Shown here one piece after another: positions 1 to 64,000 of a stretch of DNA of 64,000 nt. Under the pieces are notes generated by a model. The model was given only the letters and a program-made list of their open reading frames with translations. It was not told where the DNA came from and made no database searches. The DNA lies in contig CM037585.1 in assembly GCA_021018995.1 (NCBI GenBank), positions 127,810,831 to 127,874,830 of the forward strand, given 5' to 3'. The stretch comes from Chloranthus sessilifolius. Its lineage: Eukaryota > Streptophyta > Magnoliopsida > Chloranthales > Chloranthaceae. A program made the position numbers and the translations under genes. Positions within the stretch are counted from its first letter, which is position 1, and every line of letters begins with the position of its first letter.

Positions 1-1545
1 GAGGTAATCCAACACCTCGTTTTAACCGCGCGAGCGAGGATAAGAGGCCGCTCAAGCGAGGCTTCGCGACCGCTCGAGCGAGGTTAAGAGGTCGCTCGAG
101 CGATGCTAAGCAACCGCTCGAGCGATACACCAAAACTAAAATTTAATTCTTTTAAGTATACAAATATACCTCATGTGAACTATGCGCTCAAGGAGTGCTA
201 GTGACCACTAATGACCATTCTAAGGCATGTCTTTTCACATGAAATGTAGATTGACGTGAGATCGGGACGTGTCATCACTACGAGAAGGGACCACTGGGTT
301 TTGCCTTGAGGTAGGGAACCTTATCGAAACATGTACATTGTTCAGTTTCGCATATGTGTAGTACAGATTTAATTGCTAAACTAAGTACCTCATCATGTCA
401 CATAAATAGAGCGTGCGTGTGTTGACTTCAGAAAATGAAGCCAGAGGTCCCAAGGGGACGCAAGAACTACAAGATGAATACCTACATGACACAACATATC
501 AGTAGCATCCCAGGGGTGCAGATGAGAATCAGTGGGGAAAAGAAAGTAAAGTGATAAGGCCTAATATATTAAAAATTAGCACAATCACGGTGAATAACTA
601 CATGTAAGGCACACTTGATATTTTTGTTATTTAAGGTTTGTTTAGAATACCTCACCGACGTGGTGGGATACCCATGACTGACTCGGCAGAATATCCGTGA
701 CCGGTACGGCGGTTAATCCAGATACGATGGCACATCCGGGGATGTAGATTTAACGATGAACCCACACCTAGGAGAAAGGGGCTTGAGGCGATATTCGAGG
801 AATGCAAAATTGATAACTGTCTAGTTAGGCAGCGATGGTGGGTATTCCGCCGGGGCTCGATGCTATATTGCTCGGGGACTATTTAAGTTAAAGAGTTAAG
901 TTAAAAGAATAAAACCATGTAAAGTAAGTAGTGGTGTTCACCTTTTCCTTGATTATTTGATTGCCCTTCCGGATAGTGATAGCGGATAAACTATACTTTT
1001 CTTTTCTGCACAACATATATATCAATTAATCTATATGTTTTTCGTTTCCCTATTGAGCTAGGATGTAGCTCACCTTAGACTATCGTCGCAGTGCAACACT
1101 CATGACAACACGGAGTTTGAGGCGTTGATCCTAAGGGTTCGGATTTTGCAGACGGAGAAGAGTTAGAACCTCCTCCCGAGGAATTCTTTTAGAGGTGCTT
1201 TACGTTTAGAAGTGGTGAGTAGAGAGTACTCGTGGCTTGGCATGTCAAGTCCTTTCTTTTAAATGTAATTAAATACTATACTTTTCTTTTGGCAAACTAT
1301 CGAAGGTGATAAGATTATCATTTATGGGTCAAGGTAGTTCCTCTGCTCTTGAATTGGCATGAGACTGGAACAGTCTGTTAGTTGCTAGACCTTATTGAAA
1401 CATGGAGACTTAATTAATTTGAAGCTTTGGTAATTTAAATTGTTGACTTTTAATCGATATGTGATGTTTCGCTTAGATTAAGGTGCATGACCTTGAGGGT
1501 CGTGCTGATGGCAGATTTTTAAGTAACGAAAATCGGGCTATCACA
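1..1545 (+). repeat. 5' LTR of element A (3' two thirds)
   Basis: It aligns throughout with 9500-11087 and ends in TATCACA just before the primer site. Most of it is near-identical to the 3' LTR, but differences cluster in a few short stretches (about 260-370, 490-530, 700-840 and 1075-1130). Confidence 0.92.
27..124 (+). repeat. 22-bp phased palindrome array, 5' LTR of A
   Basis: Copies of CGCTCGAGCG (two with one changed base) start at 27, 49, 71, 93 and 115, exactly 22 bp apart, with 12-bp spacers of differing sequence. This is the same array as 9526-9623 in the 3' LTR. Confidence 0.9.
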
Positions 1546-1546
1546 G

Positions 1547-1560
1547 TTGGTATTAGAGCT
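1547..1560 (+). other. Primer binding site of element A
   Basis: TGGTATTAGAGC at 1548-1559 lies two bases after the LTR end. It differs by one base from TGGTATCAGAGC, the usual plant Ty3/gypsy site complementary to initiator tRNA-Met and present unchanged in element C. Confidence 0.85.
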
Positions 1561-1634
1561 GTTTCTTCTAGAAATTCTGACAATCATTCTTTTGTCAGAG
1601 CATAGGGACTTCTGCTGAGGAAAGTTCATTTCAT

Positions 1635-3066
1635 ATGCAGGACGTGATGTCTTCGGGAAGGAGAGGTCGACCAAGGGGTGGTCATGATAGGTACTTACGC
1701 AGTAGAGGTGAGTTCATCTCGCCAACGAACACAGTACCGTTGGGAGAAAGAGAAATTCCCGAGAGTAGTAGTCAAGGGAACAAAGAACAGACCGAAATTC
1801 ATGATCAAGACCGTCACGGTCAAGATCTGAGAGAACAAGATAGGATCAGGGAGAGAAATGAAGAGAGAGAGGAGCGTCAGAGGATGATGCACACTATGGA
1901 AACCATGGCAGCTGCCATGGCAGCATCCTTGTCAGCCCAAAATACGGGTAATCAGCACCAGCCACCTACATCTCCGGTAGTGCCAACACCCCAGACTTGA
2001 CATTTCACGAATTAGGAGGATGAGACCTCCAAACTTTTTAAGCAGCGGACACTATGGCTGCTGAAAATTGGCTAAGTGAGATGGAAAAGCTTTTCAACGT
2101 ACTCACTTGCACGGAAGATGAGAGCGTCCGTTGGGCAGCGTACATGTTAGATGGGGAGGCTGGACCTTGGTGGAAGTCTGTGTCGCGAACTAGGGCTCAG
2201 GAGATCCCAAATGCGCCATGGACGTGGAATGAATTCGTGGAAGAATTCAATAAATAGTATTTCCCCGAAGTGGTGAGAAATCAGATGGAAGTATAGTTTT
2301 TACAACTCCAACAGAGAAACCTGATGAGAATACTGGAGTTTATGAGACTTGCTCGTTTCGCTTCCGACTATGTGGTTACAAAGCGATGAAAACAAAGAGG
2401 TTTCAACAGGGTTTGAGGCTAGATATTCGAGGAGGAGTTGCTCCATTTCAGCTGAAAACTTACGGAGAGGTTATGAGTAAGGCGCTACTAGTGGAAGAAG
2501 AGAACAACAACCGCTACCGTCAAAGGGAACAACAGGGAAGAACAAACGTGGATCAGAACAGAACTGGAAACTACGAGCCAATAAACAAAAAGCCAAGATT
2601 CATAGTATAAAATCAGAAACAACCGTTTCAAGCAGGATATGGGAGACTGACACAACAGAGCACATATCAAAAGTTTCCATGTCCGGCATCAGGGAGACCG
2701 ATGAGATATGAGAATCCTGCCATTTCTAATGGAGCTGCGATAACACAAGGCTTCTCACGAGCTACATCTTCAACACCAAGGGATACTTGTGCCAAGTGTG
2801 GCAAGTCCCATAAAATAGTTGATTGCAGACAAGGGATGCGAGGTTGTTTTAAATGTGGCAAGATGGGCCACGTGATTAAGGACTGTCCTGAGGCAAACAA
2901 GGAGAAGACAACTTCAGCTTCGATGTCACGACCAATTCAAGCAAGGAAAACGGTCGTGCAAGGGAGAGCTATGCGATCCTTTGCTTTCGAGAAGCGAGGA
3001 AGCGTGCATGACGTCATCCAAGGTGAGAATCTTTTTAAATTTAAGAAATTTCATTCCTTTAGATAG
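1635..3066 (+). pseudogene. gag of element A, broken
   Basis: This encodes the structural polyprotein that would assemble the cytoplasmic particle. It begins with a basic SGRRGRPRGG stretch, passes through a charged RE-rich segment, then a capsid region with WLSEMEKLFNVL, and ends in two zinc knuckles at about 2788-2892 (CAKCGKSHKIVDC and CFKCGKMGHVIKDC). The reading frame changes near 2000-2050, where a one-base loss fits, and is stopped at 2257 and again around 2600. The segments at 1635-2000, 2054-2257, 2386-2610 and 2701-3066 are therefore pieces of one gene. In intact relatives gag and pol usually form one long ORF. Confidence 0.85.
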
Positions 3067-3143
3067 AGGAGGTGCATTCAATAGAAATAGTGTAGTTTCT
3101 TTGCTAAACACTAAAGTTATTCGTGAACTAGGGATGTGAAAGG

Positions 3144-4775
3144 ATGTGTAAATTTTTGTATGTATGTATGTGTACTATAGGTACTTTAACCATGTATGAG
3201 AAAGGATGTGTCTTTAGATATGACGCTAGAGTGTTGATAGACCCAGGGTCTACCCACTCATTCGTCACCCCACGATTTGCCAAGAGGATGAAGATTGTTC
3301 CAGAGGTGTTGGACTTCGTCCTATCCGTGTCTATTCCGACTGGAGAATTTATAAACGCGGAGTTAGCTTGCAAATCCGTCATTATAGCAGTTCGAGACCT
3401 AGAGGTGCATGAATTGGAAGCGAAATTGATACTGCTGGACATGCAGGGGTTTGATGTGATCCTTGGCATGGACTGGTTGGCGCAGCACAGTGCAACAGTC
3501 GACTGCAAGAACAAGGTTGTCATTTTCAGACCCAACACAAGAAGATCATTTTGGTTTCAAGGAGTGAGGTCGTCATTTATGCCACTGATCTCAGAGGTAA
3601 GGGCCGAGAAAATGATCAAAAAGGGCTGCGGCGGTTACTTGGCATTCTTGAAGGCTGATAAGGAAGAGAAGAATGTCATTTCGGAAATCGCAGTGGTGCG
3701 AGAGTTTCAAGATGTGTTCCCAGATGAATTGCCAGGGTTACCTCCAGAGAGGGAGGTGGAATTCGCTATCGACTTACCGCCAGGAATGGAACCTGTCTCA
3801 AAGGCACCATACCGAATGGCTCCTACTAAGTTGAAGGAATTGAAGGAACAGCTACAGGAACTTATGGATAAAGGGTTTGTAAGACCAAGTGTGTCTCCTT
3901 GGGGAGCACCTGTCTTATTTGTAAAGAAGAAAGATGGGTCAATGCGCTTATGCATTGACTATCGACAGTTGAACAAACTAACTGTGAAGAACCGATACCC
4001 GTTGCCGAGAATTGATGATTTGTTCGATCAACTGCAAGGAGCAAGGTATTTCTCTAAGACCGACCTCAGGTCGGGATACCATCAATTGAGAGTTAGGGCC
4101 GAAGATATTCAGAAAACTGCATTCAGAACAAGGTATGGACACTACGAATTTTTAGTGATGCCGTTTGGGTTGACAAACGCACCGGCATCGTTCATGGATT
4201 TAATGAACCGGGTGTTTAAACCACATTTGGATTCTTGCATCATAGTGTTTGTCGATGACAATTTGATATATTCCCAGTCAGAAGAAGAACATGAGAAGCA
4301 TCTAAGACTCGCTCTATAAACTTTGCGTCAGTACAAACTTTATGCCAAACTCAACAAATGCGAGTTTTGGTTAGAAGAGGTTAGCTTTTTGGGACATGTC
4401 GTCTCCAAGCATGGTGTCACAGTGGATCCGTCCAAAATCAAAGTAGTAGTGAATTGGGAACAGCCTAAGACAGTGATCGATATTCGTAGTTTCCTTGGAC
4501 TGGCAGGTTACTATCGACGTTTTGTTGAGGGGTTTTCAAAAATAGCAGGACCTCTCACAAGACTGACAAGGAAGGATGTGAGATTCGAATGGAGTGAGGC
4601 GTGCGAGAAGAGTTTTCAAGAACTCAAAACGAGACTCACTTCAGCCCCAAAGATAGCAATTCCTTCAGCGGTGGGGATTCGGGTGTACAAAGGATGTTCA
4701 GACAATGGGTTGGGTTGCGTGCTCAACCAACACAAGAAAGTGATAGCTACGTCAAGACAGCTTGAAAGAACATGA
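3144..4775 (+). pseudogene. pol of element A: protease and reverse transcriptase
   Basis: The aspartic protease is marked by IDPGSTHSF (catalytic Asp near residue 33 of this frame) and GMDWLAQH. The RT follows, with [13 protein letters not shown], the fingers region [31 protein letters not shown] and the catalytic FVDDNLIYS near residues 369-377, which keeps both aspartates. A TAA at 4317-4319 interrupts the frame; the same frame resumes at once with [20 protein letters not shown], so this looks like a simple nonsense change (CAA to TAA would fit). The thumb and connection continue to about 4770, where the frame shifts into RNase H. The first codons from 3144 are probably not the original protein start. 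Confidence 0.88.
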
Positions 4776-5289
4776 GAAGAACTATCCGACACATGACCTA
4801 GAGTTAGCAGCAGTCATATTTGCATTGAAGATTTGGCGACACTATTTGTACGGTGAGACCTTCGAGATTTTCACCGATCATAAAAGCCTTAGATACTTGT
4901 TCACACAGAAGGAACTAAATATGAGACAACGCAGATGGATGGAGTTTCTTAAGGACTATGACTGTTCCATACAGTATCATCCAGGTAAGGCTAACATAGT
5001 AGCCGATGCCCTAAGTCGAAAGGGCCCAGCTCTGTTGGCCAGTTTGGTTCGGGGTATGCATAGATGGAAGTTGTTTGAAGATCTTTCGATGTATGATGCA
5101 AATATTGAGCCACGCGCCACAGGGGCCTTTTTGGCTAACATATCAGTGAGACCAGTAATATTCGAGCACATCCATGAGCTACAGATGAGGGACCCAGTGT
5201 TAATGAAGAGTCGTCAAGATGTAACCGAGGGCATCAGATCAGATTTCTCAATCAAGGAGGATGGTTCCTTGTTGTTCAAGGGTTGTTGA
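4762..5289 (+). pseudogene. pol of element A: RNase H
   Basis: RNase H removes RNA from the RNA-DNA hybrid during reverse transcription. The segment shows [31 protein letters not shown] and ADALSRK, the usual Ty3/gypsy signature. It is in a different frame from the RT part and overlaps it at 4762-4775, which marks a frameshift. A second shift near 5280 leads into integrase. Confidence 0.85.
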
Positions 5290-6574
5290 GCTAAAGCGAA
5301 CTATCCTTGACGAGTCACACAAATCAAGTTACGCGATACACCCAGGCAGCACAAGAATGTACCAAGATCTGAAAAGGAATTACTGGTGGAGAGGTTTAAA
5401 ACAAGATGTAGCAGAATACGTTTCACGATGTTTGACGTGTCAACAAGTGAAGATTGATCATAGACACCCTGCAGGATTGTTGCAACCTCTGCCAATACCA
5501 GAATGGAAATGGGAATCAATATCTATGGATTTCATCGTTGGACTACCGCGTACGGCAAGGAAATATAATGCCATCTGGGTAATCGTGGACCGACTAACCA
5601 AGTCAGCACACTTCCTACCTTACAACAAGATGTATACAGTAGGAAAGCTAGCGGAACTCTATATGAAGGAAATAGTACGCCTACACGGAATCCCAAGTAG
5701 CATTGTCTCCGATCGAGATCCGTTATATACATCAAAATTCTGGAAGAAGTTTCAGGAAGGGATGGGGACACGATTAGATTTCAGTTCAGCTTTCCATCCG
5801 CAATCAGATGGACAAACAGAGCGGGTGAATCAAGTAATAGAAGACATGCTCAGAGCTTGTATGTTGGAAATGCAAGAATCGTGGGATCGATACTTACCGT
5901 TAATCGAATTTGCATATAATAACAGTTTCCAAACAAGCATCGGAATGGCACCATATGAAGCATTATACGGAAGGCGGTGTAAATCGCCCATCAATTGGGA
6001 GGAAACCGGTGAAAAATTTGTTTTAGGGCCCGAGTTGCTGAAAGAGAATGCCACAGTCGTCCGAATCATTAGGGAGAAGCTTAAGTCGGCTCAAAGCAGA
6101 CAGAAAAGCTATGCTGATATCAAGTGGACCAGCGTCGATTATAAGGTGGGAGAACACGTGTTTGTCAAGGTATCGCCTATGAAGGGCGTGATGAGATTTG
6201 GAAAGAGGGGGAAATTGAGTCCACGATATCTTGGACCATTCGAAGTTTTGGGCCGAGTTGGCGAAGTTGCATATTGCATTGGCTTAACTCCGGTGTTCGA
6301 TCGAGTACATAACGTTTTCCACGTTTCTATGCTCAGAAAATATGTGAATGATCCTTCCCACATTTTGGAGGGTCAATCACTAGAGATGTGTGAAGACATG
6401 AGTATGATAGAAGAGCCGGCAGAGGTGCTGGATAGAAAGGACCAAGTACTACGCACCAAAATCATTCTCTTAGTACTTGTTCGATGGAAGAATCATCCGA
6501 CCGAAGAAGCAATATGGGAACGGGAGGCTGATGTCAGAGAACAATACCCCAAGTTGTTTGAGAGGGTCAATTAG
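5284..6574 (+). pseudogene. pol of element A: integrase with chromodomain-like tail
   Basis: Integrase inserts the cDNA into the genome. The HHCC zinc region ends in CLTCQQVK. The catalytic triad is visible as SMDFIVGLP, SDRDPLYTS and QTERVNQ. The C-terminal part has LGPFEVLGRVGEVAY (GPF/Y) and a chromodomain-like segment VLVRWKNHPTEEAIWE before the stop at 6574. This is the longest open stretch in element A, about 430 codons, and has no internal stop. A chromodomain in this place is typical of chromoviruses and is thought to direct insertion to marked chromatin. Confidence 0.9.
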
Positions 6575-6736
6575 AATTGTTTGTAAATGGTGACGTCACA
6601 TAACACTTTAATTTCAAGTATAAATTTCAATATTTTTCTAGCCGAAACTGTTTGTTACGATGGACCCCTCATGCGAACGTAAGGACGGAAGAAGACAAGG
6701 TACGAGCTTATGGATGAGCAAATCAGCTGATGGGCT

Positions 6737-6949
6737 CGCTCGAGCGATACTTCACAGTCGCTCGAGCGCGATCTACATAAAATAATAAACATCACATGTT
6801 TTGGGCTCGCTCGAGTGATCAATAGTGACCGCTCGAGCGAGGTGTATTGGTCGTTCGAGCGAGGACTCCAAGCCGCTCGAGCGAGGCCAAATTATATGCC
6901 AGTAAATGTTCTGTGATCGCTCGAGCGATAACTAACAACCGCTTCTTCA
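6737..6949 (+). repeat. 22-bp phased palindrome array between integrase and ORF3 of A
   Basis: CGCTCGAGCG or close variants start at 6737, 6759, then 6808, 6830, 6852, 6874, 6918 and 6940. All steps are 22 bp except 6759 to 6808 (49) and 6874 to 6918 (44, in phase with one missing member). The array ends about 160 bp before the ORF3 start. Spacers are unrelated in sequence. Confidence 0.9.
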
Positions 6950-7112
6950 CGCGAGGAGTTGCTGCCGAGCGAAGAGCTAGGGTTTTCACCCTCAAATAAT
7001 TTCCGTCCGATCCAAGCCGGATTTGAAAAAAAAATCTGAACCGTCCAAACCACTTCCTAGGTAAAAATTTCTACCTTCCCCATACTCCTTTCATTTTTTA
7101 TCTATCAATCTA

Positions 7113-8394
7113 ATGGCTTCTTCAAGCCCTAATCCCCAACCAAGGAAGCAAATGGCGACTCGATCGCCACCATCGCGAAACAAAGCACCACAACAACAAC
7201 CACCTCCACCACCGGCAACCATCCCGATCCAACTTGATGATTGGTGGGGCACGAAAGAAATGGAACCCGAGTGGGAAATTCATCCCTCGTGCTTTATTGA
7301 TCCGACATCCACGAAATGGACATCAGATTTCCTGACCAACCACCAACTCCGATCTTTACTTACACCATTTGGACCTCGGTACTATCCGAGATTAGTCCAA
7401 TTATTTTATCAGACCCTCAAAACAAATGTAAATGAAGACACCATCCTCGTCACAATTGACGGGAAGGATCTGTCTTTTGGAGGCAGCGATGTATCCGCGG
7501 CCATGAATCGCCTCTCACCTACACGACACCAAACACACAACCTCCAAACCGGGTTTCCGACAATCATTGATGATATTACTGGCGGCGCGTCCGCATCGGG
7601 TCAATCAATCACCCGATCCCAGCTACCACCACACATTTGGTTTTTGGACATCATTTTCAAGAAAAATTTACACCCTACCGGTCATGACCAAGAGCGGCGT
7701 GACACCTTTTTACGGGCCTTGCACTCCGCTTTCCACAATAGGTGGTTTAGCGCCCCAATGGTCACATTAAAGGCATGGTGCATGCCTATAGAAAATGTTA
7801 GGGCGTTATTCCTCATGAATAACCGCCTCCCATACGCACGTCTTATCTCCTGACTCCTCGATACGCGTAATGGGAGGGATGGATTCAAGATCAACACCAA
7901 TGAGTTATCGCTTACCGATAACATTGTACCCTACATAGCCCAGGACCTCAGCCGAAACCTAAAGGGGCTTCAAAACAGTGTGAACAAGAAAAGAGATCGT
8001 TAGGCTGCAAGGCAAGCACCACAGCCACCATCGACTGGACCGGCTACTCCCTCCACTGTGCCTCCACCACATCTGCATACCATCGACTCCGGTGTGTTAG
8101 GAGAGATTCTCCAATAGGTACGGGAGACCCGACTACATCAGCGGTTCCAGGAGGCGCTTCTTATTGACCTCATGGGTCAAGCTTATCCGCAGACGCATCT
8201 GACAGCCGGGTTGCGCGGCGATGAGGGATGCCATTTTTGGGACATCTAGTTCAGCCCAGGTGGCTAGGACCACTACAGAGGGTGCCACCCACGCTGGTGA
8301 GACTGTTGGTGAGGGCGAGGGAGACGATGCGGAGAGTGATGAGGAATGGGACACCGGCGATGACGACGATGAGTACGAGGAGGGTGATGACTAG
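7113..8394 (+). pseudogene. ORF3 of element A, plant transposon protein-like
   Basis: This accessory ORF is on the sense strand downstream of integrase. The protein starts with a Ser/Pro/Gln-rich tail (MASSSPNPQPRKQ), then a folded-looking core with YYPRLVQLFYQTL, IDGKDLSFGGSDVSAAM, IWFLDIIFKKNLHPTGH and RLPYARLIS. A TGA at 7851-7853 interrupts it. After a frameshift it ends at a TAG (8392-8394) in an acidic tail (TGDDDDEYEEGDD). The core matches the ORF3 proteins of elements B and C. The pattern recalls the domain annotated as putative plant transposon protein, but I could not search. Function unknown. Confidence 0.75.
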
Positions 8395-8416
8395 GTTGCT
8401 ATGGATATTTTTTTAA

Positions 8417-8455
<39 letters not shown>

Positions 8456-8845
8456 GTTTGTGTGGTGAATGGTTGATACTGTTGTGACATGATTGTCACC
8501 AATTATAATTAGTGGGCACTAAATTTTTGTTATATATATACATGTTTTGATTAGATGAGCTGATAGAATGACTGTAGAACATGACGAAAGTTTTCATGCG
8601 TAGTGTGATATGAACATCTTTTAAATTCTAATAATGATCGTTATCAGGTTCTAAACTCCTCAGGCCGTTTCAGGTGATTGTATTATTGATTGTACAAACA
8701 CTTGTAAGCGTTAAATAGATCTTTTCGGGTCATTGGACCATACGACTATCTAATAAATGAGTAATGAGTTAATCAAGGACACAATCGTAAAATATGTAGG
8801 CACATTACCTTAGGTCATGATCGATTTTCGAGGGCGAAAATCTTA
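8395..8845 (+). other. 3' untranslated spacer of element A with poly(A) tract
   Basis: About 450 bp without an ORF. A run of 31 A residues sits at 8421-8451, shortly after the ORF3 stop. It is followed by AT-rich unique sequence and, close to the polypurine tract, ATTTTCGAGGGCGAAAAT, an interrupted palindrome also present before the polypurine tract of element C. Confidence 0.7.
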
Positions 8846-8859
8846 TAAGGTGGGGAGAA
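8846..8859 (+). other. Polypurine tract of element A
   Basis: AAGGTGGGGAGAA lies directly before the TG that opens the 3' LTR. It would prime plus-strand synthesis. Confidence 0.85.
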
Positions 8860-8998
8860 TGTAACAACCCCAGATTTTCGGAATCATATAAGCCACATGC
8901 CACGCACGTGTATGTGTGGTTCATAAGGAAACCTGGGTCAACATATACACACGGTGTGTATATGTGTATAACATATTATATTTTTCCTTTCCTTTCAC

Positions 8999-9005
8999 TA
9001 TATAA
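8999..9005 (+). promoter_or_regulatory. TATA box in LTR of A
   Basis: TATATAA occurs 140 bp into the LTR in CACTATATAAGTG, a normal place for the start of the genomic RNA. The palindrome array at 9387-9623 would then lie in the transcribed leader, downstream of the promoter. Confidence 0.55.
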
Positions 9006-9386
9006 GTGAAAGTGGAGAGAAGTATCTCCCCTACGTAACATCATTTTAACCTAAATAGAGAGGAGGAAGATAGAGAAAGAGAAAAGAGATACTTGTAGGG
9101 AGGAAAGGCTAAGGCCTGGTTGGAGTGTAAACCGGTGGAAGACCTGGAGAGAAGGTCGAACTAGAACCGTAGAGATCTCTTTGTTTCTAACAGGGATTCG
9201 AACGTTGGATCGAGCCGACTACGAGATCCGTCGATTTAGGTAAGAGATAATGCTTGAGAAGTGCTTAGGTATGTCTTAATGATAACCTACAATGTTTAGG
9301 GGCAATGGCCGATTAATTTTATTTAAGATTTAAGGAAATAAAATAGATTTCTTGCATAAAAATCATGAAGTAAATGTTTCCGCCCT

Positions 9387-9623
9387 CGCTCGAGCGATCT
9401 AAACGTCTCGCCGGCGAGGATGTAATATATAACCTGGGAATAGTGCGTTCTGGGCTCGCTCGAGCGAGACCCATATTGAAAGAATAGGCTCACTCGAGCG
9501 AGGTAATCCGACACCTCGTTTTAACCGCGCGAGCGAGGATAAGAGGCCGCTCGAGCGAGGCTTCGCGACCGCTCGAGCGAGGTTAAGAGGTCGCTCGAGC
9601 GATGCTAAGCAACCGCTCAAGCG
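9387..9623 (+). repeat. 22-bp phased palindrome array, 3' LTR of A
   Basis: Copies start at 9387, 9409 (degenerate), 9457, 9491, 9526, 9548, 9570, 9592 and 9614. The last five are exactly 22 bp apart, as are the first two. The offset from the LTR start (528-764) is close to that of the arrays in LTRs C and D. Confidence 0.9.
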
Positions 9624-10590
9624 ATACACCAAAACTAAAATTTAATTCTTTTATGTATACAAATATACCTCATGTGAACTATGCGCTCAAGGAGTGCTAG
9701 TGACCACTAATGACCATTCTAAGGCATGTCTTTTCGCATGAAATGTAGATTGACGTGAGATCGAGGTATCATCACTACGAAGGGACCACCGGTTTTGTCT
9801 GAGGTAGGAACCTTATCGAAGATGGCATTGTTCAGCTTCGCATATGTGTAGAGCAATACGTAACTGAAACTAAGTACCTCATCATGTCACATAAATAGAG
9901 CGTGTGTGTTGACTTCAGAAAATGAAGCCAGAGGTCCCAAGGGGACGCAAGAACTACAAGATGAATACCTACATGATACAACATATCAAGGTAGCATCCT
10001 GTAAGTGCAGATGAGAATCAGTGGGGAAAAGAAAGTAAAGTGATAAGGCCTAATATATTAAAAATTAGCACAATCATGGTGAATAACTACATGTAAGGCA
10101 CACTTGATATTTTTGTTATTTAAGGTTTGTTTAGAATACCCCACCGACGTGGCGGGATACCCACGACTGACTCGGCAGAATATCCGTGACCGGTACGGCG
10201 GTTAATCCGTACACAGTAGCACATCCCAGGGATGTAGATTTAACAGTAGACCCCGCCACCTAGGAGAAAGGGGCTTGGGGCAGTATTCCCAGGGAATGCA
10301 AAATTGATAACTGTCTAGTTAGACGACGATGGTGGGTATTCCATCGGGGCTCGATGCTATATTGCTCGGGGACTATTTAAGTTAAAGAGTTAAGTTATTA
10401 GGCCGGAATCACAACTAAACGAGTAAGATGAGAAAGAATAAAACCATGTAAAGTAAGTAGTGGTGTTCACCTTTTCCTTCAGTTATTTCGATTGCCCTTC
10501 CAGATAGTGATAGCAGATAAACTATACTTTTCTTTTACTGCACAACATATATGTCAGAATTAATCTATATGTTCTTTACGTTTCCCTATT

Positions 10591-10734
10591 GAGCTAGGAT
10601 GTAGCTCACCCCTTAGACTATACGTCGCAGGTGCAACACTCGCAGCAACACAGGTTTCGAGAGACGTTGATCCTAAGGGTTCGGATTTCGCAGACGGAGA
10701 AGAGTTAGAACCTCCTCCCGAGGAATTCTTTTAG
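10591..10734 (+). other. Protein-like acidic segment in LTR of A
   Basis: An open frame reads ELGCSSPLRLYVAG and ends DGEELEPPPEEFF before TAG. Nearly the same amino acids are encoded in LTR D, and RLYVTG plus EEELETPAEEF in LTR C. There is no in-frame ATG. CGCAG/GT inside the frame resembles a splice acceptor, so it may be an exon end. The 5' LTR copy (about 1055-1192) is disturbed by small indels. Confidence 0.5.
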
Positions 10735-11087
10735 AGGTGCTTTACGTTTAGAAGTGGTGAGTAGAGAGTACTCGTGGCTTGGCATGTCAAGTCCTTTCTT
10801 TTAAATGTAATTAAATACTATACTTTTCTTTTGGCAAACTATCGAAGGTGATAAGATTATCATTTATGGGTCAAGGTAGTTCCTCTGCTCTTGAATTGGC
10901 ATGAGACTGGAACAGTCTGTTAGTTGCTAGGCCATATTAAAACATGGAGACTTAATTAATTTGAAGTTTTAGTAATTTAAATTATTGACTTTTAATCGAT
11001 ATGTGATGTTTCGCTTAGATTAAGGTGCATGACCTCGAGGGTCGTGCTGATGCTAGATTTTTGAGTAACGAAAATCGGGCTATCACA

Positions 11088-11665
11088 TTTACAGTCATTG
11101 ATCATAGTTATCAACGACCGTAAAAGAAGCACTCCATCTAGATCTGTTCCTGTAGGCCGATCTAGGCTGTAAAATGATTGATTTATCATTGTCGTGACTT
11201 AGAGTTTTGAGATATGCTATCCTTTTTACATCACTCATACCGCAATGATAGGCTGAGTCATAGTTTTTAGATAGGGTATGTCGGATCAATAGTTGTGTTT
11301 TTCTCGATTCATTTATTTCCCTATTAAATGATGGTGTTTTAATTTTAAATGAAATTGTGGGATTGAATGGTAGAAAAGTTATCAATCAATGGCTTGCTAA
11401 CTCCCTGATCAATTCATAAACTGTCATTTTTCTTCTTTATCATAAATTATTCCGGCCTAGATTGATTATCTTTCTTTTATTGCATTGAGAATCGTGTGGT
11501 ACTTGTATGATAAATTGAATTTCTCCCTTGGTACTTCCTTGGGTGTTTTAAAGTCTTTGAAAGGATTAGATAAATTTCACATTTTCCTGTGGGTTCGACA
11601 CCCCTGTTCTTACCGTGCTACAATAGATCTTGTGCACTTGCAAGGGTTAAACTTAAAATCGATCA
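11088..11665 (+). repeat. 5' LTR of element B, 3' part only
   Basis: It matches 24198-24774 closely and ends in AAAATCGATCA. The upstream part, roughly 790 bp, was separated by the insertion of element A and is outside the window. Confidence 0.92.
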
Positions 11666-11671
11666 AGTTTT

Positions 11672-11689
11672 TGGCGTCGCTGCCGGGGA
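11672..11689 (+). other. Primer binding site of element B
   Basis: TGGCGTCGCTGCCGGGGA follows the LTR end by six bases. It differs in two bases from TGGCGCCGTTGCCGGGGA, the known Athila-type site complementary to tRNA-Asp. Confidence 0.8.
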
Positions 11690-11744
11690 AATCGGCAAAA
11701 TTTTGATTAATTCGGAAAGAGATTTATTGAAATTATTTGACAAT

Positions 11745-12736
11745 CAATCGATTGAGATATTTTCCTCAATCGATCGACTGCCTTCTGTGGTTGTGAGTGC
11801 TGATTTGTCAATCGATTGACACGAAAGCTTCAATCGATCGACTGTTTTGAGGCTTAATTCTTAAAATTCCAACAAATAAAATTTTTAATTTTTAATTTCG
11901 AATTTTGAATATTGGAATTTTGGATTTTTAAAATTTGAATGATGAAAATTTTGAGATTGTTGAAATTTGCAATTTGGAGTTTGAAATTTAATTTTTAAAA
12001 ATTGAATTTTGATTTTCACGTGTGAATTTTGATTTTGAAATTTAAAAATTGGCATTTTGGATTTTTCACTTGCAAAATCTTCTTTCCCTTATTTTCTTTC
12101 CTTTCGTAAGATTTTGTGGAGTTCTTTTAGGAAGTATAGATTTTTAGGGTCTCTTGTTTAAGAAGTACAGGAGTCTTTTATTCTTTTCCTTCTTTTTCTC
12201 TTTTAGGTAAGATTTCTATAGGATTTTGTGGGATTGTCTTTGGGTTTTAAAATTTGAATTTTAAAATTTAAATCTTGATTTTGATTTTCAACTTTTAATT
12301 TTAAATTCTTAATTTTAAAATTTGAATTTTGAATTTTTAACTTTGAATTTTGAAATTTAAATTTTAGATCTTAATTTTCAAATTTAATTTTGATTTTTGA
12401 AATACGAAAAAAAAAAAAAAAAAAATCTTTTCTTTTCTTCTGATACTGGCTACTGTTCATCATAGAACTCAATCGATTGAAAATTCTCTGCCAATCGATT
12501 GAGACTGAAATTTTATTTGCTGTGGAAATTGTTGAAACTCTATCAATCGATTGAAATCTCTCTTTCACTCGATTGATAGAACCTCTGTCTCAGCTAAATA
12601 GTCTGTGCTGTCCAGTTAGACTTTGGAGGCTCAATTGATTGATTTTAAAACATCAATCGATTGACGGATAAGTCTCTGTTTGAATATTTGTGTGTGCTTT
12701 GTGTCAATCGATTGAGACCACTTCTTCAATCGATTG
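11745..12736 (+). repeat. Leader of B with six palindrome pairs
   Basis: Pairs of CAATCGATTG or one-base variants start at 11745/11767, 11809/11831, 12470/12492, 12544/12566, 12632/12654 and 12705/12727. Every pair is 22 bp start to start. Between the second and third pair lies 600 bp of simple A/T-rich sequence made of TTTTGAATTTT-like words with a poly(A) run near 12406-12425; I see no ORF in it. Confidence 0.9.
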
Positions 12737-12907
12737 AAGTTGATACTTGTGGTTTGTTGTGGAATCATCAACCCTTGTTGTGAGTGTTGGTGCATGAGCT
12801 TTACTCGTTCTCATCACCCACATCTGCAATCGTTTAATCTTGAGATCGAAAGGTCTTGTAGAGAGAATCGTAGACTCCAAAAGAATCAGTATCATCATAC
12901 TGAGACT

Positions 12908-14331
12908 ATGGCAGATCAAAGGAATGGGAATAATCAGAACATTAATAATGGAAATAATGGAAACAATAATCATGACGAGGGCCCAAGAACGTTAGAATAT
13001 TATAATGATCCTGGTTTTTACGAGGATCAAGATAGTATCATGCATGCCCCCATCCCAGGGAACCATTATGAATTTAAATCCGCAATGATTCAAATGTTAC
13101 CGATTTACCATGAATTGTCAAACGAGAATCCACATGTTCATTTGAATGAGTTCATTGCTGTGTGTAAAATGTTCCGAGTGCATAATGTCACCGACGAGAT
13201 AGCTAAGCTACGACTCTTTCCTTTCTCTTTAAGAGATAAGGCAAAAACCTGGTTCTACTCCTTAGAACCGCAATCTATTCAGAGTTGGGCAGAGTTACAC
13301 CGTCAATTCCTAAAAAAATATTTTCCCATGACCAAAATCATTGAGTTGCGTCAGAAGATCCAATTCTTTTCCCAACAACCTACAGAAACATTTTATGAAT
13401 GATGGGAACGCTTTAAGTAATTGATTAAGAGTTGTCCTAATCATCAGCTTTCGAGGTGGCAACAGGTCCAAAGTTTTTACAATGGACTAATTCCAGAAGA
13501 GAGACGCATGGTTGATGCATCCTGTAGAGGATCATGTGCCACAAAAGAGGTTGATGAACTGTGGGCATTGTTTGAGAAGTTATATCAAACTTCAATCCAA
13601 AACGTGACAATGGAGCGAACTATTTGGATGTGGCAACTAAATCTCATGTGTTGACCAGAGATGGATTATTAGATGTCAACAATACCTCAGCTCTTTCAAT
13701 AAAGGTTAACATGTTGTCCAAGAAAAAGAACATGTTGTTAGCTGCAACTAAGCAAGCTAAAAGTCCCAGCAACCCCACCGCTTGTTCAATCTGTGACCAC
13801 CCAGGTCACATGGCAAACGATTGCCCAACTACCTTGTCATTCTTCCCTGATGAACCTACTCCTCAAGAGCAGGTGAATCTGACTCAATCAGATCGTAAAT
13901 GACATGTACTCAAACACCTACAATCTGGAATGGAAAAATCACCCCAACTTAGGATGGGGAGGATCAAACCAAACTAGACAGGTGAACCAGCAGTACAGAT
14001 CCAACGTAATGAGTGGACAACAGAACTTTTGTCCACAACAAAATTCTACTTTCCAACAGAACTCTCCTTATTATCATCCAAATTCTGAATACCGAAAAAA
14101 TTAGAATTTCAATCAGAATTTTAATCATTCTCAGACCACCGCTTCAAAAGATTCTGATTTGGAAGAAAAGATTATGCGAAATATGCAAGCTTTTCAGCAG
14201 ATGATGATGGACTAATTTAGCCAATTGACAAATCAGTTGAGTCAACGAGAGGAAGGTAGGCTTCCTAGCCAACCCATTAACAATCCTCGAGGCCAACCAT
14301 CATCTGATGAAGGACCATCAAACAGTCAATA
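12908..14331 (+). pseudogene. gag of element B, broken
   Basis: It starts at MADQRNGNNQN after an ATG in good context, with an Asn-rich N-terminus. The capsid region has LRLFPFSLRDKAKTWFYSLE and FLKKYFPMTKI. The frame is stopped at 13400-13402 and again soon after, yet continues as LSRWQQVQSFYNGLIPEERR. A frameshift near 13610 leads to the single zinc knuckle CSICDHPGHMANDC, then SNTYNLEWKNHPNLGWGG, a segment typical of Athila gag. Further stops follow at about 13900 and 14100. The product would be the particle protein. Confidence 0.85.
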
Positions 14332-14332
14332 G

Positions 14333-15352
14333 TTGAAAGTTGTTACGGTGCTGAGAAGTGGGAGAGCAGTTGATAATCAGGTGGAGATGCCAGTGAAACC
14401 TCACAAGGAAGAAGAAAAAAAAGCGAGAAAAGGCAAAGGACTAGATAAAGGAAAAGAGAAAGAAGGTCCTCAAATTGTCCAACCAGTACCTGAAGAAGAA
14501 TCAGAGAATGAACCCTGTTCCTATACCCCAAAGGCACCATTCCCTGAGTGCCTAACACCTCCATCTAGAATGGGGAAGGGAGCGTAAAAAATGGAAGAAA
14601 TCTTCGAAACATTTAAATAAGTGAAGATAAATCTTCCATTACTTGAAACAATCAAGCAAGTCCCTGAGTACGCAAAATTTTTCAAAGATCTATGCACTCG
14701 AAAAAAAACAGCACGTACTCACATTTCAAAGAAAGTATTCCTGACTAATCAAGTCAGTTCAATATTGCAATTGGATGCCCCACGAAAACTTAAGGACCCT
14801 GGAGTCCCAACTGTTCCGTGTGTCATTGGTGGGCAACCAATTGGTAAGGCGTTACTAGATTTGGGAGCAAGTGTCAATTTGATCCCCTACTCAGTGTACG
14901 AGAAATTAGGACTGGGCAAATTAAAACCCATGACAGTTACACTGCAACTTGCTGACAGGTCAGAAAGAAGACTTAGGGGCATCATCGAGGATGTCTTGGT
15001 TGGAATAGACAAATTTGTCTTCCCGATGGACTTTATTGTGTTGGACATGGAACCTCCAGTTAAATCTATCAATCAAGTCCCAATCATTCTTGGGCGTCCG
15101 TTTCTCGTGACCGCAAATGCCTGCATCAATTGTTGAACAGGAGTCATGGATGTTTCTTTCGAAAACATAAAAGTTAGATTCAATATATTTCATGTGGTAA
15201 ATCATTTTCCCAATGAGGATGAGGTTGATTGTTTCTACATAGATCAGGTGGACGAAGAAGTGGATGAAGCTTTACCATCAATGCTTACCAAAGAAGAATT
15301 CGAAACTGCTTTGTTAGCCATCTATGAAGAGCCAGGATCTGCGAAGAAATAG
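14333..15352 (+). pseudogene. Protease region of element B
   Basis: A charged hinge (KKARKGKGLDKGKEKEGP) leads into the aspartic protease with ALLDLGASVNLIPYSVYEKL (active site DLGAS, as in Athila) and VPIILGRPFLVTANA. The frame is broken around 14590, at 15134-15136 and at 15350-15352. The downstream piece reads TGVMDVSFENIKVRFNIF, the usual continuation toward RT. Confidence 0.82.
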
Positions 15353-15472
15353 TCAGAAGAGAAGAGGACGATTTCATCAACTAAAGATGATACGTTATGT
15401 GAAATTGAGACTACGATGGAACCGTTACCTATTCAGGTAAAAGATGAGCTGACTCTATCAATCTAGCAGCCA

Positions 15473-16650
15473 CCAACCGTCAAGTTAAAGCAACTGCCTG
15501 AGTCACTTAAGTATGCTTTTCTAGGACCTCAGGAAACACTTTCGGTAATTATTTCATCAACATTATCGGAAAAACAAGAGCATGAATTGTTAAGAGTTCT
15601 TAAAGATCATAAAAAGGCCATCGGATGGACCTTAGCTGATCTTCAAGAGATTGATCCATCAGTATGTGTGCACAAAATACATCAAGAAGATGATAGTACA
15701 CCATCGAGAGAACCACAGAGGCGACTTAATCCGAATATGAAAGAAGTCGTTTTAAAAGAAATCATCAAGTTAGTCGATGCTGGAATAATCTATGCGATCT
15801 CGGATAGTGAATGGGTAAGTCTAGTTCAAATTATTCCCAAAAAGTCTAGGATAACAGTGAAAGAGACTACCAAAGGAGAATTGGATCCCAGTCGTGAAAC
15901 TACGGGGTGGCGGGTGTACATCGATTATTGAAAATTGAACGCGGCTACCAGGAAAGATCATTTTTTCCTTCCATTCATTGATCAAATTCTTGAAAAGTTA
16001 GCAGGGCAAGAGTTTTACTATTTTCCCGATGGATATTCAGGTTACAATCAAGTACCCATATTTCCTGCAGATCAAGAGAAGACAACGTTCACGTATCCGT
16101 ACGAAACGTTTGCATATCGAAGAATGTCGTTCGGCTTGTGTAATGCACCCGCCACTTTTCAAAGATATATGTTGGCCATATTCTCGGATATGATTGACAA
16201 ATTCATCGAAGTCTTCATGGATGACTTTTTTGTTTTTGGAAAGACCTTTGAACTGTGTTTGCACCACCTTTCACAGGTATTGCAACGATGTGTCGAATCC
16301 AAACTTGTTCTTAGCTGGGAGAAAAGCCATTTCATGGTGTAGCAAGGAATTGTGTTGGGACATATCATTTCAAAGAAAGGAATCGAAGTCGACTTAATTG
16401 CTAATTTACCACCCCCAAGGAATGCTCGACAAATTCGATCATTTCTGGGTCATGCGGGATTTTATAGGAGATTCACCAAAGATTTTAGCAAGGTCGCCAA
16501 GCCATTGTGCAACTTGCTTGGAAAATATGTTCCTTTTGACTTTGATGAGGATTGCATGAAAGCATTCCTGAAATTGCGTGAGCTGTTATCAAATGTGCCA
16601 ATAATCCAACCATCGGATTATTCTCTACCTTTTTGAACTCATGTGCGCTG
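15473..16650 (+). pseudogene. Reverse transcriptase of element B
   Basis: It shows LKQLPESLKYAFLG, IGWTLADLQEIDPSVCVHKI, GWRVYIDY, RRMSFGLCNAPATFQRYM and the catalytic FMDDFFVFG with both aspartates. Stops occur at 15929-15931 and 16340-16342, and in each case the following domain words are present at once, so the gene is interrupted rather than short. The thumb reads PRNARQIRSFLGHAGFYRRF. The end, near 16640, runs into a deletion in RNase H. Confidence 0.85.
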
Positions 16651-17118
16651 ATTGATGCCCAACTGAATTACACCACCACCGAGAAGGAATTGCTAACTAT
16701 GGTGTATGCATTAGATAAATTCCGCTCCTATTTGCTTGGATCAAAAATAGTGGTCTTCTCAGACCACTCTGCGTTGAAATACCTGCTAGCGAAAAAGGAC
16801 ACCAAACCAAGGTTGATCCGATGGATCTTGCTCATCCAAGAGTTAAATTTTGAGATCAAAGATAAAAAAGGGGTCGAAAATGTTGTGGTTGATCATTTGT
16901 CAAGAATCTTGTCCGAAGAATCAACGGTATATGAGACTATTCATGACACTTTCCCGGATGAACAATTTATGGCAATAGGTGCACCAGCTACAAAATTTCC
17001 TTGGTTCTCAAATATTGTGAATTATCTTGTAACTAGCAGAATCCCTACGCAATGGGGTAAGAATGATAAGAATCTATTTTTCTCCCAAATAAAATACTAT
17101 TTTTGGGATGAACCATAA
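16633..17118 (+). pseudogene. RNase H of element B with internal deletion
   Basis: The sequence jumps from ELMCA to DAQLNYTTTEKELLTMVYAL. In relatives these words are separated by a few dozen residues that carry the first catalytic aspartate, so that piece is missing here. The rest is present: FSDHSALKYLL, RLIRWILLIQELNFEI and VVDHLSRI. The stop is at 17116-17118. Confidence 0.8.
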
Positions 17119-18291
17119 TTATTCAAATTCTGTTCAGATCAAGTAATCAGAAGATGTATACCTGAAGAAGAGCAACTGAGTGTCATTAATTTCTGCCATA
17201 CTGGAGCCTGTGGAGGCCATTTCGGAGGATAAAAGACCGCACACAAGATTCTTCAAAGCAGATTCTATTGGCCCTCCATCTTTCGGGACACTGTCAAATT
17301 TTGTAAAGCACACCAACGATGTCAACAGCTTGGAAATATTTCACGACAAAATATGATGCCACTGAACCCGATTCTGATTGTTGAAATTTTCGACGTTTAG
17401 GGGATCGACTTTATGGGTCCTTTTCCCCCATCGTTTGGGTATTCATATATTCTAGTAGCTGTTGACTATGTATCCAAATGGATAGAAGCTGTGGCAACCT
17501 GCTCGAATGACCACAAGGTCGTGGTCAAATTCTTGAAAGAAAATGTCTTTAATATATTCGGGATTCCAAGAGCAATCATTAGTGATGGCAGTTCGCACTT
17601 CTGTAACAATCATTTTGCCACTTTAATGAAGGAATATGGTGTTACCCACAAGGTGGCAATGTCGTATCACCCGCAGACTAGTGGACAAGTGGAAGTGTCG
17701 AATCGAGAAATCAAAAGAGTTTTAGAAAAGACGGTTCGACCGGACATAAGAGATTGGTCGAATAGCCTATCTGATGCTCTGTGGGCATATCGTACTGCAT
17801 TTAAGACCCCGATCGGAATGTCACCGTTTAGGATTGTCTATGGGAAGGCATGACATCTCCCAGTTGAATTGGAGCATAAGGCATTCTGGGCCATAAAAAG
17901 ATTTAATTTTGATATGAAAGAGGCAGGGCCCAATCGATGCCTACAGCTGAACGAATTAGAAGAACTACGCTATGATGCGTATGAGAATTCGAAGATATAT
18001 AAGGAAAGATATAAAAAGTTGCACGATCAGTCAATTTTGCGGAAAGAGTTTCACATTGGGCAAAAAGTTTGGTTGTTCAACTCCAGACTTAAACTTCATC
18101 CGGGGAAATTGAAATCAAGGTGGGAAGGACCATTTCAGGTTGTCTCCACTACCGTGCATGGTGCGATTGAAATTAGAAGCCTTATGGATAATCGAATTCT
18201 CAAAGTCAATGGGCAACGACTCAAACCAATGATCGAGCCAATGACCCAGATGAGGATTGAGGCAGCGCACCTCAGTGACCTAGAAAATTGA
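17119..18291 (+). pseudogene. Integrase of element B
   Basis: The zinc-binding part reads CHTGACGGHFGG and CKAHQRCQQLG. The catalytic core has [27 protein letters not shown] and [10 protein letters not shown], which supply D, D and E. The C-terminal part has [16 protein letters not shown]. Stops fall near 17230, at 17398-17400 and at 17851-17853. There is no chromodomain, as expected for Athila. Confidence 0.87.
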
Positions 18292-18397
18292 ACATTGAAG
18301 TAGTCGAGCTATCGACACTATAAACTCAGCGCTTCCTGGGAGGCAACCCAGTGTGTTTTCTTATTTGGTTGTGTTTGTATTTGATAAGAGTCTTTTT

Positions 18398-18855
18398 CAA
18401 TCGATTGACTGTCAAAATAGTCAATCGATTGATGTTCAATCATCATCATCATGTCCCCCCTTCGTTTGTCAATCGATTGAGAGGCTAATGTCAATCGATT
18501 GACATCACCTTGAAGTTAAAGTCAGTTTTCAGAAATCGGAGCGTCAATTGACATATATTTTCGATTGCAGCTAAATTTTGGGGCACGTCAATGTCAATCG
18601 ATTAATACTAACCCCTCAATCGATTGATTTGATTGCTTATTAACTCTGTCTGTTCCCGAGGCACTTAACCGGTGCGACTTTTTGTGAAAAGGTATTCTCA
18701 ATCGATTGACATAACTGTGTCAATCGATTGACATTAAGAGTGGATGAGTGGATTGTACCACGTCGCATCCGCATGCTTGGTGTCTTTTCAAATCCTCGCG
18801 ACATGGAGGAGGCCAACCGTTGTCAATCGATTGAGACTTTATCCTCAATCGATTG
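18398..18855 (+). repeat. Five palindrome pairs between integrase and ORF3 of B
   Basis: CAATCGATTG pairs start at 18398/18422, 18470/18492, 18595/18617, 18699/18721 and 18824/18846; the spacing is 22 bp except for 24 in the first. The last pair ends 100 bp before the ORF3 ATG. A TATA-like TTATATAAT at 18865-18873 lies in between, so ORF3 may have its own promoter. Confidence 0.9.
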
Positions 18856-18954
18856 ACATTCATATTATATAATGGGGACACCCATGGTCCCCTTCTTCCC
18901 AAATCCTTCCAATCTGAGTTGTGCATCTTGTTACTCTCATCGTACATGATCAAA

Positions 18955-20118
18955 ATGGCGGTATCTGGACCACCGATATACCGACCACCTCGTCCCGCCA
19001 ACACTTTTATGAGCATCCCTGGTGATGAGTACGTGAATCATCAATTTCAAACGGAGAATTTCTTCGATCTAGCCAAATTTCGTCGCATTGCAGAGGCCGC
19101 CCATTCGATTGAATTTATCGAGTCTCTGCACTTGAAAATGCTGCTCGCTCCTCCTCCTATAGATGTTTCGCTCCGTATTATAAGGCTATTTTACCAAAAC
19201 ATGGAATGGGTGTCCGCTCCAGTGTCACCAACGAGATTACCCTTCATCCGCCTCAACATCGACAATTGGAGATATAACTTGCATGCGGCCGATCTCGCTC
19301 GGGCTTTTAATTTCTACGTGGTTCACCCATTGAACCACCACATCAATCCTGCCGTTGATCTCAGCCAGGACCTTATGATCAACGATATGTGTGGAGGACG
19401 CTGCAGGACCGGTTTGGCCACTAAAAGAGCGGTCCTACCAATGGACATCTTATTTTGGGACATCGTTATGTCAAACAATTTGCTACCGCATGGCACGAAG
19501 AGTGAGAGGACGAAAAATAGGGTGTTAGAACTGTACGTGGCGCACACGAATACTTGGTTTGATGCGCCTGGTTTGATGCTTGAAGAGATGTATCGGTGTC
19601 ACAGGGACATCGTGATCACCACCAAACCATAGAAGCGAGAAGCTATTCTCTTACATTTCCCACACTATGTGATGCATCTTTTAGACGAAGTTGGGTGCCC
19701 GATTTATGATGATGAAGAGATGGGTGATATGCAATTTTATTACTACGGCACGAACGTTTGGGATAAGAGCATCAAAGCTATTCTACATGTGACGCCACCT
19801 CCAATTAAAGTTGATGATGTACCTCCTCCTCCCCGACCAAACCTCGCACAACGCCAATGCGACGGCATTAGATGACCTCGTCCTGAAGAGGTCCCTGATT
19901 TTAACACCGAGGCAGCAGTCGCTCGCCTCGAGGTGCGGATGGATGGGTTGAGTGCCACTATGGGAGGTCTTGATCGACGATCACGGTTTCAAACTTCACT
20001 TCTCATGCGGATGGCCCGGGAATCATTCCCTGGGCGTGCCAACGGATTCATCATAGGAGTGAGAGCGGCGATGGATGAGGAGGGAGACCCTGCGTATGAT
20101 GATGATGATGATCAGTAA
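18955..20118 (+). pseudogene. ORF3 of element B, plant transposon protein-like
   Basis: The likely start is MAVSGPPIYRPPRP at 18955 (AAAATGG context). One frame runs through to 20118, interrupted by TAG at 19630-19632 and TGA at 19873-19875; both fit simple C-to-T-type changes. The core has LRIIRLFYQNM, LNIDNWRYNLHAADLARAF and DILFWDIVMSNNLLPHGT, matching ORF3 of A and C. A Pro-rich linker follows (PPPIKVDDVPPPPRP), then a short helical stretch and an acidic end (EEGDPAYDDDDDQ). In Athila elements this position holds an env-like ORF; I see no signal peptide or membrane segment here. Confidence 0.75.
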
Positions 20119-20359
20119 TTGTTGTTTGTGTGTTTGTTTGTATTTATGTCTGTTTAGTGTTTGTGTTTGTGTTTTAATGTGTTTAGTGTGTTTTTCATTT
20201 TATTTTTAGGTAGGATTAATCGTAGTTTGTTTAGTTAATCTCCAAGTTGATGATGGGATCATATGGTTGTAATCAAATCTATCAAATCAATGCAATCGAA
20301 GTGTTTGTAGTATGTTAATTTCTATGTTCATTCTCGGATTGATGCATAAGTGCATCAGT

Positions 20360-20602
20360 CAATCTATTGAGATGTCACCCTCAATCGATTGAGCACATTA
20401 AGCCTTCAAATTCCTCGAAAATTAAACTCCAAATAGTCGATCGATTGAGGGACAATTCTTACTCGATTGACTCTTGCGTGGATAGAACTTTCTAATCTGT
20501 CAAATACGGAAAGTCTCTCTACAGAAAATGTTTTGAAAAGGCACAATTCTACTTCCCTTGGCATCTTGTGTCAATCGATTAACACTAAAAGTCAATCGAT
20601 TG
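20360..20602 (+). repeat. Three palindrome pairs between ORF3 and ORF4 of B
   Basis: Pairs start at 20360/20382, 20438/20460 and 20572/20593 (22, 22 and 21 bp). The surrounding 20119-20359 and 20603-20812 are T-rich and hold no ORF that I can support. Confidence 0.88.
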
Positions 20603-20812
20603 ACTGATGTATAATTTCGGAAGGTTACATCTCCCATTCTTGAAATTGAAGATTTGAACCATCCGTAGAGTCCGTAGTGTAGAAGGTTTCTTAGAGAGTC
20701 TTTAGAGTTCGTCTTTTCGAAGTTTTTCTCTATTTAAACACCTTATTAGGCTAGTTCTTTTACAGTATCCCTTTAGTCAAGAAAATTCTTTCCCCTTCCC
20801 CAAGCTTTAGCC

Positions 20813-21262
20813 ATGGCTTCCATTCGGAATTGTACCCAATCTGCTATGAGAAAATTGATGGAACCAGCTCAAAAACGTGCACGCTACCACTCTCCACAAC
20901 CACCGCTTGATTTTTCGAGTCATGAAGTCATCAATCTTGACGATGAATCAACTATAGAACTCAAATCGAGTTTTACTCGTTCTGACAAGGCCGTCAATGA
21001 CCCATCAAGGAACTTGATTCCAACCTACTTGTGCGCGGAATTGAATCCGCCCCCGCCTCTCGTACAGCCGCCTTCCCACCACCATCTCCGCACCATGCAC
21101 TTATTCCACCACCACGGGAGGGAGGGATCACCGACGAGATGTGGAATTATGCGTTCTCGACACCGAAGGAAGGAAGATCCACCATGGATGACTGAAGGAT
21201 TAGGAATGTCCGCTTTAGGGTCTAGTTTTAGGAGTCCTTTTTATTTTAATTTTCATGTTTAG
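20813..21262 (+). pseudogene. ORF4 of element B, unknown
   Basis: An open frame of 149 codons with ATG in CCATGG context, in sense with the element. It carries a basic cluster AQKRARYHSP followed by EVINLDDEST, which looks like a nuclear signal plus a SUMO-interaction-like core, then Pro/His-rich sequence (PPPPLVQPPSHHH). I recognise no domain. Whether it is a separate gene or a piece of a spliced ORF3 product cannot be decided here. Confidence 0.45.
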
Positions 21263-21675
21263 CTTCGCTTATTGTTAAATTTGTTCTAGACTAGATTATT
21301 TTAATATTTTTAGGGCTTATTTTCCTTCATGTTTTAGATTAGGTTCGGTTTCGTTTTGTCTTAGGCTATTTTCTTTTATTTAAATTTTCAATAAGTGTAA
21401 TAATTTGCATACGTTTAATAAAAATTTAGTTGAGTACCTATGTGCGTTTTTAATTTTCGAACCCAATACCTTTCACTTGGTCCGCCAATTACTTTTCGCT
21501 GCAGTAAACAGGTTTGGGGGGTCTCTTATGCTCTCCAATATTTTCACCAATGAGGGCATTGGCCAAATCAGGTTTGGGGGGGGGGGGGGGGGTATTTCCT
21601 TCAATTATGTGTTGCTTTATTAAAAAAAAAAAAAAAAAAAAAAGAGTCTGCTCTCGAATTTTAAAGTATATCAGT
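21263..21675 (+). other. Noncoding segment of B with purine-tract-like repeats
   Basis: AGGTTTGGGGGG occurs at about 21509 and again, with a G run of roughly 17-18, at about 21570-21591. These resemble the true polypurine tract at 23395 and may be extra priming sites or decayed copies. An A run sits at 21621-21643. Confidence 0.5.
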
Positions 21676-21778
21676 CAATCGATCGAGACCAACTGACTCA
21701 ATCGATCGATTAATGATTGGCAGACTAACTAAAAACCCTTATCAGTCAATCGATTGAGGAATTGGAATCAATCGATTG
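21676..21778 (+). repeat. Two palindrome pairs downstream of ORF4 of B
   Basis: Pairs start at 21676/21699 (23 bp, CAATCGATCG variants) and 21747/21769 (22 bp). Confidence 0.88.
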
Positions 21779-23394
21779 ACTGATGGCAATTAATTTTATG
21801 AATTTTAAATTTTAGTCATATTCTTAAATTGTTGATGACCGGAAATTCTTTAAAAAATTGTTATCATGCCATGACTATTTTATGAATGCTCATTAATGTT
21901 AAAAATTGTTATCATGTCATGCATTGCTTTAAATCCAAAATCTAAGAGTTTAAGTCAAAGAACTTGAAATCCTAAGATTCCAAAGAAAGACTAAAACCTA
22001 GTGAGCTCTGGAACTTTGTCCTCGTTCTTGATGAGTGCTGAAATAAATTCGGAGTATCTTTGAATTTCTTGCTTAGATTGTTGAAATCTCGTATATTCTA
22101 GTTTTGATTTGTTGATTTCACGTGTGTTATGCCATTACACTAGAAATCATTGTGTAAAAACTCAAGGAAAATAGGCATCGTTACCATCGTGAAAGGAAAT
22201 GATCTAAAGCCATTATTGGCTCGTTTGTGCCCAAAAGGCCCCACCTTATATTGAATTATCTTGTTGCACCCCCTTTGAGCCTCAACTGAAAGATTTTGCC
22301 TTAATTATTCCTTGTAAGCTATATTAACCATACTCCATAATAGTGAAATACCTTACCCTTCAATCTCTGAGAAATTGGGAAAGAAGGATGAGAGCAAAAT
22401 GGAAAATAGAGAGTTATGGCAATTGTAATGTAAGGAGTATATAGCAGAAAAACATAAAAGGTGAGAGAAAAAGAGAAAATTCATCTTGGTACAAGAGGTA
22501 GAAAAATACGTGAAAGTGGCGTTAAAAAGAAAAGAAAGAGAAAAGTGTGATAAAGAGGAAAAAGTTCTAAAAAATCCAAAAAAGAAAGAGTGCAAAGTTA
22601 GAGAATCAAAGATGTTTCTTTTTCCGATTTCTCAGAGAACTTTGAATCCAATTTTCCCTTTATTTCATAACCTTCACCCGAGCCCCATTACAACCTTAGA
22701 AAAGACCTTTTTGATCTAACCATGGGTGGTAAATGTCTTGTGGAGAGTGATTATAAAAATGTCTATGATGCTTGGTATATGCATGTTTAAAATACAAATA
22801 TCTGTCTCAACGAGGTTTCTTTCTAAATTTGTTGGTACACCGTCTTTCTTATAACATGTGAGATTTTTCGAATTTGTGTTGTAATTCCAATCTCACATCG
22901 GAGTGAAAAATAAAGCTATTTATCAGGAGTGATTTCATTTTGAGTGAATACCCATGGTAAGGATTGAGTCTAGACATGTGATCTAAAGGTTCCTAGTTCA
23001 AACTTATTCTCAGATAACGGAACTTTAGCAGTGATGAGTGTATAACACTTTGAGGCATGAATTATGAGCATTGGAAAAACAATGAACTAAATTGAATGAG
23101 CATTACGAAAATAAGCATGAACAGTAGCATTTTATAAGAATTCACGGATGATCAACCATGCAAGGGCATGAGTACAATTCTGAAATTCATAAGCTTTGAA
23201 GTTTGTAGGTACCTTCCCTGAAAACCTTCAGGAGATAAAATTTCTCCACTAGGGATCACCTAGGGGTTTAAAGGCTTATTGCATGCGCTAAATGCAATCG
23301 TGCTCCCTACGAAAGTGGCAATTTTTTTTAGGATGTTAGTTTTATTTGCTTTGATATATTTTTCATTCTCTTTGCTCGAGGACTAGCAAAGTGT
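21779..23394 (+). other. Long 3' untranslated region of element B
   Basis: About 1.6 kb of AT-rich sequence. The open frames near 22353-22719 are Lys/Glu- or Phe/Ser-rich products of A/G-rich sequence and show no domain. It ends with GCTCGAGGACTAGCAAAGTGTAGGTTTG, wording typical of the region before an Athila-type polypurine tract (shown here only in part as GAGGACTAGCAAAG). Confidence 0.6.
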
Positions 23395-23405
23395 AGGTTT
23401 GGGGG
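23395..23405 (+). other. Polypurine tract of element B
   Basis: AGGTTTGGGGG lies directly before TGTGATCGG, the start of the 3' LTR. Confidence 0.8.
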
Positions 23406-24774
23406 TGTGATCGGTGTCGAAATGTGACTATATTGCGTACCCTAAATCCTATATTTAGCTGTCCGATGAAAGCATCTGATGGTTGTTATGAGATTTTAAT
23501 GATTACAGGTGTTTCTGACCGTTGGATCGTTAAAGAGCATAAAAGAGGGTAATTAAAGGATACATAAGGGCTATAGATTAAAAGGTCAAAAGAAGCATTG
23601 AAATCCGTGAAGTAGCTAAACATCTACTAGAGAATAAAGATTCTACCCCTATGTGTCAATCGATTGAAGACTAAGTGTCAATCGATTGACAGGAGAAGAC
23701 AACTTTGTCCCCACTTACTTCAATTCAAAATTCAATCGATCGAGATTTAATTCTCAATCGATTGAGGCTATTAGGGATAGGGTTTGCTCGGCCCTATAAA
23801 AAGGAAGCTACGACTTTTTATAAGGAATCTTCTTTCATCATTTTTTAATATTATTATGGAGAGACTATTTTTCCTTCTTGGAGGGTTCTTCTTTCTCTCA
23901 GTAGATTGTATTAGAGTTTTTAATTCTCTTTTATAGTTTTGAGAGCATAGATTGTACCTAGGAATAAAAGCATTGTAAGGAGAATTTTGAGATAAATAAA
24001 AGAGCTTTATTAAAATGATGTCTTCGGATCTACAACAGGTTTGTATATCGAGGATGAGCGGCTAAATTTATTTGCTCAAGGAGGAGGCGAACCGGAGATA
24101 AGTAACTGTTCTGTTATTATTTCTACAATTTTATGGTATTATCATTGAATCATTCTGTTATAAGTGTATGCTTGGTTGAATATTATCGAGTCTTTGTTTA
24201 CGGTCATTGATTGTAGTTATCAACGACCGTAAAAGAAGCACTCTATCTAGATCTGTTCCTTTAGGCCGATCTAGGCTACAGAATGATTGATTTATCATTG
24301 TCATGACTTAGAGTTTTGAGATATGCTATCCTTTTTACATGACTCATACCGCAATGACAGGCTGAGTCATAGTTTTTAGATAGGGTATGCTGGATCAATA
24401 GTTGCGTTTTTCTCGATTCATTTATTTTCCTATTAAATGATGGTGTTTTGATTTTAAATGAAATTGTGGGATTGAATAGTAGAAAAGTTACGAATCAACA
24501 GCTAGCTAACTCCTTGATCAATTTATAAACTGTCATTTTTCTTCTTTATCATAAATTATTCCGGCCTAGATTGATTAGCTTTCTTTTATTGCATTGAAAA
24601 TCGTGTAGTACTTGTGTGGTAAATTGAATTTCTCCCTTGGTACTTCCTTAGGTGTTTTAAAGTCTTTGAAAGGATTAGATAAATTTCACATTTCCCTGTG
24701 GGTTCGACACCCTTGTTCTTATTATGCTACAATAGATCTTGTGCACTTGCAAGGGTTAAACTTAAAATCGATCA
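23406..24774 (+). repeat. 3' LTR of element B, about 1369 bp
   Basis: It starts TGTGATCGGTG (or two bases later) and ends AAAATCGATCA. Its second part matches 11088-11665. Two palindrome pairs lie inside, at 23657/23679 and 23733/23755, both 22 bp. GTATC at 24775-24779 should be the target duplication; the other copy is off the window. Confidence 0.9.
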
Positions 24775-25110
24775 GTATCCAAACCAGGCATATCCTCGTA
24801 TGACCATGTTAAGACGTCTCGGTATGACCGAAGGAAATCAATCATGCCTTTCCTTTTCTCGGGAGACAGTGATGTTCCAATCTTTGTGATCTTAGGGTCC
24901 TCCTATGTGCCCAGATTGACATCCTCGGTCTCTTCAATGATTGGGATAGGGTGATTCTCAAAATTGGTGTATTGCTCAAGGAGCTCATTAGGAAGCTTCT
25001 CGGTTAGGACCTCCTCATTTAGATTCGTGACTCCTACTTCTCTTTGTATCTCTACAAGAATGAGGTCAATTTCACATCAGATGGATTCTTCTTTCAAGGT
25101 ATCAATTTTC
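24775..25110 (-). pseudogene. Start of reverse transcriptase of element F, cut by B
   Basis: On the minus strand the frame reads NHPIPIIEETEDVNLGT, a stop, then EDPKITKIGTSLSPEKRKG and TWSYEDMPGLD. This is the well-known segment just before the RT fingers in plant Tat-type pol. The coding sequence ends exactly at the border of element B's 3' LTR. Confidence 0.8.
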
Positions 25111-25244
25111 TTGCTTTTTTTAAAAGTTTTAAAAGACAGTATTCTTAGACTATTTTGTATTTTCTCTATTTTGTTAGGGTTTTGTTTTTCTTCGGAGGTG
25201 GGCCCCTAGCAAGGTGAGTCTTTATACATGCATGGTGTTGCTTG

Positions 25245-25811
25245 TCAAGGGCTATCCTCACTTTTTATAGGTTTTTTTTTTTTTTGGAAGTGGGTGCCAA
25301 ATTTTAAGCCATCAGAAGCTTCCAGAGTTAGGGGCATTGATGCCCAATTCCTTACCTGGGGAGTTATGCCCTTACCTTGTTTTTTGGAGGAGATGGAGCG
25401 AGATGGTTCTCCAATGTCATCCTTCACCATACTTACCATGGGTTCATCTTGAACCTGGCCATCCATTGCTAACACAGGCTTGGGGTGGATTAAGACAGGT
25501 GGCTGTATTGACCGGGGTACCTCTTCCTCAAAGAGCGACAAGGAGGCAATGTATATTTCGATCTCAAGGGGAATGATTTAAGGATTGATCTTGTGGACAA
25601 CGACTTTTTTGTCCGGGGTTGATTGATTTGCCCCGTTTTGGTTGATTTTGATAGCCCTCGCGCTTATAAATGTGCTCCTGATGTGTGGCCATGGACGGGG
25701 TTCATCCTCCAGGTCTATCCCCGTGGCTTTGGCGACGACGGTTGTGCGGGCCTTTTCCTTGGCCTCTCGGACCTCTTCTTCAGCAGGCTAGTATCCTAAA
25801 CTGAATTTGAT
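25245..25811 (-). pseudogene. Protease-RT linker of element F
   Basis: The minus-strand frames show PAEEEVREAKEKARTTVV just after the G-patch and then a Ser/Pro/Lys-rich stretch (25541-25245, with LSLFEEEVPRSIQPP). It is a poorly conserved charged linker; stops and frame changes separate the pieces. The A/T-rich sequence at 25110-25245 shows nothing recognisable. Confidence 0.55.
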
Positions 25812-26531
25812 TTATTGTCCGTCTCTCGCTTTGGTCGGGTCCCTCCTTCCCTGGAGGCGAGGACCTAACCCTTTGCCCTTCTGATAACCCCATTTCTGGA
25901 GCATCGCTAATACTGTCGTTATTCGTCCTCCAGTTTTTATGGTGACCTTTTCGAGGGGTTCGGGAGCCACAGTTGCTACATCATATCTGAAACTATGGAG
26001 ATTTGTGTCCTCGGCTATGTGTGGTACGTCCAACATCTTGAGGTTCTCTATGTTATGTGCAACTTTTTTTCCTTCTTCTCGTCCCTCACCCGGGATAGCT
26101 ATAACTTTCTCCTCTGAGATGCACTTGAGCTTCTGGTGTAGGGTTGAGGGAACTGCCCCAATTTTGTGCAGCCATGAGGGCCCGAGCAATAAATTGAAGG
26201 TGGATTTGATATCTATGACTTGGAGCAGGATAGAGGTCATTGACCCGATGGTGAGCTCAAGATTGACTTCTCCTATCACTTCTCTCCTAGTATTGTCAAA
26301 CCCCCAGGCTCCCTTTTTGGCCAATCGGAATATGAACTGATCGACCCCTATCTTGGTTGTAGTCCTCAAAGGGCACACATTTAATGTTGATTCGTTGTCT
26401 ACCAACATTAATGGTATTACTAAATTTCCTGTTTTTGCTGTAATGTTGAGGGATATGGAATTGTTATCTCCTTCAATTGGAAGATCGGTGTTAAAGAACG
26501 AAGCATTGGGAGCCAACACTTGCCCAATCAT
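25812..26531 (-). pseudogene. Aspartic protease and G-patch of element F
   Basis: The open frame of 239 codons has a retroviral-type protease: VIPLMLVDNESTLNVCPL, then GAWGFDNTRREVIGEVNL and LLGPSWLHKIGAVPSTLHQK. The active-site triplet is D-N-E where D-N/D-G is usual, so it is probably inactive. The C-terminus, about residues 204-235, is a G-patch (MLQKWGYQKGKGLGPRLQG), an RNA-binding glycine-rich motif found in this group of plant elements. Confidence 0.85.
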
Positions 26532-26689
26532 TTATCCCACCTCATCTGGGGACACTTTATCGGAGACGTGAGTGTCTTTTAGGGCCACCGTTAAAGCTTT
26601 GAAGTGTGGTGGAGGCATCATTAACAAGTCTCAAATGGGGATGTGAGTTGAAGTTCTTCTCAACAGTGTTTCCAACACATATTCTCGGC

Positions 26690-27374
26690 TCATTCTTTCC
26701 ATGGGATGTACCGTTGCGGGTTCTCTTCTTTCCTCAGATTGGGTTGGAATTGGTACCTCTGGCTGCTTGGTGATTCTCCTTGACCATGTGATAAACTCAA
26801 TTGCCCCTTCATTCCCGCCATCAGCATTGGCATTGGTCTGATTGTAGTTGAGAGGGACCTGGTGAGGATCATATGTTGGTCCGAGGATCTAAAATGGCGT
26901 GGATAAAGGTATTGGAGATGATTGAATTGGTGGTGTGGCGAAGTTAGGCCAAATGTGATTAATTGGTGCTGGAGGTGGGTGGACCGGCGATGGTGTGGCC
27001 AAACTAGGCCAGATATGGCTGATGGGTGTGGAAGGGGGATGAAATAATGGGGGTGAGGTAAAATTGGGAAACATGCTATTGAAGGGGGTTGGTGCCGGAA
27101 ATTGCTGATATTGCGGAGGTGAGGTAAAGCTGGGTTGAACATGGTTGATGGGAGTTGGTGTTGGGAAGAAGAGCCTTAAATCTAGAGGTGCTACTTGGGG
27201 TGTAGAATTGGGAAAATAGTCGGCTAAATTCAAAGGCTCGACCACCCCTATGATCTCATTCTCCTGATTCCACTGGCTTGGTACCATGAAGCTTTCTCCT
27301 GTGGTGATATATTCTAATGGGTCAAATTCTTCTGTATCTTCCGCCACTATGTAGATGGCTGGCCTTGGACCCAT
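26690..27374 (-). pseudogene. Proline-rich gag-protease linker of element F
   Basis: The frame at 27374-26889 is Pro-rich with imperfect repeats of the type PINHIWPNFATPP and PISHIWPSLATPS, four to five in a row; the alternative frame at 27142-26690 is a by-product of the same repeats. It links the zinc-knuckle-like region to protease. Confidence 0.6.
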
Positions 27375-27458
27375 TCCTCCTTGCGAGTGTGGCGATAATG
27401 GAGCTTGGAGTATATTGGTGTGCGGATTTACTTGGAGAGGTGCTGAAGGTATGATATT

Positions 27459-28461
27459 TCATGCCTTGATCAAATCTTGTATTGTGTGCTTTAAAAGAAA
27501 GCATCGATCGGTTGGGTGTCCCGGCCCCTGGTGGAAGTTGCAGTGCGTATTGGGATCATAATTTCTTGGGAGTGGATTCGACGGAGGTCGTGGCTGAAAC
27601 AGGGTAACCAAACCCTTCTCTATTAACAACGGTAAGAGGACATTGAGGGATTGCCCCAAAGGTGTGAATAGTCGATTAAATCGTGTTTGGGGGTCATCTG
27701 TGCCCCTGGGCCATTGCCCGATCTCTGTGCTAGCTCTACCTATGCTGGGGCTTACTGTATTGCTCTGAACTGGAATGGTGTTATGCTCGTGGTGGGCTGT
27801 GAAGTCATAATTTCTTAAACTTCTGCCCCTATTCTTCTCTAATTTCTCTTTTCTGTGAATTTGCAAGCCCCACTAGCTACGATTTTATTTAAACGACCTT
27901 CTCTCACCGCGTCTTCACAGCGGTTAGCATTTCTTATTAGGTCAGCAAAACTAGTCTATTGCAGGTACACCAGAAAGTCAAATATAACTGGTAATGCAGT
28001 CTTTGAGATCATCTCAATTTGCTCCTCATCTAGTATGTGGTTCCTCACCGGTGCTGCTAGGGCCCTCCACCTTCCGAGATACTCGTTGAAAGTCTCATCG
28101 GATTTTTGTTTCAATCAAGCCAAATCAGATTTGCGAGGCTCGATATCAATTTTGTATACGTACTGTTCTTGAAACAGGTGAGTGAGGTCTCTCCATATTT
28201 TTATCATGGATGGTTCAATAAAGTAGAACCATCTTAATGTTGGGCCTATGAGGCTTTTCTGAAATACTTTGATGAGGAGTCGTTCATCTCTGTTGTATTG
28301 GCACATGTCCCCATAATATGACTTAAGGTGGGAAATGGGGTTATCGGTGCCATTATATTTTTCAAATAAAGGCACTTTAAACTTAGGTGGCAAAGGTACC
28401 CGACAAACAAACACAAATCGAAAAAATCGGTAGCATGCATTTCAGCTCCTCCCATCTTCAT
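27459..28461 (-). pseudogene. gag capsid and CCHC-like region of element F
   Basis: The capsid part (28414-28115) reads PLPPKFKVPLFEKYNGTDN, ISHLKSYYGDMCQYNRDERL and LTHLFQEQYVYKIDIEP, the standard retrotransposon gag domain. It continues past a stop as KQKSDETFNEYLGRWRALAA and later CNFHQGPGHPTDRCFLLKHT (27866-27459), a CCHC-like motif of the CX3HX5-6H/C type. Several in-frame stops break it. Confidence 0.82.
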
Positions 28462-29843
28462 TAATTATTTCTGGATCTTATCCATCTTCTCTCTCAGCAG
28501 CTCCAACTCCTTGGATGGTAATGTTGGGGCTGCTCCCCCACTAGGTTATTCCCATTCATTCATGTATGCCTGTTGGTTGGTGAAGGTGGGATGTGGGGGT
28601 TGAAACTAGCAAATGCCCCATGTAGGCCCCACTGTTTCGGGCCTCATCCTCTTCGTGTTGATGACCCGCATCAATGAATGGTGGAGGATGGGTGAGATTA
28701 TTAAGTGGATTCTAAATAGGTTGAGTGGGTATCTAGGGAGGCCACTGTGGTTGAGATTTGGTTGAGGGGTGAGAGGATGTGTGAACAGGGGATTTTAGAG
28801 GGGTTGAGTGGGTGCCTGATGGGGCCATTGGGGTTGATAGGAATTTTTGTGATTTGGTTGGGTGGAGAAAGGGTGTGTTAATTGTGGGTGATTGGAGGGT
28901 TGAGATGGGTATCCATGTGTGGTTGGGTATGATGGGTGTGGGTGGATGGGTTTCAGGTTGGATGAGCGAATGGGGTGAAATGAGTTCGCTATTTGGGAGG
29001 AGATGGGGTATGCTTGTTGGGTGTGGTGCTATGTGGGAAAGTGGGAGATTTGTGGAGGGTTTGACAATGTGGTCCTAGGGTTTGGGTCGGAAGGGGCTTG
29101 TGGTTGGACATGAGGCCTTTAAGGCCCACTTCGATGGCTCCATGGTTGATGGTAGGATCCTTGGGCGGTATAGATTGTGGGTAGTTGATTAGGATTAGTG
29201 TTTTGGGTGGATAAGGTGTGCAGGTTTTAGAGGGTTGTTGCAGACTCAATGGCACTTGGGATGGATTAGGAAAGCTTTGTGAAGCCTTCCATATTGTGAA
29301 GGTCCTCATCATCTCCTCCATCATGACCATGAGATCGGACATGGGAGGGGACGCGGAGTGTTCCCTTGATGGGGGGAATGCATAGGGTGGTGGTAGTACT
29401 TGGTTTGAGGCGGATGGAAAATTGGGTGCATCTTGGTTTGAAGTGGAGGGGAAAATGGGTGCTCCTTCGGTTAAAGTGGGTGCACCTTGGATTGATGTTG
29501 GGGGAAAATGGGTGCACCAAACGGTCTAGTAACGGTGTATGGTTGGGTTCGGGGATTGGAAATGGGAATCTCCTCCATTTTGGGATGTGGTGGGGATGTT
29601 TTGATATTGACAGCGGATGTTACAACCGGCCACACCATGGTTTGATAGCAGGTAGGGTATGGGTTTCTTGGATAAGGCCCAAAGACTTACTTTTTCCTTC
29701 TCCGACAAGATGATGGAGAGTTTGGCAATGTCGTTGTTACGGCACCATTTACACTTTTTTGGTTCTTTTTGGTTTTTGGGTGACTTTTTATTTTTTGGTG
29801 ATTTTCTTGATTTTGATGATGATTTTTTTGGATTCTTTTTCAC
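28462..29843 (-). pseudogene. N-terminal gag region of element F, eroded
   Basis: The minus strand holds low-complexity coding-like frames: a Pro/Thr-rich part (29342-28989, starting MSDLMVMMEEMMRTF), a repetitive H/P/R-rich part near 29520-29266, and a Lys-rich part (29843-29526) with SPKNKKSPKNQKEPKK. The plus strand is correspondingly GGTTGGGTG-rich from 28620 to 29480. I take it as the eroded gag N-terminus; the start codon is uncertain. Confidence 0.45.
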
Positions 29844-30587
29844 AAATTTTACCTCAAATTTCTTTCTCTTTCTTTCACCTTGGTTCTTTTTCCTCTTCCC
29901 TTATGGTGGGTTTTGGGGCCTTGGAACTCCCATTGTGGATGGTGTTGACACCCCCAAAACTTCTGACAGTAAGACCCAGATGCACTCTTTAAAAATCAAA
30001 GAGAAAAAATTTCTTGATTTTTAAGGACACGGATTTTCACGTGGTATCCTGATCTCTCGGAGGAGCCAATAAGAGGGTGACCTCTTTTGACCAGGAAGGG
30101 CGTTTGGGCACCTTAAAATGTAGGAAGTGTTGGGAATCTTAAAACCAGCATGCAGGGGGTTCGGGGAATTGTGGAAAAGGCCCCAACTTCGAACTGCATA
30201 GCAAATAAGCTATGCGTGCATACTATGCACGCAAGATTTATATATATATATATATAGGAAAAGGTGTCCGTCCTCCAAGGTTCCACGAGGAGGTCAATGT
30301 GGCATCCAAAACATTGTTTCAACGCCACAGGGACCTTGGGTGCATTGCTTAGATTGTTTTTAGAAAAAATTAATTTTGAAAATTCATCTCCATCAAGTGT
30401 TTTTTGAACCGTGAAATATAGACCATTGAAACTAGTCAAGCATTCACTTATGTATTTAAAAAGTTTTTTTTGATTTTTTTTTTTTAAAATTGATCTAACT
30501 CATCCACCCATGCTCCACGTGGTAACCAAAGAGTATTTTGGGTGCCATATGTACCTCCATGTGAACTTTGGAGGACGGAACCGGCTC

Positions 30588-30637
<50 letters not shown>

Positions 30638-31444
30638 CTGCAGATCCGAGTTGGGCTAAAAATAGAGTTTTTGAGGCAATGCCTCCCGAGACTCTTCTTT
30701 TAGCCTTTTTTGGGTCCTCCCTCATCGTGCCTAAGGGATACAAAGCCGATTCTATTTCACTAACGCTCTCCCCAAGGTTTTAGGCTTAGTAACAAGTTCG
30801 GTCACCTACCCAATATACCTCCAACACGAGTGTCTTCTCAAGTACTCGATGGGATGGTTCTTTTCGAAATCATCACCACTAGGGCTACCGCTCTACTTGG
30901 AACGGGGTTGGGTGTATTGTTACCTAATTTTTTCACCCTTTTAAAAAAAGCTACCCGCGAAAAACAAAATTATTATGTCCCGTCTTGGTTCATTTTAGCA
31001 TTCAATTTTAATTGATGTTTGCTTAAGTCCAAAATTGGGGCTTTCGCCGCCGTTCTCAATTCAGGCTGTGAGAGTCCCGTGCCGCCACTACGGGTCAATG
31101 TTCAAAGGTGAAGTATGACAAGTAGTAAGAAAATGACGAGACCAGTCAAGCGACTGGGCGAAAGTGTAAGGAAATGTAAATGATGGGAATTTAAATCTAA
31201 TTATCAAGTAGGCCCGCCAAATGTCTTAGGTAGTAAATGATGGGAATTTAAATCTAATTATCAAGTAGGCCCACCAAACGGCTTAGGCGGGTAAAGACGT
31301 GGCTAGTTAAGTGACTAGGCTAAAAAAAAATGTTCAGAATCATAGGGGTCAATAGCAAAAAAAATGACAAAACAACAAGGAAAATAACAATAAAAATGAC
31401 ACATGCAATGGGGCCAAAACTTCAAGTGAAAGTTCTAAAAGTTA
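29844..31444 (-). other. Leader of element F
   Basis: This lies between the primer site and gag on the minus strand and has no ORF with recognisable content. It holds the TA-flanked MITE at 30236-30636, a perfect direct duplication of about 60 bp near 31164-31270 (AAATGATGGGAATTTAAATC twice), and at 30203-30228 the palindrome GCGTGCATACTATGCACGC. TGTTGACACCCCC at 29944 resembles an LTR terminus, so a further LTR fragment cannot be excluded. Confidence 0.45.
30236..30636. mobile_element. TA-flanked inverted-repeat MITE (Micron-like)
   Basis: An inverted repeat is bordered on both sides by (TA)n tracts (30236-30256 and 30589-30636). The left arm GTCCGTCCTCCAAGGTTC is matched by the reverse complement of GAACTTTGGAGGACGGAA on the right, and GGCATCCAAAACA by the reverse complement of TTTTGGGTGCCAT. 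Insertion into TA microsatellites is the habit of Micron-type MITEs. Confidence 0.65.
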
Positions 31445-31462
31445 TCCTCAGTGGAGTCTCCA
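31445..31462 (-). other. Primer binding site candidate of element F
   Basis: Minus strand TGGAGACTCCACTGAGGA resembles TGGCGACTCCGCTGGGGA, a primer site used by plant Tat-type elements, and lies directly after the probable LTR end. Confidence 0.6.
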
Positions 31463-31466
31463 TTTG

Positions 31467-32187
31467 TGCAACCATGGATCTCGTGGACCCATCTCGACGA
31501 TGCGCTCAAAAATGGAGTCACCACCCGGAACTTTTGGTGTCTCAGGATACCCAAAATCAATATTGTATGCACCGAAGTGCAAGATATGACTCCAAATCAA
31601 CGGTCAACACCAAAGCCACTAGGGTAAGAACTTCGGTTATCAATCAGGAAGGTGTTAGGCACCTGATTGACCAGCTCGTACACGGTCTCTATCATGGCCA
31701 AGTGTGTAAAAAAAAAGATAAAAAAGTGGGTAGCACTTTTCCTTGGCCGAAGGCACCCGAATCCTATTGATCTCTCCGCAATCACCGAAATTTCGGTGGC
31801 GTAACGGCTCAAATCCTAGGATAGAGGAAAAACAAAAAACGAAGATAGAGGAATAGAGGAGAGAGCCGGAGCTCTCGAGCCCTTGTAGCACTGTTGTTGG
31901 ATCATGGCATCGATGCTAACTCCAGTGAGCTTTCGATAGAACAAAAAGGGTAAGGATGATTCCTAGCTTGCTATGGTTTGGAAGTAAACGGTTGGGAGTG
32001 ATGGTATGAGAGATGAGTTAAGGGTTCTAAGGTTAAAGGCTTAGAGAGATGGGCGATGGAGTGTGGTGGTATGAGATGGGTTAGGGATCTAAAAGTTTGG
32101 AAGATTTAATCTTTGAGATGGGGAGGGATTTTTCTGGAGTTTTCTCTTTAGGATTTTCAAAATGTGTTAAACAAGGGGGGGGTGTCA
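31467..32187 (-). repeat. 5' LTR of element F, about 720 bp, minus strand
   Basis: On the minus strand it starts TGACACCCCCCCTTG and ends near GGTTGCA before the primer site. It includes the wording GTGCCTAACACCTTCCTGAT and GGTGACTCCATTTTTGAGCG, familiar from the 3' part of plant Tat-type LTRs. The borders are judged by eye; the second LTR is not in the window. Confidence 0.6.
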
Positions 32188-32363
32188 CGGGGTCACTCAT
32201 CCAGTAATGTCAGCCCGTGCGGCACCTAATGCCCGCTGCACTAAGTCAGCCATCTCTAATACCAACTGTCGCGGGGGCATCTTTTGACGCGCCATCAACC
32301 CGCACAATGCCTCGCTATAGTATGCAACGAAGCCAATCAATCTTCTCATCAGCTCTGATACCA
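32188..32363 (-). pseudogene. gag start and primer site of element G, cut by F
   Basis: On the minus strand TGGTATCAGAGC (32363-32352) is a perfect tRNA-Met-type primer site. About 57 bp further an ATG (32295) opens MARQKMPPRQLVLEMADL and runs to the border of LTR F, where the frame is lost. The position and the basic, Pro-rich start fit a chromovirus gag. Element F therefore inserted into the gag start of G. Confidence 0.6.
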
Positions 32364-33411
32364 CCCGCCTAGAGGACGGGAACTCTCCCTCATGGTTACC
32401 TCTATTTCGCGACCTACCACCCAATGTATCGTGCCCCTTACGACATGCTCGATTGCACCACTGTCTCATACTTGGCCTGCTCAAGCTTCACCCTGTGCCC
32501 TGCACTAGTACCTCTCTTCACGATAGTATTGGCATGCAATTCCTCATGCCATCATGTCTTGCTCGCATACCACACCAAACCCACAGTCTCGTGCCTACTC
32601 ATGTTGTCGTGCTCAACAGAGTCCCATGTAGCCCTCATGTTGTCGTGCTCTATTGAGTCCCACGTAGCACTCAATTACTCTCGAGAGATTGCTCATCCAT
32701 ATGCACCGCGACGCGTAGTCTGAGGCCATACTTCAACCTCGCATTGGGTGCCACACGACATCGCTGCGTCGACGTCCTAGGCCCACTCTTTCAGGCCTAA
32801 GAGACACTTGCGCTTCCTCTGGCAATGCAAGGCCTCGTGTGGGTGGAAAGCAACTCTCCAGCTCCTCTCCCACATAGAAGGGTAAAATAGTCATTCGGCC
32901 AGAATGGCAGGAGAACCTCAAACCCCTTGGTTTGACATACTGTAACACATTCGCAATACTAACCCAGCTTGGTTATGTTACGTCCGTGTCGCGACTGTGT
33001 CACTCCCGCATCTTACCCCCATGTGACCGCGTCGCGTCCTCGCAGCACGACCACGTCGCCAGGCCCTCTTGGGCCCATGTCGCGTGCCCTCCTGACACCA
33101 CATGTCGTGTCGTCCTGGCACCAAGATGTAGCATGTCTTTCTTGGCACCACATCGCGTGCCCTAGGCACCATGCTTCAAGCTTGAGTGTTGACTCCGTCA
33201 TAGGTGGCTCTCTACTTATAGATGGAGAGGTGATTAGGGGGGGACTTAAGATTCTAATTGGCTTAGCAATTAGGTAATGGTAAAACTAAGGTTTTCTAGG
33301 TTTTCTAGGGCTTGGAGAAGATGGATTTGGGTTTAATGGTGGATGATAGGGTGATAGGGTGATGATTTGAATGGCAAGCGGGGGATACCTAAGGTTAGGA
33401 GGGGTATAACA
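32364..33411 (-). repeat. Probable 5' LTR of element G, minus strand
   Basis: It lies upstream of a primer site on the minus strand. A TATA-like CTATAAGTAGAGAG (plus 33209-33222) is about 200 bp from the supposed start TGTTATACCCC at 33411. Downstream of it, at 33020-33170, the words ATGTCGCGTGCCCT, ACATCGCGTGCCCT, ATGTCGTGTC and CACGTCGCC recur at 19-31 bp, a looser counterpart of the arrays in A-D. Both borders are uncertain. Confidence 0.4.
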
Positions 33412-34089
33412 ACCCTAAAGAAATACACCCTAAACTTTGGGATGGTACACAAGTCAAACCCCCAAAGTCCAAATCTGCCATGTTTCAAAAATTAAGGTTT
33501 TTAAGGCATGCATGAATAGTATGCACGCATGCTTTAAAAATCAAGTCCAGAACTAAGAAGTTTCGGCCCACGCTGGGGCCCAGTTCTAAGCAAAGCCAAA
33601 TTGGTTGTGCGTGCATAGTATGCACGCGTAGCCAATTTCCGTCAAAAATTGTCTATCCGTGCATACCATGCATGCATAGCCAATTTTTGGCAGAAAATAA
33701 AAAGGTCGATTCGAGGCCCGGGTTAGGTCCAATATGTCCAGTGGGTTCAATTTGGGTCTTATGGGCTGGTTGGGGTTTTTAACGGTCCGGGAAGATTTCT
33801 AAGGGTTCGGGTTGGCTTTTAAGGGTTTGGATTAAGCTCTAAGGGTTCGATAAGTGCTTTCAGAAGCTCGAAAGTATGCCATTCTTGAAGTATGGGCCAA
33901 TCGAGTCGTGGGCCAAATTTGCGTGTGTACACTGTGATAATTTTCCTGTATACGGTAGCTCAAAATAAAAAGAATCGGGTCGTGCAAGATAGATTTCAAC
34001 GTTTAGGATCAACCATTAGCCTCTCCTTTAATAGTGTACTGACGCTATCTTGGTTCTTTTCCCCAAGTTTGTGAAGCAAGCTACAAGTG
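33412..34089. other. LTR-like remnant with GTGCATA palindromes
   Basis: No ORF. Three copies of an inverted word occur: ATGCATGAATAGTATGCACGCAT (33510), GCGTGCATAGTATGCACGC (33609) and CCGTGCATACCATGCATGC (33656). A fourth lies at 30203. The text around 33690-33860 (repeated AAGGGTTCGGG-like words) looks like LTR or leader sequence; its owner is unknown. Confidence 0.4.
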
Positions 34090-34840
34090 CCACACCCCCT
34101 GAGCTCTTGAACAAACCTTTGGTAAATCCTTAGTTCAAGGATATTGTAGGAGCTATCGATGGTACACATGTAGACGTTATGGTTCAGAAGCGAGACTCGC
34201 AACTATATTGAAATCACAAGCAAACAACATCACAAAAAATTTTGTGTTTTGTGAGCTTCGATATGCTATTTCAATACATACTCCCCGGATGGGAGGGCTC
34301 TAGTCCTGATTCAAAAGTTCTTGCTAGTGCGCTATCAAGGCCCCTTAGTAGGCTTCATGGGCCACAAGATAAATACTACCTTATTGATGGGGGTTATTTC
34401 AACATGCGAGAGTTTCTAGCTCCGTACCGTAGAGTAAGATATCATTTTTAAGAGTTTAATAGTTTGAATCCCCCACTCACCCCAAAGAGCTTTTCAATAG
34501 GCAACATGCCTCCTTGTGCAATGTGGTCGATACATTTTCAGGGCACTTAAACAATGGTTTCAAATACTTAAAAACCCAACAAGGTTCCCCATAAAAATAC
34601 AAGTGAGGGTAGTAACTACATGTTGTATACTTCATAATTATATAAGGATGTATGATGAAGATGATCCATTCTTTGGGAAATTGCTTGAGGAACGTGTAGT
34701 TGAACCCTCAGATGATTCAGTTGAGGAATCAGACCCCGACGTTCACTGCACTCAAACCCCAATGAATCGTGAATGAATGACCGCATTTCGCGAAAATATA
34801 ATAAACATAATGTGGGTGGCACAATCACGTTCACCCTAAT
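34090..34840 (+). pseudogene. PIF/Harbinger transposase remnant
   Basis: The DDE transposase of PIF/Harbinger cuts and pastes its own element. Pieces in order: DIVGAIDGTHVDVMVQKRDS (first catalytic Asp, with a stop after it), FVSFDMLFQYILPGWEGSSP and DSKVLASALSRPL, YYLIDGGYFNMREFLAPYR (second Asp), NVVDTF where NVIERTF is expected so the catalytic Glu is changed, then QVRVVTTCCILHNYIR and an acidic tail. Stops at 34135, 34210, 34449 and 34774 and frameshifts near 34540 break it. The N-terminal half with the helix-turn-helix is missing. Confidence 0.8.
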
Positions 34841-34949
34841 AGGCTCTATGCATGTTATGTTGTTAATTTAATATAATATTAATATATTACTTTCGCTTAG
34901 AATAATAATAATATGTTTACTAAAATTTTAGTATATATTCTCAGATGTA

Positions 34950-35138
34950 ATGGGTAAATACTACGTCGCTTTCATTGGTAGGAGACCTAGTGTTTATCGA
35001 ACATGAGAAGATTACTCGCGACAAGTCACAGGATTCTCGAGAGCTTATCATAGGTCGTTCAGAACATATGAGAAACCGATCAACGCGTTTCAAAGGTTTT
35101 TAAACACTCCCTCAAATAATCGTCCCATCAACCAATGA
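34950..35138 (+). pseudogene. RNase H1 N-terminal/viroplasmin-like domain, broken
   Basis: From ATG at 34950 the frame reads GKYYVAFIGRRPSVYRT, a TGA at 35004, then EDYSRQVTGFSRAYHRSFRT and YEKPINAFQRFL. This matches the fold that binds RNA-DNA hybrids at the N-terminus of RNase H1 and in caulimovirus P6 (K-Y-Y-V, G-R-x-P-x-V-Y, W-x-x-C, F-x-x-A). The expected Trp is the stop codon (TGG to TGA would fit). It is not connected to an RNase H catalytic domain and probably belongs to a transposon. Confidence 0.7.
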
Positions 35139-35482
35139 CACCACATTCGAGGAGACTCTATTATGATATACGATCCACTGCATTCTCCCCATCTCCCAGT
35201 CATGTCACATGACGAACCCCCCATTTTCCCCAAGAATCGGTAGATCCTTGGGTAGAGTGTAAAAATTAGGCTGAGAGTGTGTATGTACAATATGTATGTG
35301 ATATGTTTACATGACTTACTATTATCTTTATTGTAGCTCTTTTATGTATTTCAAAGGATGTAATAAAACTACCATTCGAAGCTTTAATGAGATGCTTGAC
35401 GATCGATATAATTTTTAAAGTAGATTATTATAATTTTAATTTTTTAACAACATAGTAGCAATGTCCTCAATTATTGGCAGCC

Positions 35483-35980
35483 ATGTTGGGAACTCCAAGC
35501 TCGGCGCACTCACGCACAAGGTCGTCAGCCTCACGGCCCGCCCCTCCAACTAAGCGAAGGATTGATGTAATAAACCTAGATCCTCCATATTGGGGGTCAC
35601 AACCGCACCTACTCCCCTAACACCATCCAATAGTACTTGTGCCTCCGGGGATTCGTCCTCAAGTCTGAGCACAAAAAATCTGAGGCCCTTTCCAAAACCT
35701 ACTAGTCTAACCAGCCTATCGTGCACCACCAGTGCTGCCCGTGACTCGGATCATTCGACCATCGGGGGTCGCAAATAACCCAATGCTCCTCAGTTCAGAC
35801 TCTGAGGCCAATACTTTCAACCGTATCATTGAGTCAGATGATGAGCTGGATTCCGATTGGGAGCCTCCCTTCCAGCATGTTCGCGATGATAGTTGGGACG
35901 ACCAGACTAGTTCTCTCGAACATACATTCACTGCCTCATACTCTTCCAAGGATGAGAATGACGACGGTGCTACCTTGTAG
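35483..35980 (+). pseudogene. Acidic low-complexity ORF remnant
   Basis: One frame starts at an ATG (35483) with Ser/Arg/Pro-rich sequence, PAPPTKRRIDVINLDPPYWG, is stopped at about 35609, and reopens as IIESDDELDSDWEPP and SWDDQTSSLEHTF to the stop at 35980. The combination of a basic patch followed by VINLD recalls ORF4 of element B. The family is unknown; the segment may belong to the same decayed transposon as the two preceding fragments. 35139-35482 holds nothing I recognise. Confidence 0.35.
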
Positions 35981-36531
35981 TCAATTACAGAAGAGCTATA
36001 TGTCGTTTTTTTTATAACTTGGCTTTTCACTTAAGCCAATTTTGAATGTACGAGGCTAATGAACCTCGTAAATTGGAATGAATGATAGAGACCGAGGCAC
36101 TTTCCTGAGTATGTAATAATTATATATATGATGCTTTTGATATTATAAGAACTTATAATAAAAAAATTATCCATCAAATAAGTACTATTTCACATGGATT
36201 GGTCACCCCGAGTACGATAAGTAGTCCAATGATTCACATTTGTACGACGGCAGCACAACTACCGATTCAAACGATTCTAAGCTTTTCAGAGAAGAACTTA
36301 AGAACGATTGAGAAATTAATTTTTATGAGAAAAACCAAGAATCATAGCAACTGAAGAACACATCTGAGAAAAGATAGGAATCAGAGTCTGCTAAGAATCA
36401 ATAAGAATCTGAGTTGTTAGGATTTAGAGCTTTTCTGGGAAAAGCCAAGAAACACATGAACGAGTTCTTAGAGAATAGATAAGAAAAATCGAAACTAACT
36501 TTTTTTCTTCTTATTTACTTTCTTTCCTGCT
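35981..36531. other. AT-rich spacer
   Basis: No ORF of note. It contains repeated words of the type AAGAATC and GAGAAAAGCCAAGAA at 36290-36480, possibly a decayed simple repeat. Confidence 0.4.
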
Positions 36532-36552
36532 TTCCTTTATATCAAATTTATT

Positions 36553-36768
36553 TATTTGTTTGTTATTATTTTTTTTGAAGTCCTGGGTATCCGGGCCTCT
36601 TAGAGCACCCGCCTAGTCCTAGGGGCACATGCGCACCCCAAATTAACACCTGTCGGGTCAGCACGGGATATAAATCCCTAGGGTGGCCTCAAGGAGGGGA
36701 TGGGATCCGAAGCCAGGTCTCTTGCTATTGGGAGCAAGTACCTGACCAGTACCACCAACCACTTGAGG
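36553..36768 (-). mobile_element. tRNA-derived SINE, minus strand, with 21-bp target duplication
   Basis: The reverse complement starts GGAACCTCAAGTGGTTGG, contains an A-box-like GGTGGTACTGGTCAGG and a B-box-like GCTTCGGATCCC, and ends in an A-rich tail. The body CCTTGAGGCCACCCTAGGG to GGGATACCCA is shared with 39255-39467. Flanks TTCCTTTATATCAAATTTATT (36532-36552) and TTCCTTTATATCATATTTATT (36769-36789) differ by one base and are shown here only to define the duplication. Confidence 0.85.
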
Positions 36769-36789
36769 TTCCTTTATATCATATTTATT

Positions 36790-38031
36790 AACATGACGAT
36801 ATTAGTTTTATTGGAAAGATGAGTTCGGTATTCAGTGTTGGGGTCGATATTTGGAAGCTGACATCCACAGATTTCAGGGTCTTTAAAGTGATGGACTTTG
36901 GTGGCTAAGAAGGGGTTTTACAGTCGGCAAATCGGCTTCTTATAATGAATTGTAGTCCAACTAGCAACGTTTGTATGCCTTGTATCCTAAACTTGCAGTC
37001 AAAGCAATAATTGAGGAATAAAAAACACTTCTAATTAAGTTAGGGCTGCTACGTGCACACCGCTGTTTTTACCTGCATAATATTTCTAGTAGCACAGCAA
37101 GTTTTGCTATCTGCAGACTAATTAATGAAAAAATAATAATAATAAAATCTGTCTGTCCATAACAGCTTTTGGGTCCACGCAAACTTTTCTTAATTGTGTT
37201 TAAGTGTTTTTCTTCTAGTTAAATACTAATATTTTCTCTAAGCATGCACCAAATTTTCTATCTGCACACCACTTTACTTTTATTTTTGAGTGTGCAAGAA
37301 GTAAAAAAGGGTGGTGTGAGTATAGCAGCCCTAATAGGTTATTAGATTTTTTTTGTTTTGTTATTAGATCTAAATGACTACAAAACACAAATTATAAGTT
37401 AAAACTAAATTGAAGAAGGAAGCAACTCGACTTCTACTGTCATAACCCTGATATCCGTGAAGTTTAAATTTTCCATTAAAGACAGTTAATTAGCAGAATC
37501 GACCCGTTTTTAGAAACCGTCCAAAAATTAGGTATCCCAATCCTAACCAATTTCCGTGTCCCAAGATTCATTAAGTTCCAAGTCTCCCTTGAAAGTGGAT
37601 ATCTAACGATAATGGAACTCTCAATCCTAACAAATTTCCGTGTTGTAACATTGAGATCCGTGAACTACAAAATTTCCTTAAACCCAGTTACCAGAATCTG
37701 ACTGTTTTTAGGAAGTCCCCGAAAAATCTAATTTTCCTCCCGAGAATCTCTTCAAAAACTCGATAAGTTAGGAAAACCGCTTCTATATAGTTCGGTACGT
37801 GGGAAGTTAGAAGTACTCTGGTGGTTGTGGGCAACTGAACAGCGGAGAGAGAGAGACAGAGAGAGAGAGACCACGTGGTTTGAGAGAGTGGTTTTGTTGG
37901 TGAACGGTTTACGGTTCATGCCAACCAACCATAAGTACCTAAACCTATCTCCAACCCATGCCCTATAACCCCAACAGCCCTAACAAAAGAGCAAAAAAAA
38001 AAACTCCTCGTTTTCTTTTTTCTTGTAGAAT
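36790..38031 (+). promoter_or_regulatory. Upstream region of the MYB gene
   Basis: A TATA box CTATATAG lies at 37783-37790, which would place transcription start near 37815 and give a 5' leader of about 215 nt. A GA microsatellite occurs in the leader at 37843-37872. Further upstream an imperfect direct duplication of about 95 bp (37441-37535 and 37637-37730, sharing ATCCGTGAA and CAGAATC with GTTTTTAG) may carry duplicated control sites. Confidence 0.55.
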
Positions 38032-38742
38032 ATGGGCGATCGAATTAAGGGCTCATGGACCCCAGCCGAGGACACAAAGCTAAAGAAGCTCGTCGATCAA
38101 CATGGCGCTCGTAATTGGTCCCTCATAAGCTCTGGTATCCCTGGCCGCTCCGGCAAGTCCTGCCGCCTTCGATGGTGCAACCAGCTCAGCCCCCTCGTCC
38201 AACGCCGCCCCTTCTCTGCGGCAGAGGATGCCACCATCATCTCCGCTCACGCCACCTACGGTAACAAGTGGGCGAGCATCGCTCGTCTCCTTCCCGGTCG
38301 AACTGATAATGCAATTAAGAATCACTGGAATTCGACTCTCCGCCGACGCCGTGTTGCTACTGTTACTGAATCTGGCTCTTCCGATTGGGACTCGGACTCA
38401 AAGTCGCTTATGAAAAGGCGTCGCATCGAACAGAACAGCGAGGATGCTTCTGGCGGTCCAGTTACGTCTCTAACTCTGTGGCCTCCTGGTAATAGTGCAG
38501 CACCACCGTCGCCACCCGGGTTCGTTCAGGCTGAGGAAGTTAAATTGGCGGTTTCGGAAGCTTTGCCGCTTATTTTACGGACGAAAGATGGATCAATGAT
38601 GAAGCCGATGAGAGAGGTTTATTTAATGTCCTTGATGCACGAGATGATTGCTAAAGAAGTTAGAAATTATATTGATGAATTACTTGACGATGATCAAGTA
38701 GGAGTATCCGATCGCCATAGAATAGATTTAAATTCTATTTGA
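38032..38742 (+). CDS. R2R3-MYB transcription factor, subgroup 22-like
   Basis: A 236-residue nuclear DNA-binding regulator. R2 spans about residues 7-56 with Trp 9, 29 and 48; R3 about 57-107 with Phe61, Trp80 and Trp99, the usual replacement of the first Trp in R3. The words [20 protein letters not shown] and [15 protein letters not shown] place it with the MYB44/70/73/77 group. A basic MKRRR follows at 127-131, TSLTLWPPG at 145-153, and [14 protein letters not shown] at 204-217, the C-terminal motif of this group. LTL and a terminal DLN may act as weak EAR-type repression motifs. There is no intron, as usual for the group. It is the only intact gene here; members are often stress- or hormone-responsive, which is family knowledge and not shown by the sequence. 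Confidence 0.93.
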
Positions 38743-39097
38743 ATGTGGAAATTTTTATTTACAAATAAATTATATACACGAGAATTTGAATTTTTTAAGT
38801 TCCGATATATACATTGTTTAATTAGGCGGAGCATGGGGAATTTAGAAAAACAACCTTCAAAAACAAACGTTTTACCAAGAAAACGTTTTAAAAAAATAAT
38901 CTTTTCACGATTTTTTGAAATTTTGTGATCCGTGATTCCATGAAAGTATTATTTTTTTAATGAGGATTTGAGATCTTACGGATCTATGAACTTCAAAAAA
39001 CCGTAAAAGCAATATTTTTTTTAAATGTTTAAGTTTAGGGTTTAGTATCCGAACTTTTTTGCTAAAAAGTTTATTTTTAAGGTTGTTTTTCTAATTT

Positions 39098-39149
<52 letters not shown>

Positions 39150-39254
39150 GATGCAATTTTCCTAACCTTTTCATGAAACACCTAATTTTTAAGGTCAATG
39201 AAGTCATATATAATAGACTATAGAAGGAGTGAGGACTTTATTTTCCTTAAAACA
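38743..39254. other. 3' flank of MYB gene with (TA)n
   Basis: AT-rich, with a TA microsatellite at 39102-39146. Direct repeats of AAACGTTTTA-like words near 38865-38895. No ORF; a possible polyadenylation signal (AATAAA) is at 38763 in ACAAATAAATT. Confidence 0.5.
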
Positions 39255-39467
39255 CAATAGGCAAGTGCAGTAAGGTGACTAACGACCAATTCGTTCTTTA
39301 GTGATTTCTAATTCTAAGCATGAGACTTGAGTTCGAATCCCCTACCCCCCTTGAGGCCACCCTAGGGATTTATATCTTGTGTTGACCCAACATGTGCTGA
39401 ATTTGGGATATGCATGTGCCCTTGAGATTAGGTGGGTGTTCTAAAAGGCCGGGATACCCAAGTTATA
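39255..39467 (+). mobile_element. tRNA-derived SINE, plus strand
   Basis: It shares CCTTGAGGCCACCCTAGGG, GCATGTGCCC and GGGATACCCAAGTT with the copy at 36553-36768. The B box is clear (GAGTTCGAATCCCC near 39330). It ends in AAAAAAAAAA. I could not define a convincing target duplication. Confidence 0.75.
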
Positions 39468-39555
39468 AAAAAAAAATACATATATATTTAAATTGAAGAA
39501 AGACAACCCTTATATTATCAAATGAAAGTAGTGTGCCTATATCATAATAAATAAT

Positions 39556-39702
39556 CACTACAAAAAGCAAAACTATTAGCGGCAGCTAAAAACTGCCGCT
39601 ATTAATAAAAAACTATCGCTAATAGTCTTAATAGTTTTTTTATTAATAATGACAATTTTTTGTTCTAAAAAACTGCTGCTACTAGTCTTATTTTTTGTAG
39701 TG
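39556..39702. mobile_element. CACTA-type MITE
   Basis: 147 bp with terminal inverted repeats CACTACAAAAAG and TTTTTTGTAGTG. The inside contains repeated GCGGCAG/CTGCCGC and ACTATTAG/CTAATAGT words that fold back. Flanks AAT and AAC differ at one base. Two relatives lie at 41372 and 42107. Confidence 0.8.
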
Positions 39703-40773
39703 AACTAGAAAGTTTAAAATCAAGTCATGAACTTCAACCATAAACAATTATCCATAACCATCAATAAAACAATTATTTATTAAGTATCACAACATATGCC
39801 AAGCCTTAATAAATATGAACAACAATACTAGCAGTATAAATTATATGACATTAAATCATCCAAGTTACTGTTAAATAAACAAGTAAATGAAAAATACAGT
39901 CAACAAAATGTACAAAGAGTTCATTGTGTGTTAGTTTTCCTATTGATTTGGATTGAGCTCGAGTTCCGCGAACTGTTTTCTATTTTTCATTTTGATTTGG
40001 ATTGCGCCCAAGTACAATCCATTTATCATCCTTATCTTCTTCCCATTGGTAGTTAGACTCGATAAAGTCAAGGTCGTATGCTAAATTACCTATACATGAT
40101 CAACGAAAGAAAAAAAATAAGTACAACCTATAAATAGTGTCTACCGTAAAAGAATATGTCAAAAGAAAAAAAAATTCAAAATATACAAAGCAAATTCAAA
40201 ATCATGAAAAAACTCTCTAAAAAAACTTTCTATTTCATGAAACCCATATTAAAACCCAAACTCTACAATGAAAAATAATCCACCCAAATTATTTCTCCTC
40301 TTTAAAACCTTACATATGGGTGATTTATTTACAATTATTTTTCTTAATGGAATGGAAAAAATTTAACATAACAGACCAATAAAAATTTCATTAATTGATC
40401 ATTTGGCTAAGTTTTTCTTATATTTTGTAGACGAAAAATATTATTATAAGGAACTGCCAAAATGAGTAAAGCAATAGTTGGAGCTTATATATTATAAGGG
40501 TAGCTTTATTTGCATCTATATAACTTCAAGAAAAATAACATATGAAATAATTTAGGTCATGAATTCAGTAGTAGAGAATATTTAGAATTGAAAGAAAGAT
40601 AAACATCTTATGATGGGTATCTTATGTTTTAGGAAAGATTAATATTAATTAGAATTTTATGTGTATTCTAGATAAATATTTTAAATTATTAAGATCTTTT
40701 CAAATCTTAATTGATTGTATTCACCTCTATTTAAAGAGGTTTTTCAGGTTTCTCTATTAATGAAAAATAGAAA
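39703..40773. other. AT-rich intergenic DNA
   Basis: About 1.07 kb without a recognisable gene or repeat. 39930-40080 has a GC-richer stretch with two similar words (TTGATTTGGATTG at 39947 and 39988), which may be an exon relic, but I cannot assign it. Confidence 0.4.
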
Positions 40774-41025
40774 ACCAAAGAGGCATTAGCCCAGTTGCTA
40801 GCCTCCCTCCATTGTGAGGGAGGAGGTCGTGGGTTCTATACTCATCCTCCACGCTGTTTCCCACCCTTGTCTTTACAAAGTGTGGGTTGGGTTCTGTTAG
40901 TTAACCCTTACCACTATAGTTGGTATTCCATCACGCTACTCTCCAATTGTCATATGTATACGCGTGCCTGCTTCTCGATTCTCGAGGCTATCTCGGCCTA
41001 AATGGCCGTATCTAAAAAAAAAAAT
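40774..41025 (+). mobile_element. SINE of a second family
   Basis: It begins near GAGGCATTAGCCCAGTTGC, which fits an A box, followed by the B-box-like GTGGGTTCTATACTC, a pyrimidine-rich body and an A tail at 41010-41024. AATAGAAAAC on both sides (40764-40773 and 41026-41035) fits a target duplication. Confidence 0.7.
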
Positions 41026-41371
41026 AATAGAAAACTCATTATCCAAACTTAGTTTGTACATCATATGTTGTGTATCTTATTATTTAAGATATTCTCTAAT
41101 AGACACTAAAGGGAAGATAAAGTACAAATTCACATTTTTTTCATATGTAGAAACTCATTGCCTTTTAAAATCTTCTTAAAATTACATGTCAAAAGTAGAC
41201 TGTAAAGTAGTTATTGGGACCGTCTTGAAATCATATGACGAGCTACGTACACAAGTAATATTTGAGCACAATACCAACTCTTAACTAATATAGGTACATC
41301 TAAAAATAAAATAAGCATATAAGCATAAAATGATACAAGCAAAAATTCAGCGATTAAGTCCATCTTTGTGG

Positions 41372-41519
41372 CACCATAAAAAACAAGATTATTAGCGGCA
41401 GCCAAAAACTACCGCTATTAATAAAAAATTGCCGCTAATAGTCTTTAATAGTTTTTTGTTAATAGCGGCAGTTTTTTGGAGCAAAAAACTGCCGCTAATA
41501 ATCTATTTTTTTTGTAGTG
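41372..41519. mobile_element. CACTA-type MITE with TGG duplication
   Basis: 148 bp, ends CACCATAAAAAA and TTTTTTTTGTAGTG, with GCGGCAG/CTGCCGC fold-back words inside as in the copy at 39556. TGG occurs on both sides (41369-41371 and 41520-41522), the 3-bp duplication expected for CACTA elements. Confidence 0.82.
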
Positions 41520-41622
41520 TGGGCACATTTGATTGCTATGCATTAAAAAAAAAAACCAAACTGATCCAAATCCTAAATTGGAAAGCCGAAATAGCTAAAA
41601 TCATTATTTTAAATAATGAACT

Positions 41623-42080
41623 TTAAATCATTGGCCATGATGTTAAATATTGGCTATATCAGATAAATATCGACCGATGTGTACCAGGACATGCCCTATT
41701 TGATACAGATATTCACCTCGATTTTATATTGGGTCAAATACGGGAACCATATCTCATAGCAGGGTCATATCGGCCGATATGTATCGGATACGACCTGGGT
41801 AAAGTATCATAAATTTTTTTTAAATTTATAAATTTTTATCATTTAAAAAAATAAAAACATGTTAAAATATCAGCTAGTTTGGCCGATATGTATCTGATAT
41901 ATCGGACACGTATCGGCTTCCAACCTATCCGATATGCTGATAAATTAGGCTTTAAATCAGTGGCCATGATTTTAGTTAGTTGATACATATTGGTCGATAT
42001 GTATTGGGTTAGTCCCATCCAATTCTAATATACAACCTGATAATATCGGACCATATGTATGGGATGCGCCTCACGTAAAA
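41623..42080. repeat. Duplicated region with ATATCGGCCGATAT words
   Basis: GGCCATGAT-containing blocks at about 41630 and 41962 begin two related halves. Within them occur ATATCGACCGATGTG, ATATCGGCCGATATG, TTGGCCGATATGTATC, ATATCGGACACG and ATTGGTCGATATG, all variants of one palindrome. No ORF. It resembles a decayed, unidentified plant repeat. Confidence 0.5.
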
Positions 42081-42089
42081 TATAAAAAA

Positions 42090-42727
42090 GGGGATTTGCA
42101 TTTACCCACTACAAAAAATAAGACTAATAGCGGCAGTTTTTTATTAAAAAAAATTGCCACTAATAGTCTTATTTTTTGTAGTGACCCCCCAAGATATGTT
42201 GTATTTGCACTCCCCCCCCTCCTTTTCGTGTTCCACCTATATACATTGCGGTCCTTGCTTTTGTGTTTTCTTTGTATTTTGTACCATACAGTGATGAATC
42301 AACAGTTACTATTATAAAACTAAACTTTGACTGCTTTGAATCAGATAATGGAGATCATTTTTACCATAATTTTCTACCCAATAAATCTTGAGATCAAGAG
42401 TATAGCATCAGACGGTCAAATTTTGATTTACACCCATGATCATGTTCATTTTTTGTGTTGTCTACCATGTGAAATCAAAATTTGACCGCCTGATGGTAAG
42501 CTCTTGATCCCAAGATTGTTGGGTAGAATATTTTGGTGAAAAATGGCCCCCATCATCTAATTCAAAGCAATCAAAGTTTAGTTTTTTAATAGTCAACGGT
42601 TGATTTGTCACTGTAGGGAGTAATAAGTGAAGGAAACACAAAAGCAGGGACCTTAGCGTAAATAGGTGAAACAAGGGGGGCGGAGTGTAAATATGACATA
42701 TCTTAGGGGGGTAAATGCAAAAATCCC
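42090..42727. mobile_element. Mutator-like inverted-repeat element 1
   Basis: Two arms of about 280 bp face each other: GGGGATTTGCATTTACCC on the left and its counterpart AGGGGGGTAAATGCAAAAAT on the right, and so on inward to GACGGTCAAATTTTGATT. TATAAAAAA (42081-42089) and TATGAAAAA (42728-42736) form a 9-bp target duplication with one mismatch, the size made by Mutator-like transposases. No transposase is encoded. A CACTA MITE is nested in the left arm. Confidence 0.85.
42107..42183. mobile_element. CACTA-type MITE nested in element 1
   Basis: 77 bp with ends CACTACAAAAAATAAGAC and GTCTTATTTTTTGTAGTG and ACC on both sides (42104-42106, 42184-42186). Removing it restores the match between the two arms of the surrounding element, which proves the order of insertion. 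Confidence 0.88.
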
Positions 42728-43427
42728 TATGAAAAATTTCTTTTGCAAACAAAATTTAAAATTTTTATATCTTGTTATTATTTTAAAAATTAAAAAGGTT
42801 TTAAACAACGACCTGGAATGTAGCAGGATAAGCCGACATGTGTCGGACTTTAAATCCATATCTCACGCTAAAATCAATTCCCCTAAAAGAAAATCAAAGA
42901 CTAACATCCCTACAAAAAAACTATAATCCTAAAAGACCTTGAAAGCCCTGAAATAACAAGTAAGAAAAATTGTAAAACCCATGAAACAACGATCTTTATA
43001 ATAAAAAAAAAGCCATTATTGCACTCGGAAAGATGGCCTTTGCACCGAATTTAAAGAAAGACTCGGATAGGGACATGTTACATGTGAAAACGCAATTTGG
43101 GTCGTCTGATTTGAAGTTCTTGACCTATAGATCTTCAATGCATAAGATTGGAGCAAAAAACGATATTTATCATATGATCTATTGTAGTCAAGTATTGAAT
43201 CAGATAATAGCCTTTGACTATATTTAATCACATGGGTCAATTTTGTGCAAATCTTTTGCACTTAACATATTTAAATCATGGCCTCAAATCAAACCGCTTA
43301 GATGATGTTTTCACTTTTCACACAACAGAGGCCACCAAAGTTGCAAGTCTTTCTTTTAAATTTGATGCAAGGGCCAACTCTCCGAGTGCAACTAATGGCT
43401 CCCAAAATAAACAGAGGATAAATAAAA
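42728..43427. other. AT-rich spacer
   Basis: No gene recognised. The frames at 43016-43260 and 43214-43558 are open on both strands but show no domain, and part of the second is inside the next inverted-repeat element. Confidence 0.4.
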
Positions 43428-43812
43428 GGGTACCTCTAATTGGTGCCCACGCAATCTCTGAACGCGCCCATGTTTGCAACCCCTTCAAAACCATTGATTG
43501 CTTCGATCAAATGATAGAGCTGATGTTTGACGCCGACCTTCCACACAATGGATCTTGAGATCACGTCACATCTATCAGACATTCAATTTTTTATTCCACA
43601 GGTCACAGATCCCCAAAAAATGCCCTAAAATCACATTTAAGTGTGATGTGTGACATAAGATTCAAGGGGAATATTTTGGGGATATGTGAGATGTGAAATC
43701 AACATATGACTGTTAGATAGGTGAGACGTGATCTCAAGATCTATTATTTGGACGATAGGAGTTGCACACGTGGGCGCTCTTAAAGATTGTGTGGGCTCTA
43801 ATAGAGGCACCC
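43428..43812. mobile_element. Mutator-like inverted-repeat element 3
   Basis: 385 bp, ends GGGTACCTCTAATTGGTGCC and AATAGAGGCACCC. The arms extend inward through CAATGGATCTTGAGATCACG and its counterpart CGTGATCTCAAGATCTATT. The target duplication TAAATAAAA is perfect (43419-43427 and 43813-43821). It shares the GATCTTGAGATCA word with the elements at 42090 and 45056. Confidence 0.88.
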
Positions 43813-44755
43813 TAAATAAAACCCCTCTAAAAACACAAAATTAAGAGAATCTTATTTTAAGACAAATAGCTCAAATATAATTAAAAATAAAAAATAAAAA
43901 TAAACACCCTAAGCTCAAAACCCTAAATCAGAAAGCCCAAAAATCAATTCACAAAACATAGAGAAAAACTACCTAACTCATTGTCTAATCATCCCAAAAA
44001 GCATTTGAAAATGCTAAAAATAGAAAAAATACTTATGTATTGAAAAGATTACTTGAGGATGATATGAATGTGACTGTCATGGGAGACAATTTCGTGGAAT
44101 AGGCAAGAAAATCGCCCAATAATACTTATCATAATCTTTAGAAACTCGTACGAAAGTAAAATGAAGAGATTTTGTTATAAAACTTATCCTATGCTTTAGA
44201 AGTTATCCTAAGTTTCTAACCTTCACTTGTTTCACTGCCAATGAAGCCACTATCAGGCCTCAAACATTGGGAAGAGGTCTAATTTTTTTATATAAAGTTT
44301 ATATATCGATCCCTGGAAGATATTCTAATGAAATACCCTCACTGTATTCTAACATTCACCTGAAGCTTCATGTGGCACCCAAAGGTAACAAGCATTTGCA
44401 TTTGAAAATTTCAAATCCAAGCATTTTAAATCTAGGCGTTTTAAATTCAGAATTTGAAATATTTGGATTTGCAAACCTCTTGTTTGGATGTTTAAGCATT
44501 GCATTAGGATTTGGCCCAAGGATTTATAAATACTTTATTTGACTTTTTTTTTTATAAAAATAATTTATATTTCATTGGTTTCCGTCATTCTATGTAGGGG
44601 TGGAAGTTCGGTGAGCCAAACCAAAATCGAAACTGAAAATTTCGATTTCGGTGTCGGTTCACCTAAAATCAAACCAGAATCAAAATGTTTTGAGTTCGAT
44701 TAACCGAACTCTCCACCCCCTAAATCGAAACAAAACCGATCTATTTTCGGGTTTT

Positions 44756-44797
<42 letters not shown>

Positions 44798-45055
44798 TTT
44801 TTCAGCTTTGGGTCGGGTGTCCTTTTATTAGAAATTGATTTCTCTTGTTTGATAACATGGAAGTGTAATTACATAGGTGGAATAAAAATTATGTTATAAA
44901 ATCAAAGTTTGACCAAATATCAAATTTTGATCACAAATAAAAATTTCATTACCAAAATACAAATAATACAGTAATAAGCATTATCTACTGTCAAGATACA
45001 AGTCAAACTTTGACCAATAAAAATGTGACAATGTATTTTAAAGTTATAAATTAAA
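43813..45055. other. AT-rich spacer with (AT)n
   Basis: No ORF with content. An AT microsatellite is at 44761-44795. Repeated GATTTGCAAATCC-like words at 44390-44480. From 44900 the word GTCAAACTTTGACC appears, which belongs to the repeat continued at 46498. Confidence 0.45.
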
Positions 45056-46497
45056 GGATTTTTTGTAAATACCCCTGAGTTATGTTAATATTACAAATAA
45101 CACCCCCCAATTATAGCTATTTACTTTAAACCCCCTGAGTTAGCATTTTGGTGTTTATAAAACACCCTCTTTAACGGATGCTACTTTAACTGGTTAACCA
45201 GGCGTTAAAGAAGAGCCTAAATACCATATTTATCCTTTTTAAAATTAAATTACTAAATTGCCACCTTCTACATGTGGTAAGAGTAATTTTAAATCCACCC
45301 GTCCACTTACAAAAAAGAATAGTTTTAAATCCACTCACCAAATATTTGAATTCACCCACGCTGAAAAACATTGACTGCATTGAATCGGACGATGGAGATC
45401 GTTTATCGTCCCAACCTTTCACACGATGGATCTTGAGGTCACAGTGGCATTATTAGACGGTTGACTGCATTGAATCGGACGATGGAGATCATTTATCGTC
45501 CCAACCTTTCACACGATGTATCTTGAGATCATGGTGGCACCATCAGATAGTTGACTGCATTAAATTGGACGATGGAGGTCGTTTATCGTCCCAACCATTC
45601 ACACGATGGATCTTGAGATCATGGTGGCACCATCAGACGGTTGACTGCACTAAATCGGACGATGGAGATTGTTTTATGAGATCGATCTTTAGATCATGGT
45701 GGCATCATCAGATGGTTGATTTTTTATTTCATGTAGTACACACCCAAAAAAATGACCTTAAAATTAATTTTAACCGTATACGTGATGTTAAGGTCACTTT
45801 TTTGAGATGTGTGCCACGAAATAAAATACTGATCGTCTAATGGTATGCCTAAATGATCTCCATCGTCTTATTCAATGCAATCAATGTGTTTAAGATCATG
45901 ATCATACCATCAGACGGTCAGTGTTTTATTTCACATGGCACACATCTCAGAAAAGTGACCTTAACATCACGTGCATGCTTAAAATTGATATTAAGGTCAC
46001 TTTCAGGAGTGTGTACCACATGAAATAAAAAGTCGACCGTCTGATGGTACACCCATGATCTAAAGATCGATCTCATAAAAGATTAGGACGATAAAAAATC
46101 TTCATCGTTTGATTCAATGCAATCGATGTGTTTCAACATGTGTGAATTCAAAGATTTTGTGGGTGGATTTAAAGGTACACCTTTTAGAATAGTGGTAAAT
46201 TATAATGGCATGACTTGTAAATAAAGATGAATGAAGGGCTTTTTAGAATGGTGATAAACTTTAATGGCATGACTTGTAAATATAGATGAATAAAGGGCCT
46301 TTTAGAATGGTGGTATTTTTAAAATATTGGTTTCATTAAGGGCAAAATAGGCTTTCCGTCCATAAACTCACGACTAGTTAATGGCAGGGGGTTATATGAA
46401 ACAGAAACACAAAAGTAGGGGCTGTAGAATAAATACTCACAACTCAGAGAGTTTCTTATAATATTACCATAACACGGGGGGTATATGCAAAAAACCC
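45056..46497. mobile_element. Mutator-like inverted-repeat element 2, with expanded core
   Basis: About 1.44 kb. The ends GGATTTTTTGTAAATACCCC and the reverse of GGGGGGTATATGCAAAAAAC match, and similarity continues for about 200 bp on each side. TAAATTAAA (45047-45055) and TATATTAAA (46498-46506) form a 9-bp duplication with one mismatch. The core holds a 90-bp tandem repeat and inverted copies of the same unit. No transposase. Confidence 0.82.
45371..45716 (+). repeat. 90-bp tandem repeat, four units
   Basis: Units begin TTGACTGCATTGAATCGGAC or variants at 45371, 45461, 45551 and 45641, exactly 90 bp apart; the last is shortened to 76 bp. The unit matches the arm sequence of the element at 42090 (TTGACTGCTTTGAATCAGA), so an arm segment was amplified. 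Inverted copies lie at about 45830-46140. Confidence 0.9.
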
Positions 46498-47085
46498 TAT
46501 ATTAAACAAAGATAGCTATTTTTAATTATAGTATTCCACTAATTACAATTTATAACTTTTTATAAAAAATCGAACTTTAAAAAAGTCAAACTTTGACCAA
46601 GGAAATATGATACTAATATGATATAAATTTATGTAGTAGTAGACTCTATTTATAAGCAGGTTTTGAGTTTGACTAAAAATAAAATTTGTGTAAAAGTCAA
46701 AGTTTGACCTTTTAGTCAAACTTTGACCAATAAAAATGAGGTAATATATTTTTAAATTAAAAATTAAACAATGATAGATATTTTTAATTATAGTATTCCA
46801 CTTATTAAAAAATATTAATTTTTTATAGAAAATCAAACTTTGATAAAAAAGTAAAACTTTGGCCAAGGAAAAATTGCACTGATACAGTATAAATTTTGTG
46901 TAAAAGTCAAAGTTTGACTAAAGGTCAAACTGTTGACTGATAAAATTGAGATTCTAGTATCACATTATAAATCAACATGGATTTTTTAGCTATCAAATTG
47001 TAGGAGTCAGTTTAATAAAAAATAAGTTTTTAATTAAAATCAAAGTTTGACCTTGAAGTCAACTTTTGACCCTTAGTTGGGATGC
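46498..47085 (+). repeat. Tandem repeat with GTCAAAGTTTGAC palindromes
   Basis: Two copies of about 263 bp begin ATTAAACAAAGATAGCTATT (46501) and ATTAAACAATGATAGATATT (46764). Each contains several GTCAAACTTTGAC or GTCAAAGTTTGAC words. A truncated copy continues left of the Mutator-like element at 44900-45055, so that element split the repeat. Confidence 0.75.
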
Positions 47086-47963
47086 CTCATGCCCAACTCA
47101 ACCAAATCGGTCAAGCTTAAAAATACTCGGTTCAGGCAGGTCGAGTATCAAGTCGATCCGTACCTATGATAGCACTGGATAATAACTTTTTATTCACAAA
47201 ACATAACCAATTAGATGATGGTGTAAGATTTGAATTTTCAAATGACGCCTAGGAGGTATTATTTACAAATCCACTTTTTTACATACAGACATGGATTTCT
47301 AAGTTCCAATGGATTTACCAAAATCCAAACACAAAAATGTGGAACCGGACAATAGATTTGAATTTAGGAGATCCAAATCCAAATCCCGAAATCCAAATCC
47401 ACGTTTCCAAATGCAGCCTCATGGGATTGTTTTTGTACTTATACTTGTTTATTGCCCCTCGGCCTCAAAGTTTGCCTATTAAAAAAATCAAAGCTAGAAC
47501 AGTGTTTTGAGATCACATGAAACTCAACGTGATTTAAAGTACCCATCTAAGATACTCCGGTGAGTACCCTCACTGGACTCCAAAGTTCTCATGGAGCTCA
47601 AGTGGCATCCACACCAAAGTAATGGTGCTTAGATCATTTTGAAAAACAAAATAATTCAAAAACACTACCACCAAATTTATTTTTTTAAGCTTAAAATCAT
47701 GGTTGTTGAATTATAGTCTAAATTTGACTTTCAATTATAAATTTGGTTTCAATTTTTTTCTTAAAATTGATCAGTAGGGACTACCACTGCATGCCATAGA
47801 GTTTTGTGCAGCTCTCCTTTCCTTTTTGAATAAACGTTAATATATACATCTTTAGGAGTAAATCATATAATATTTCTATGGTGTTAGTAATTTTTGAAAA
47901 CTTTTTATTAGAAAGTTTTCAGTTTTATGCTTTTTATAATATTGGCTTTTTGAAGTTTGGTAT
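47086..47963. other. Spacer without recognised gene
   Basis: It contains ATCCAAATCC-rich text at 47270-47420 and, at 47560-47640, words like those in the TA-flanked MITE at 30236 (TCCAAAGTTCTCATGGAGCTC, AAGTGGCATCC), probably a decayed relative. Confidence 0.4.
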
Positions 47964-48800
47964 TGTAATGACTCAGATTTTCGCAAACGTTGAATCGTTG
48001 ACGTTCGAGAATATTTTGATTTTATTTAATTAATTTGACCTTAGTCAAATCATTGACTCATTTGATGTGACCTTTAGACCCGATCTTCGAATTAATAAGT
48101 ACTTAATTTTCGGAGACGAAAATTTCTTTTAAGGGTAGATAATGTTATGACTCGAGTTTTTTTTAAAACCCAATTCTTATGGCCTTAGATGGGGTGGGCC
48201 ACCAAAAACGGTGTGCACGTTCCACACCCTATTACAACATGCATTATATACAAAATAATAGAAATTTAGAATTCGGTGGGCTGGCACCCGAATTCAGACT
48301 TCATGTCATTTTTGGCAAATAAAATTTTAGAGAGAGAATCCTTGTGGACTCTTTCTCCTAATAGATCTCTTTCTCTCAATAGATCTTTGTTTTTATTAGC
48401 AAGAAGAGTCTTTTTAGGACTCTAAATTTGGGTAGGTTACCTTGCCAAATTGAGACCCATACAGCCATGTCTCTCTATCTCTCTCCCTCTCCACATTAAA
48501 ATAGCAGCCCCAAGCACCCCCAGCCCCTACTCTCTCTCTCTCTATAAATAAAAGCAAAAGGACTTTTTTATTACTCTCTCTCCTTCTTTATCTATATTGA
48601 AACCCCACACAGTTGCAAGCTCTCAAACCCAATTAAATATCCATATCTCCCTCTCTCTTGAAGCCCCCGCGCAGCTAGCCAACCATTTGCATGACCCAAA
48701 CCGCAGCCCCAATTAATCTCTTATTCTCTCATCAAAACCTAAGCACAATAGCCTTAGCCCCTTTTAATCCATTATAATTGCCTGGAAGAGATGATGAACT
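47964..48800 (+). repeat. Retroelement 3' end and LTR fragment
   Basis: AATTTTCGGAGACGAAAATTT at about 48106, then a purine-rich AAGGGTAGATAA and TGTTATGACTCGAG at 48147, repeat the arrangement before the 3' LTR of elements A and C. The presumed LTR start is followed by CT-rich sequence and a TATA box TATAAATA at 48543. No LTR end or partner LTR is visible before the receptor fragment. Confidence 0.45.
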
Positions 48801-48832
48801 CCTGTCGGCTGCAACTTGCACGTTTATAATCC

Positions 48833-49280
48833 ATGGCAAAGCGCCACATGGCAGTGCTCTGTTTCGCATTTTTATTACTATTTTCATCTGTATCGGCCAC
48901 CACTGATCCTTTTGATGTTAGAAGTCTGTAAGATCTATATAGAGGCTCCACAGCTCACTGAATGGAAAGCAAGCGGTGGAGATCCATGTGGTGCCGAAGC
49001 CCCATGGAAGGGCATATCATGCTTTGGAACACACGTGTCATCCATTATAATTCATGGGTTAGGCTTGCACGAAACTCTGGGGCCCCATATTTGTGGCCTC
49101 TTCTCTTTGAAAGTATTAGATGTTAGTGTTAATGAGCTTGGTGGTGAAATCCATCTAATTTTACCTCCAAATGTCAGATCTATTAATTTGGCATTTAACA
49201 CATTCACTAAGGACATTCCATTCTCGTTGGGGTTCATGATCACACTCAGGCACCTGCCGCTTTCTCATCTTCGCTGATGC
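48833..49280 (+). pseudogene. STRUBBELIG-family receptor fragment (signal peptide and first LRRs)
   Basis: From ATG at 48833 the frame gives a good signal peptide (MAKRHMAVLCFAFLLLFSSV) and TDPFDVRSL, then a TAA. After a frameshift the text PQLTEWKASGGDPCGAEAPW, KGISCFGTHVSSIIIHGLGL and LDVSVNELGGEIHLILPPNV follows, the N-terminal cap and leucine-rich repeats of SRF receptor-like kinases. It ends after SLGFMITLRHLPLSHL. Transmembrane and kinase parts are absent. The exons that are separate in SRF genes are continuous here, which suggests a retroposed or captured copy. Confidence 0.75.
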
Positions 49281-49469
49281 AGCCACCAAACACCACTACT
49301 CCGTCAATGAGATTGACGTCTTTACAACATCACGAGTTGGTACACCATCATAATAGCATATTTGAACCACTCCAAACCCGAGCTGAAGCGATGTGTCAGA
49401 TCCGATTTGCGTCAACGTAAACCCATCGATTCCAATTAATCGAAACTATGCAAAATCTTCGCGATCACG
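49281..49469. other. Short flank between receptor fragment and element C
   Basis: No ORF or repeat that I can support. CTACT at 49470-49474 is the left target duplication of element C. Confidence 0.5.
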
Positions 49470-49474
49470 CTACT

Positions 49475-51706
49475 TGTAATATCCCGATATTTTTGAATCC
49501 GAGTTTGACTGATTTTGTGCACAAGTCCGGCACGGTGACCAATGTCACCATGGTTTTATTTAATAATAAGTCATTAAATAATATTTGGTGAGCTTTGAGT
49601 GGAAGGATTAGAGTTCAGAGTGTGATTGGGCAGTTAGTGTGAAAGCCGTGCACCGACTTGCGGTGTGCCACTCAACACCAAGACCCAACCTATTTGAGCA
49701 TCGTCACCTTTGAAACCCTTGCGGTATTTCGATTGTGCAATCACCTACAAGCTCCGCACACTCCGTACCTTTCACAACGCTTGTGACGTTGATCATCTCA
49801 CGATCTTCGTTTGTGTTTTGAAGAGATGGAGATCAATCGTTGAAGAAATCCGACGATTTTGCTTCAAAACCCTCTTCGGCATTATTTCTTAAAGCTGTGG
49901 GATTAATCGGCAAAAAGGTTAATTTTTCTTTTGATTTTAATGGTTTAGATTGTAGAATAAATCTTATTTTAGTTTAGTGTATGTGTGTGTGCAAAAATAA
50001 AGCGAATCCGACAAGATTTGAGGGGAAAAATAGACCAAGAAAGCAACATGAAGGGTTCTGAACCCGAGAAATTCGAGGGTCGAATTTTAATTCGAGGGTC
50101 GAATTTAGGTTTTTAAGCCTGATGCATTTTTGGGAAATTCGATGGTCGAATTTGAATTCGATGGTCGAATTTGGTCCGACACTGTTTTGGTATTTCGGTC
50201 ATAACTTTTTATCCCGAACTCGTATTAATACAATTTTTGAGGCGTTGGAAATAAGACAACGAGCCCTATAACTTTCATGAATTGACCAATTTATGAATCG
50301 AATGTTATAAAGGTCAAAAATTAGGGTGAAGTAGAGACAAGTTTTTACATGAGTCAATGTTACCTTAAACTTGCCTGTTTTGCCTAACTGTGAGAAAATT
50401 TTAGAAACTTTGGCTTATATGATAATTAGTCGGTAACATGTGTATACATGAATGTTTGTAATGTAGATTAAAGATTGGAGATCGTCGAGTGAGCTTTTAC
50501 TTTGCCTCTGATATGCTCGACTCTAAACTAAGGTAGGGAAAACTTGATATCATGTGCATTATTTCATAAACATGTGTGTTATGTTATGATACGTTCTTCG
50601 ATCCTATTTTGTGATTTCCGTTTATGATTTTGAAGAAATGAGGCATGTGTTTATGTATGACTTAAAAACATGTGAGACTTATGGAATCCTCGAGATTCAT
50701 TTGATATGTGTATAAGAGACTTTCACACTTTGTTCCGACTTCTGATATAAATTATAATTATCACTTCACACGATAAGCTATATGTATGCACTTTTGGATT
50801 TAAGGTTACGGTATAACCGCTGAATCGACGCGGGCAGGATATTCGTGACGCATGCGGCCAATCCGTACACCCTTTCTGATATGTGCTTTGTGGTTCCTAC
50901 CGTAACGGTAATTATATTGACCAAGTGTCCAACTCTACGGGACCTTGGATTTATGTGCAAATGACTCATGTGAGTGACGATGGTGGGTATTCCATCGGGG
51001 GCTTGAGGCTATAGTTCCTCATTCTAGTACTTTAAGTAAACACTTTTAAGTTTTTCTTCTTTCTTATGTCGGAATAGAAATGTGAGCATGTTCATGATTC
51101 CATTAGCATTGCATATGTATGTTAAGGTTATGAAATCACCTCTCTGCATGTGTTCAAAACAACTTTGTGTACGTTATGCCATAAGATATGTGTTTGATGT
51201 TATGATAAGCATGTTATTAGTTTTTTTTCCTACTGAGCTTGGATGAAGCTCATACCCGACTATCGTCAGTGGTCTTGACAGCCTTAGGATCGGCGATCGT
51301 GATTTGGAGAACTCGACTACATTCTTTGAGGAGGAGTTGGAGACCCCAGCATAGGAGTTCCTTCCTTGATCGAGATAGGTCATTTTGGTACTTTTGGATT
51401 ATAATCTTTTTGAATATTGGGCCCTAGGCCATTGTTTTGTCTTTTGGATATCACTTGAGGAACCATCAATAGGAACCATTGTTTAGGTGTTTGGATTGGC
51501 CAACACTGGTGGTTCTTTCTGGTTCCTCTTGGTGATATTTTTTGTTAAAGCTTTTAAGCTTTTGTTCTTGTTTTATTAGCTTTGCTTCTATTTAGATCTA
51601 TGCTTATGCTGCCGGCTTTGTTTGAAATACGGCTTATTGAGAAATCAATAAGATGATGAACCGGCCTTTCCTATACCTTAAGGATTGGAAAAGTCGGGTC
51701 GTCACA
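49475..51706 (+). repeat. 5' LTR of element C, 2232 bp
   Basis: It starts TGTAATATCCCGA and ends GGGTCGTCACA. It is nearly identical to the 3' LTR except in short clustered stretches (about 49750-49785, 50500-50525, 50810-50900 and 51250-51350). Palindromes TTCGAGGGTCGAA start at 50082 and 50101, and TTCGATGGTCGAA at 50138 and 50157. Confidence 0.95.
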
Positions 51707-51708
51707 GT

Positions 51709-51720
51709 TGGTATCAGAGC
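51709..51720 (+). other. Primer binding site of element C
   Basis: TGGTATCAGAGC, the standard plant site for initiator tRNA-Met, three bases after the LTR end. Confidence 0.92.
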
Positions 51721-51874
51721 CTAGGCTTTAGGTCTTATGGGAGACTGTGAGCCACAGCCCTAAGTAGGAAATGACATTAGGTCTGTCTAAACATAGGCTA
51801 TGAGTGTTAGAGTTCTGTCAGGACATTGAGACCACCTGTTAATTGAAACCTTTGTTTCATTTTGACAGATCGAT

Positions 51875-52437
51875 ATGGCGCCTCGCAAAAGAGCCAAAAC
51901 TGTACGCACTGACGATAATGATCGCGAGCAAACTAAGCAGCTGCTGGCGACAATGGTGAAAACGATGGCCCAACAAACTGCTCTGCTCACGACGTTATTG
52001 CGAGACATCAAGACACCTCTCCATCCACACAGGTTGAGTTATGCTCACGGTGTGGTAAGCAGCACAAGACAGAGATGTGTAGAAGGATCACAGGTGCGTG
52101 TTTTAGGTGTGGACGCATTGGACATCTGATAAGAGACTGTCTTGAATTGGAGAGAGAGACGACAACATCGACAACAACTAGAGCATCAGTAGTACGACAA
52201 GCCTTACGTATCTCTTCATTTGTACCGATTGATATGTGCGCAAGATGCGGAAAGAAGCATAGAATGGAGAAATCGCCTTTGGGGGCATGCTTTAGATGTG
52301 GTCAGAAGGGACATCTGGTGAAGGATTGCCCAGAGCCGGATCAAAGGAATATGGCTTCAACATCTATTCCGGGACCATCAACATCACACGATGCTCAACC
52401 AACGAATGAAGTCATCCAAGGTATAATCCATTATTGA
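51875..52437 (+). pseudogene. gag of element C, capsid lost, zinc knuckles doubled
   Basis: It starts MAPRKRAKTVRTDDNDREQ, a basic N-terminus, and then jumps near 52030 to zinc knuckles, so the capsid domain is deleted. The knuckles come in two similar pairs: CSRCGKQHKTEMC with CFRCGRIGHLIRDC, then CARCGKKHRMEKS (last Cys lost) with CFRCGQKGHLVKDC. Element A has only one such pair, so the pair was duplicated in C. A frameshift separates the start from the knuckles. Confidence 0.8.
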
Positions 52438-52614
52438 TTGTCGAGAGTTTACCTTATTCTCATGTGATGAATGTTCTTAGAAGTTATATGCTATTGTGAC
52501 ATTTTGGGTAATATCATAATCCTATCTTATATACACTTAAATGAAAACATAGGCATAAAACCTGAATACTTTACACTTGTATTAGAGTGTTGGCATATGT
52601 GAAACTGAGGCATG

Positions 52615-53094
52615 AGTATTAATCGACCCTGGGTCTACTCACTCCTTTATTATCTCGATGTTCTCAACACGTTTGGGCATTACACCTAAGACATTAGACT
52701 TTATATTAGTGGTGACAATTCCTACGGGTAGTTTAGTGAAGACCGACACCATGAACAAATCAGTCATCATTCGCGTGGAGGATCTTGAGACTAGGGCAGA
52801 TTTGATATTATTGAATACGGTGGGTTTTGACGTGACGTGATACTGGGAATGGATTGGCTATCCACTTACCATGCAAGCATTGATTGCCTGAGGAAAGTAG
52901 TAACTTTTCGTCCTCCTATGGGAAAGTCATTTCGATTTTACGGAGTGAAGACTAGGGTATCACCTTTTATATCAGTTATTAGAGTTGAATCTCTGATAAA
53001 GATTTTAGGCTTCCAATATATATTTATAGTTCATACAGGTAAACAAATTTTGGAAAATTGTACCTACATGTTTGTGTTTACTTTAGCTAAATGA
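52615..53094 (+). pseudogene. Protease of element C
   Basis: The active site IDPGSTHSF is at about 52621-52650, followed in another frame by LGITPKTLDFILVVTIPTGS and, after a further shift at 52837, GMDWLSTYHASIDCLRKVV and GKSFRFYGVKTRVSPF. This parallels the protease of element A. The text after 53020 no longer matches pol. Confidence 0.78.
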
Positions 53095-53394
53095 CATGAG
53101 ATCAATCGGGCCATGTCTAGCTTGGTTGATGACTTATAATAGCAGATTATAGGTGTTACCCCTACGGCTGAGCCTGAGATTAGCATTAAATATGTTCGGG
53201 CTTTGAAAAGGTCGATATGGAATAAAGACCAACTTAAAAAAAAAAAAAAAATTAATTTTGGAAAAAGTTTGAAGTACACAGTTACTGCAAAATTTGAACC
53301 TCGAATTAAACATTTGAAGGTCAAATTTTGTATGGTCACTGATAGGGTTTTTAAGGTTTCTTTGGATTTTCTTCCTTCTTGGGCAAAATCAAGG
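53095..53394 (+). other. Filler in place of reverse transcriptase in C
   Basis: Here the RT domain (about 1 kb in A) is missing. Instead there are about 300 bp of AT-rich sequence with an A run (53237-53250) and TTGAACCTCGAA and TTGAAGGTCAAA 20 bp apart at 53286-53317, degenerate copies of the C palindrome in reverse orientation. Deletion with insertion of noncoding element sequence would explain it. Confidence 0.6.
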
Positions 53395-53973
53395 GGATTA
53401 GGCTGTGTGCTTAATCAAAATGAGTGAGTCATTGCTTATGGTTCTAGGCAATTGAAAGACCATGAGAGAAATTATCTGATGCATGATCTCGAGTTAGCAG
53501 CAGTTATATTCGCCTTGAAGATCTGGAGACATTACCTCTACGGTGAGATATTTGATATATTCACCGATCACAAAAGTCTCAAGTACCTATTCACTCAGAA
53601 GGACTTGAATATGAGGCAGCGACGATGGATGGAATTCTTGAAGGACTATGATTGCTCGATTCAGCACCATCCGGGAAAGGCAAACGTAGTTGCTGATGCT
53701 CTTAGTAGGAAGTCTTCAGTGCAGTTATCACATCTTGTCAGCTGAATACAGAGATGGAAGCTTTTGAAAGATATGGCTTTGGGCAGCTCACGGTTTGATG
53801 TGAAAGGCTCGGGAGCATTGATGGCTACACTTGTACTACATTCTACGCTCTTCGAGAATATTAGGAAGCTTCAGATGACAGACGATGAGCTGATGGCGAT
53901 TAGGGGAGATGTGCTTCATGAAAGCAAGAAGGATTTCTCCATTCGAGCAGATGGGACCAACACTTACCTCTGA
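53395..53973 (+). pseudogene. RNase H of element C
   Basis: It is close to that of element [52 protein letters not shown]. One frame with stops at 53425-53427 and 53743-53745. The tail KKDFSIRADG is the start of the integrase linker, after which the sequence jumps. Confidence 0.85.
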
Positions 53974-54560
53974 TCGAGTTCGCTTACAACAATAGTTTCC
54001 AAGCTAGTATCGGTATGGCACCGTTCGAGGCTTTATATGGACGGAGGTGCAGATCGCCGTTAAACTGGGAAGACGTGGATGAGAAGCTCATTATTGAACC
54101 TGAGATAGTTGAGCGCACTACCGAGATGGTTCGGTTGATCTGTGACGACTACTGAGTAGCTCAGAGTCGTCAGAAAAGCTACGCCGATCTCAAGCGGAGA
54201 CATGTGGATTTTCAGGTCGGCAACAATGTGTTTGTTCGAATCTCGCCTACGAAGGGTGTTATGCGATTTGGAAAAAGAGGGAAACTAAGTTCTCGGTACG
54301 TTGGGCCTTTTGAGATATTAGGCCGAGTCGGAGAGGTTGCATACAGAGTGGCGCTACCGCCGCAATTGTCGAGCATGCACAACGTCTTCCATGTGTCCAT
54401 GCTGCACAGATACATACGCGACCCGACTCACGTGCTTGATTACCAACCCATCGAGCTTCGGGATGGTTTGACGGTGATTGAGGACCCGGTTTAGATCTTG
54501 GATCAAGAGCAGATCCTATGCACTAAGAGGATTCCTTTGGTTCTCGTCAGTTGAGGAATC
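53952..54560 (+). pseudogene. Integrase C-terminus of element C; catalytic core deleted
   Basis: The text resumes at DQHLPLIEFAYNNSFQASIG, which lies after the catalytic Glu in the intact enzyme, so the zinc region and the whole D,D,E core are gone. YGRRCRSPLNWEDVDEKL, VFVRISPTKGVMRFGKRGKL and YVGPFEILGRVGEVAYRV (GPF/Y) follow. The chromodomain is cut short by stops after IEDPV and LVLVS. Confidence 0.85.
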
Positions 54561-55031
54561 ATACACGAGGAAGCCACACAGGGAGCCTTGGTGAGCTCCG
54601 AGAACAATTTCCGTACCTTTTTGATTGATTTTATTTAAACAATGCATAAGGGAAGTCTTGTATTTAGACTTTTGTAATGTACTTACTTGCTTTATATATA
54701 TATATAATTTTGGCGAGTAATTTTGGCGGTCCAATGCATATTAAATTTGTGCCTGTTTAAACATACCTACTTTATGGAAAATCGAAAAAATTTTGGGCCT
54801 TTGACCAAAACCAGGGATGTTACTCCCTAAATTGTTGGTGGAATTAATAGGGCCTTTTATAGTTAATTCATTTAAATTGTTTTTCTAAGTTAAAATTGGC
54901 TCTATTTGATGCCAGAGATGTCGCTTTCCATAATTGCACTAAACTGGGCTCTAAGGAGGTCGATTTGGACCCAAAGAATGGACCCTTATTTTAAAACTTT
55001 TGAATTTTGGAGGAAAATAGAACTCGAGAAA
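54561..55031 (+). other. Spacer between integrase and ORF3 of C
   Basis: About 470 bp without ORF, AT-rich, with a short TA run at 54696-54707. It leads into the palindrome cluster. Confidence 0.5.
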
Positions 55032-55140
55032 ACCGAGGGTCGAAAATGCAATTCGAGGGTCGATTTTACATGAACAGTGCACACTCTGTTTAAGGCCAAA
55101 ATATAGCCTGAGAAATTTTTGAGGAAATCAAGGGTCGAAT
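55032..55140 (+). repeat. Palindrome cluster upstream of ORF3 of C
   Basis: ACCGAGGGTCGAA (55032) and TTCGAGGGTCGAT (55052) are 20 bp apart; ATCAAGGGTCGAA follows at 55128 and TTTTCGACTT soon after. This is the same motif as in the LTR of C and the same place relative to ORF3 as the arrays of A and B. Confidence 0.75.
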
Positions 55141-55407
55141 TTTTTTTTCGACTTAAGTGGGGTCTGTTTTGGGGTTTGGCATTTCGGGCGTTTGCAAACA
55201 GAGTAAAGGCTCGGGGTTTTCGAGTTTTGGGCCTTTTCTTGATGTTCTTAGCTGGATTCAAGGGGATTTCACTCTCATTGCACAAGGGGCTTGGATTTCT
55301 TGCAATGGAGACCACATAGGAGGCATTTCAAGAGGTAAAACCCTCATTATTTTGTGTTTTGGTGCCTCATTTTCTTGCATAGTTTGGGTTTTTGTCTTCT
55401 TTGATTT

Positions 55408-56653
55408 GTGGGACCTAAGAAACAAACGACCACACGGGCTCCTACATCCAAAAGACCGGCTTCTAGAGCTGGCTCTTCACGCCAACCTTCATAGTCAGCT
55501 CAACCACCACCACGGCCGACTCAACCTGTTCCTTTGCACAACCTATACCCCTCAAATTCGGGAGCAACCGAATGAGTTTTGGAGCATTAAAGGCTTTGCT
55601 ACTGAGTGGGTTTTTTACCCTGAACTGTTTGATCAACAGCCGACCACTCAGTCGGCATCGGAGTATTTAGAGAAAGCCCAAATAACCTCGTTATGTATCG
55701 CCTTTAGTGACCACTTCTACCCCCGTCTTGTGCGTTTGTTTTATCAGCGCATGTGTAAGGACGATGGTAAAAAAAAAAAAAAAAAAAGTTATACCTCAAT
55801 TGATGGGCGTGACTACGCCTTCGACCTAGAGGACATTGCCATCGCAATGCGTTGCCCACTTACACATTCATCGAATATGGGTTTGGGTCCTCCTTTCCCT
55901 AAATCTGTTCCTGTTAAAGAGGTTATCAAGCAAATGACCCAAGGTCGTCATGGGTCTGGTCATTCTATCGCCCGTTCACACATGCCCGACTCCATGTGGA
56001 TCTTAGACATGATTTTCAAAGCAACCCTTTACCCATTCGGACACCGTCGGCGTCGGGTCCCATCCAACAACTTTATTGCCGCTTTTAAGGAGCGTTGGTT
56101 GATCCCAAATCATATTTAAGGGGATTATTAAAGCTCGTGAAAAGATGGGCAAGCAAGTGAAGAAACCGAAAAAGGGCATTCCATATGCTCGTTTGATTTC
56201 AGTTATGATCGAAAATTATCATGCGGGCCCAGGTTATGAGATTCCCCCTACTGAGCTGAAGTCCATGGATGGTCTAAAATTGTATAAACTCGTTAATTGG
56301 GATCCAACGCACGTTGCCCCAGAAACTGATGTTCCTGCACCCGATCAGCCCCCACAGAGCGACGTACTCACGCTGTCAGAGTTTACTCGCAAGATGACTT
56401 CTATGAGCCAGCCGATTCAAGAGCTCACACATCATACCAGCTCCATGCGTCGGGAGTTGGAGGTTCATGGCGGGGCTCTGACGTATCTCATGCAGCATGT
56501 ATTCCCCATAGATTATACCACGTGCATGGCCAACGTTCGAGCATCCGTTCACCACCGTCGACATCAGGTGCAGGTCTCAGCATGCCTACCGATGAGGGTG
56601 TTGTTGGTTCGGATGATGCCGACGCTGATGATGGGGACGATGACCAGGAATAG
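55408..56653 (+). pseudogene. ORF3 of element C, plant transposon protein-like
   Basis: The N-terminus is probably the Lys/Thr/Ser-rich text GPKKQTTTRAPTSKRPASRA at 55408, where the expected ATG is GTG. A frameshift near 55560 leads to NEFWSIKGFATEWVFYPELF, HFYPRLVRLFYQRM, SYTSIDGRDYAFDLEDIAIA, SMWILDMIFKATLYPFGH and FKERWLIP. After a stop at 56117-56119 and another shift, GIPYARLISVMIENYHAGPG follows. The acidic end GSDDADADDGDDDQE closes at TAG 56651-56653. An A run at 55770-55787 inside the core encodes an odd Lys stretch. It is homologous to ORF3 of A and B; function unknown. Confidence 0.75.
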
Positions 56654-57350
56654 GCTGATCAGGCTGCTGCGGGGGAGGACAAGATCAGCCTCTGTGCTGT
56701 TATGTTCTTTTTGTTGTCCTGTTCATGGCTTGTATTTATTTTTATGGATGCTCTAGAACCTTATGGTTCTATCTTTTGCTATTTCTTATACACTTTTGTT
56801 TTGTGGTATGGAGCGCTAAGCTCCATTTTGTTTCGTTATGTACTCTTCGATCTATGGATGCTCATGTAGTTTATAGACATCTTTGTTTGGTTGTGAACTT
56901 ATGGACTTTGATATTTGAGCATGTGCTTTCATCCATGGTTGTTCTTTTTCTTCACTTGTGGTTGTGCCTTTGGTTCTTTTGCATTCTGTTTTGGTATTTA
57001 TCTGGTTTTGTGATTCGATTTACTCGACCCTATCACTTAAATCACCTGTTTTGTGTCCTTTCTGTTTTGATTTGTACACCATGAGTCACGGTGAGGTTGT
57101 TTCCCGACACGTGACACTCGGGGTGTAGGCATCCATGTACGGATGCAATCCACTATGGCACTTTGGGTGCCACATAAAGTACATCCAGGTTACTACGGAT
57201 CCCACCCTTGACTTGCGTGCCCTGTGAGGCTATCGCACTGTGGCCCATGTATTTTTTGTTTTAAAGGTTCGTTTGCTTTGGCCGAGTTTGGATGGGTTTC
57301 TTTCGCACTTTGTTTCGTTTGTCTTCACCATTTTCGAGGACGAAAATTCC
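56654..57350 (+). other. 3' untranslated region of element C
   Basis: T/G-rich, without a supportable ORF. 57085-57250 (GTAGGCATCCATGTACGGAT, ATCGCACTGTGGCCCAT) has a clear relative at 63541-63716. CATTTTCGAGGACGAAAATT just before the polypurine tract corresponds to the interrupted palindrome in A. Confidence 0.65.
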
Positions 57351-57364
57351 TAAGGAGGGGAGAA
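57351..57364 (+). other. Polypurine tract of element C
   Basis: TAAGGAGGGGAGAA directly precedes the TG of the 3' LTR. Confidence 0.88.
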
Positions 57365-57957
57365 TGTAATATCCCGATATTTTTGAATCCGAGTTTGACT
57401 GATTTTGTGCACAAGTCCGGCACGGTGACCAATGTCGCCATGGTTTTATTTAATAATAAGTCATTAAATAATATTTGGTGAGCTTTGAGTGGAAGGATTA
57501 GAGTTCAGAGTGTGATTGGGCAGTTAGTGTGAAAGCCGTGCACCGACTTGCGGTGTGCCGCTCAACACCAAGACCCAACCTATTTGAGCATCGTCACCTT
57601 TGAAACCTTTGCGGTATTTCGATTGTGCAATCACCTACAAGCTCAGACACTCGTACCTCTTCATGGCGCAGACGCTGATCATCTCACGATCTTCGTTTGT
57701 GTTTTGAAGAGATGGAGATCAATTGTTGAAGAAATCCGTCGATTTTGCTTCAAAACCCTCTTCGGCATTATTTCTTAAAGCTATGGGATTAATCGGCAAA
57801 AAGGTTAATTTTTCTTTTGATTTTAATGGTTTAGATTGTAGAATAAATCTTATTTTAGTTTAGTGTATGTGTGTGTGCAAAAATAAAGCGAATCCGACAA
57901 GATTTGAGGGGAAAAATAGACCAAGAAAGCAACATGAAGGGTTCTGAACCCGAGAAA

Positions 57958-58055
57958 TTCGAGGGTCGAATTTTAATTCGAGGGTCGAATTTAGGTTTTT
58001 AAGCCTGATGCATTTTTGGGAAATTCGATGGTCGAATTTGAATTCGATGGTCAAA
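57958..58055 (+). repeat. Palindrome cluster in 3' LTR of C
   Basis: TTCGAGGGTCGAA starts at 57958 and 57977, and TTCGATGGTCGAA (last copy with one change) at 58024 and 58043. Both pairs are 19 bp apart. The extended unit AAATTCGAGGGTCGAATTT is itself an interrupted palindrome. Offset from LTR start is about 593-690. Confidence 0.9.
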
Positions 58056-59131
58056 TTTGGTCCGATACTGTTTTGGTATTTCTGTCATAACGTTTTATCC
58101 CGAACTCGTATTAATACAATTTTTGAGGCGTTGGAAATAAGACAACGAGCCCTATAACTTTCATGAATTGACCAATTTATGAATCGAATGTTATAAAGGT
58201 CAAACATTAGTGTGAAGTAGAGACAAGTTTTTACATGAGTCAATGTTACCTTAAACTTGCCTGTTTTGCCTAACTGTGAGAAAATTTTAGAAACTTTGGC
58301 TTATATGATAATTAGTCGGTAACATGTGTATACATGAATGTTTGTAATATAGATTAAAGATTGGAGATCGTCGAGTGAGCTTTTACTTTGCCTCACGATA
58401 TAGACTCTAAACTAAGGTAGGGAAAACTTGATATCATGTGCATTATTTCATAAACATGTGTGTTATGTTATGATACGTTCTTCGATCCTATTTTGTGATT
58501 TCCGTTTATGATTTTGAAGAAATGAGGCATGTGTTTATGTATGACTTAAAAACATGTGAGACTTATGGAATCCTCGAGATTCATTTGATATGTGTATAAG
58601 AGACTTTCACACTTTGTTCCGACTTCTGATATAAATTATAATTATCACTTCACACGGCGATAAGCTATATGTATGCACTTTTGGATTTAAGGTTATGTAT
58701 AACCGCGACTGACGCGGCAGGATATCCGTGACCGGTACGGCGGCCAATCCGTACACCCTTTGTGATATGTACTTTGTGATTCCTACCGTATAACGGTAAT
58801 TATGTTCGGCCAAGTGTCCAACTCTACGGGACCTTGGATTTATGTGCAAATGACTCATGTGAGTGACGATGGTGGGTATTCCATCGGGGGCTTGAGGCTA
58901 TAGTTCCTCATTCTAGTACTTTAAGTAAACACTTTTAAGTTTTTCTTCTTTCTTATGTCGGAATAGAAATGTGAGCATGTTCATGATTCCATTAGCATTG
59001 CATATGTATGTTAAGGTTATGAAATCACCTCTCTGCATGTGTTCAAAACAACTTTGTGTACGTTATGCCATAAGATATGTGTTTGATGTTATGATAAGCA
59101 TGTTATTAGTTTTTTTTCCTACTGAGCTTGG

Positions 59132-59263
59132 ATGAAGCTCATACCCCGACTATACGTCACAGGTGCTGACACTGCCTTAGGATCTGACGATCGTGATTTG
59201 GAGAACTCTGACTACATTGCTGAGGAGGAGTTGGAGACCCCAGCAGAGGAGTTCCTTCCTTGA
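59132..59263 (+). other. Protein-like acidic segment in LTR of C (43 codons)
   Basis: An ATG at 59132 opens MKLIPRLYVTG and the frame ends EEELETPAEEFLP before TGA at 59261-59263. RLYVxG and the acidic end are shared with LTRs A and D. CACAG/GT within it, after a T-rich stretch, resembles a splice acceptor. The 5' LTR copy is disturbed by indels and a stop. Confidence 0.5.
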
Positions 59264-59605
59264 TCGAGATAGGTCATTTTGGTACTTTTGGATTATAATC
59301 TTTTTGAATATTGGGCCCTAGGCCATTGTTTTGTCTTTTGGATATCACTTGAGGAACCATCAATAGGAACCATTGTTTAGGTGTTTGGATTGGCCAACAC
59401 TGGTGGTTCTTTCTGGTTCCTCTTGGTGATATTTTTTGTTAAAGCTTTTAAGCTTTTGTTCTTGTTTTATTAGCTTTGCTTCTATTTAGATCTATGCTTA
59501 TGCTGCCGGCTTTGTTTGAAATATGGCTTATTGAGAAATCAATAAGATGATGAACCGGCCTTTCCTATACCTTAAGGATTGGAAAAGTCGGGTCGTCACA
59601 CTACT

Positions 59606-60027
59606 ACAGGTGGGTGCCTTTCTATCCATCCAAATCTACGCTTTTACACTATTTGATGAATATATGAAGAATTTAGGAAAACTAAAATTTCTTAGGTTTT
59701 GTGTAGATTCACAAAACGATTATGGTCAAAGGGTTGACTCTATAGTTGAATCCATCGGCCGAGAACTATAGTGCACTATTTCTCTTCCACATGGCACCCA
59801 AGCGTGCCGGCAAAATAGATTCCACATCAAGAATGGACTGCTGCCCTGTTTTATTTTGTTGTGCACTTGATGTGGAGGTCTAAGTTTGACCGTTTCAATT
59901 TTGATGATCCGATCAGTTTTTGACCTCGGTCAAACCTTAGACTCCTCATAAAATTTGATTTTTTTACATCTAATGGCTCACATTGATATGATTATATTTA
60001 TTTTCATAAATGTTAGCACTCTAAAAA
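59606..60027. other. Spacer between elements C and D
   Basis: About 420 bp, AT-rich; I recognise no gene or repeat. AAAAA at 60023-60027 borders element D. Confidence 0.5.
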
Positions 60028-60387
60028 TGTGACAGCCCGAAATTCGGCACCCCAAAACTCGTGCCATCAGCACGATCCTCAAGACTGCGCCCCATTCATC
60101 TGTACGGAACATTGGTACGGCAAGCAATAATACAACGAGATAACAAATGACTAAACAATGCGGAAACCAACATACTACTCAAGTATAAACCCAAAAGACA
60201 GTTCTACTTTCATGCCACTGCATGAACAAAGAATCGATCCGAACCATCAGTGATAAACAGATCACCCCAGATGGTTTGCCAAAAGAATTATACCAATTTA
60301 ATTACATTTTCTAAAATAAGGCTTGACATATCAAGTCACACAACAAGCTCTCAAAACTCACTCTATCAAAGTGCTCAGCAGAGTCTC

Positions 60388-60540
60388 CTAGAAGAAGTCC
60401 TCGGGAGGAGGCTCCAACTCTTTCCCGGGCACGTAATCCGAATCACCCGGATCCACGTCCCCCGAAGCCTCGGCCACTGCTAATACTAGACCTGCGACGT
60501 ATAGTCTAAAGGATGAGCTACATCCTAGCTCAATAGGGAA
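60388..60540 (-). other. Protein-like acidic segment in LTR D
   Basis: The minus frame reads FPIELGCSSSFRLYVAG, then GDSDYVPGKELEPPPEDFF and a stop at 60388-60390. An ATG exists upstream at 60612 in the same frame. It is almost identical in type to the A segment (SDFADGEELEPPPEEFF). Confidence 0.55.
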
Positions 60541-61137
60541 TAACACAATGAACATATAAGTCAAAATTTTACATATATTCCATAATATTCTAAGCATGAT
60601 GTATCTATGCACTTGTTGGAAAACAGTTTAAAAGATGACAATTTGTATTTTAAATTTACTGATAGTTGCATGTTTTCCTTTATTATTAATTGTTCATGAA
60701 TGACACTGAATAGACCTAAAGCAAAACTTAAATCTTTAACTTAAGTAGTCCTCGAGCAATATAGCATCGAGCCCCGATGGAATACCCTCCATCGTCGCCT
60801 AAATAGACAGTTGTTATATGTATTCCCTGGGAATACTACCCAAGCCCCTTTCTCAATAGGCGGCAATCTCATCTCAACATCCCTGGGATGCGCTTACTGT
60901 GTACTGATAAACCTCCGTACCGGTGTACGGATTGGCCACCGTACCGTTCACGGATATCTTGCCGAGTCAGTCGTGGGTATCCCGTCACGTCGGTGGGGTA
61001 TTCTATTCAAACCTTAAATAACAAAAATATCATGTGCTTTATATATAGTTATTCACCGTATAAAAGTGCTACTTTATATCAGTTAGGCCTTATCAGTCGT
61101 TATTTAATCTTACCAACATCCCTAGGATGTCTGAATT

Positions 61138-61297
61138 ACTCGCATCACACTGATGCCTTTATCACTTTCTCATCCCCTGGGGATGCCTCATTTTCATTAG
61201 ATTACTTGGTGTCAGTTACTCGCATCACACTGATGCCTTTATCACTTTTTCATCCCCTGGGGATGTCTCATTCTCATTTACTTTCTTGGTGTCACAC
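61138..61297 (-). repeat. 80-bp tandem duplication in LTR D
   Basis: ACTCGCATCACACTGATGCC starts at 61138 and again at 61218, and the 80-bp units differ at only a few bases. It is not present in LTRs A and C. Confidence 0.85.
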
Positions 61298-61585
61298 GCA
61301 CACCCTTTTTACAAAGATTTACACAGTTAAAATATTTTCAAATTTGTTTCTATATCACTACATACTTGCTCTTGCAATTAAAGTACATGTTCAAGGTGTT
61401 TCCTACCTTAGGTCTATGAAGGTCCGAGCATCAAGGTCTCACACGGCTCCTTATGCTTACTATCACATATACCACCTATAGTACATCATAACACGTGCAA
61501 CATATCACTAAAGATGCAATAGAGAAGGTCCTAGACCCTCCATGAACCTCAAGGTTCAATTAAAAAGTCAAGTGAAACTGTCAAA

Positions 61586-61931
61586 ATCGATTAATCGAAC
61601 CCTAAATCAATTAATCGATTCCCAAAATCGATTAATCGAAATCCAAAATCGACTAATGGAATTCCCCAAAATGGTCAAGTCGATTCTCAAATCGAGTAGT
61701 CGAAAATCCGAAATCGATTAGTCGATCCCAAATCAATTAATCGAAATCCAAAATCGATTAATCGATTTCCCAAATCGATTAGTCAATTTTCCTAAGTCTT
61801 ATTTCTCCAGCCACTGGAGGTACCCAGTCGATTAGTCAATTTTCAAATCGATTAATCGACATTCAAAATCGATTAATCAAAATCGGGCATCTTTGCTTTT
61901 TCAACTTCTAGACCAAAATCGATTAATCGAT
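61586..61931 (-). repeat. Palindrome array of LTR D, about 21-bp period
   Basis: ATCGATTAATCGA or variants start at 61586, 61606, 61627, 61648, 61671, 61691, 61713, 61732, 61753 and 61774, with steps of 19-23 bp (mean 20.9), then at 61827, 61847, 61868 and 61918. Seen from the LTR start the array begins at about 594, as in LTR C. Confidence 0.88.
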
Positions 61932-62524
61932 TTGGCCAGACTCTGCCCCCTTTTCAGGTTGTTCTTCCAAATCTTTTCCTTACCGATTCTCCCCCTTTTC
62001 TAAGCCTTTAATCTATCTTTTTAACTACATTTAACTAATTTTAACCATCAAGACTTATGCATTTAAATCTAATAAGGACTCACCTCAAATCAATCTCTAC
62101 AAGGATGGATTGGTTGGTTAAGTAGCTAGGGTTCCAGCTTTTGCTCCCACGAATCCAATCACGTTGAATCCGACATTTATTACTCAATCTTTCCTTCAAT
62201 TCAGCCACATTAATTCCTTTTCATTAACTCACCTTGGCTCTCTCTCTCTATCTCTCTTCTTAACTCACTTCACCAACCAAACAATGAAAACTAGGTTATT
62301 AAACCCTTATATCCTCTCTCAAGTTTCGGTGTTAAGCATATACACCATAGATAGGTGTACGTGATCATTAACTCACACCATACACTACACTTATGTCAAA
62401 TTTACATCACATTAGTTCATCACTTCATGAGTCTACTGTTTGACCATCACTTGGTCAAACCTACGACCAGTCGGGCACAGATCCCGAGGTCACTATTTAA
62501 CGCTCAAAATTTTGAGATATTACA

Positions 62525-63540
62525 AAAAAACCTGTGGATATATTGATTTTACACTTAAAATATTCTAGCACTTGTTTTGAAAATTTGCACTTACATTGGC
62601 CAAAGGGTCTAGTTTGACCCATTAAATTAAGCGAACCACAGAAGTATGATTCGAGGCCCGTCGATTTAAATAAAGATTATTTGGCCTTCTGTTAAATCGA
62701 TGGTCAAATTTTGATTATAATAAACAAACCTCGATCTTTGCACTACAACATAACCACAAAAATTTTTGGACTTTATGCTTATGACGCCTTAGTCTAAGGT
62801 CTGATTTGGCCCTTTTAGATCTCAGGTTTTGGGTCGAATCATGTCAATGGTCAAAACCCACTTTTTCTATGACACCACATGGTTATCAAACCCGATGTCC
62901 TATATCCAATTTTATTCAAATCTTTATAATGGACCTTAAATATCGTATAAGCCTTTATGAAAATTGAATCAGTCAAGACCCCTAAACATCATAAAGGTCC
63001 ATGGGCCTTGTGGACCCGTTTAGTCTATGAACCCTTAATGGGCTCGTATACTCAATATAGTTAAACGCGCGTTTTGTAAAATCACTGACTCAAACCTTTT
63101 GAATAAGCTCAACTTACCTTTTAAACTTAGGACAATTATTTAGGTACATCTTCTACCCACGCTATGAAGGTGTACGTACCCCTAAAATTATACGGCAAGG
63201 ATCCGACGGTTGAAACTTGTTTGAGTCATATAAGAGTCGATATTTAGCCAAATTTCACAAACGACCAGTCCGTTTTCATCAGATCGATAAAAGCGATCTT
63301 ATGAGACTAGTCTAGCATCACCTTGTGATACGTTTTTGGTAGTCACGTACCTCCCTTTTTTTAGGTCGCATTATTTTCTCTCTTAATGATGAATGAGGCA
63401 TTCCGAATTACGAGTATTATGATTAGATGTTTTCTTATTATATATTTTATTTTCTCTGTGTGACATTTATCACTTAAAAGTACGTTAGGGCATATGTATG
63501 TTAAGAAAAAAGAATAAGATACGACACACGACTTTTAAGC
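62525..63540. other. Spacer right of LTR D
   Basis: About 1 kb without a recognisable ORF. It may be the noncoding 3' part of the element that holds the block at 63541-63716. Confidence 0.4.
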
Positions 63541-63716
63541 CTTCGTCACGGTAGGATTTCTTTCACGGTCACGTGGAACTTGGAATGTAGGCATCCATGT
63601 ACGGATACAACCCCTCTATGGTAGTATGGGATGCCACATGAAATACATCCAAGTTACTACGAAACCCATCCTTTGGAAAGCGTAGTTTGTGAGGCCTATC
63701 GCACAGTGGCCCATTC
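63541..63716 (+). repeat. Fragment related to the 3' untranslated region of C
   Basis: GTAGGCATCCATGTACGGAT, TACATCCAAGTTACTACG and CTATCGCACAGTGGCCCAT occur in the same order and orientation as at 57110-57250, with moderate divergence between. It shows a further related element, though no LTR or polypurine tract follows before the window ends. Confidence 0.75.
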
Positions 63717-64000
63717 TAATTAAGTTTAAGAAAAGATAGAATATGAATATATTAATATACGAGATATTTAAAAAGTGGGGACTTAAGCCCACGCAAATAT
63801 GAAATCGAGGCGGAGACCTAAGCCCAGAACCGAATAATATTATGATATATTAAGATACGTTATGAAGGCCAGTTAAACATGAATTAAGTTTCTACATATG
63901 TCATGTCTTGCGTATCACCGTAACATTCAACGCCTGCAGCCAAGACGAGTCTTAAGGACACTATAATAGCTTTGTCTCGAACTAAGGGGACATTGTGATT
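63717..64000. other. Right end of window
   Basis: AT-rich sequence with the word ACTTAAGCCCACGC and a variant ACCTAAGCCCAGAA (63780, 63817). No ORF or element border is visible. Confidence 0.4.

What the first reader, a model, noticed from the sequence alone, without database searches (positions are those of the whole stretch)
11745..23764. Eighteen palindrome pairs in element B with a fixed 22-bp spacing
CAATCGATTG or near copies occur as pairs at 11745/11767, 11809/11831, 12470/12492, 12544/12566, 12632/12654, 12705/12727, 18398/18422, 18470/18492, 18595/18617, 18699/18721, 18824/18846, 20360/20382, 20438/20460, 20572/20593, 21676/21699, 21747/21769, 23657/23679 and 23733/23755. Fourteen pairs are exactly 22 bp apart start to start and the others 21-24. 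Spacers are 12 bp and unrelated in sequence. All lie in noncoding parts. Conserved distance without conserved spacer points to a protein contacting two sites on one DNA face, or to a paired RNA structure.
Basis: seen in the sequence. Interest (0 to 1): 0.88.

Follow-up and report, generated by a model that had tools for sequence, protein, structure and literature searches.

The report
Paired binding-site palindromes in plant retrotransposons
A plant jumping gene carries many copies of one short palindrome in pairs set two DNA turns apart, several related jumping genes carry other palindromes at much the same distance beside their own version of one gene, and that gene's protein is predicted to look like a known plant anti-silencing factor, so these are probably the landing sites of a self-protection protein.

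The parts
11744..11841 (.). cluster 1: two palindrome pairs (11744/11766, 11808/11830; 22 bp each) in the leader just after the primer-binding site (site named from recall)
12469..12737 (.). cluster 2: four pairs (12469/12491, 12543/12565, 12631/12653, 12704/12726; 22 bp each) before gag
18397..18856 (.). cluster 3: five pairs before ORF3 (18397/18421 at 24 bp, the other four at 22 bp); those four were compared in 30 rows of genome copies
20359..20603 (.). cluster 4: three pairs before ORF4 (22, 22, 21 bp)
21675..21779 (.). cluster 5: two pairs after ORF4 (23 and 22 bp)
23656..23765 (.). cluster 6: two pairs in the 3' LTR, 29-139 bp upstream of a TATA-like box
23795..23801 (+). TATA-like box in the LTR (CCCTATAAAAAGG)
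   Evidence: consensus match only
18866..18872 (+). TATA-like box 9 bp after the last palindrome before ORF3
   Evidence: consensus match only
18955..20118 (+). ORF3 of element B: PF20167-like additional ORF, interrupted by in-frame stops; proposed binder
20813..21262 (+). ORF4 of element B, no Pfam match
12908..18291 (+). gag-pol region of element B (gag and protease by Pfam, RT and integrase by similarity to element A; frames interrupted)
11088..11665 (+). 3' part of the 5' LTR of B; its 5' part is missing where element A ends
23406..24774 (+). 3' LTR of B (start placed after a ggtttggggg purine tract)
26..125 (.). element A: five TCGCTCGAGCGA-type sites, each 22 bp apart, in the 5' LTR (cut by the window start)
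6736..6928 (.). element A: seven sites (22, 49, 22, 22, 22, 44 bp) between pol and the additional ORF
7113..7853 (+). element A additional ORF, homologous to B ORF3
9386..9624 (.). element A: eight sites in the 3' LTR, last five 22 bp apart
50070..50171 (.). element C LTR: AATTCGAnGGTCGAATT pairs at 19 bp (also 57956-58057 in the other LTR)
55030..55141 (.). element C: three decayed sites of the same motif just upstream of its additional ORF (first two 20 bp apart)
55157..56119 (+). element C additional ORF, homologous to that of A
61587..61930 (.). solo LTR D (60028-62524, minus strand): 13 TCGATTAATCGA-type sites, 9 of 12 distances 19-22 bp

Best explanation
The palindromes are DNA sites for the element's own additional ORF protein (ORF3, PF20167/Transposase_32-like). 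The protein probably binds each 12-bp palindrome as a dimer; a second dimer sits two helical turns away on the same DNA face, which fixes the spacing near 22 bp and leaves the spacer free. Bound protein at the LTR and before gag, ORF3 and ORF4 keeps these noncoding regions out of silent chromatin (VANC-like anti-silencing) and allows transcription, including that of ORF3 itself. Each lineage has its own protein-palindrome couple, so protection stays private to the family. Shown here: sites, spacing, conservation, linkage of palindrome type to ORF clade. Predicted: VANC-like fold. Inferred: binding, dimerisation, anti-silencing.
Confidence: 0.62

Rival explanations
1. Same binder, other output: the ORF protein binds the pairs but acts as an ordinary transcription activator or repressor of the LTR and of internal promoters, not as an anti-silencing factor.
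For: Clusters sit before gag, ORF3 and ORF4 and 29-139 bp before a TATA-like box in the LTR; a TATA-like box follows the ORF3 cluster by 9 bp. Sirevirus boxes have similar places.
Against: In A the LTR sites are about 390-620 bp downstream of the TATA-like box; the fold match is to an anti-silencing protein.
Confidence: 0.2
2. A host transcription factor binds the pairs, and families have settled on the sites of different host factors.
For: The copia element Tnd-1 has the repeated motif ACAATCGATTGT, which contains the same 10-mer (Bousios 2010), in an unrelated element type.
Against: Palindrome type largely follows the clade of the element's own ORF within one host, at least five palindrome types in one genome share a similar geometry, and the sites sit next to that ORF.
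Confidence: 0.13
3. RNA structure: the two palindromes pair in the transcript as a 10-14 bp hairpin, for example for packaging, dimerisation or small-RNA production.
For: Two palindromes are necessarily complementary; an inner flank base is complementary in 11 of 18 pairs (P 0.005 uncorrected).
Against: No compensatory change in 13 changed cells, 4 in 111 across copies. A stem does not need each arm to be a palindrome, nor arrays of five sites.
Confidence: 0.04
4. Neutral satellite-like expansion: pairs are left over from tandem duplication and have no function.
For: Element A has a 44-bp tandem unit in its LTR; VANC targets also spread by tandem repeats.
Against: Spacers are nearly unrelated between pairs and diverge faster than the flanks while palindromes and length are kept; the geometry recurs with unrelated palindromes.
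Confidence: 0.03

Closest known systems
VANC / VANDAL sequence-specific anti-silencing (Arabidopsis; Hosaka 2017, PMC5735166, passages read)
   Same: Element-encoded protein; short motifs repeated in the element's noncoding parts; related elements have different motifs that change with the protein; best PDB match of a homologue's model is VANC21 on its DNA.
   Different: VANDALs are DNA transposons; VANC21 reads the 9-base YAGTATTAY, not a 12-bp palindrome; no fixed pair spacing was seen in the passages read; Pfam gives PF20167 alone here.
Sirevirus repeated motifs (RM boxes; Bousios 2010, PMC2829016, passages and one section read)
   Same: [quoted passage not shown] Tnd-1's RM contains CAATCGATTG; the ACGGACGTCCGT seen here has the CGG-CCG core.
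   Different: Sireviruses are Ty1/copia and the authors call the boxes Sirevirus-specific; the section read does not describe pair spacing, and no binder is identified there.
PF20167 / Transposase_32 additional ORF of Athila elements (sunflower, PMC11728184, passages read)
   Same: A + strand ORF after pol with partial similarity to PF20167; nuclear localisation predicted there; VANDAL additional ORFs are named as an example of what such ORFs can do.
   Different: Its group is discussed with env-like proteins; no DNA sites are linked to it in the passages read. A follow-up (PMC12844716, passages read) asks, citing VANC, whether such ORFs shape methylation, without sites or fold.
Retand TRP28 antisense ORFs (PMC11963269, passages read)
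   Same: Extra ORF between pol and 3' LTR, DNA binding predicted, family-specific tandem repeats in the same region.
   Different: Antisense, PF04195; no paired palindromes reported in the passages read.

Membership tests
VANC anti-silencing proteins | VANC-like fold | tested here: met
   [not shown]
VANC anti-silencing proteins | recognisable sequence relation to VANC | tested here: inconclusive
   Pfam at E up to 10 gave PF20167 only; profile searches of PDB sequences did not list VANC21.
VANC anti-silencing proteins | cognate short motifs in noncoding parts, differing between related elements | tested here: met
   L217 is an exception. That the motifs are the protein's targets is not shown.
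VANC anti-silencing proteins | carried by a VANDAL (Mutator-like) DNA transposon | tested here: not met
   Retroviral gag, protease, RT and integrase similarities and LTRs
VANC anti-silencing proteins | binds its motif and removes DNA methylation | not testable with these tools
   needs binding and methylation assays
Sirevirus repeated motifs | palindromic motif in 8 or more copies per element | tested here: met
   36 sites in B, 20 in A within the window
Sirevirus repeated motifs | copies in the LTR upstream of a TATA box and upstream of the env-like or additional ORF | tested here: met
   B. In A the ORF part holds, but its LTR sites are downstream of the TATA-like box
Sirevirus repeated motifs | element is Ty1/copia (integrase before RT) | tested here: not met
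   In B the RT match (15692-16282) precedes the integrase match (17401-17850): Ty3 order
PF20167 Transposase_32 | score above the curated cut-off (45 bits) | tested here: not met
   Window ORFs of A, B and C score 24.2, 17.4 and 14.0; BLASTP-related to each other, and a profile of the three finds PF20167 proteins P0001-P0003; the 150 genome hits scored are above the cut-off

The most novel reading that the evidence does not exclude
The 'env-like'/Transposase_32 additional ORFs of plant Ty3 LTR retrotransposons are VANC-type anti-silencing factors: a large class of retrotransposons carries private protein-DNA couples in which the palindrome changes from clade to clade while, in most clades seen here, a spacing of about two helical turns is kept by paired dimers. 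Sirevirus palindromes would belong to the same system, making it one of the widest self-protection systems of plant transposons.
Probability: 0.5. Interest if true: 0.95.

Novelty: new variant of a known kind. Interest (0 to 1): 0.88.

Why it matters
What the additional ORFs of plant LTR retrotransposons do is described as unknown in the papers read in passages (PMC11728184, PMC11963269). This links one large ORF family to a defined DNA element, to a spacing rule and to a predicted fold of known function, so the question becomes directly testable with one binding assay. If right, sequence-specific anti-silencing is not peculiar to VANDAL DNA transposons but also used by retrotransposons, and the protein-palindrome couples are a natural set of binding pairs for studying co-evolution of specificity.

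Tried and rejected
RNA hairpin: tested by covariation in the window and in 30 rows of copies; not supported. Duplicated longer repeat: spacers nearly unrelated between pairs and not conserved between copies, so rejected. Helical phasing between pairs: Rayleigh P 0.08-0.15 at 10.2-10.5 bp, 12 distances, not significant. CpG retention at the motif: suggestive only. In A's LTRs 16 CpG kept and 2 decayed in the array against 34 and 21 elsewhere, P 0.041; in B 34 of 36 central CpG are intact, fewer losses than the LTR rate predicts, P 0.002-0.011 on small samples; across copies 60 of 309 decayed in motif columns against 330 of 903 elsewhere, a filter-dependent count. First AlphaFold model (window A ORF, 3 sequences) had pLDDT 36 and was dropped. 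Rfam and tRNA scans of the window empty. Viral-contig searches found no relatives of the ORFs or of A's RT; DNA pattern hits there and in prokaryote genomes were used only as spacing background. The viral structure library gave no match at E 0.001. B and the TCGATTAATCGA clade cannot be aligned upstream except at the end of pol, so homologous positions of the pairs cannot be claimed. Genome counts at exactly 22 bp, and for A's motif and A's ORF, did not complete. Search for print: ten searches. CAATCGATTG with 'transpos' occurs in two held papers, of which the Sirevirus paper is the plant one. I saw no held paper that links PF20167 to palindromes, but the one search with PF20167 as a term was swamped by an ill-chosen extra term, so this is weak; most subscription papers and all preprints are not held. 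A Sirevirus palindrome paper of 2016 (recalled) and a 2022 VANC paper were not held. The Athila and Tekay lineage names for B, A, C and D are recalled from general features and were not tested by a tree.

Rows dropped: the first pair (24 bp) is not comparable between copies and is left out of the '22 kept' counts; its columns are in the identity figures and left out. L206, L217, L227 and L230 are in no column of the clade table. Twelve of the 23 homologues went into the alignment for the model.
Full report
WHAT IS THERE. The window lies in a genome of 2.17 Gb (G000:C2:127810831-127874830); that it is a plant follows from its elements and ORFs. Element B is a Ty3/gypsy LTR retrotransposon: gag and protease by Pfam, RT and integrase by similarity to element A in Ty3 order, a 3' LTR placed at 23406-24774 after a purine tract, and only the last 578 bp of the 5' LTR, next to the end of element A, which seems to have inserted there. 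After pol come ORF3 (18955-20118, with stops) and ORF4 (20813-21262). The lineage name Athila is my recall.

The 10-mer with up to one mismatch occurs 37 times against 3.1 expected. There are 18 pairs; 15 are exactly 22 bp apart, three are 21, 23 and 24. The conserved unit is 12 bp, TCAATCGATTGA. A scan that knows no motif, only 'similar 12-bp palindromes 12-60 bp apart', finds 55 pairs in the window, 23 of them at 22 bp, against 0-2 pairs in each of 20 shuffles. The pairs cluster in the leader, before gag, before ORF3, before ORF4, after ORF4 and in the LTR before a TATA-like box. The 14 substitutions in 432 motif bases (3.2%) are about what decay after insertion predicts from the 6.1% LTR divergence, so the inserted copy may have had nearly perfect palindromes throughout; this is inference, and one change recurs in 5 of the 14.

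IT IS CONSERVED AS SITES PLUS DISTANCE. I searched the own genome with ORF3 (150 scored of 30,316 candidates) and compared the 30 best loci, the window's included. In the 29 others, 214 of 315 neighbour distances up to 60 bp are exactly 22. Aligned upstream of ORF3, palindromes of the 29 are 94.6% identical to the window copy, spacers 71.8%, other noncoding 82.4% and pol coding 84.9%; spacing is 22 in 24, 29, 28 and 29 of 30 rows for four pairs. The distance between pairs varies more, mostly by a base or two. Palindromes change more slowly and spacers faster than the noncoding between pairs, both with bootstrap intervals that exclude zero. A strict palindrome-pair scan is positive in 30 of 30 noncoding stretches before ORF3 and in 2 of 30 pol-coding stretches of the same loci. 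The whole genome has 23,421 forward matches of the two-site pattern with any gap of 0-30 bp and none for the reversed pattern; 39 of the 50 forward matches listed, all from the first 4.2 Mb of one contig, are at 22 bp (my count of the listing).

IT IS NOT PECULIAR TO THIS PALINDROME. Element A (weak chromodomain match, below the cut-off) has TCGCTCGAGCGA in both LTRs and before its extra ORF, and 12 of its 16 neighbour distances up to 60 bp are 22. Solo LTR D has TCGATTAATCGA with 9 of 12 distances at 19-22 bp, and element C has AATTCGAnGGTCGAATT at 19 bp in both LTRs, decayed copies just before its extra ORF, and two weak matches in its pol region. The extra ORFs of A, B and C are homologous: A-C 34% identity, E 4e-29; A-B 25%, E 2e-16. 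All three resemble PF20167 below its cut-off.

UNBIASED TEST. From the list of 150 scored genome hits of the PF20167 profile (13,855 candidates) I picked 34 by hand for spread of place, score and match borders, before their upstream DNA was known; 20 of them were picked after the first 14 had been scanned. I fetched 1.4-1.5 kb upstream. By the strict scan 21 of 34 carry a palindrome pair at 19-24 bp; controls are 0 of 25 window chunks (C's 17-base motif is outside this scan) and 0 of 8 arbitrary genome places, Fisher P 1e-8. Three palindromes appear: ACGGACGTCCGT, TCGATTAATCGA and, once, TTGATCGATCAA. On a tree of the ORF domain, whose bootstrap had not settled, the six TCGATTAATCGA rows form one group (92/94), sister to element B (96/91). 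Of the 13 negatives, four (L211, L222, L228, L229) carry degenerate ACGGACGTCCGT sites, with distances of 20-22 bp in L211, L228 and L229 but not in L222; six form one clade with the palindrome CCTCGCGAGG at irregular distances; L206, L227 and L230 remain without a clear pair, though L230 has scattered similar sites and two ACGGAC-type pairs lie about 5 kb upstream of L206's ORF. The motif-by-clade table is close to diagonal: 3.33, 7.56 and 13.67 sites per region in the own clade against 0-0.17 in the others; B's palindrome reaches 0.5 in the TCGATTAATCGA clade. The CCTCGCGAGG motif was named after looking, and the table groups rows partly by motif, so it is descriptive; the 21 of 34 count is not. 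L217 is a true mismatch: ORF of the ACGGAC clade, other palindrome upstream; a neighbouring element may explain it, not checked.

MECHANISM. A 12-bp palindrome suits a dimer; 22 bp is about two helical turns, so two dimers would lie on one face. Shown: the sites, the distance, their conservation and linkage to the ORF clade. Inferred: that the ORF protein is the binder, that two dimers cooperate, and that the outcome is loss of silencing marks as for VANC (Hosaka 2017). The site positions would also let the protein control its own expression. RNA pairing fails the covariation test. A host factor is less likely because the palindrome largely follows the element's own ORF, but the Sirevirus Tnd-1 motif ACAATCGATTGT keeps that rival alive.

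WHAT IS KNOWN. Palindromic repeated motifs upstream of the TATA box and of the env gene were described for Sireviruses and called absent from other elements. VANC target motifs in tandem repeats are known for VANDAL DNA transposons. PF20167 in an Athila ORF is known from sunflower, and the question whether such ORFs act on methylation, with VANC as example, has been asked in print. New here, as far as the searches named under Tried and rejected show: paired palindromes with fixed spacing in Ty3 elements, their linkage to PF20167 clades, and the predicted VANC21-like fold. So: a new variant of a known kind, with a bold reading that would unite three separate literatures.

Noticed in passing
   Followed up: partly
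window 18440-18869 and 29 other genome copies: Spacers inside pairs diverge faster than the noncoding between pairs (0.703 against 0.805 pairwise identity); unexplained, perhaps selection for spacer diversity.
   Followed up: partly
L214, L215, L216, L233, L234, L235: A PF20167 clade with palindrome CCTCGCGAGG at irregular distances (39 bp five times, 11 bp three times, 22 bp twice): same logic without the pair rule.
   Followed up: partly
L217: ORF of the ACGGACGTCCGT clade with a TTGATCGATCAA array 1.2-1.5 kb upstream.
   Followed up: no
L207-L210, L213, L220, L221, L224, L225, L239: ACGGACGTCCGT carries the CGG-CCG core that marks Sirevirus repeated motifs, although it sits beside PF20167 ORFs here.
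   Followed up: no
window 18397-18432: The 24-bp pair of the window copy seems to be the remnant of a longer site array: 25 of 30 aligned rows have 67-71 bp there.
   Followed up: yes
window 1-11087: Element A seems to sit in B's 5' LTR, so that LTR's own 5' part, where two more pairs would be expected, is not in the window; no target duplication could be checked.
   Followed up: partly
window 11766, 11830, 21675, 21698, 23732: The same change (TCAATCGATCGA) recurs in 5 of 36 sites, more than random decay would suggest.
   Followed up: no
L255:272-309: An arbitrary genome place has palindromes TGATACGTATCG/CGATACGTATCG 26 bp apart: perhaps another family.
   Followed up: no
window 38032-38742: Intact 236-aa ORF that reads like an R2R3-MYB transcription factor (identified by eye).
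   Followed up: no
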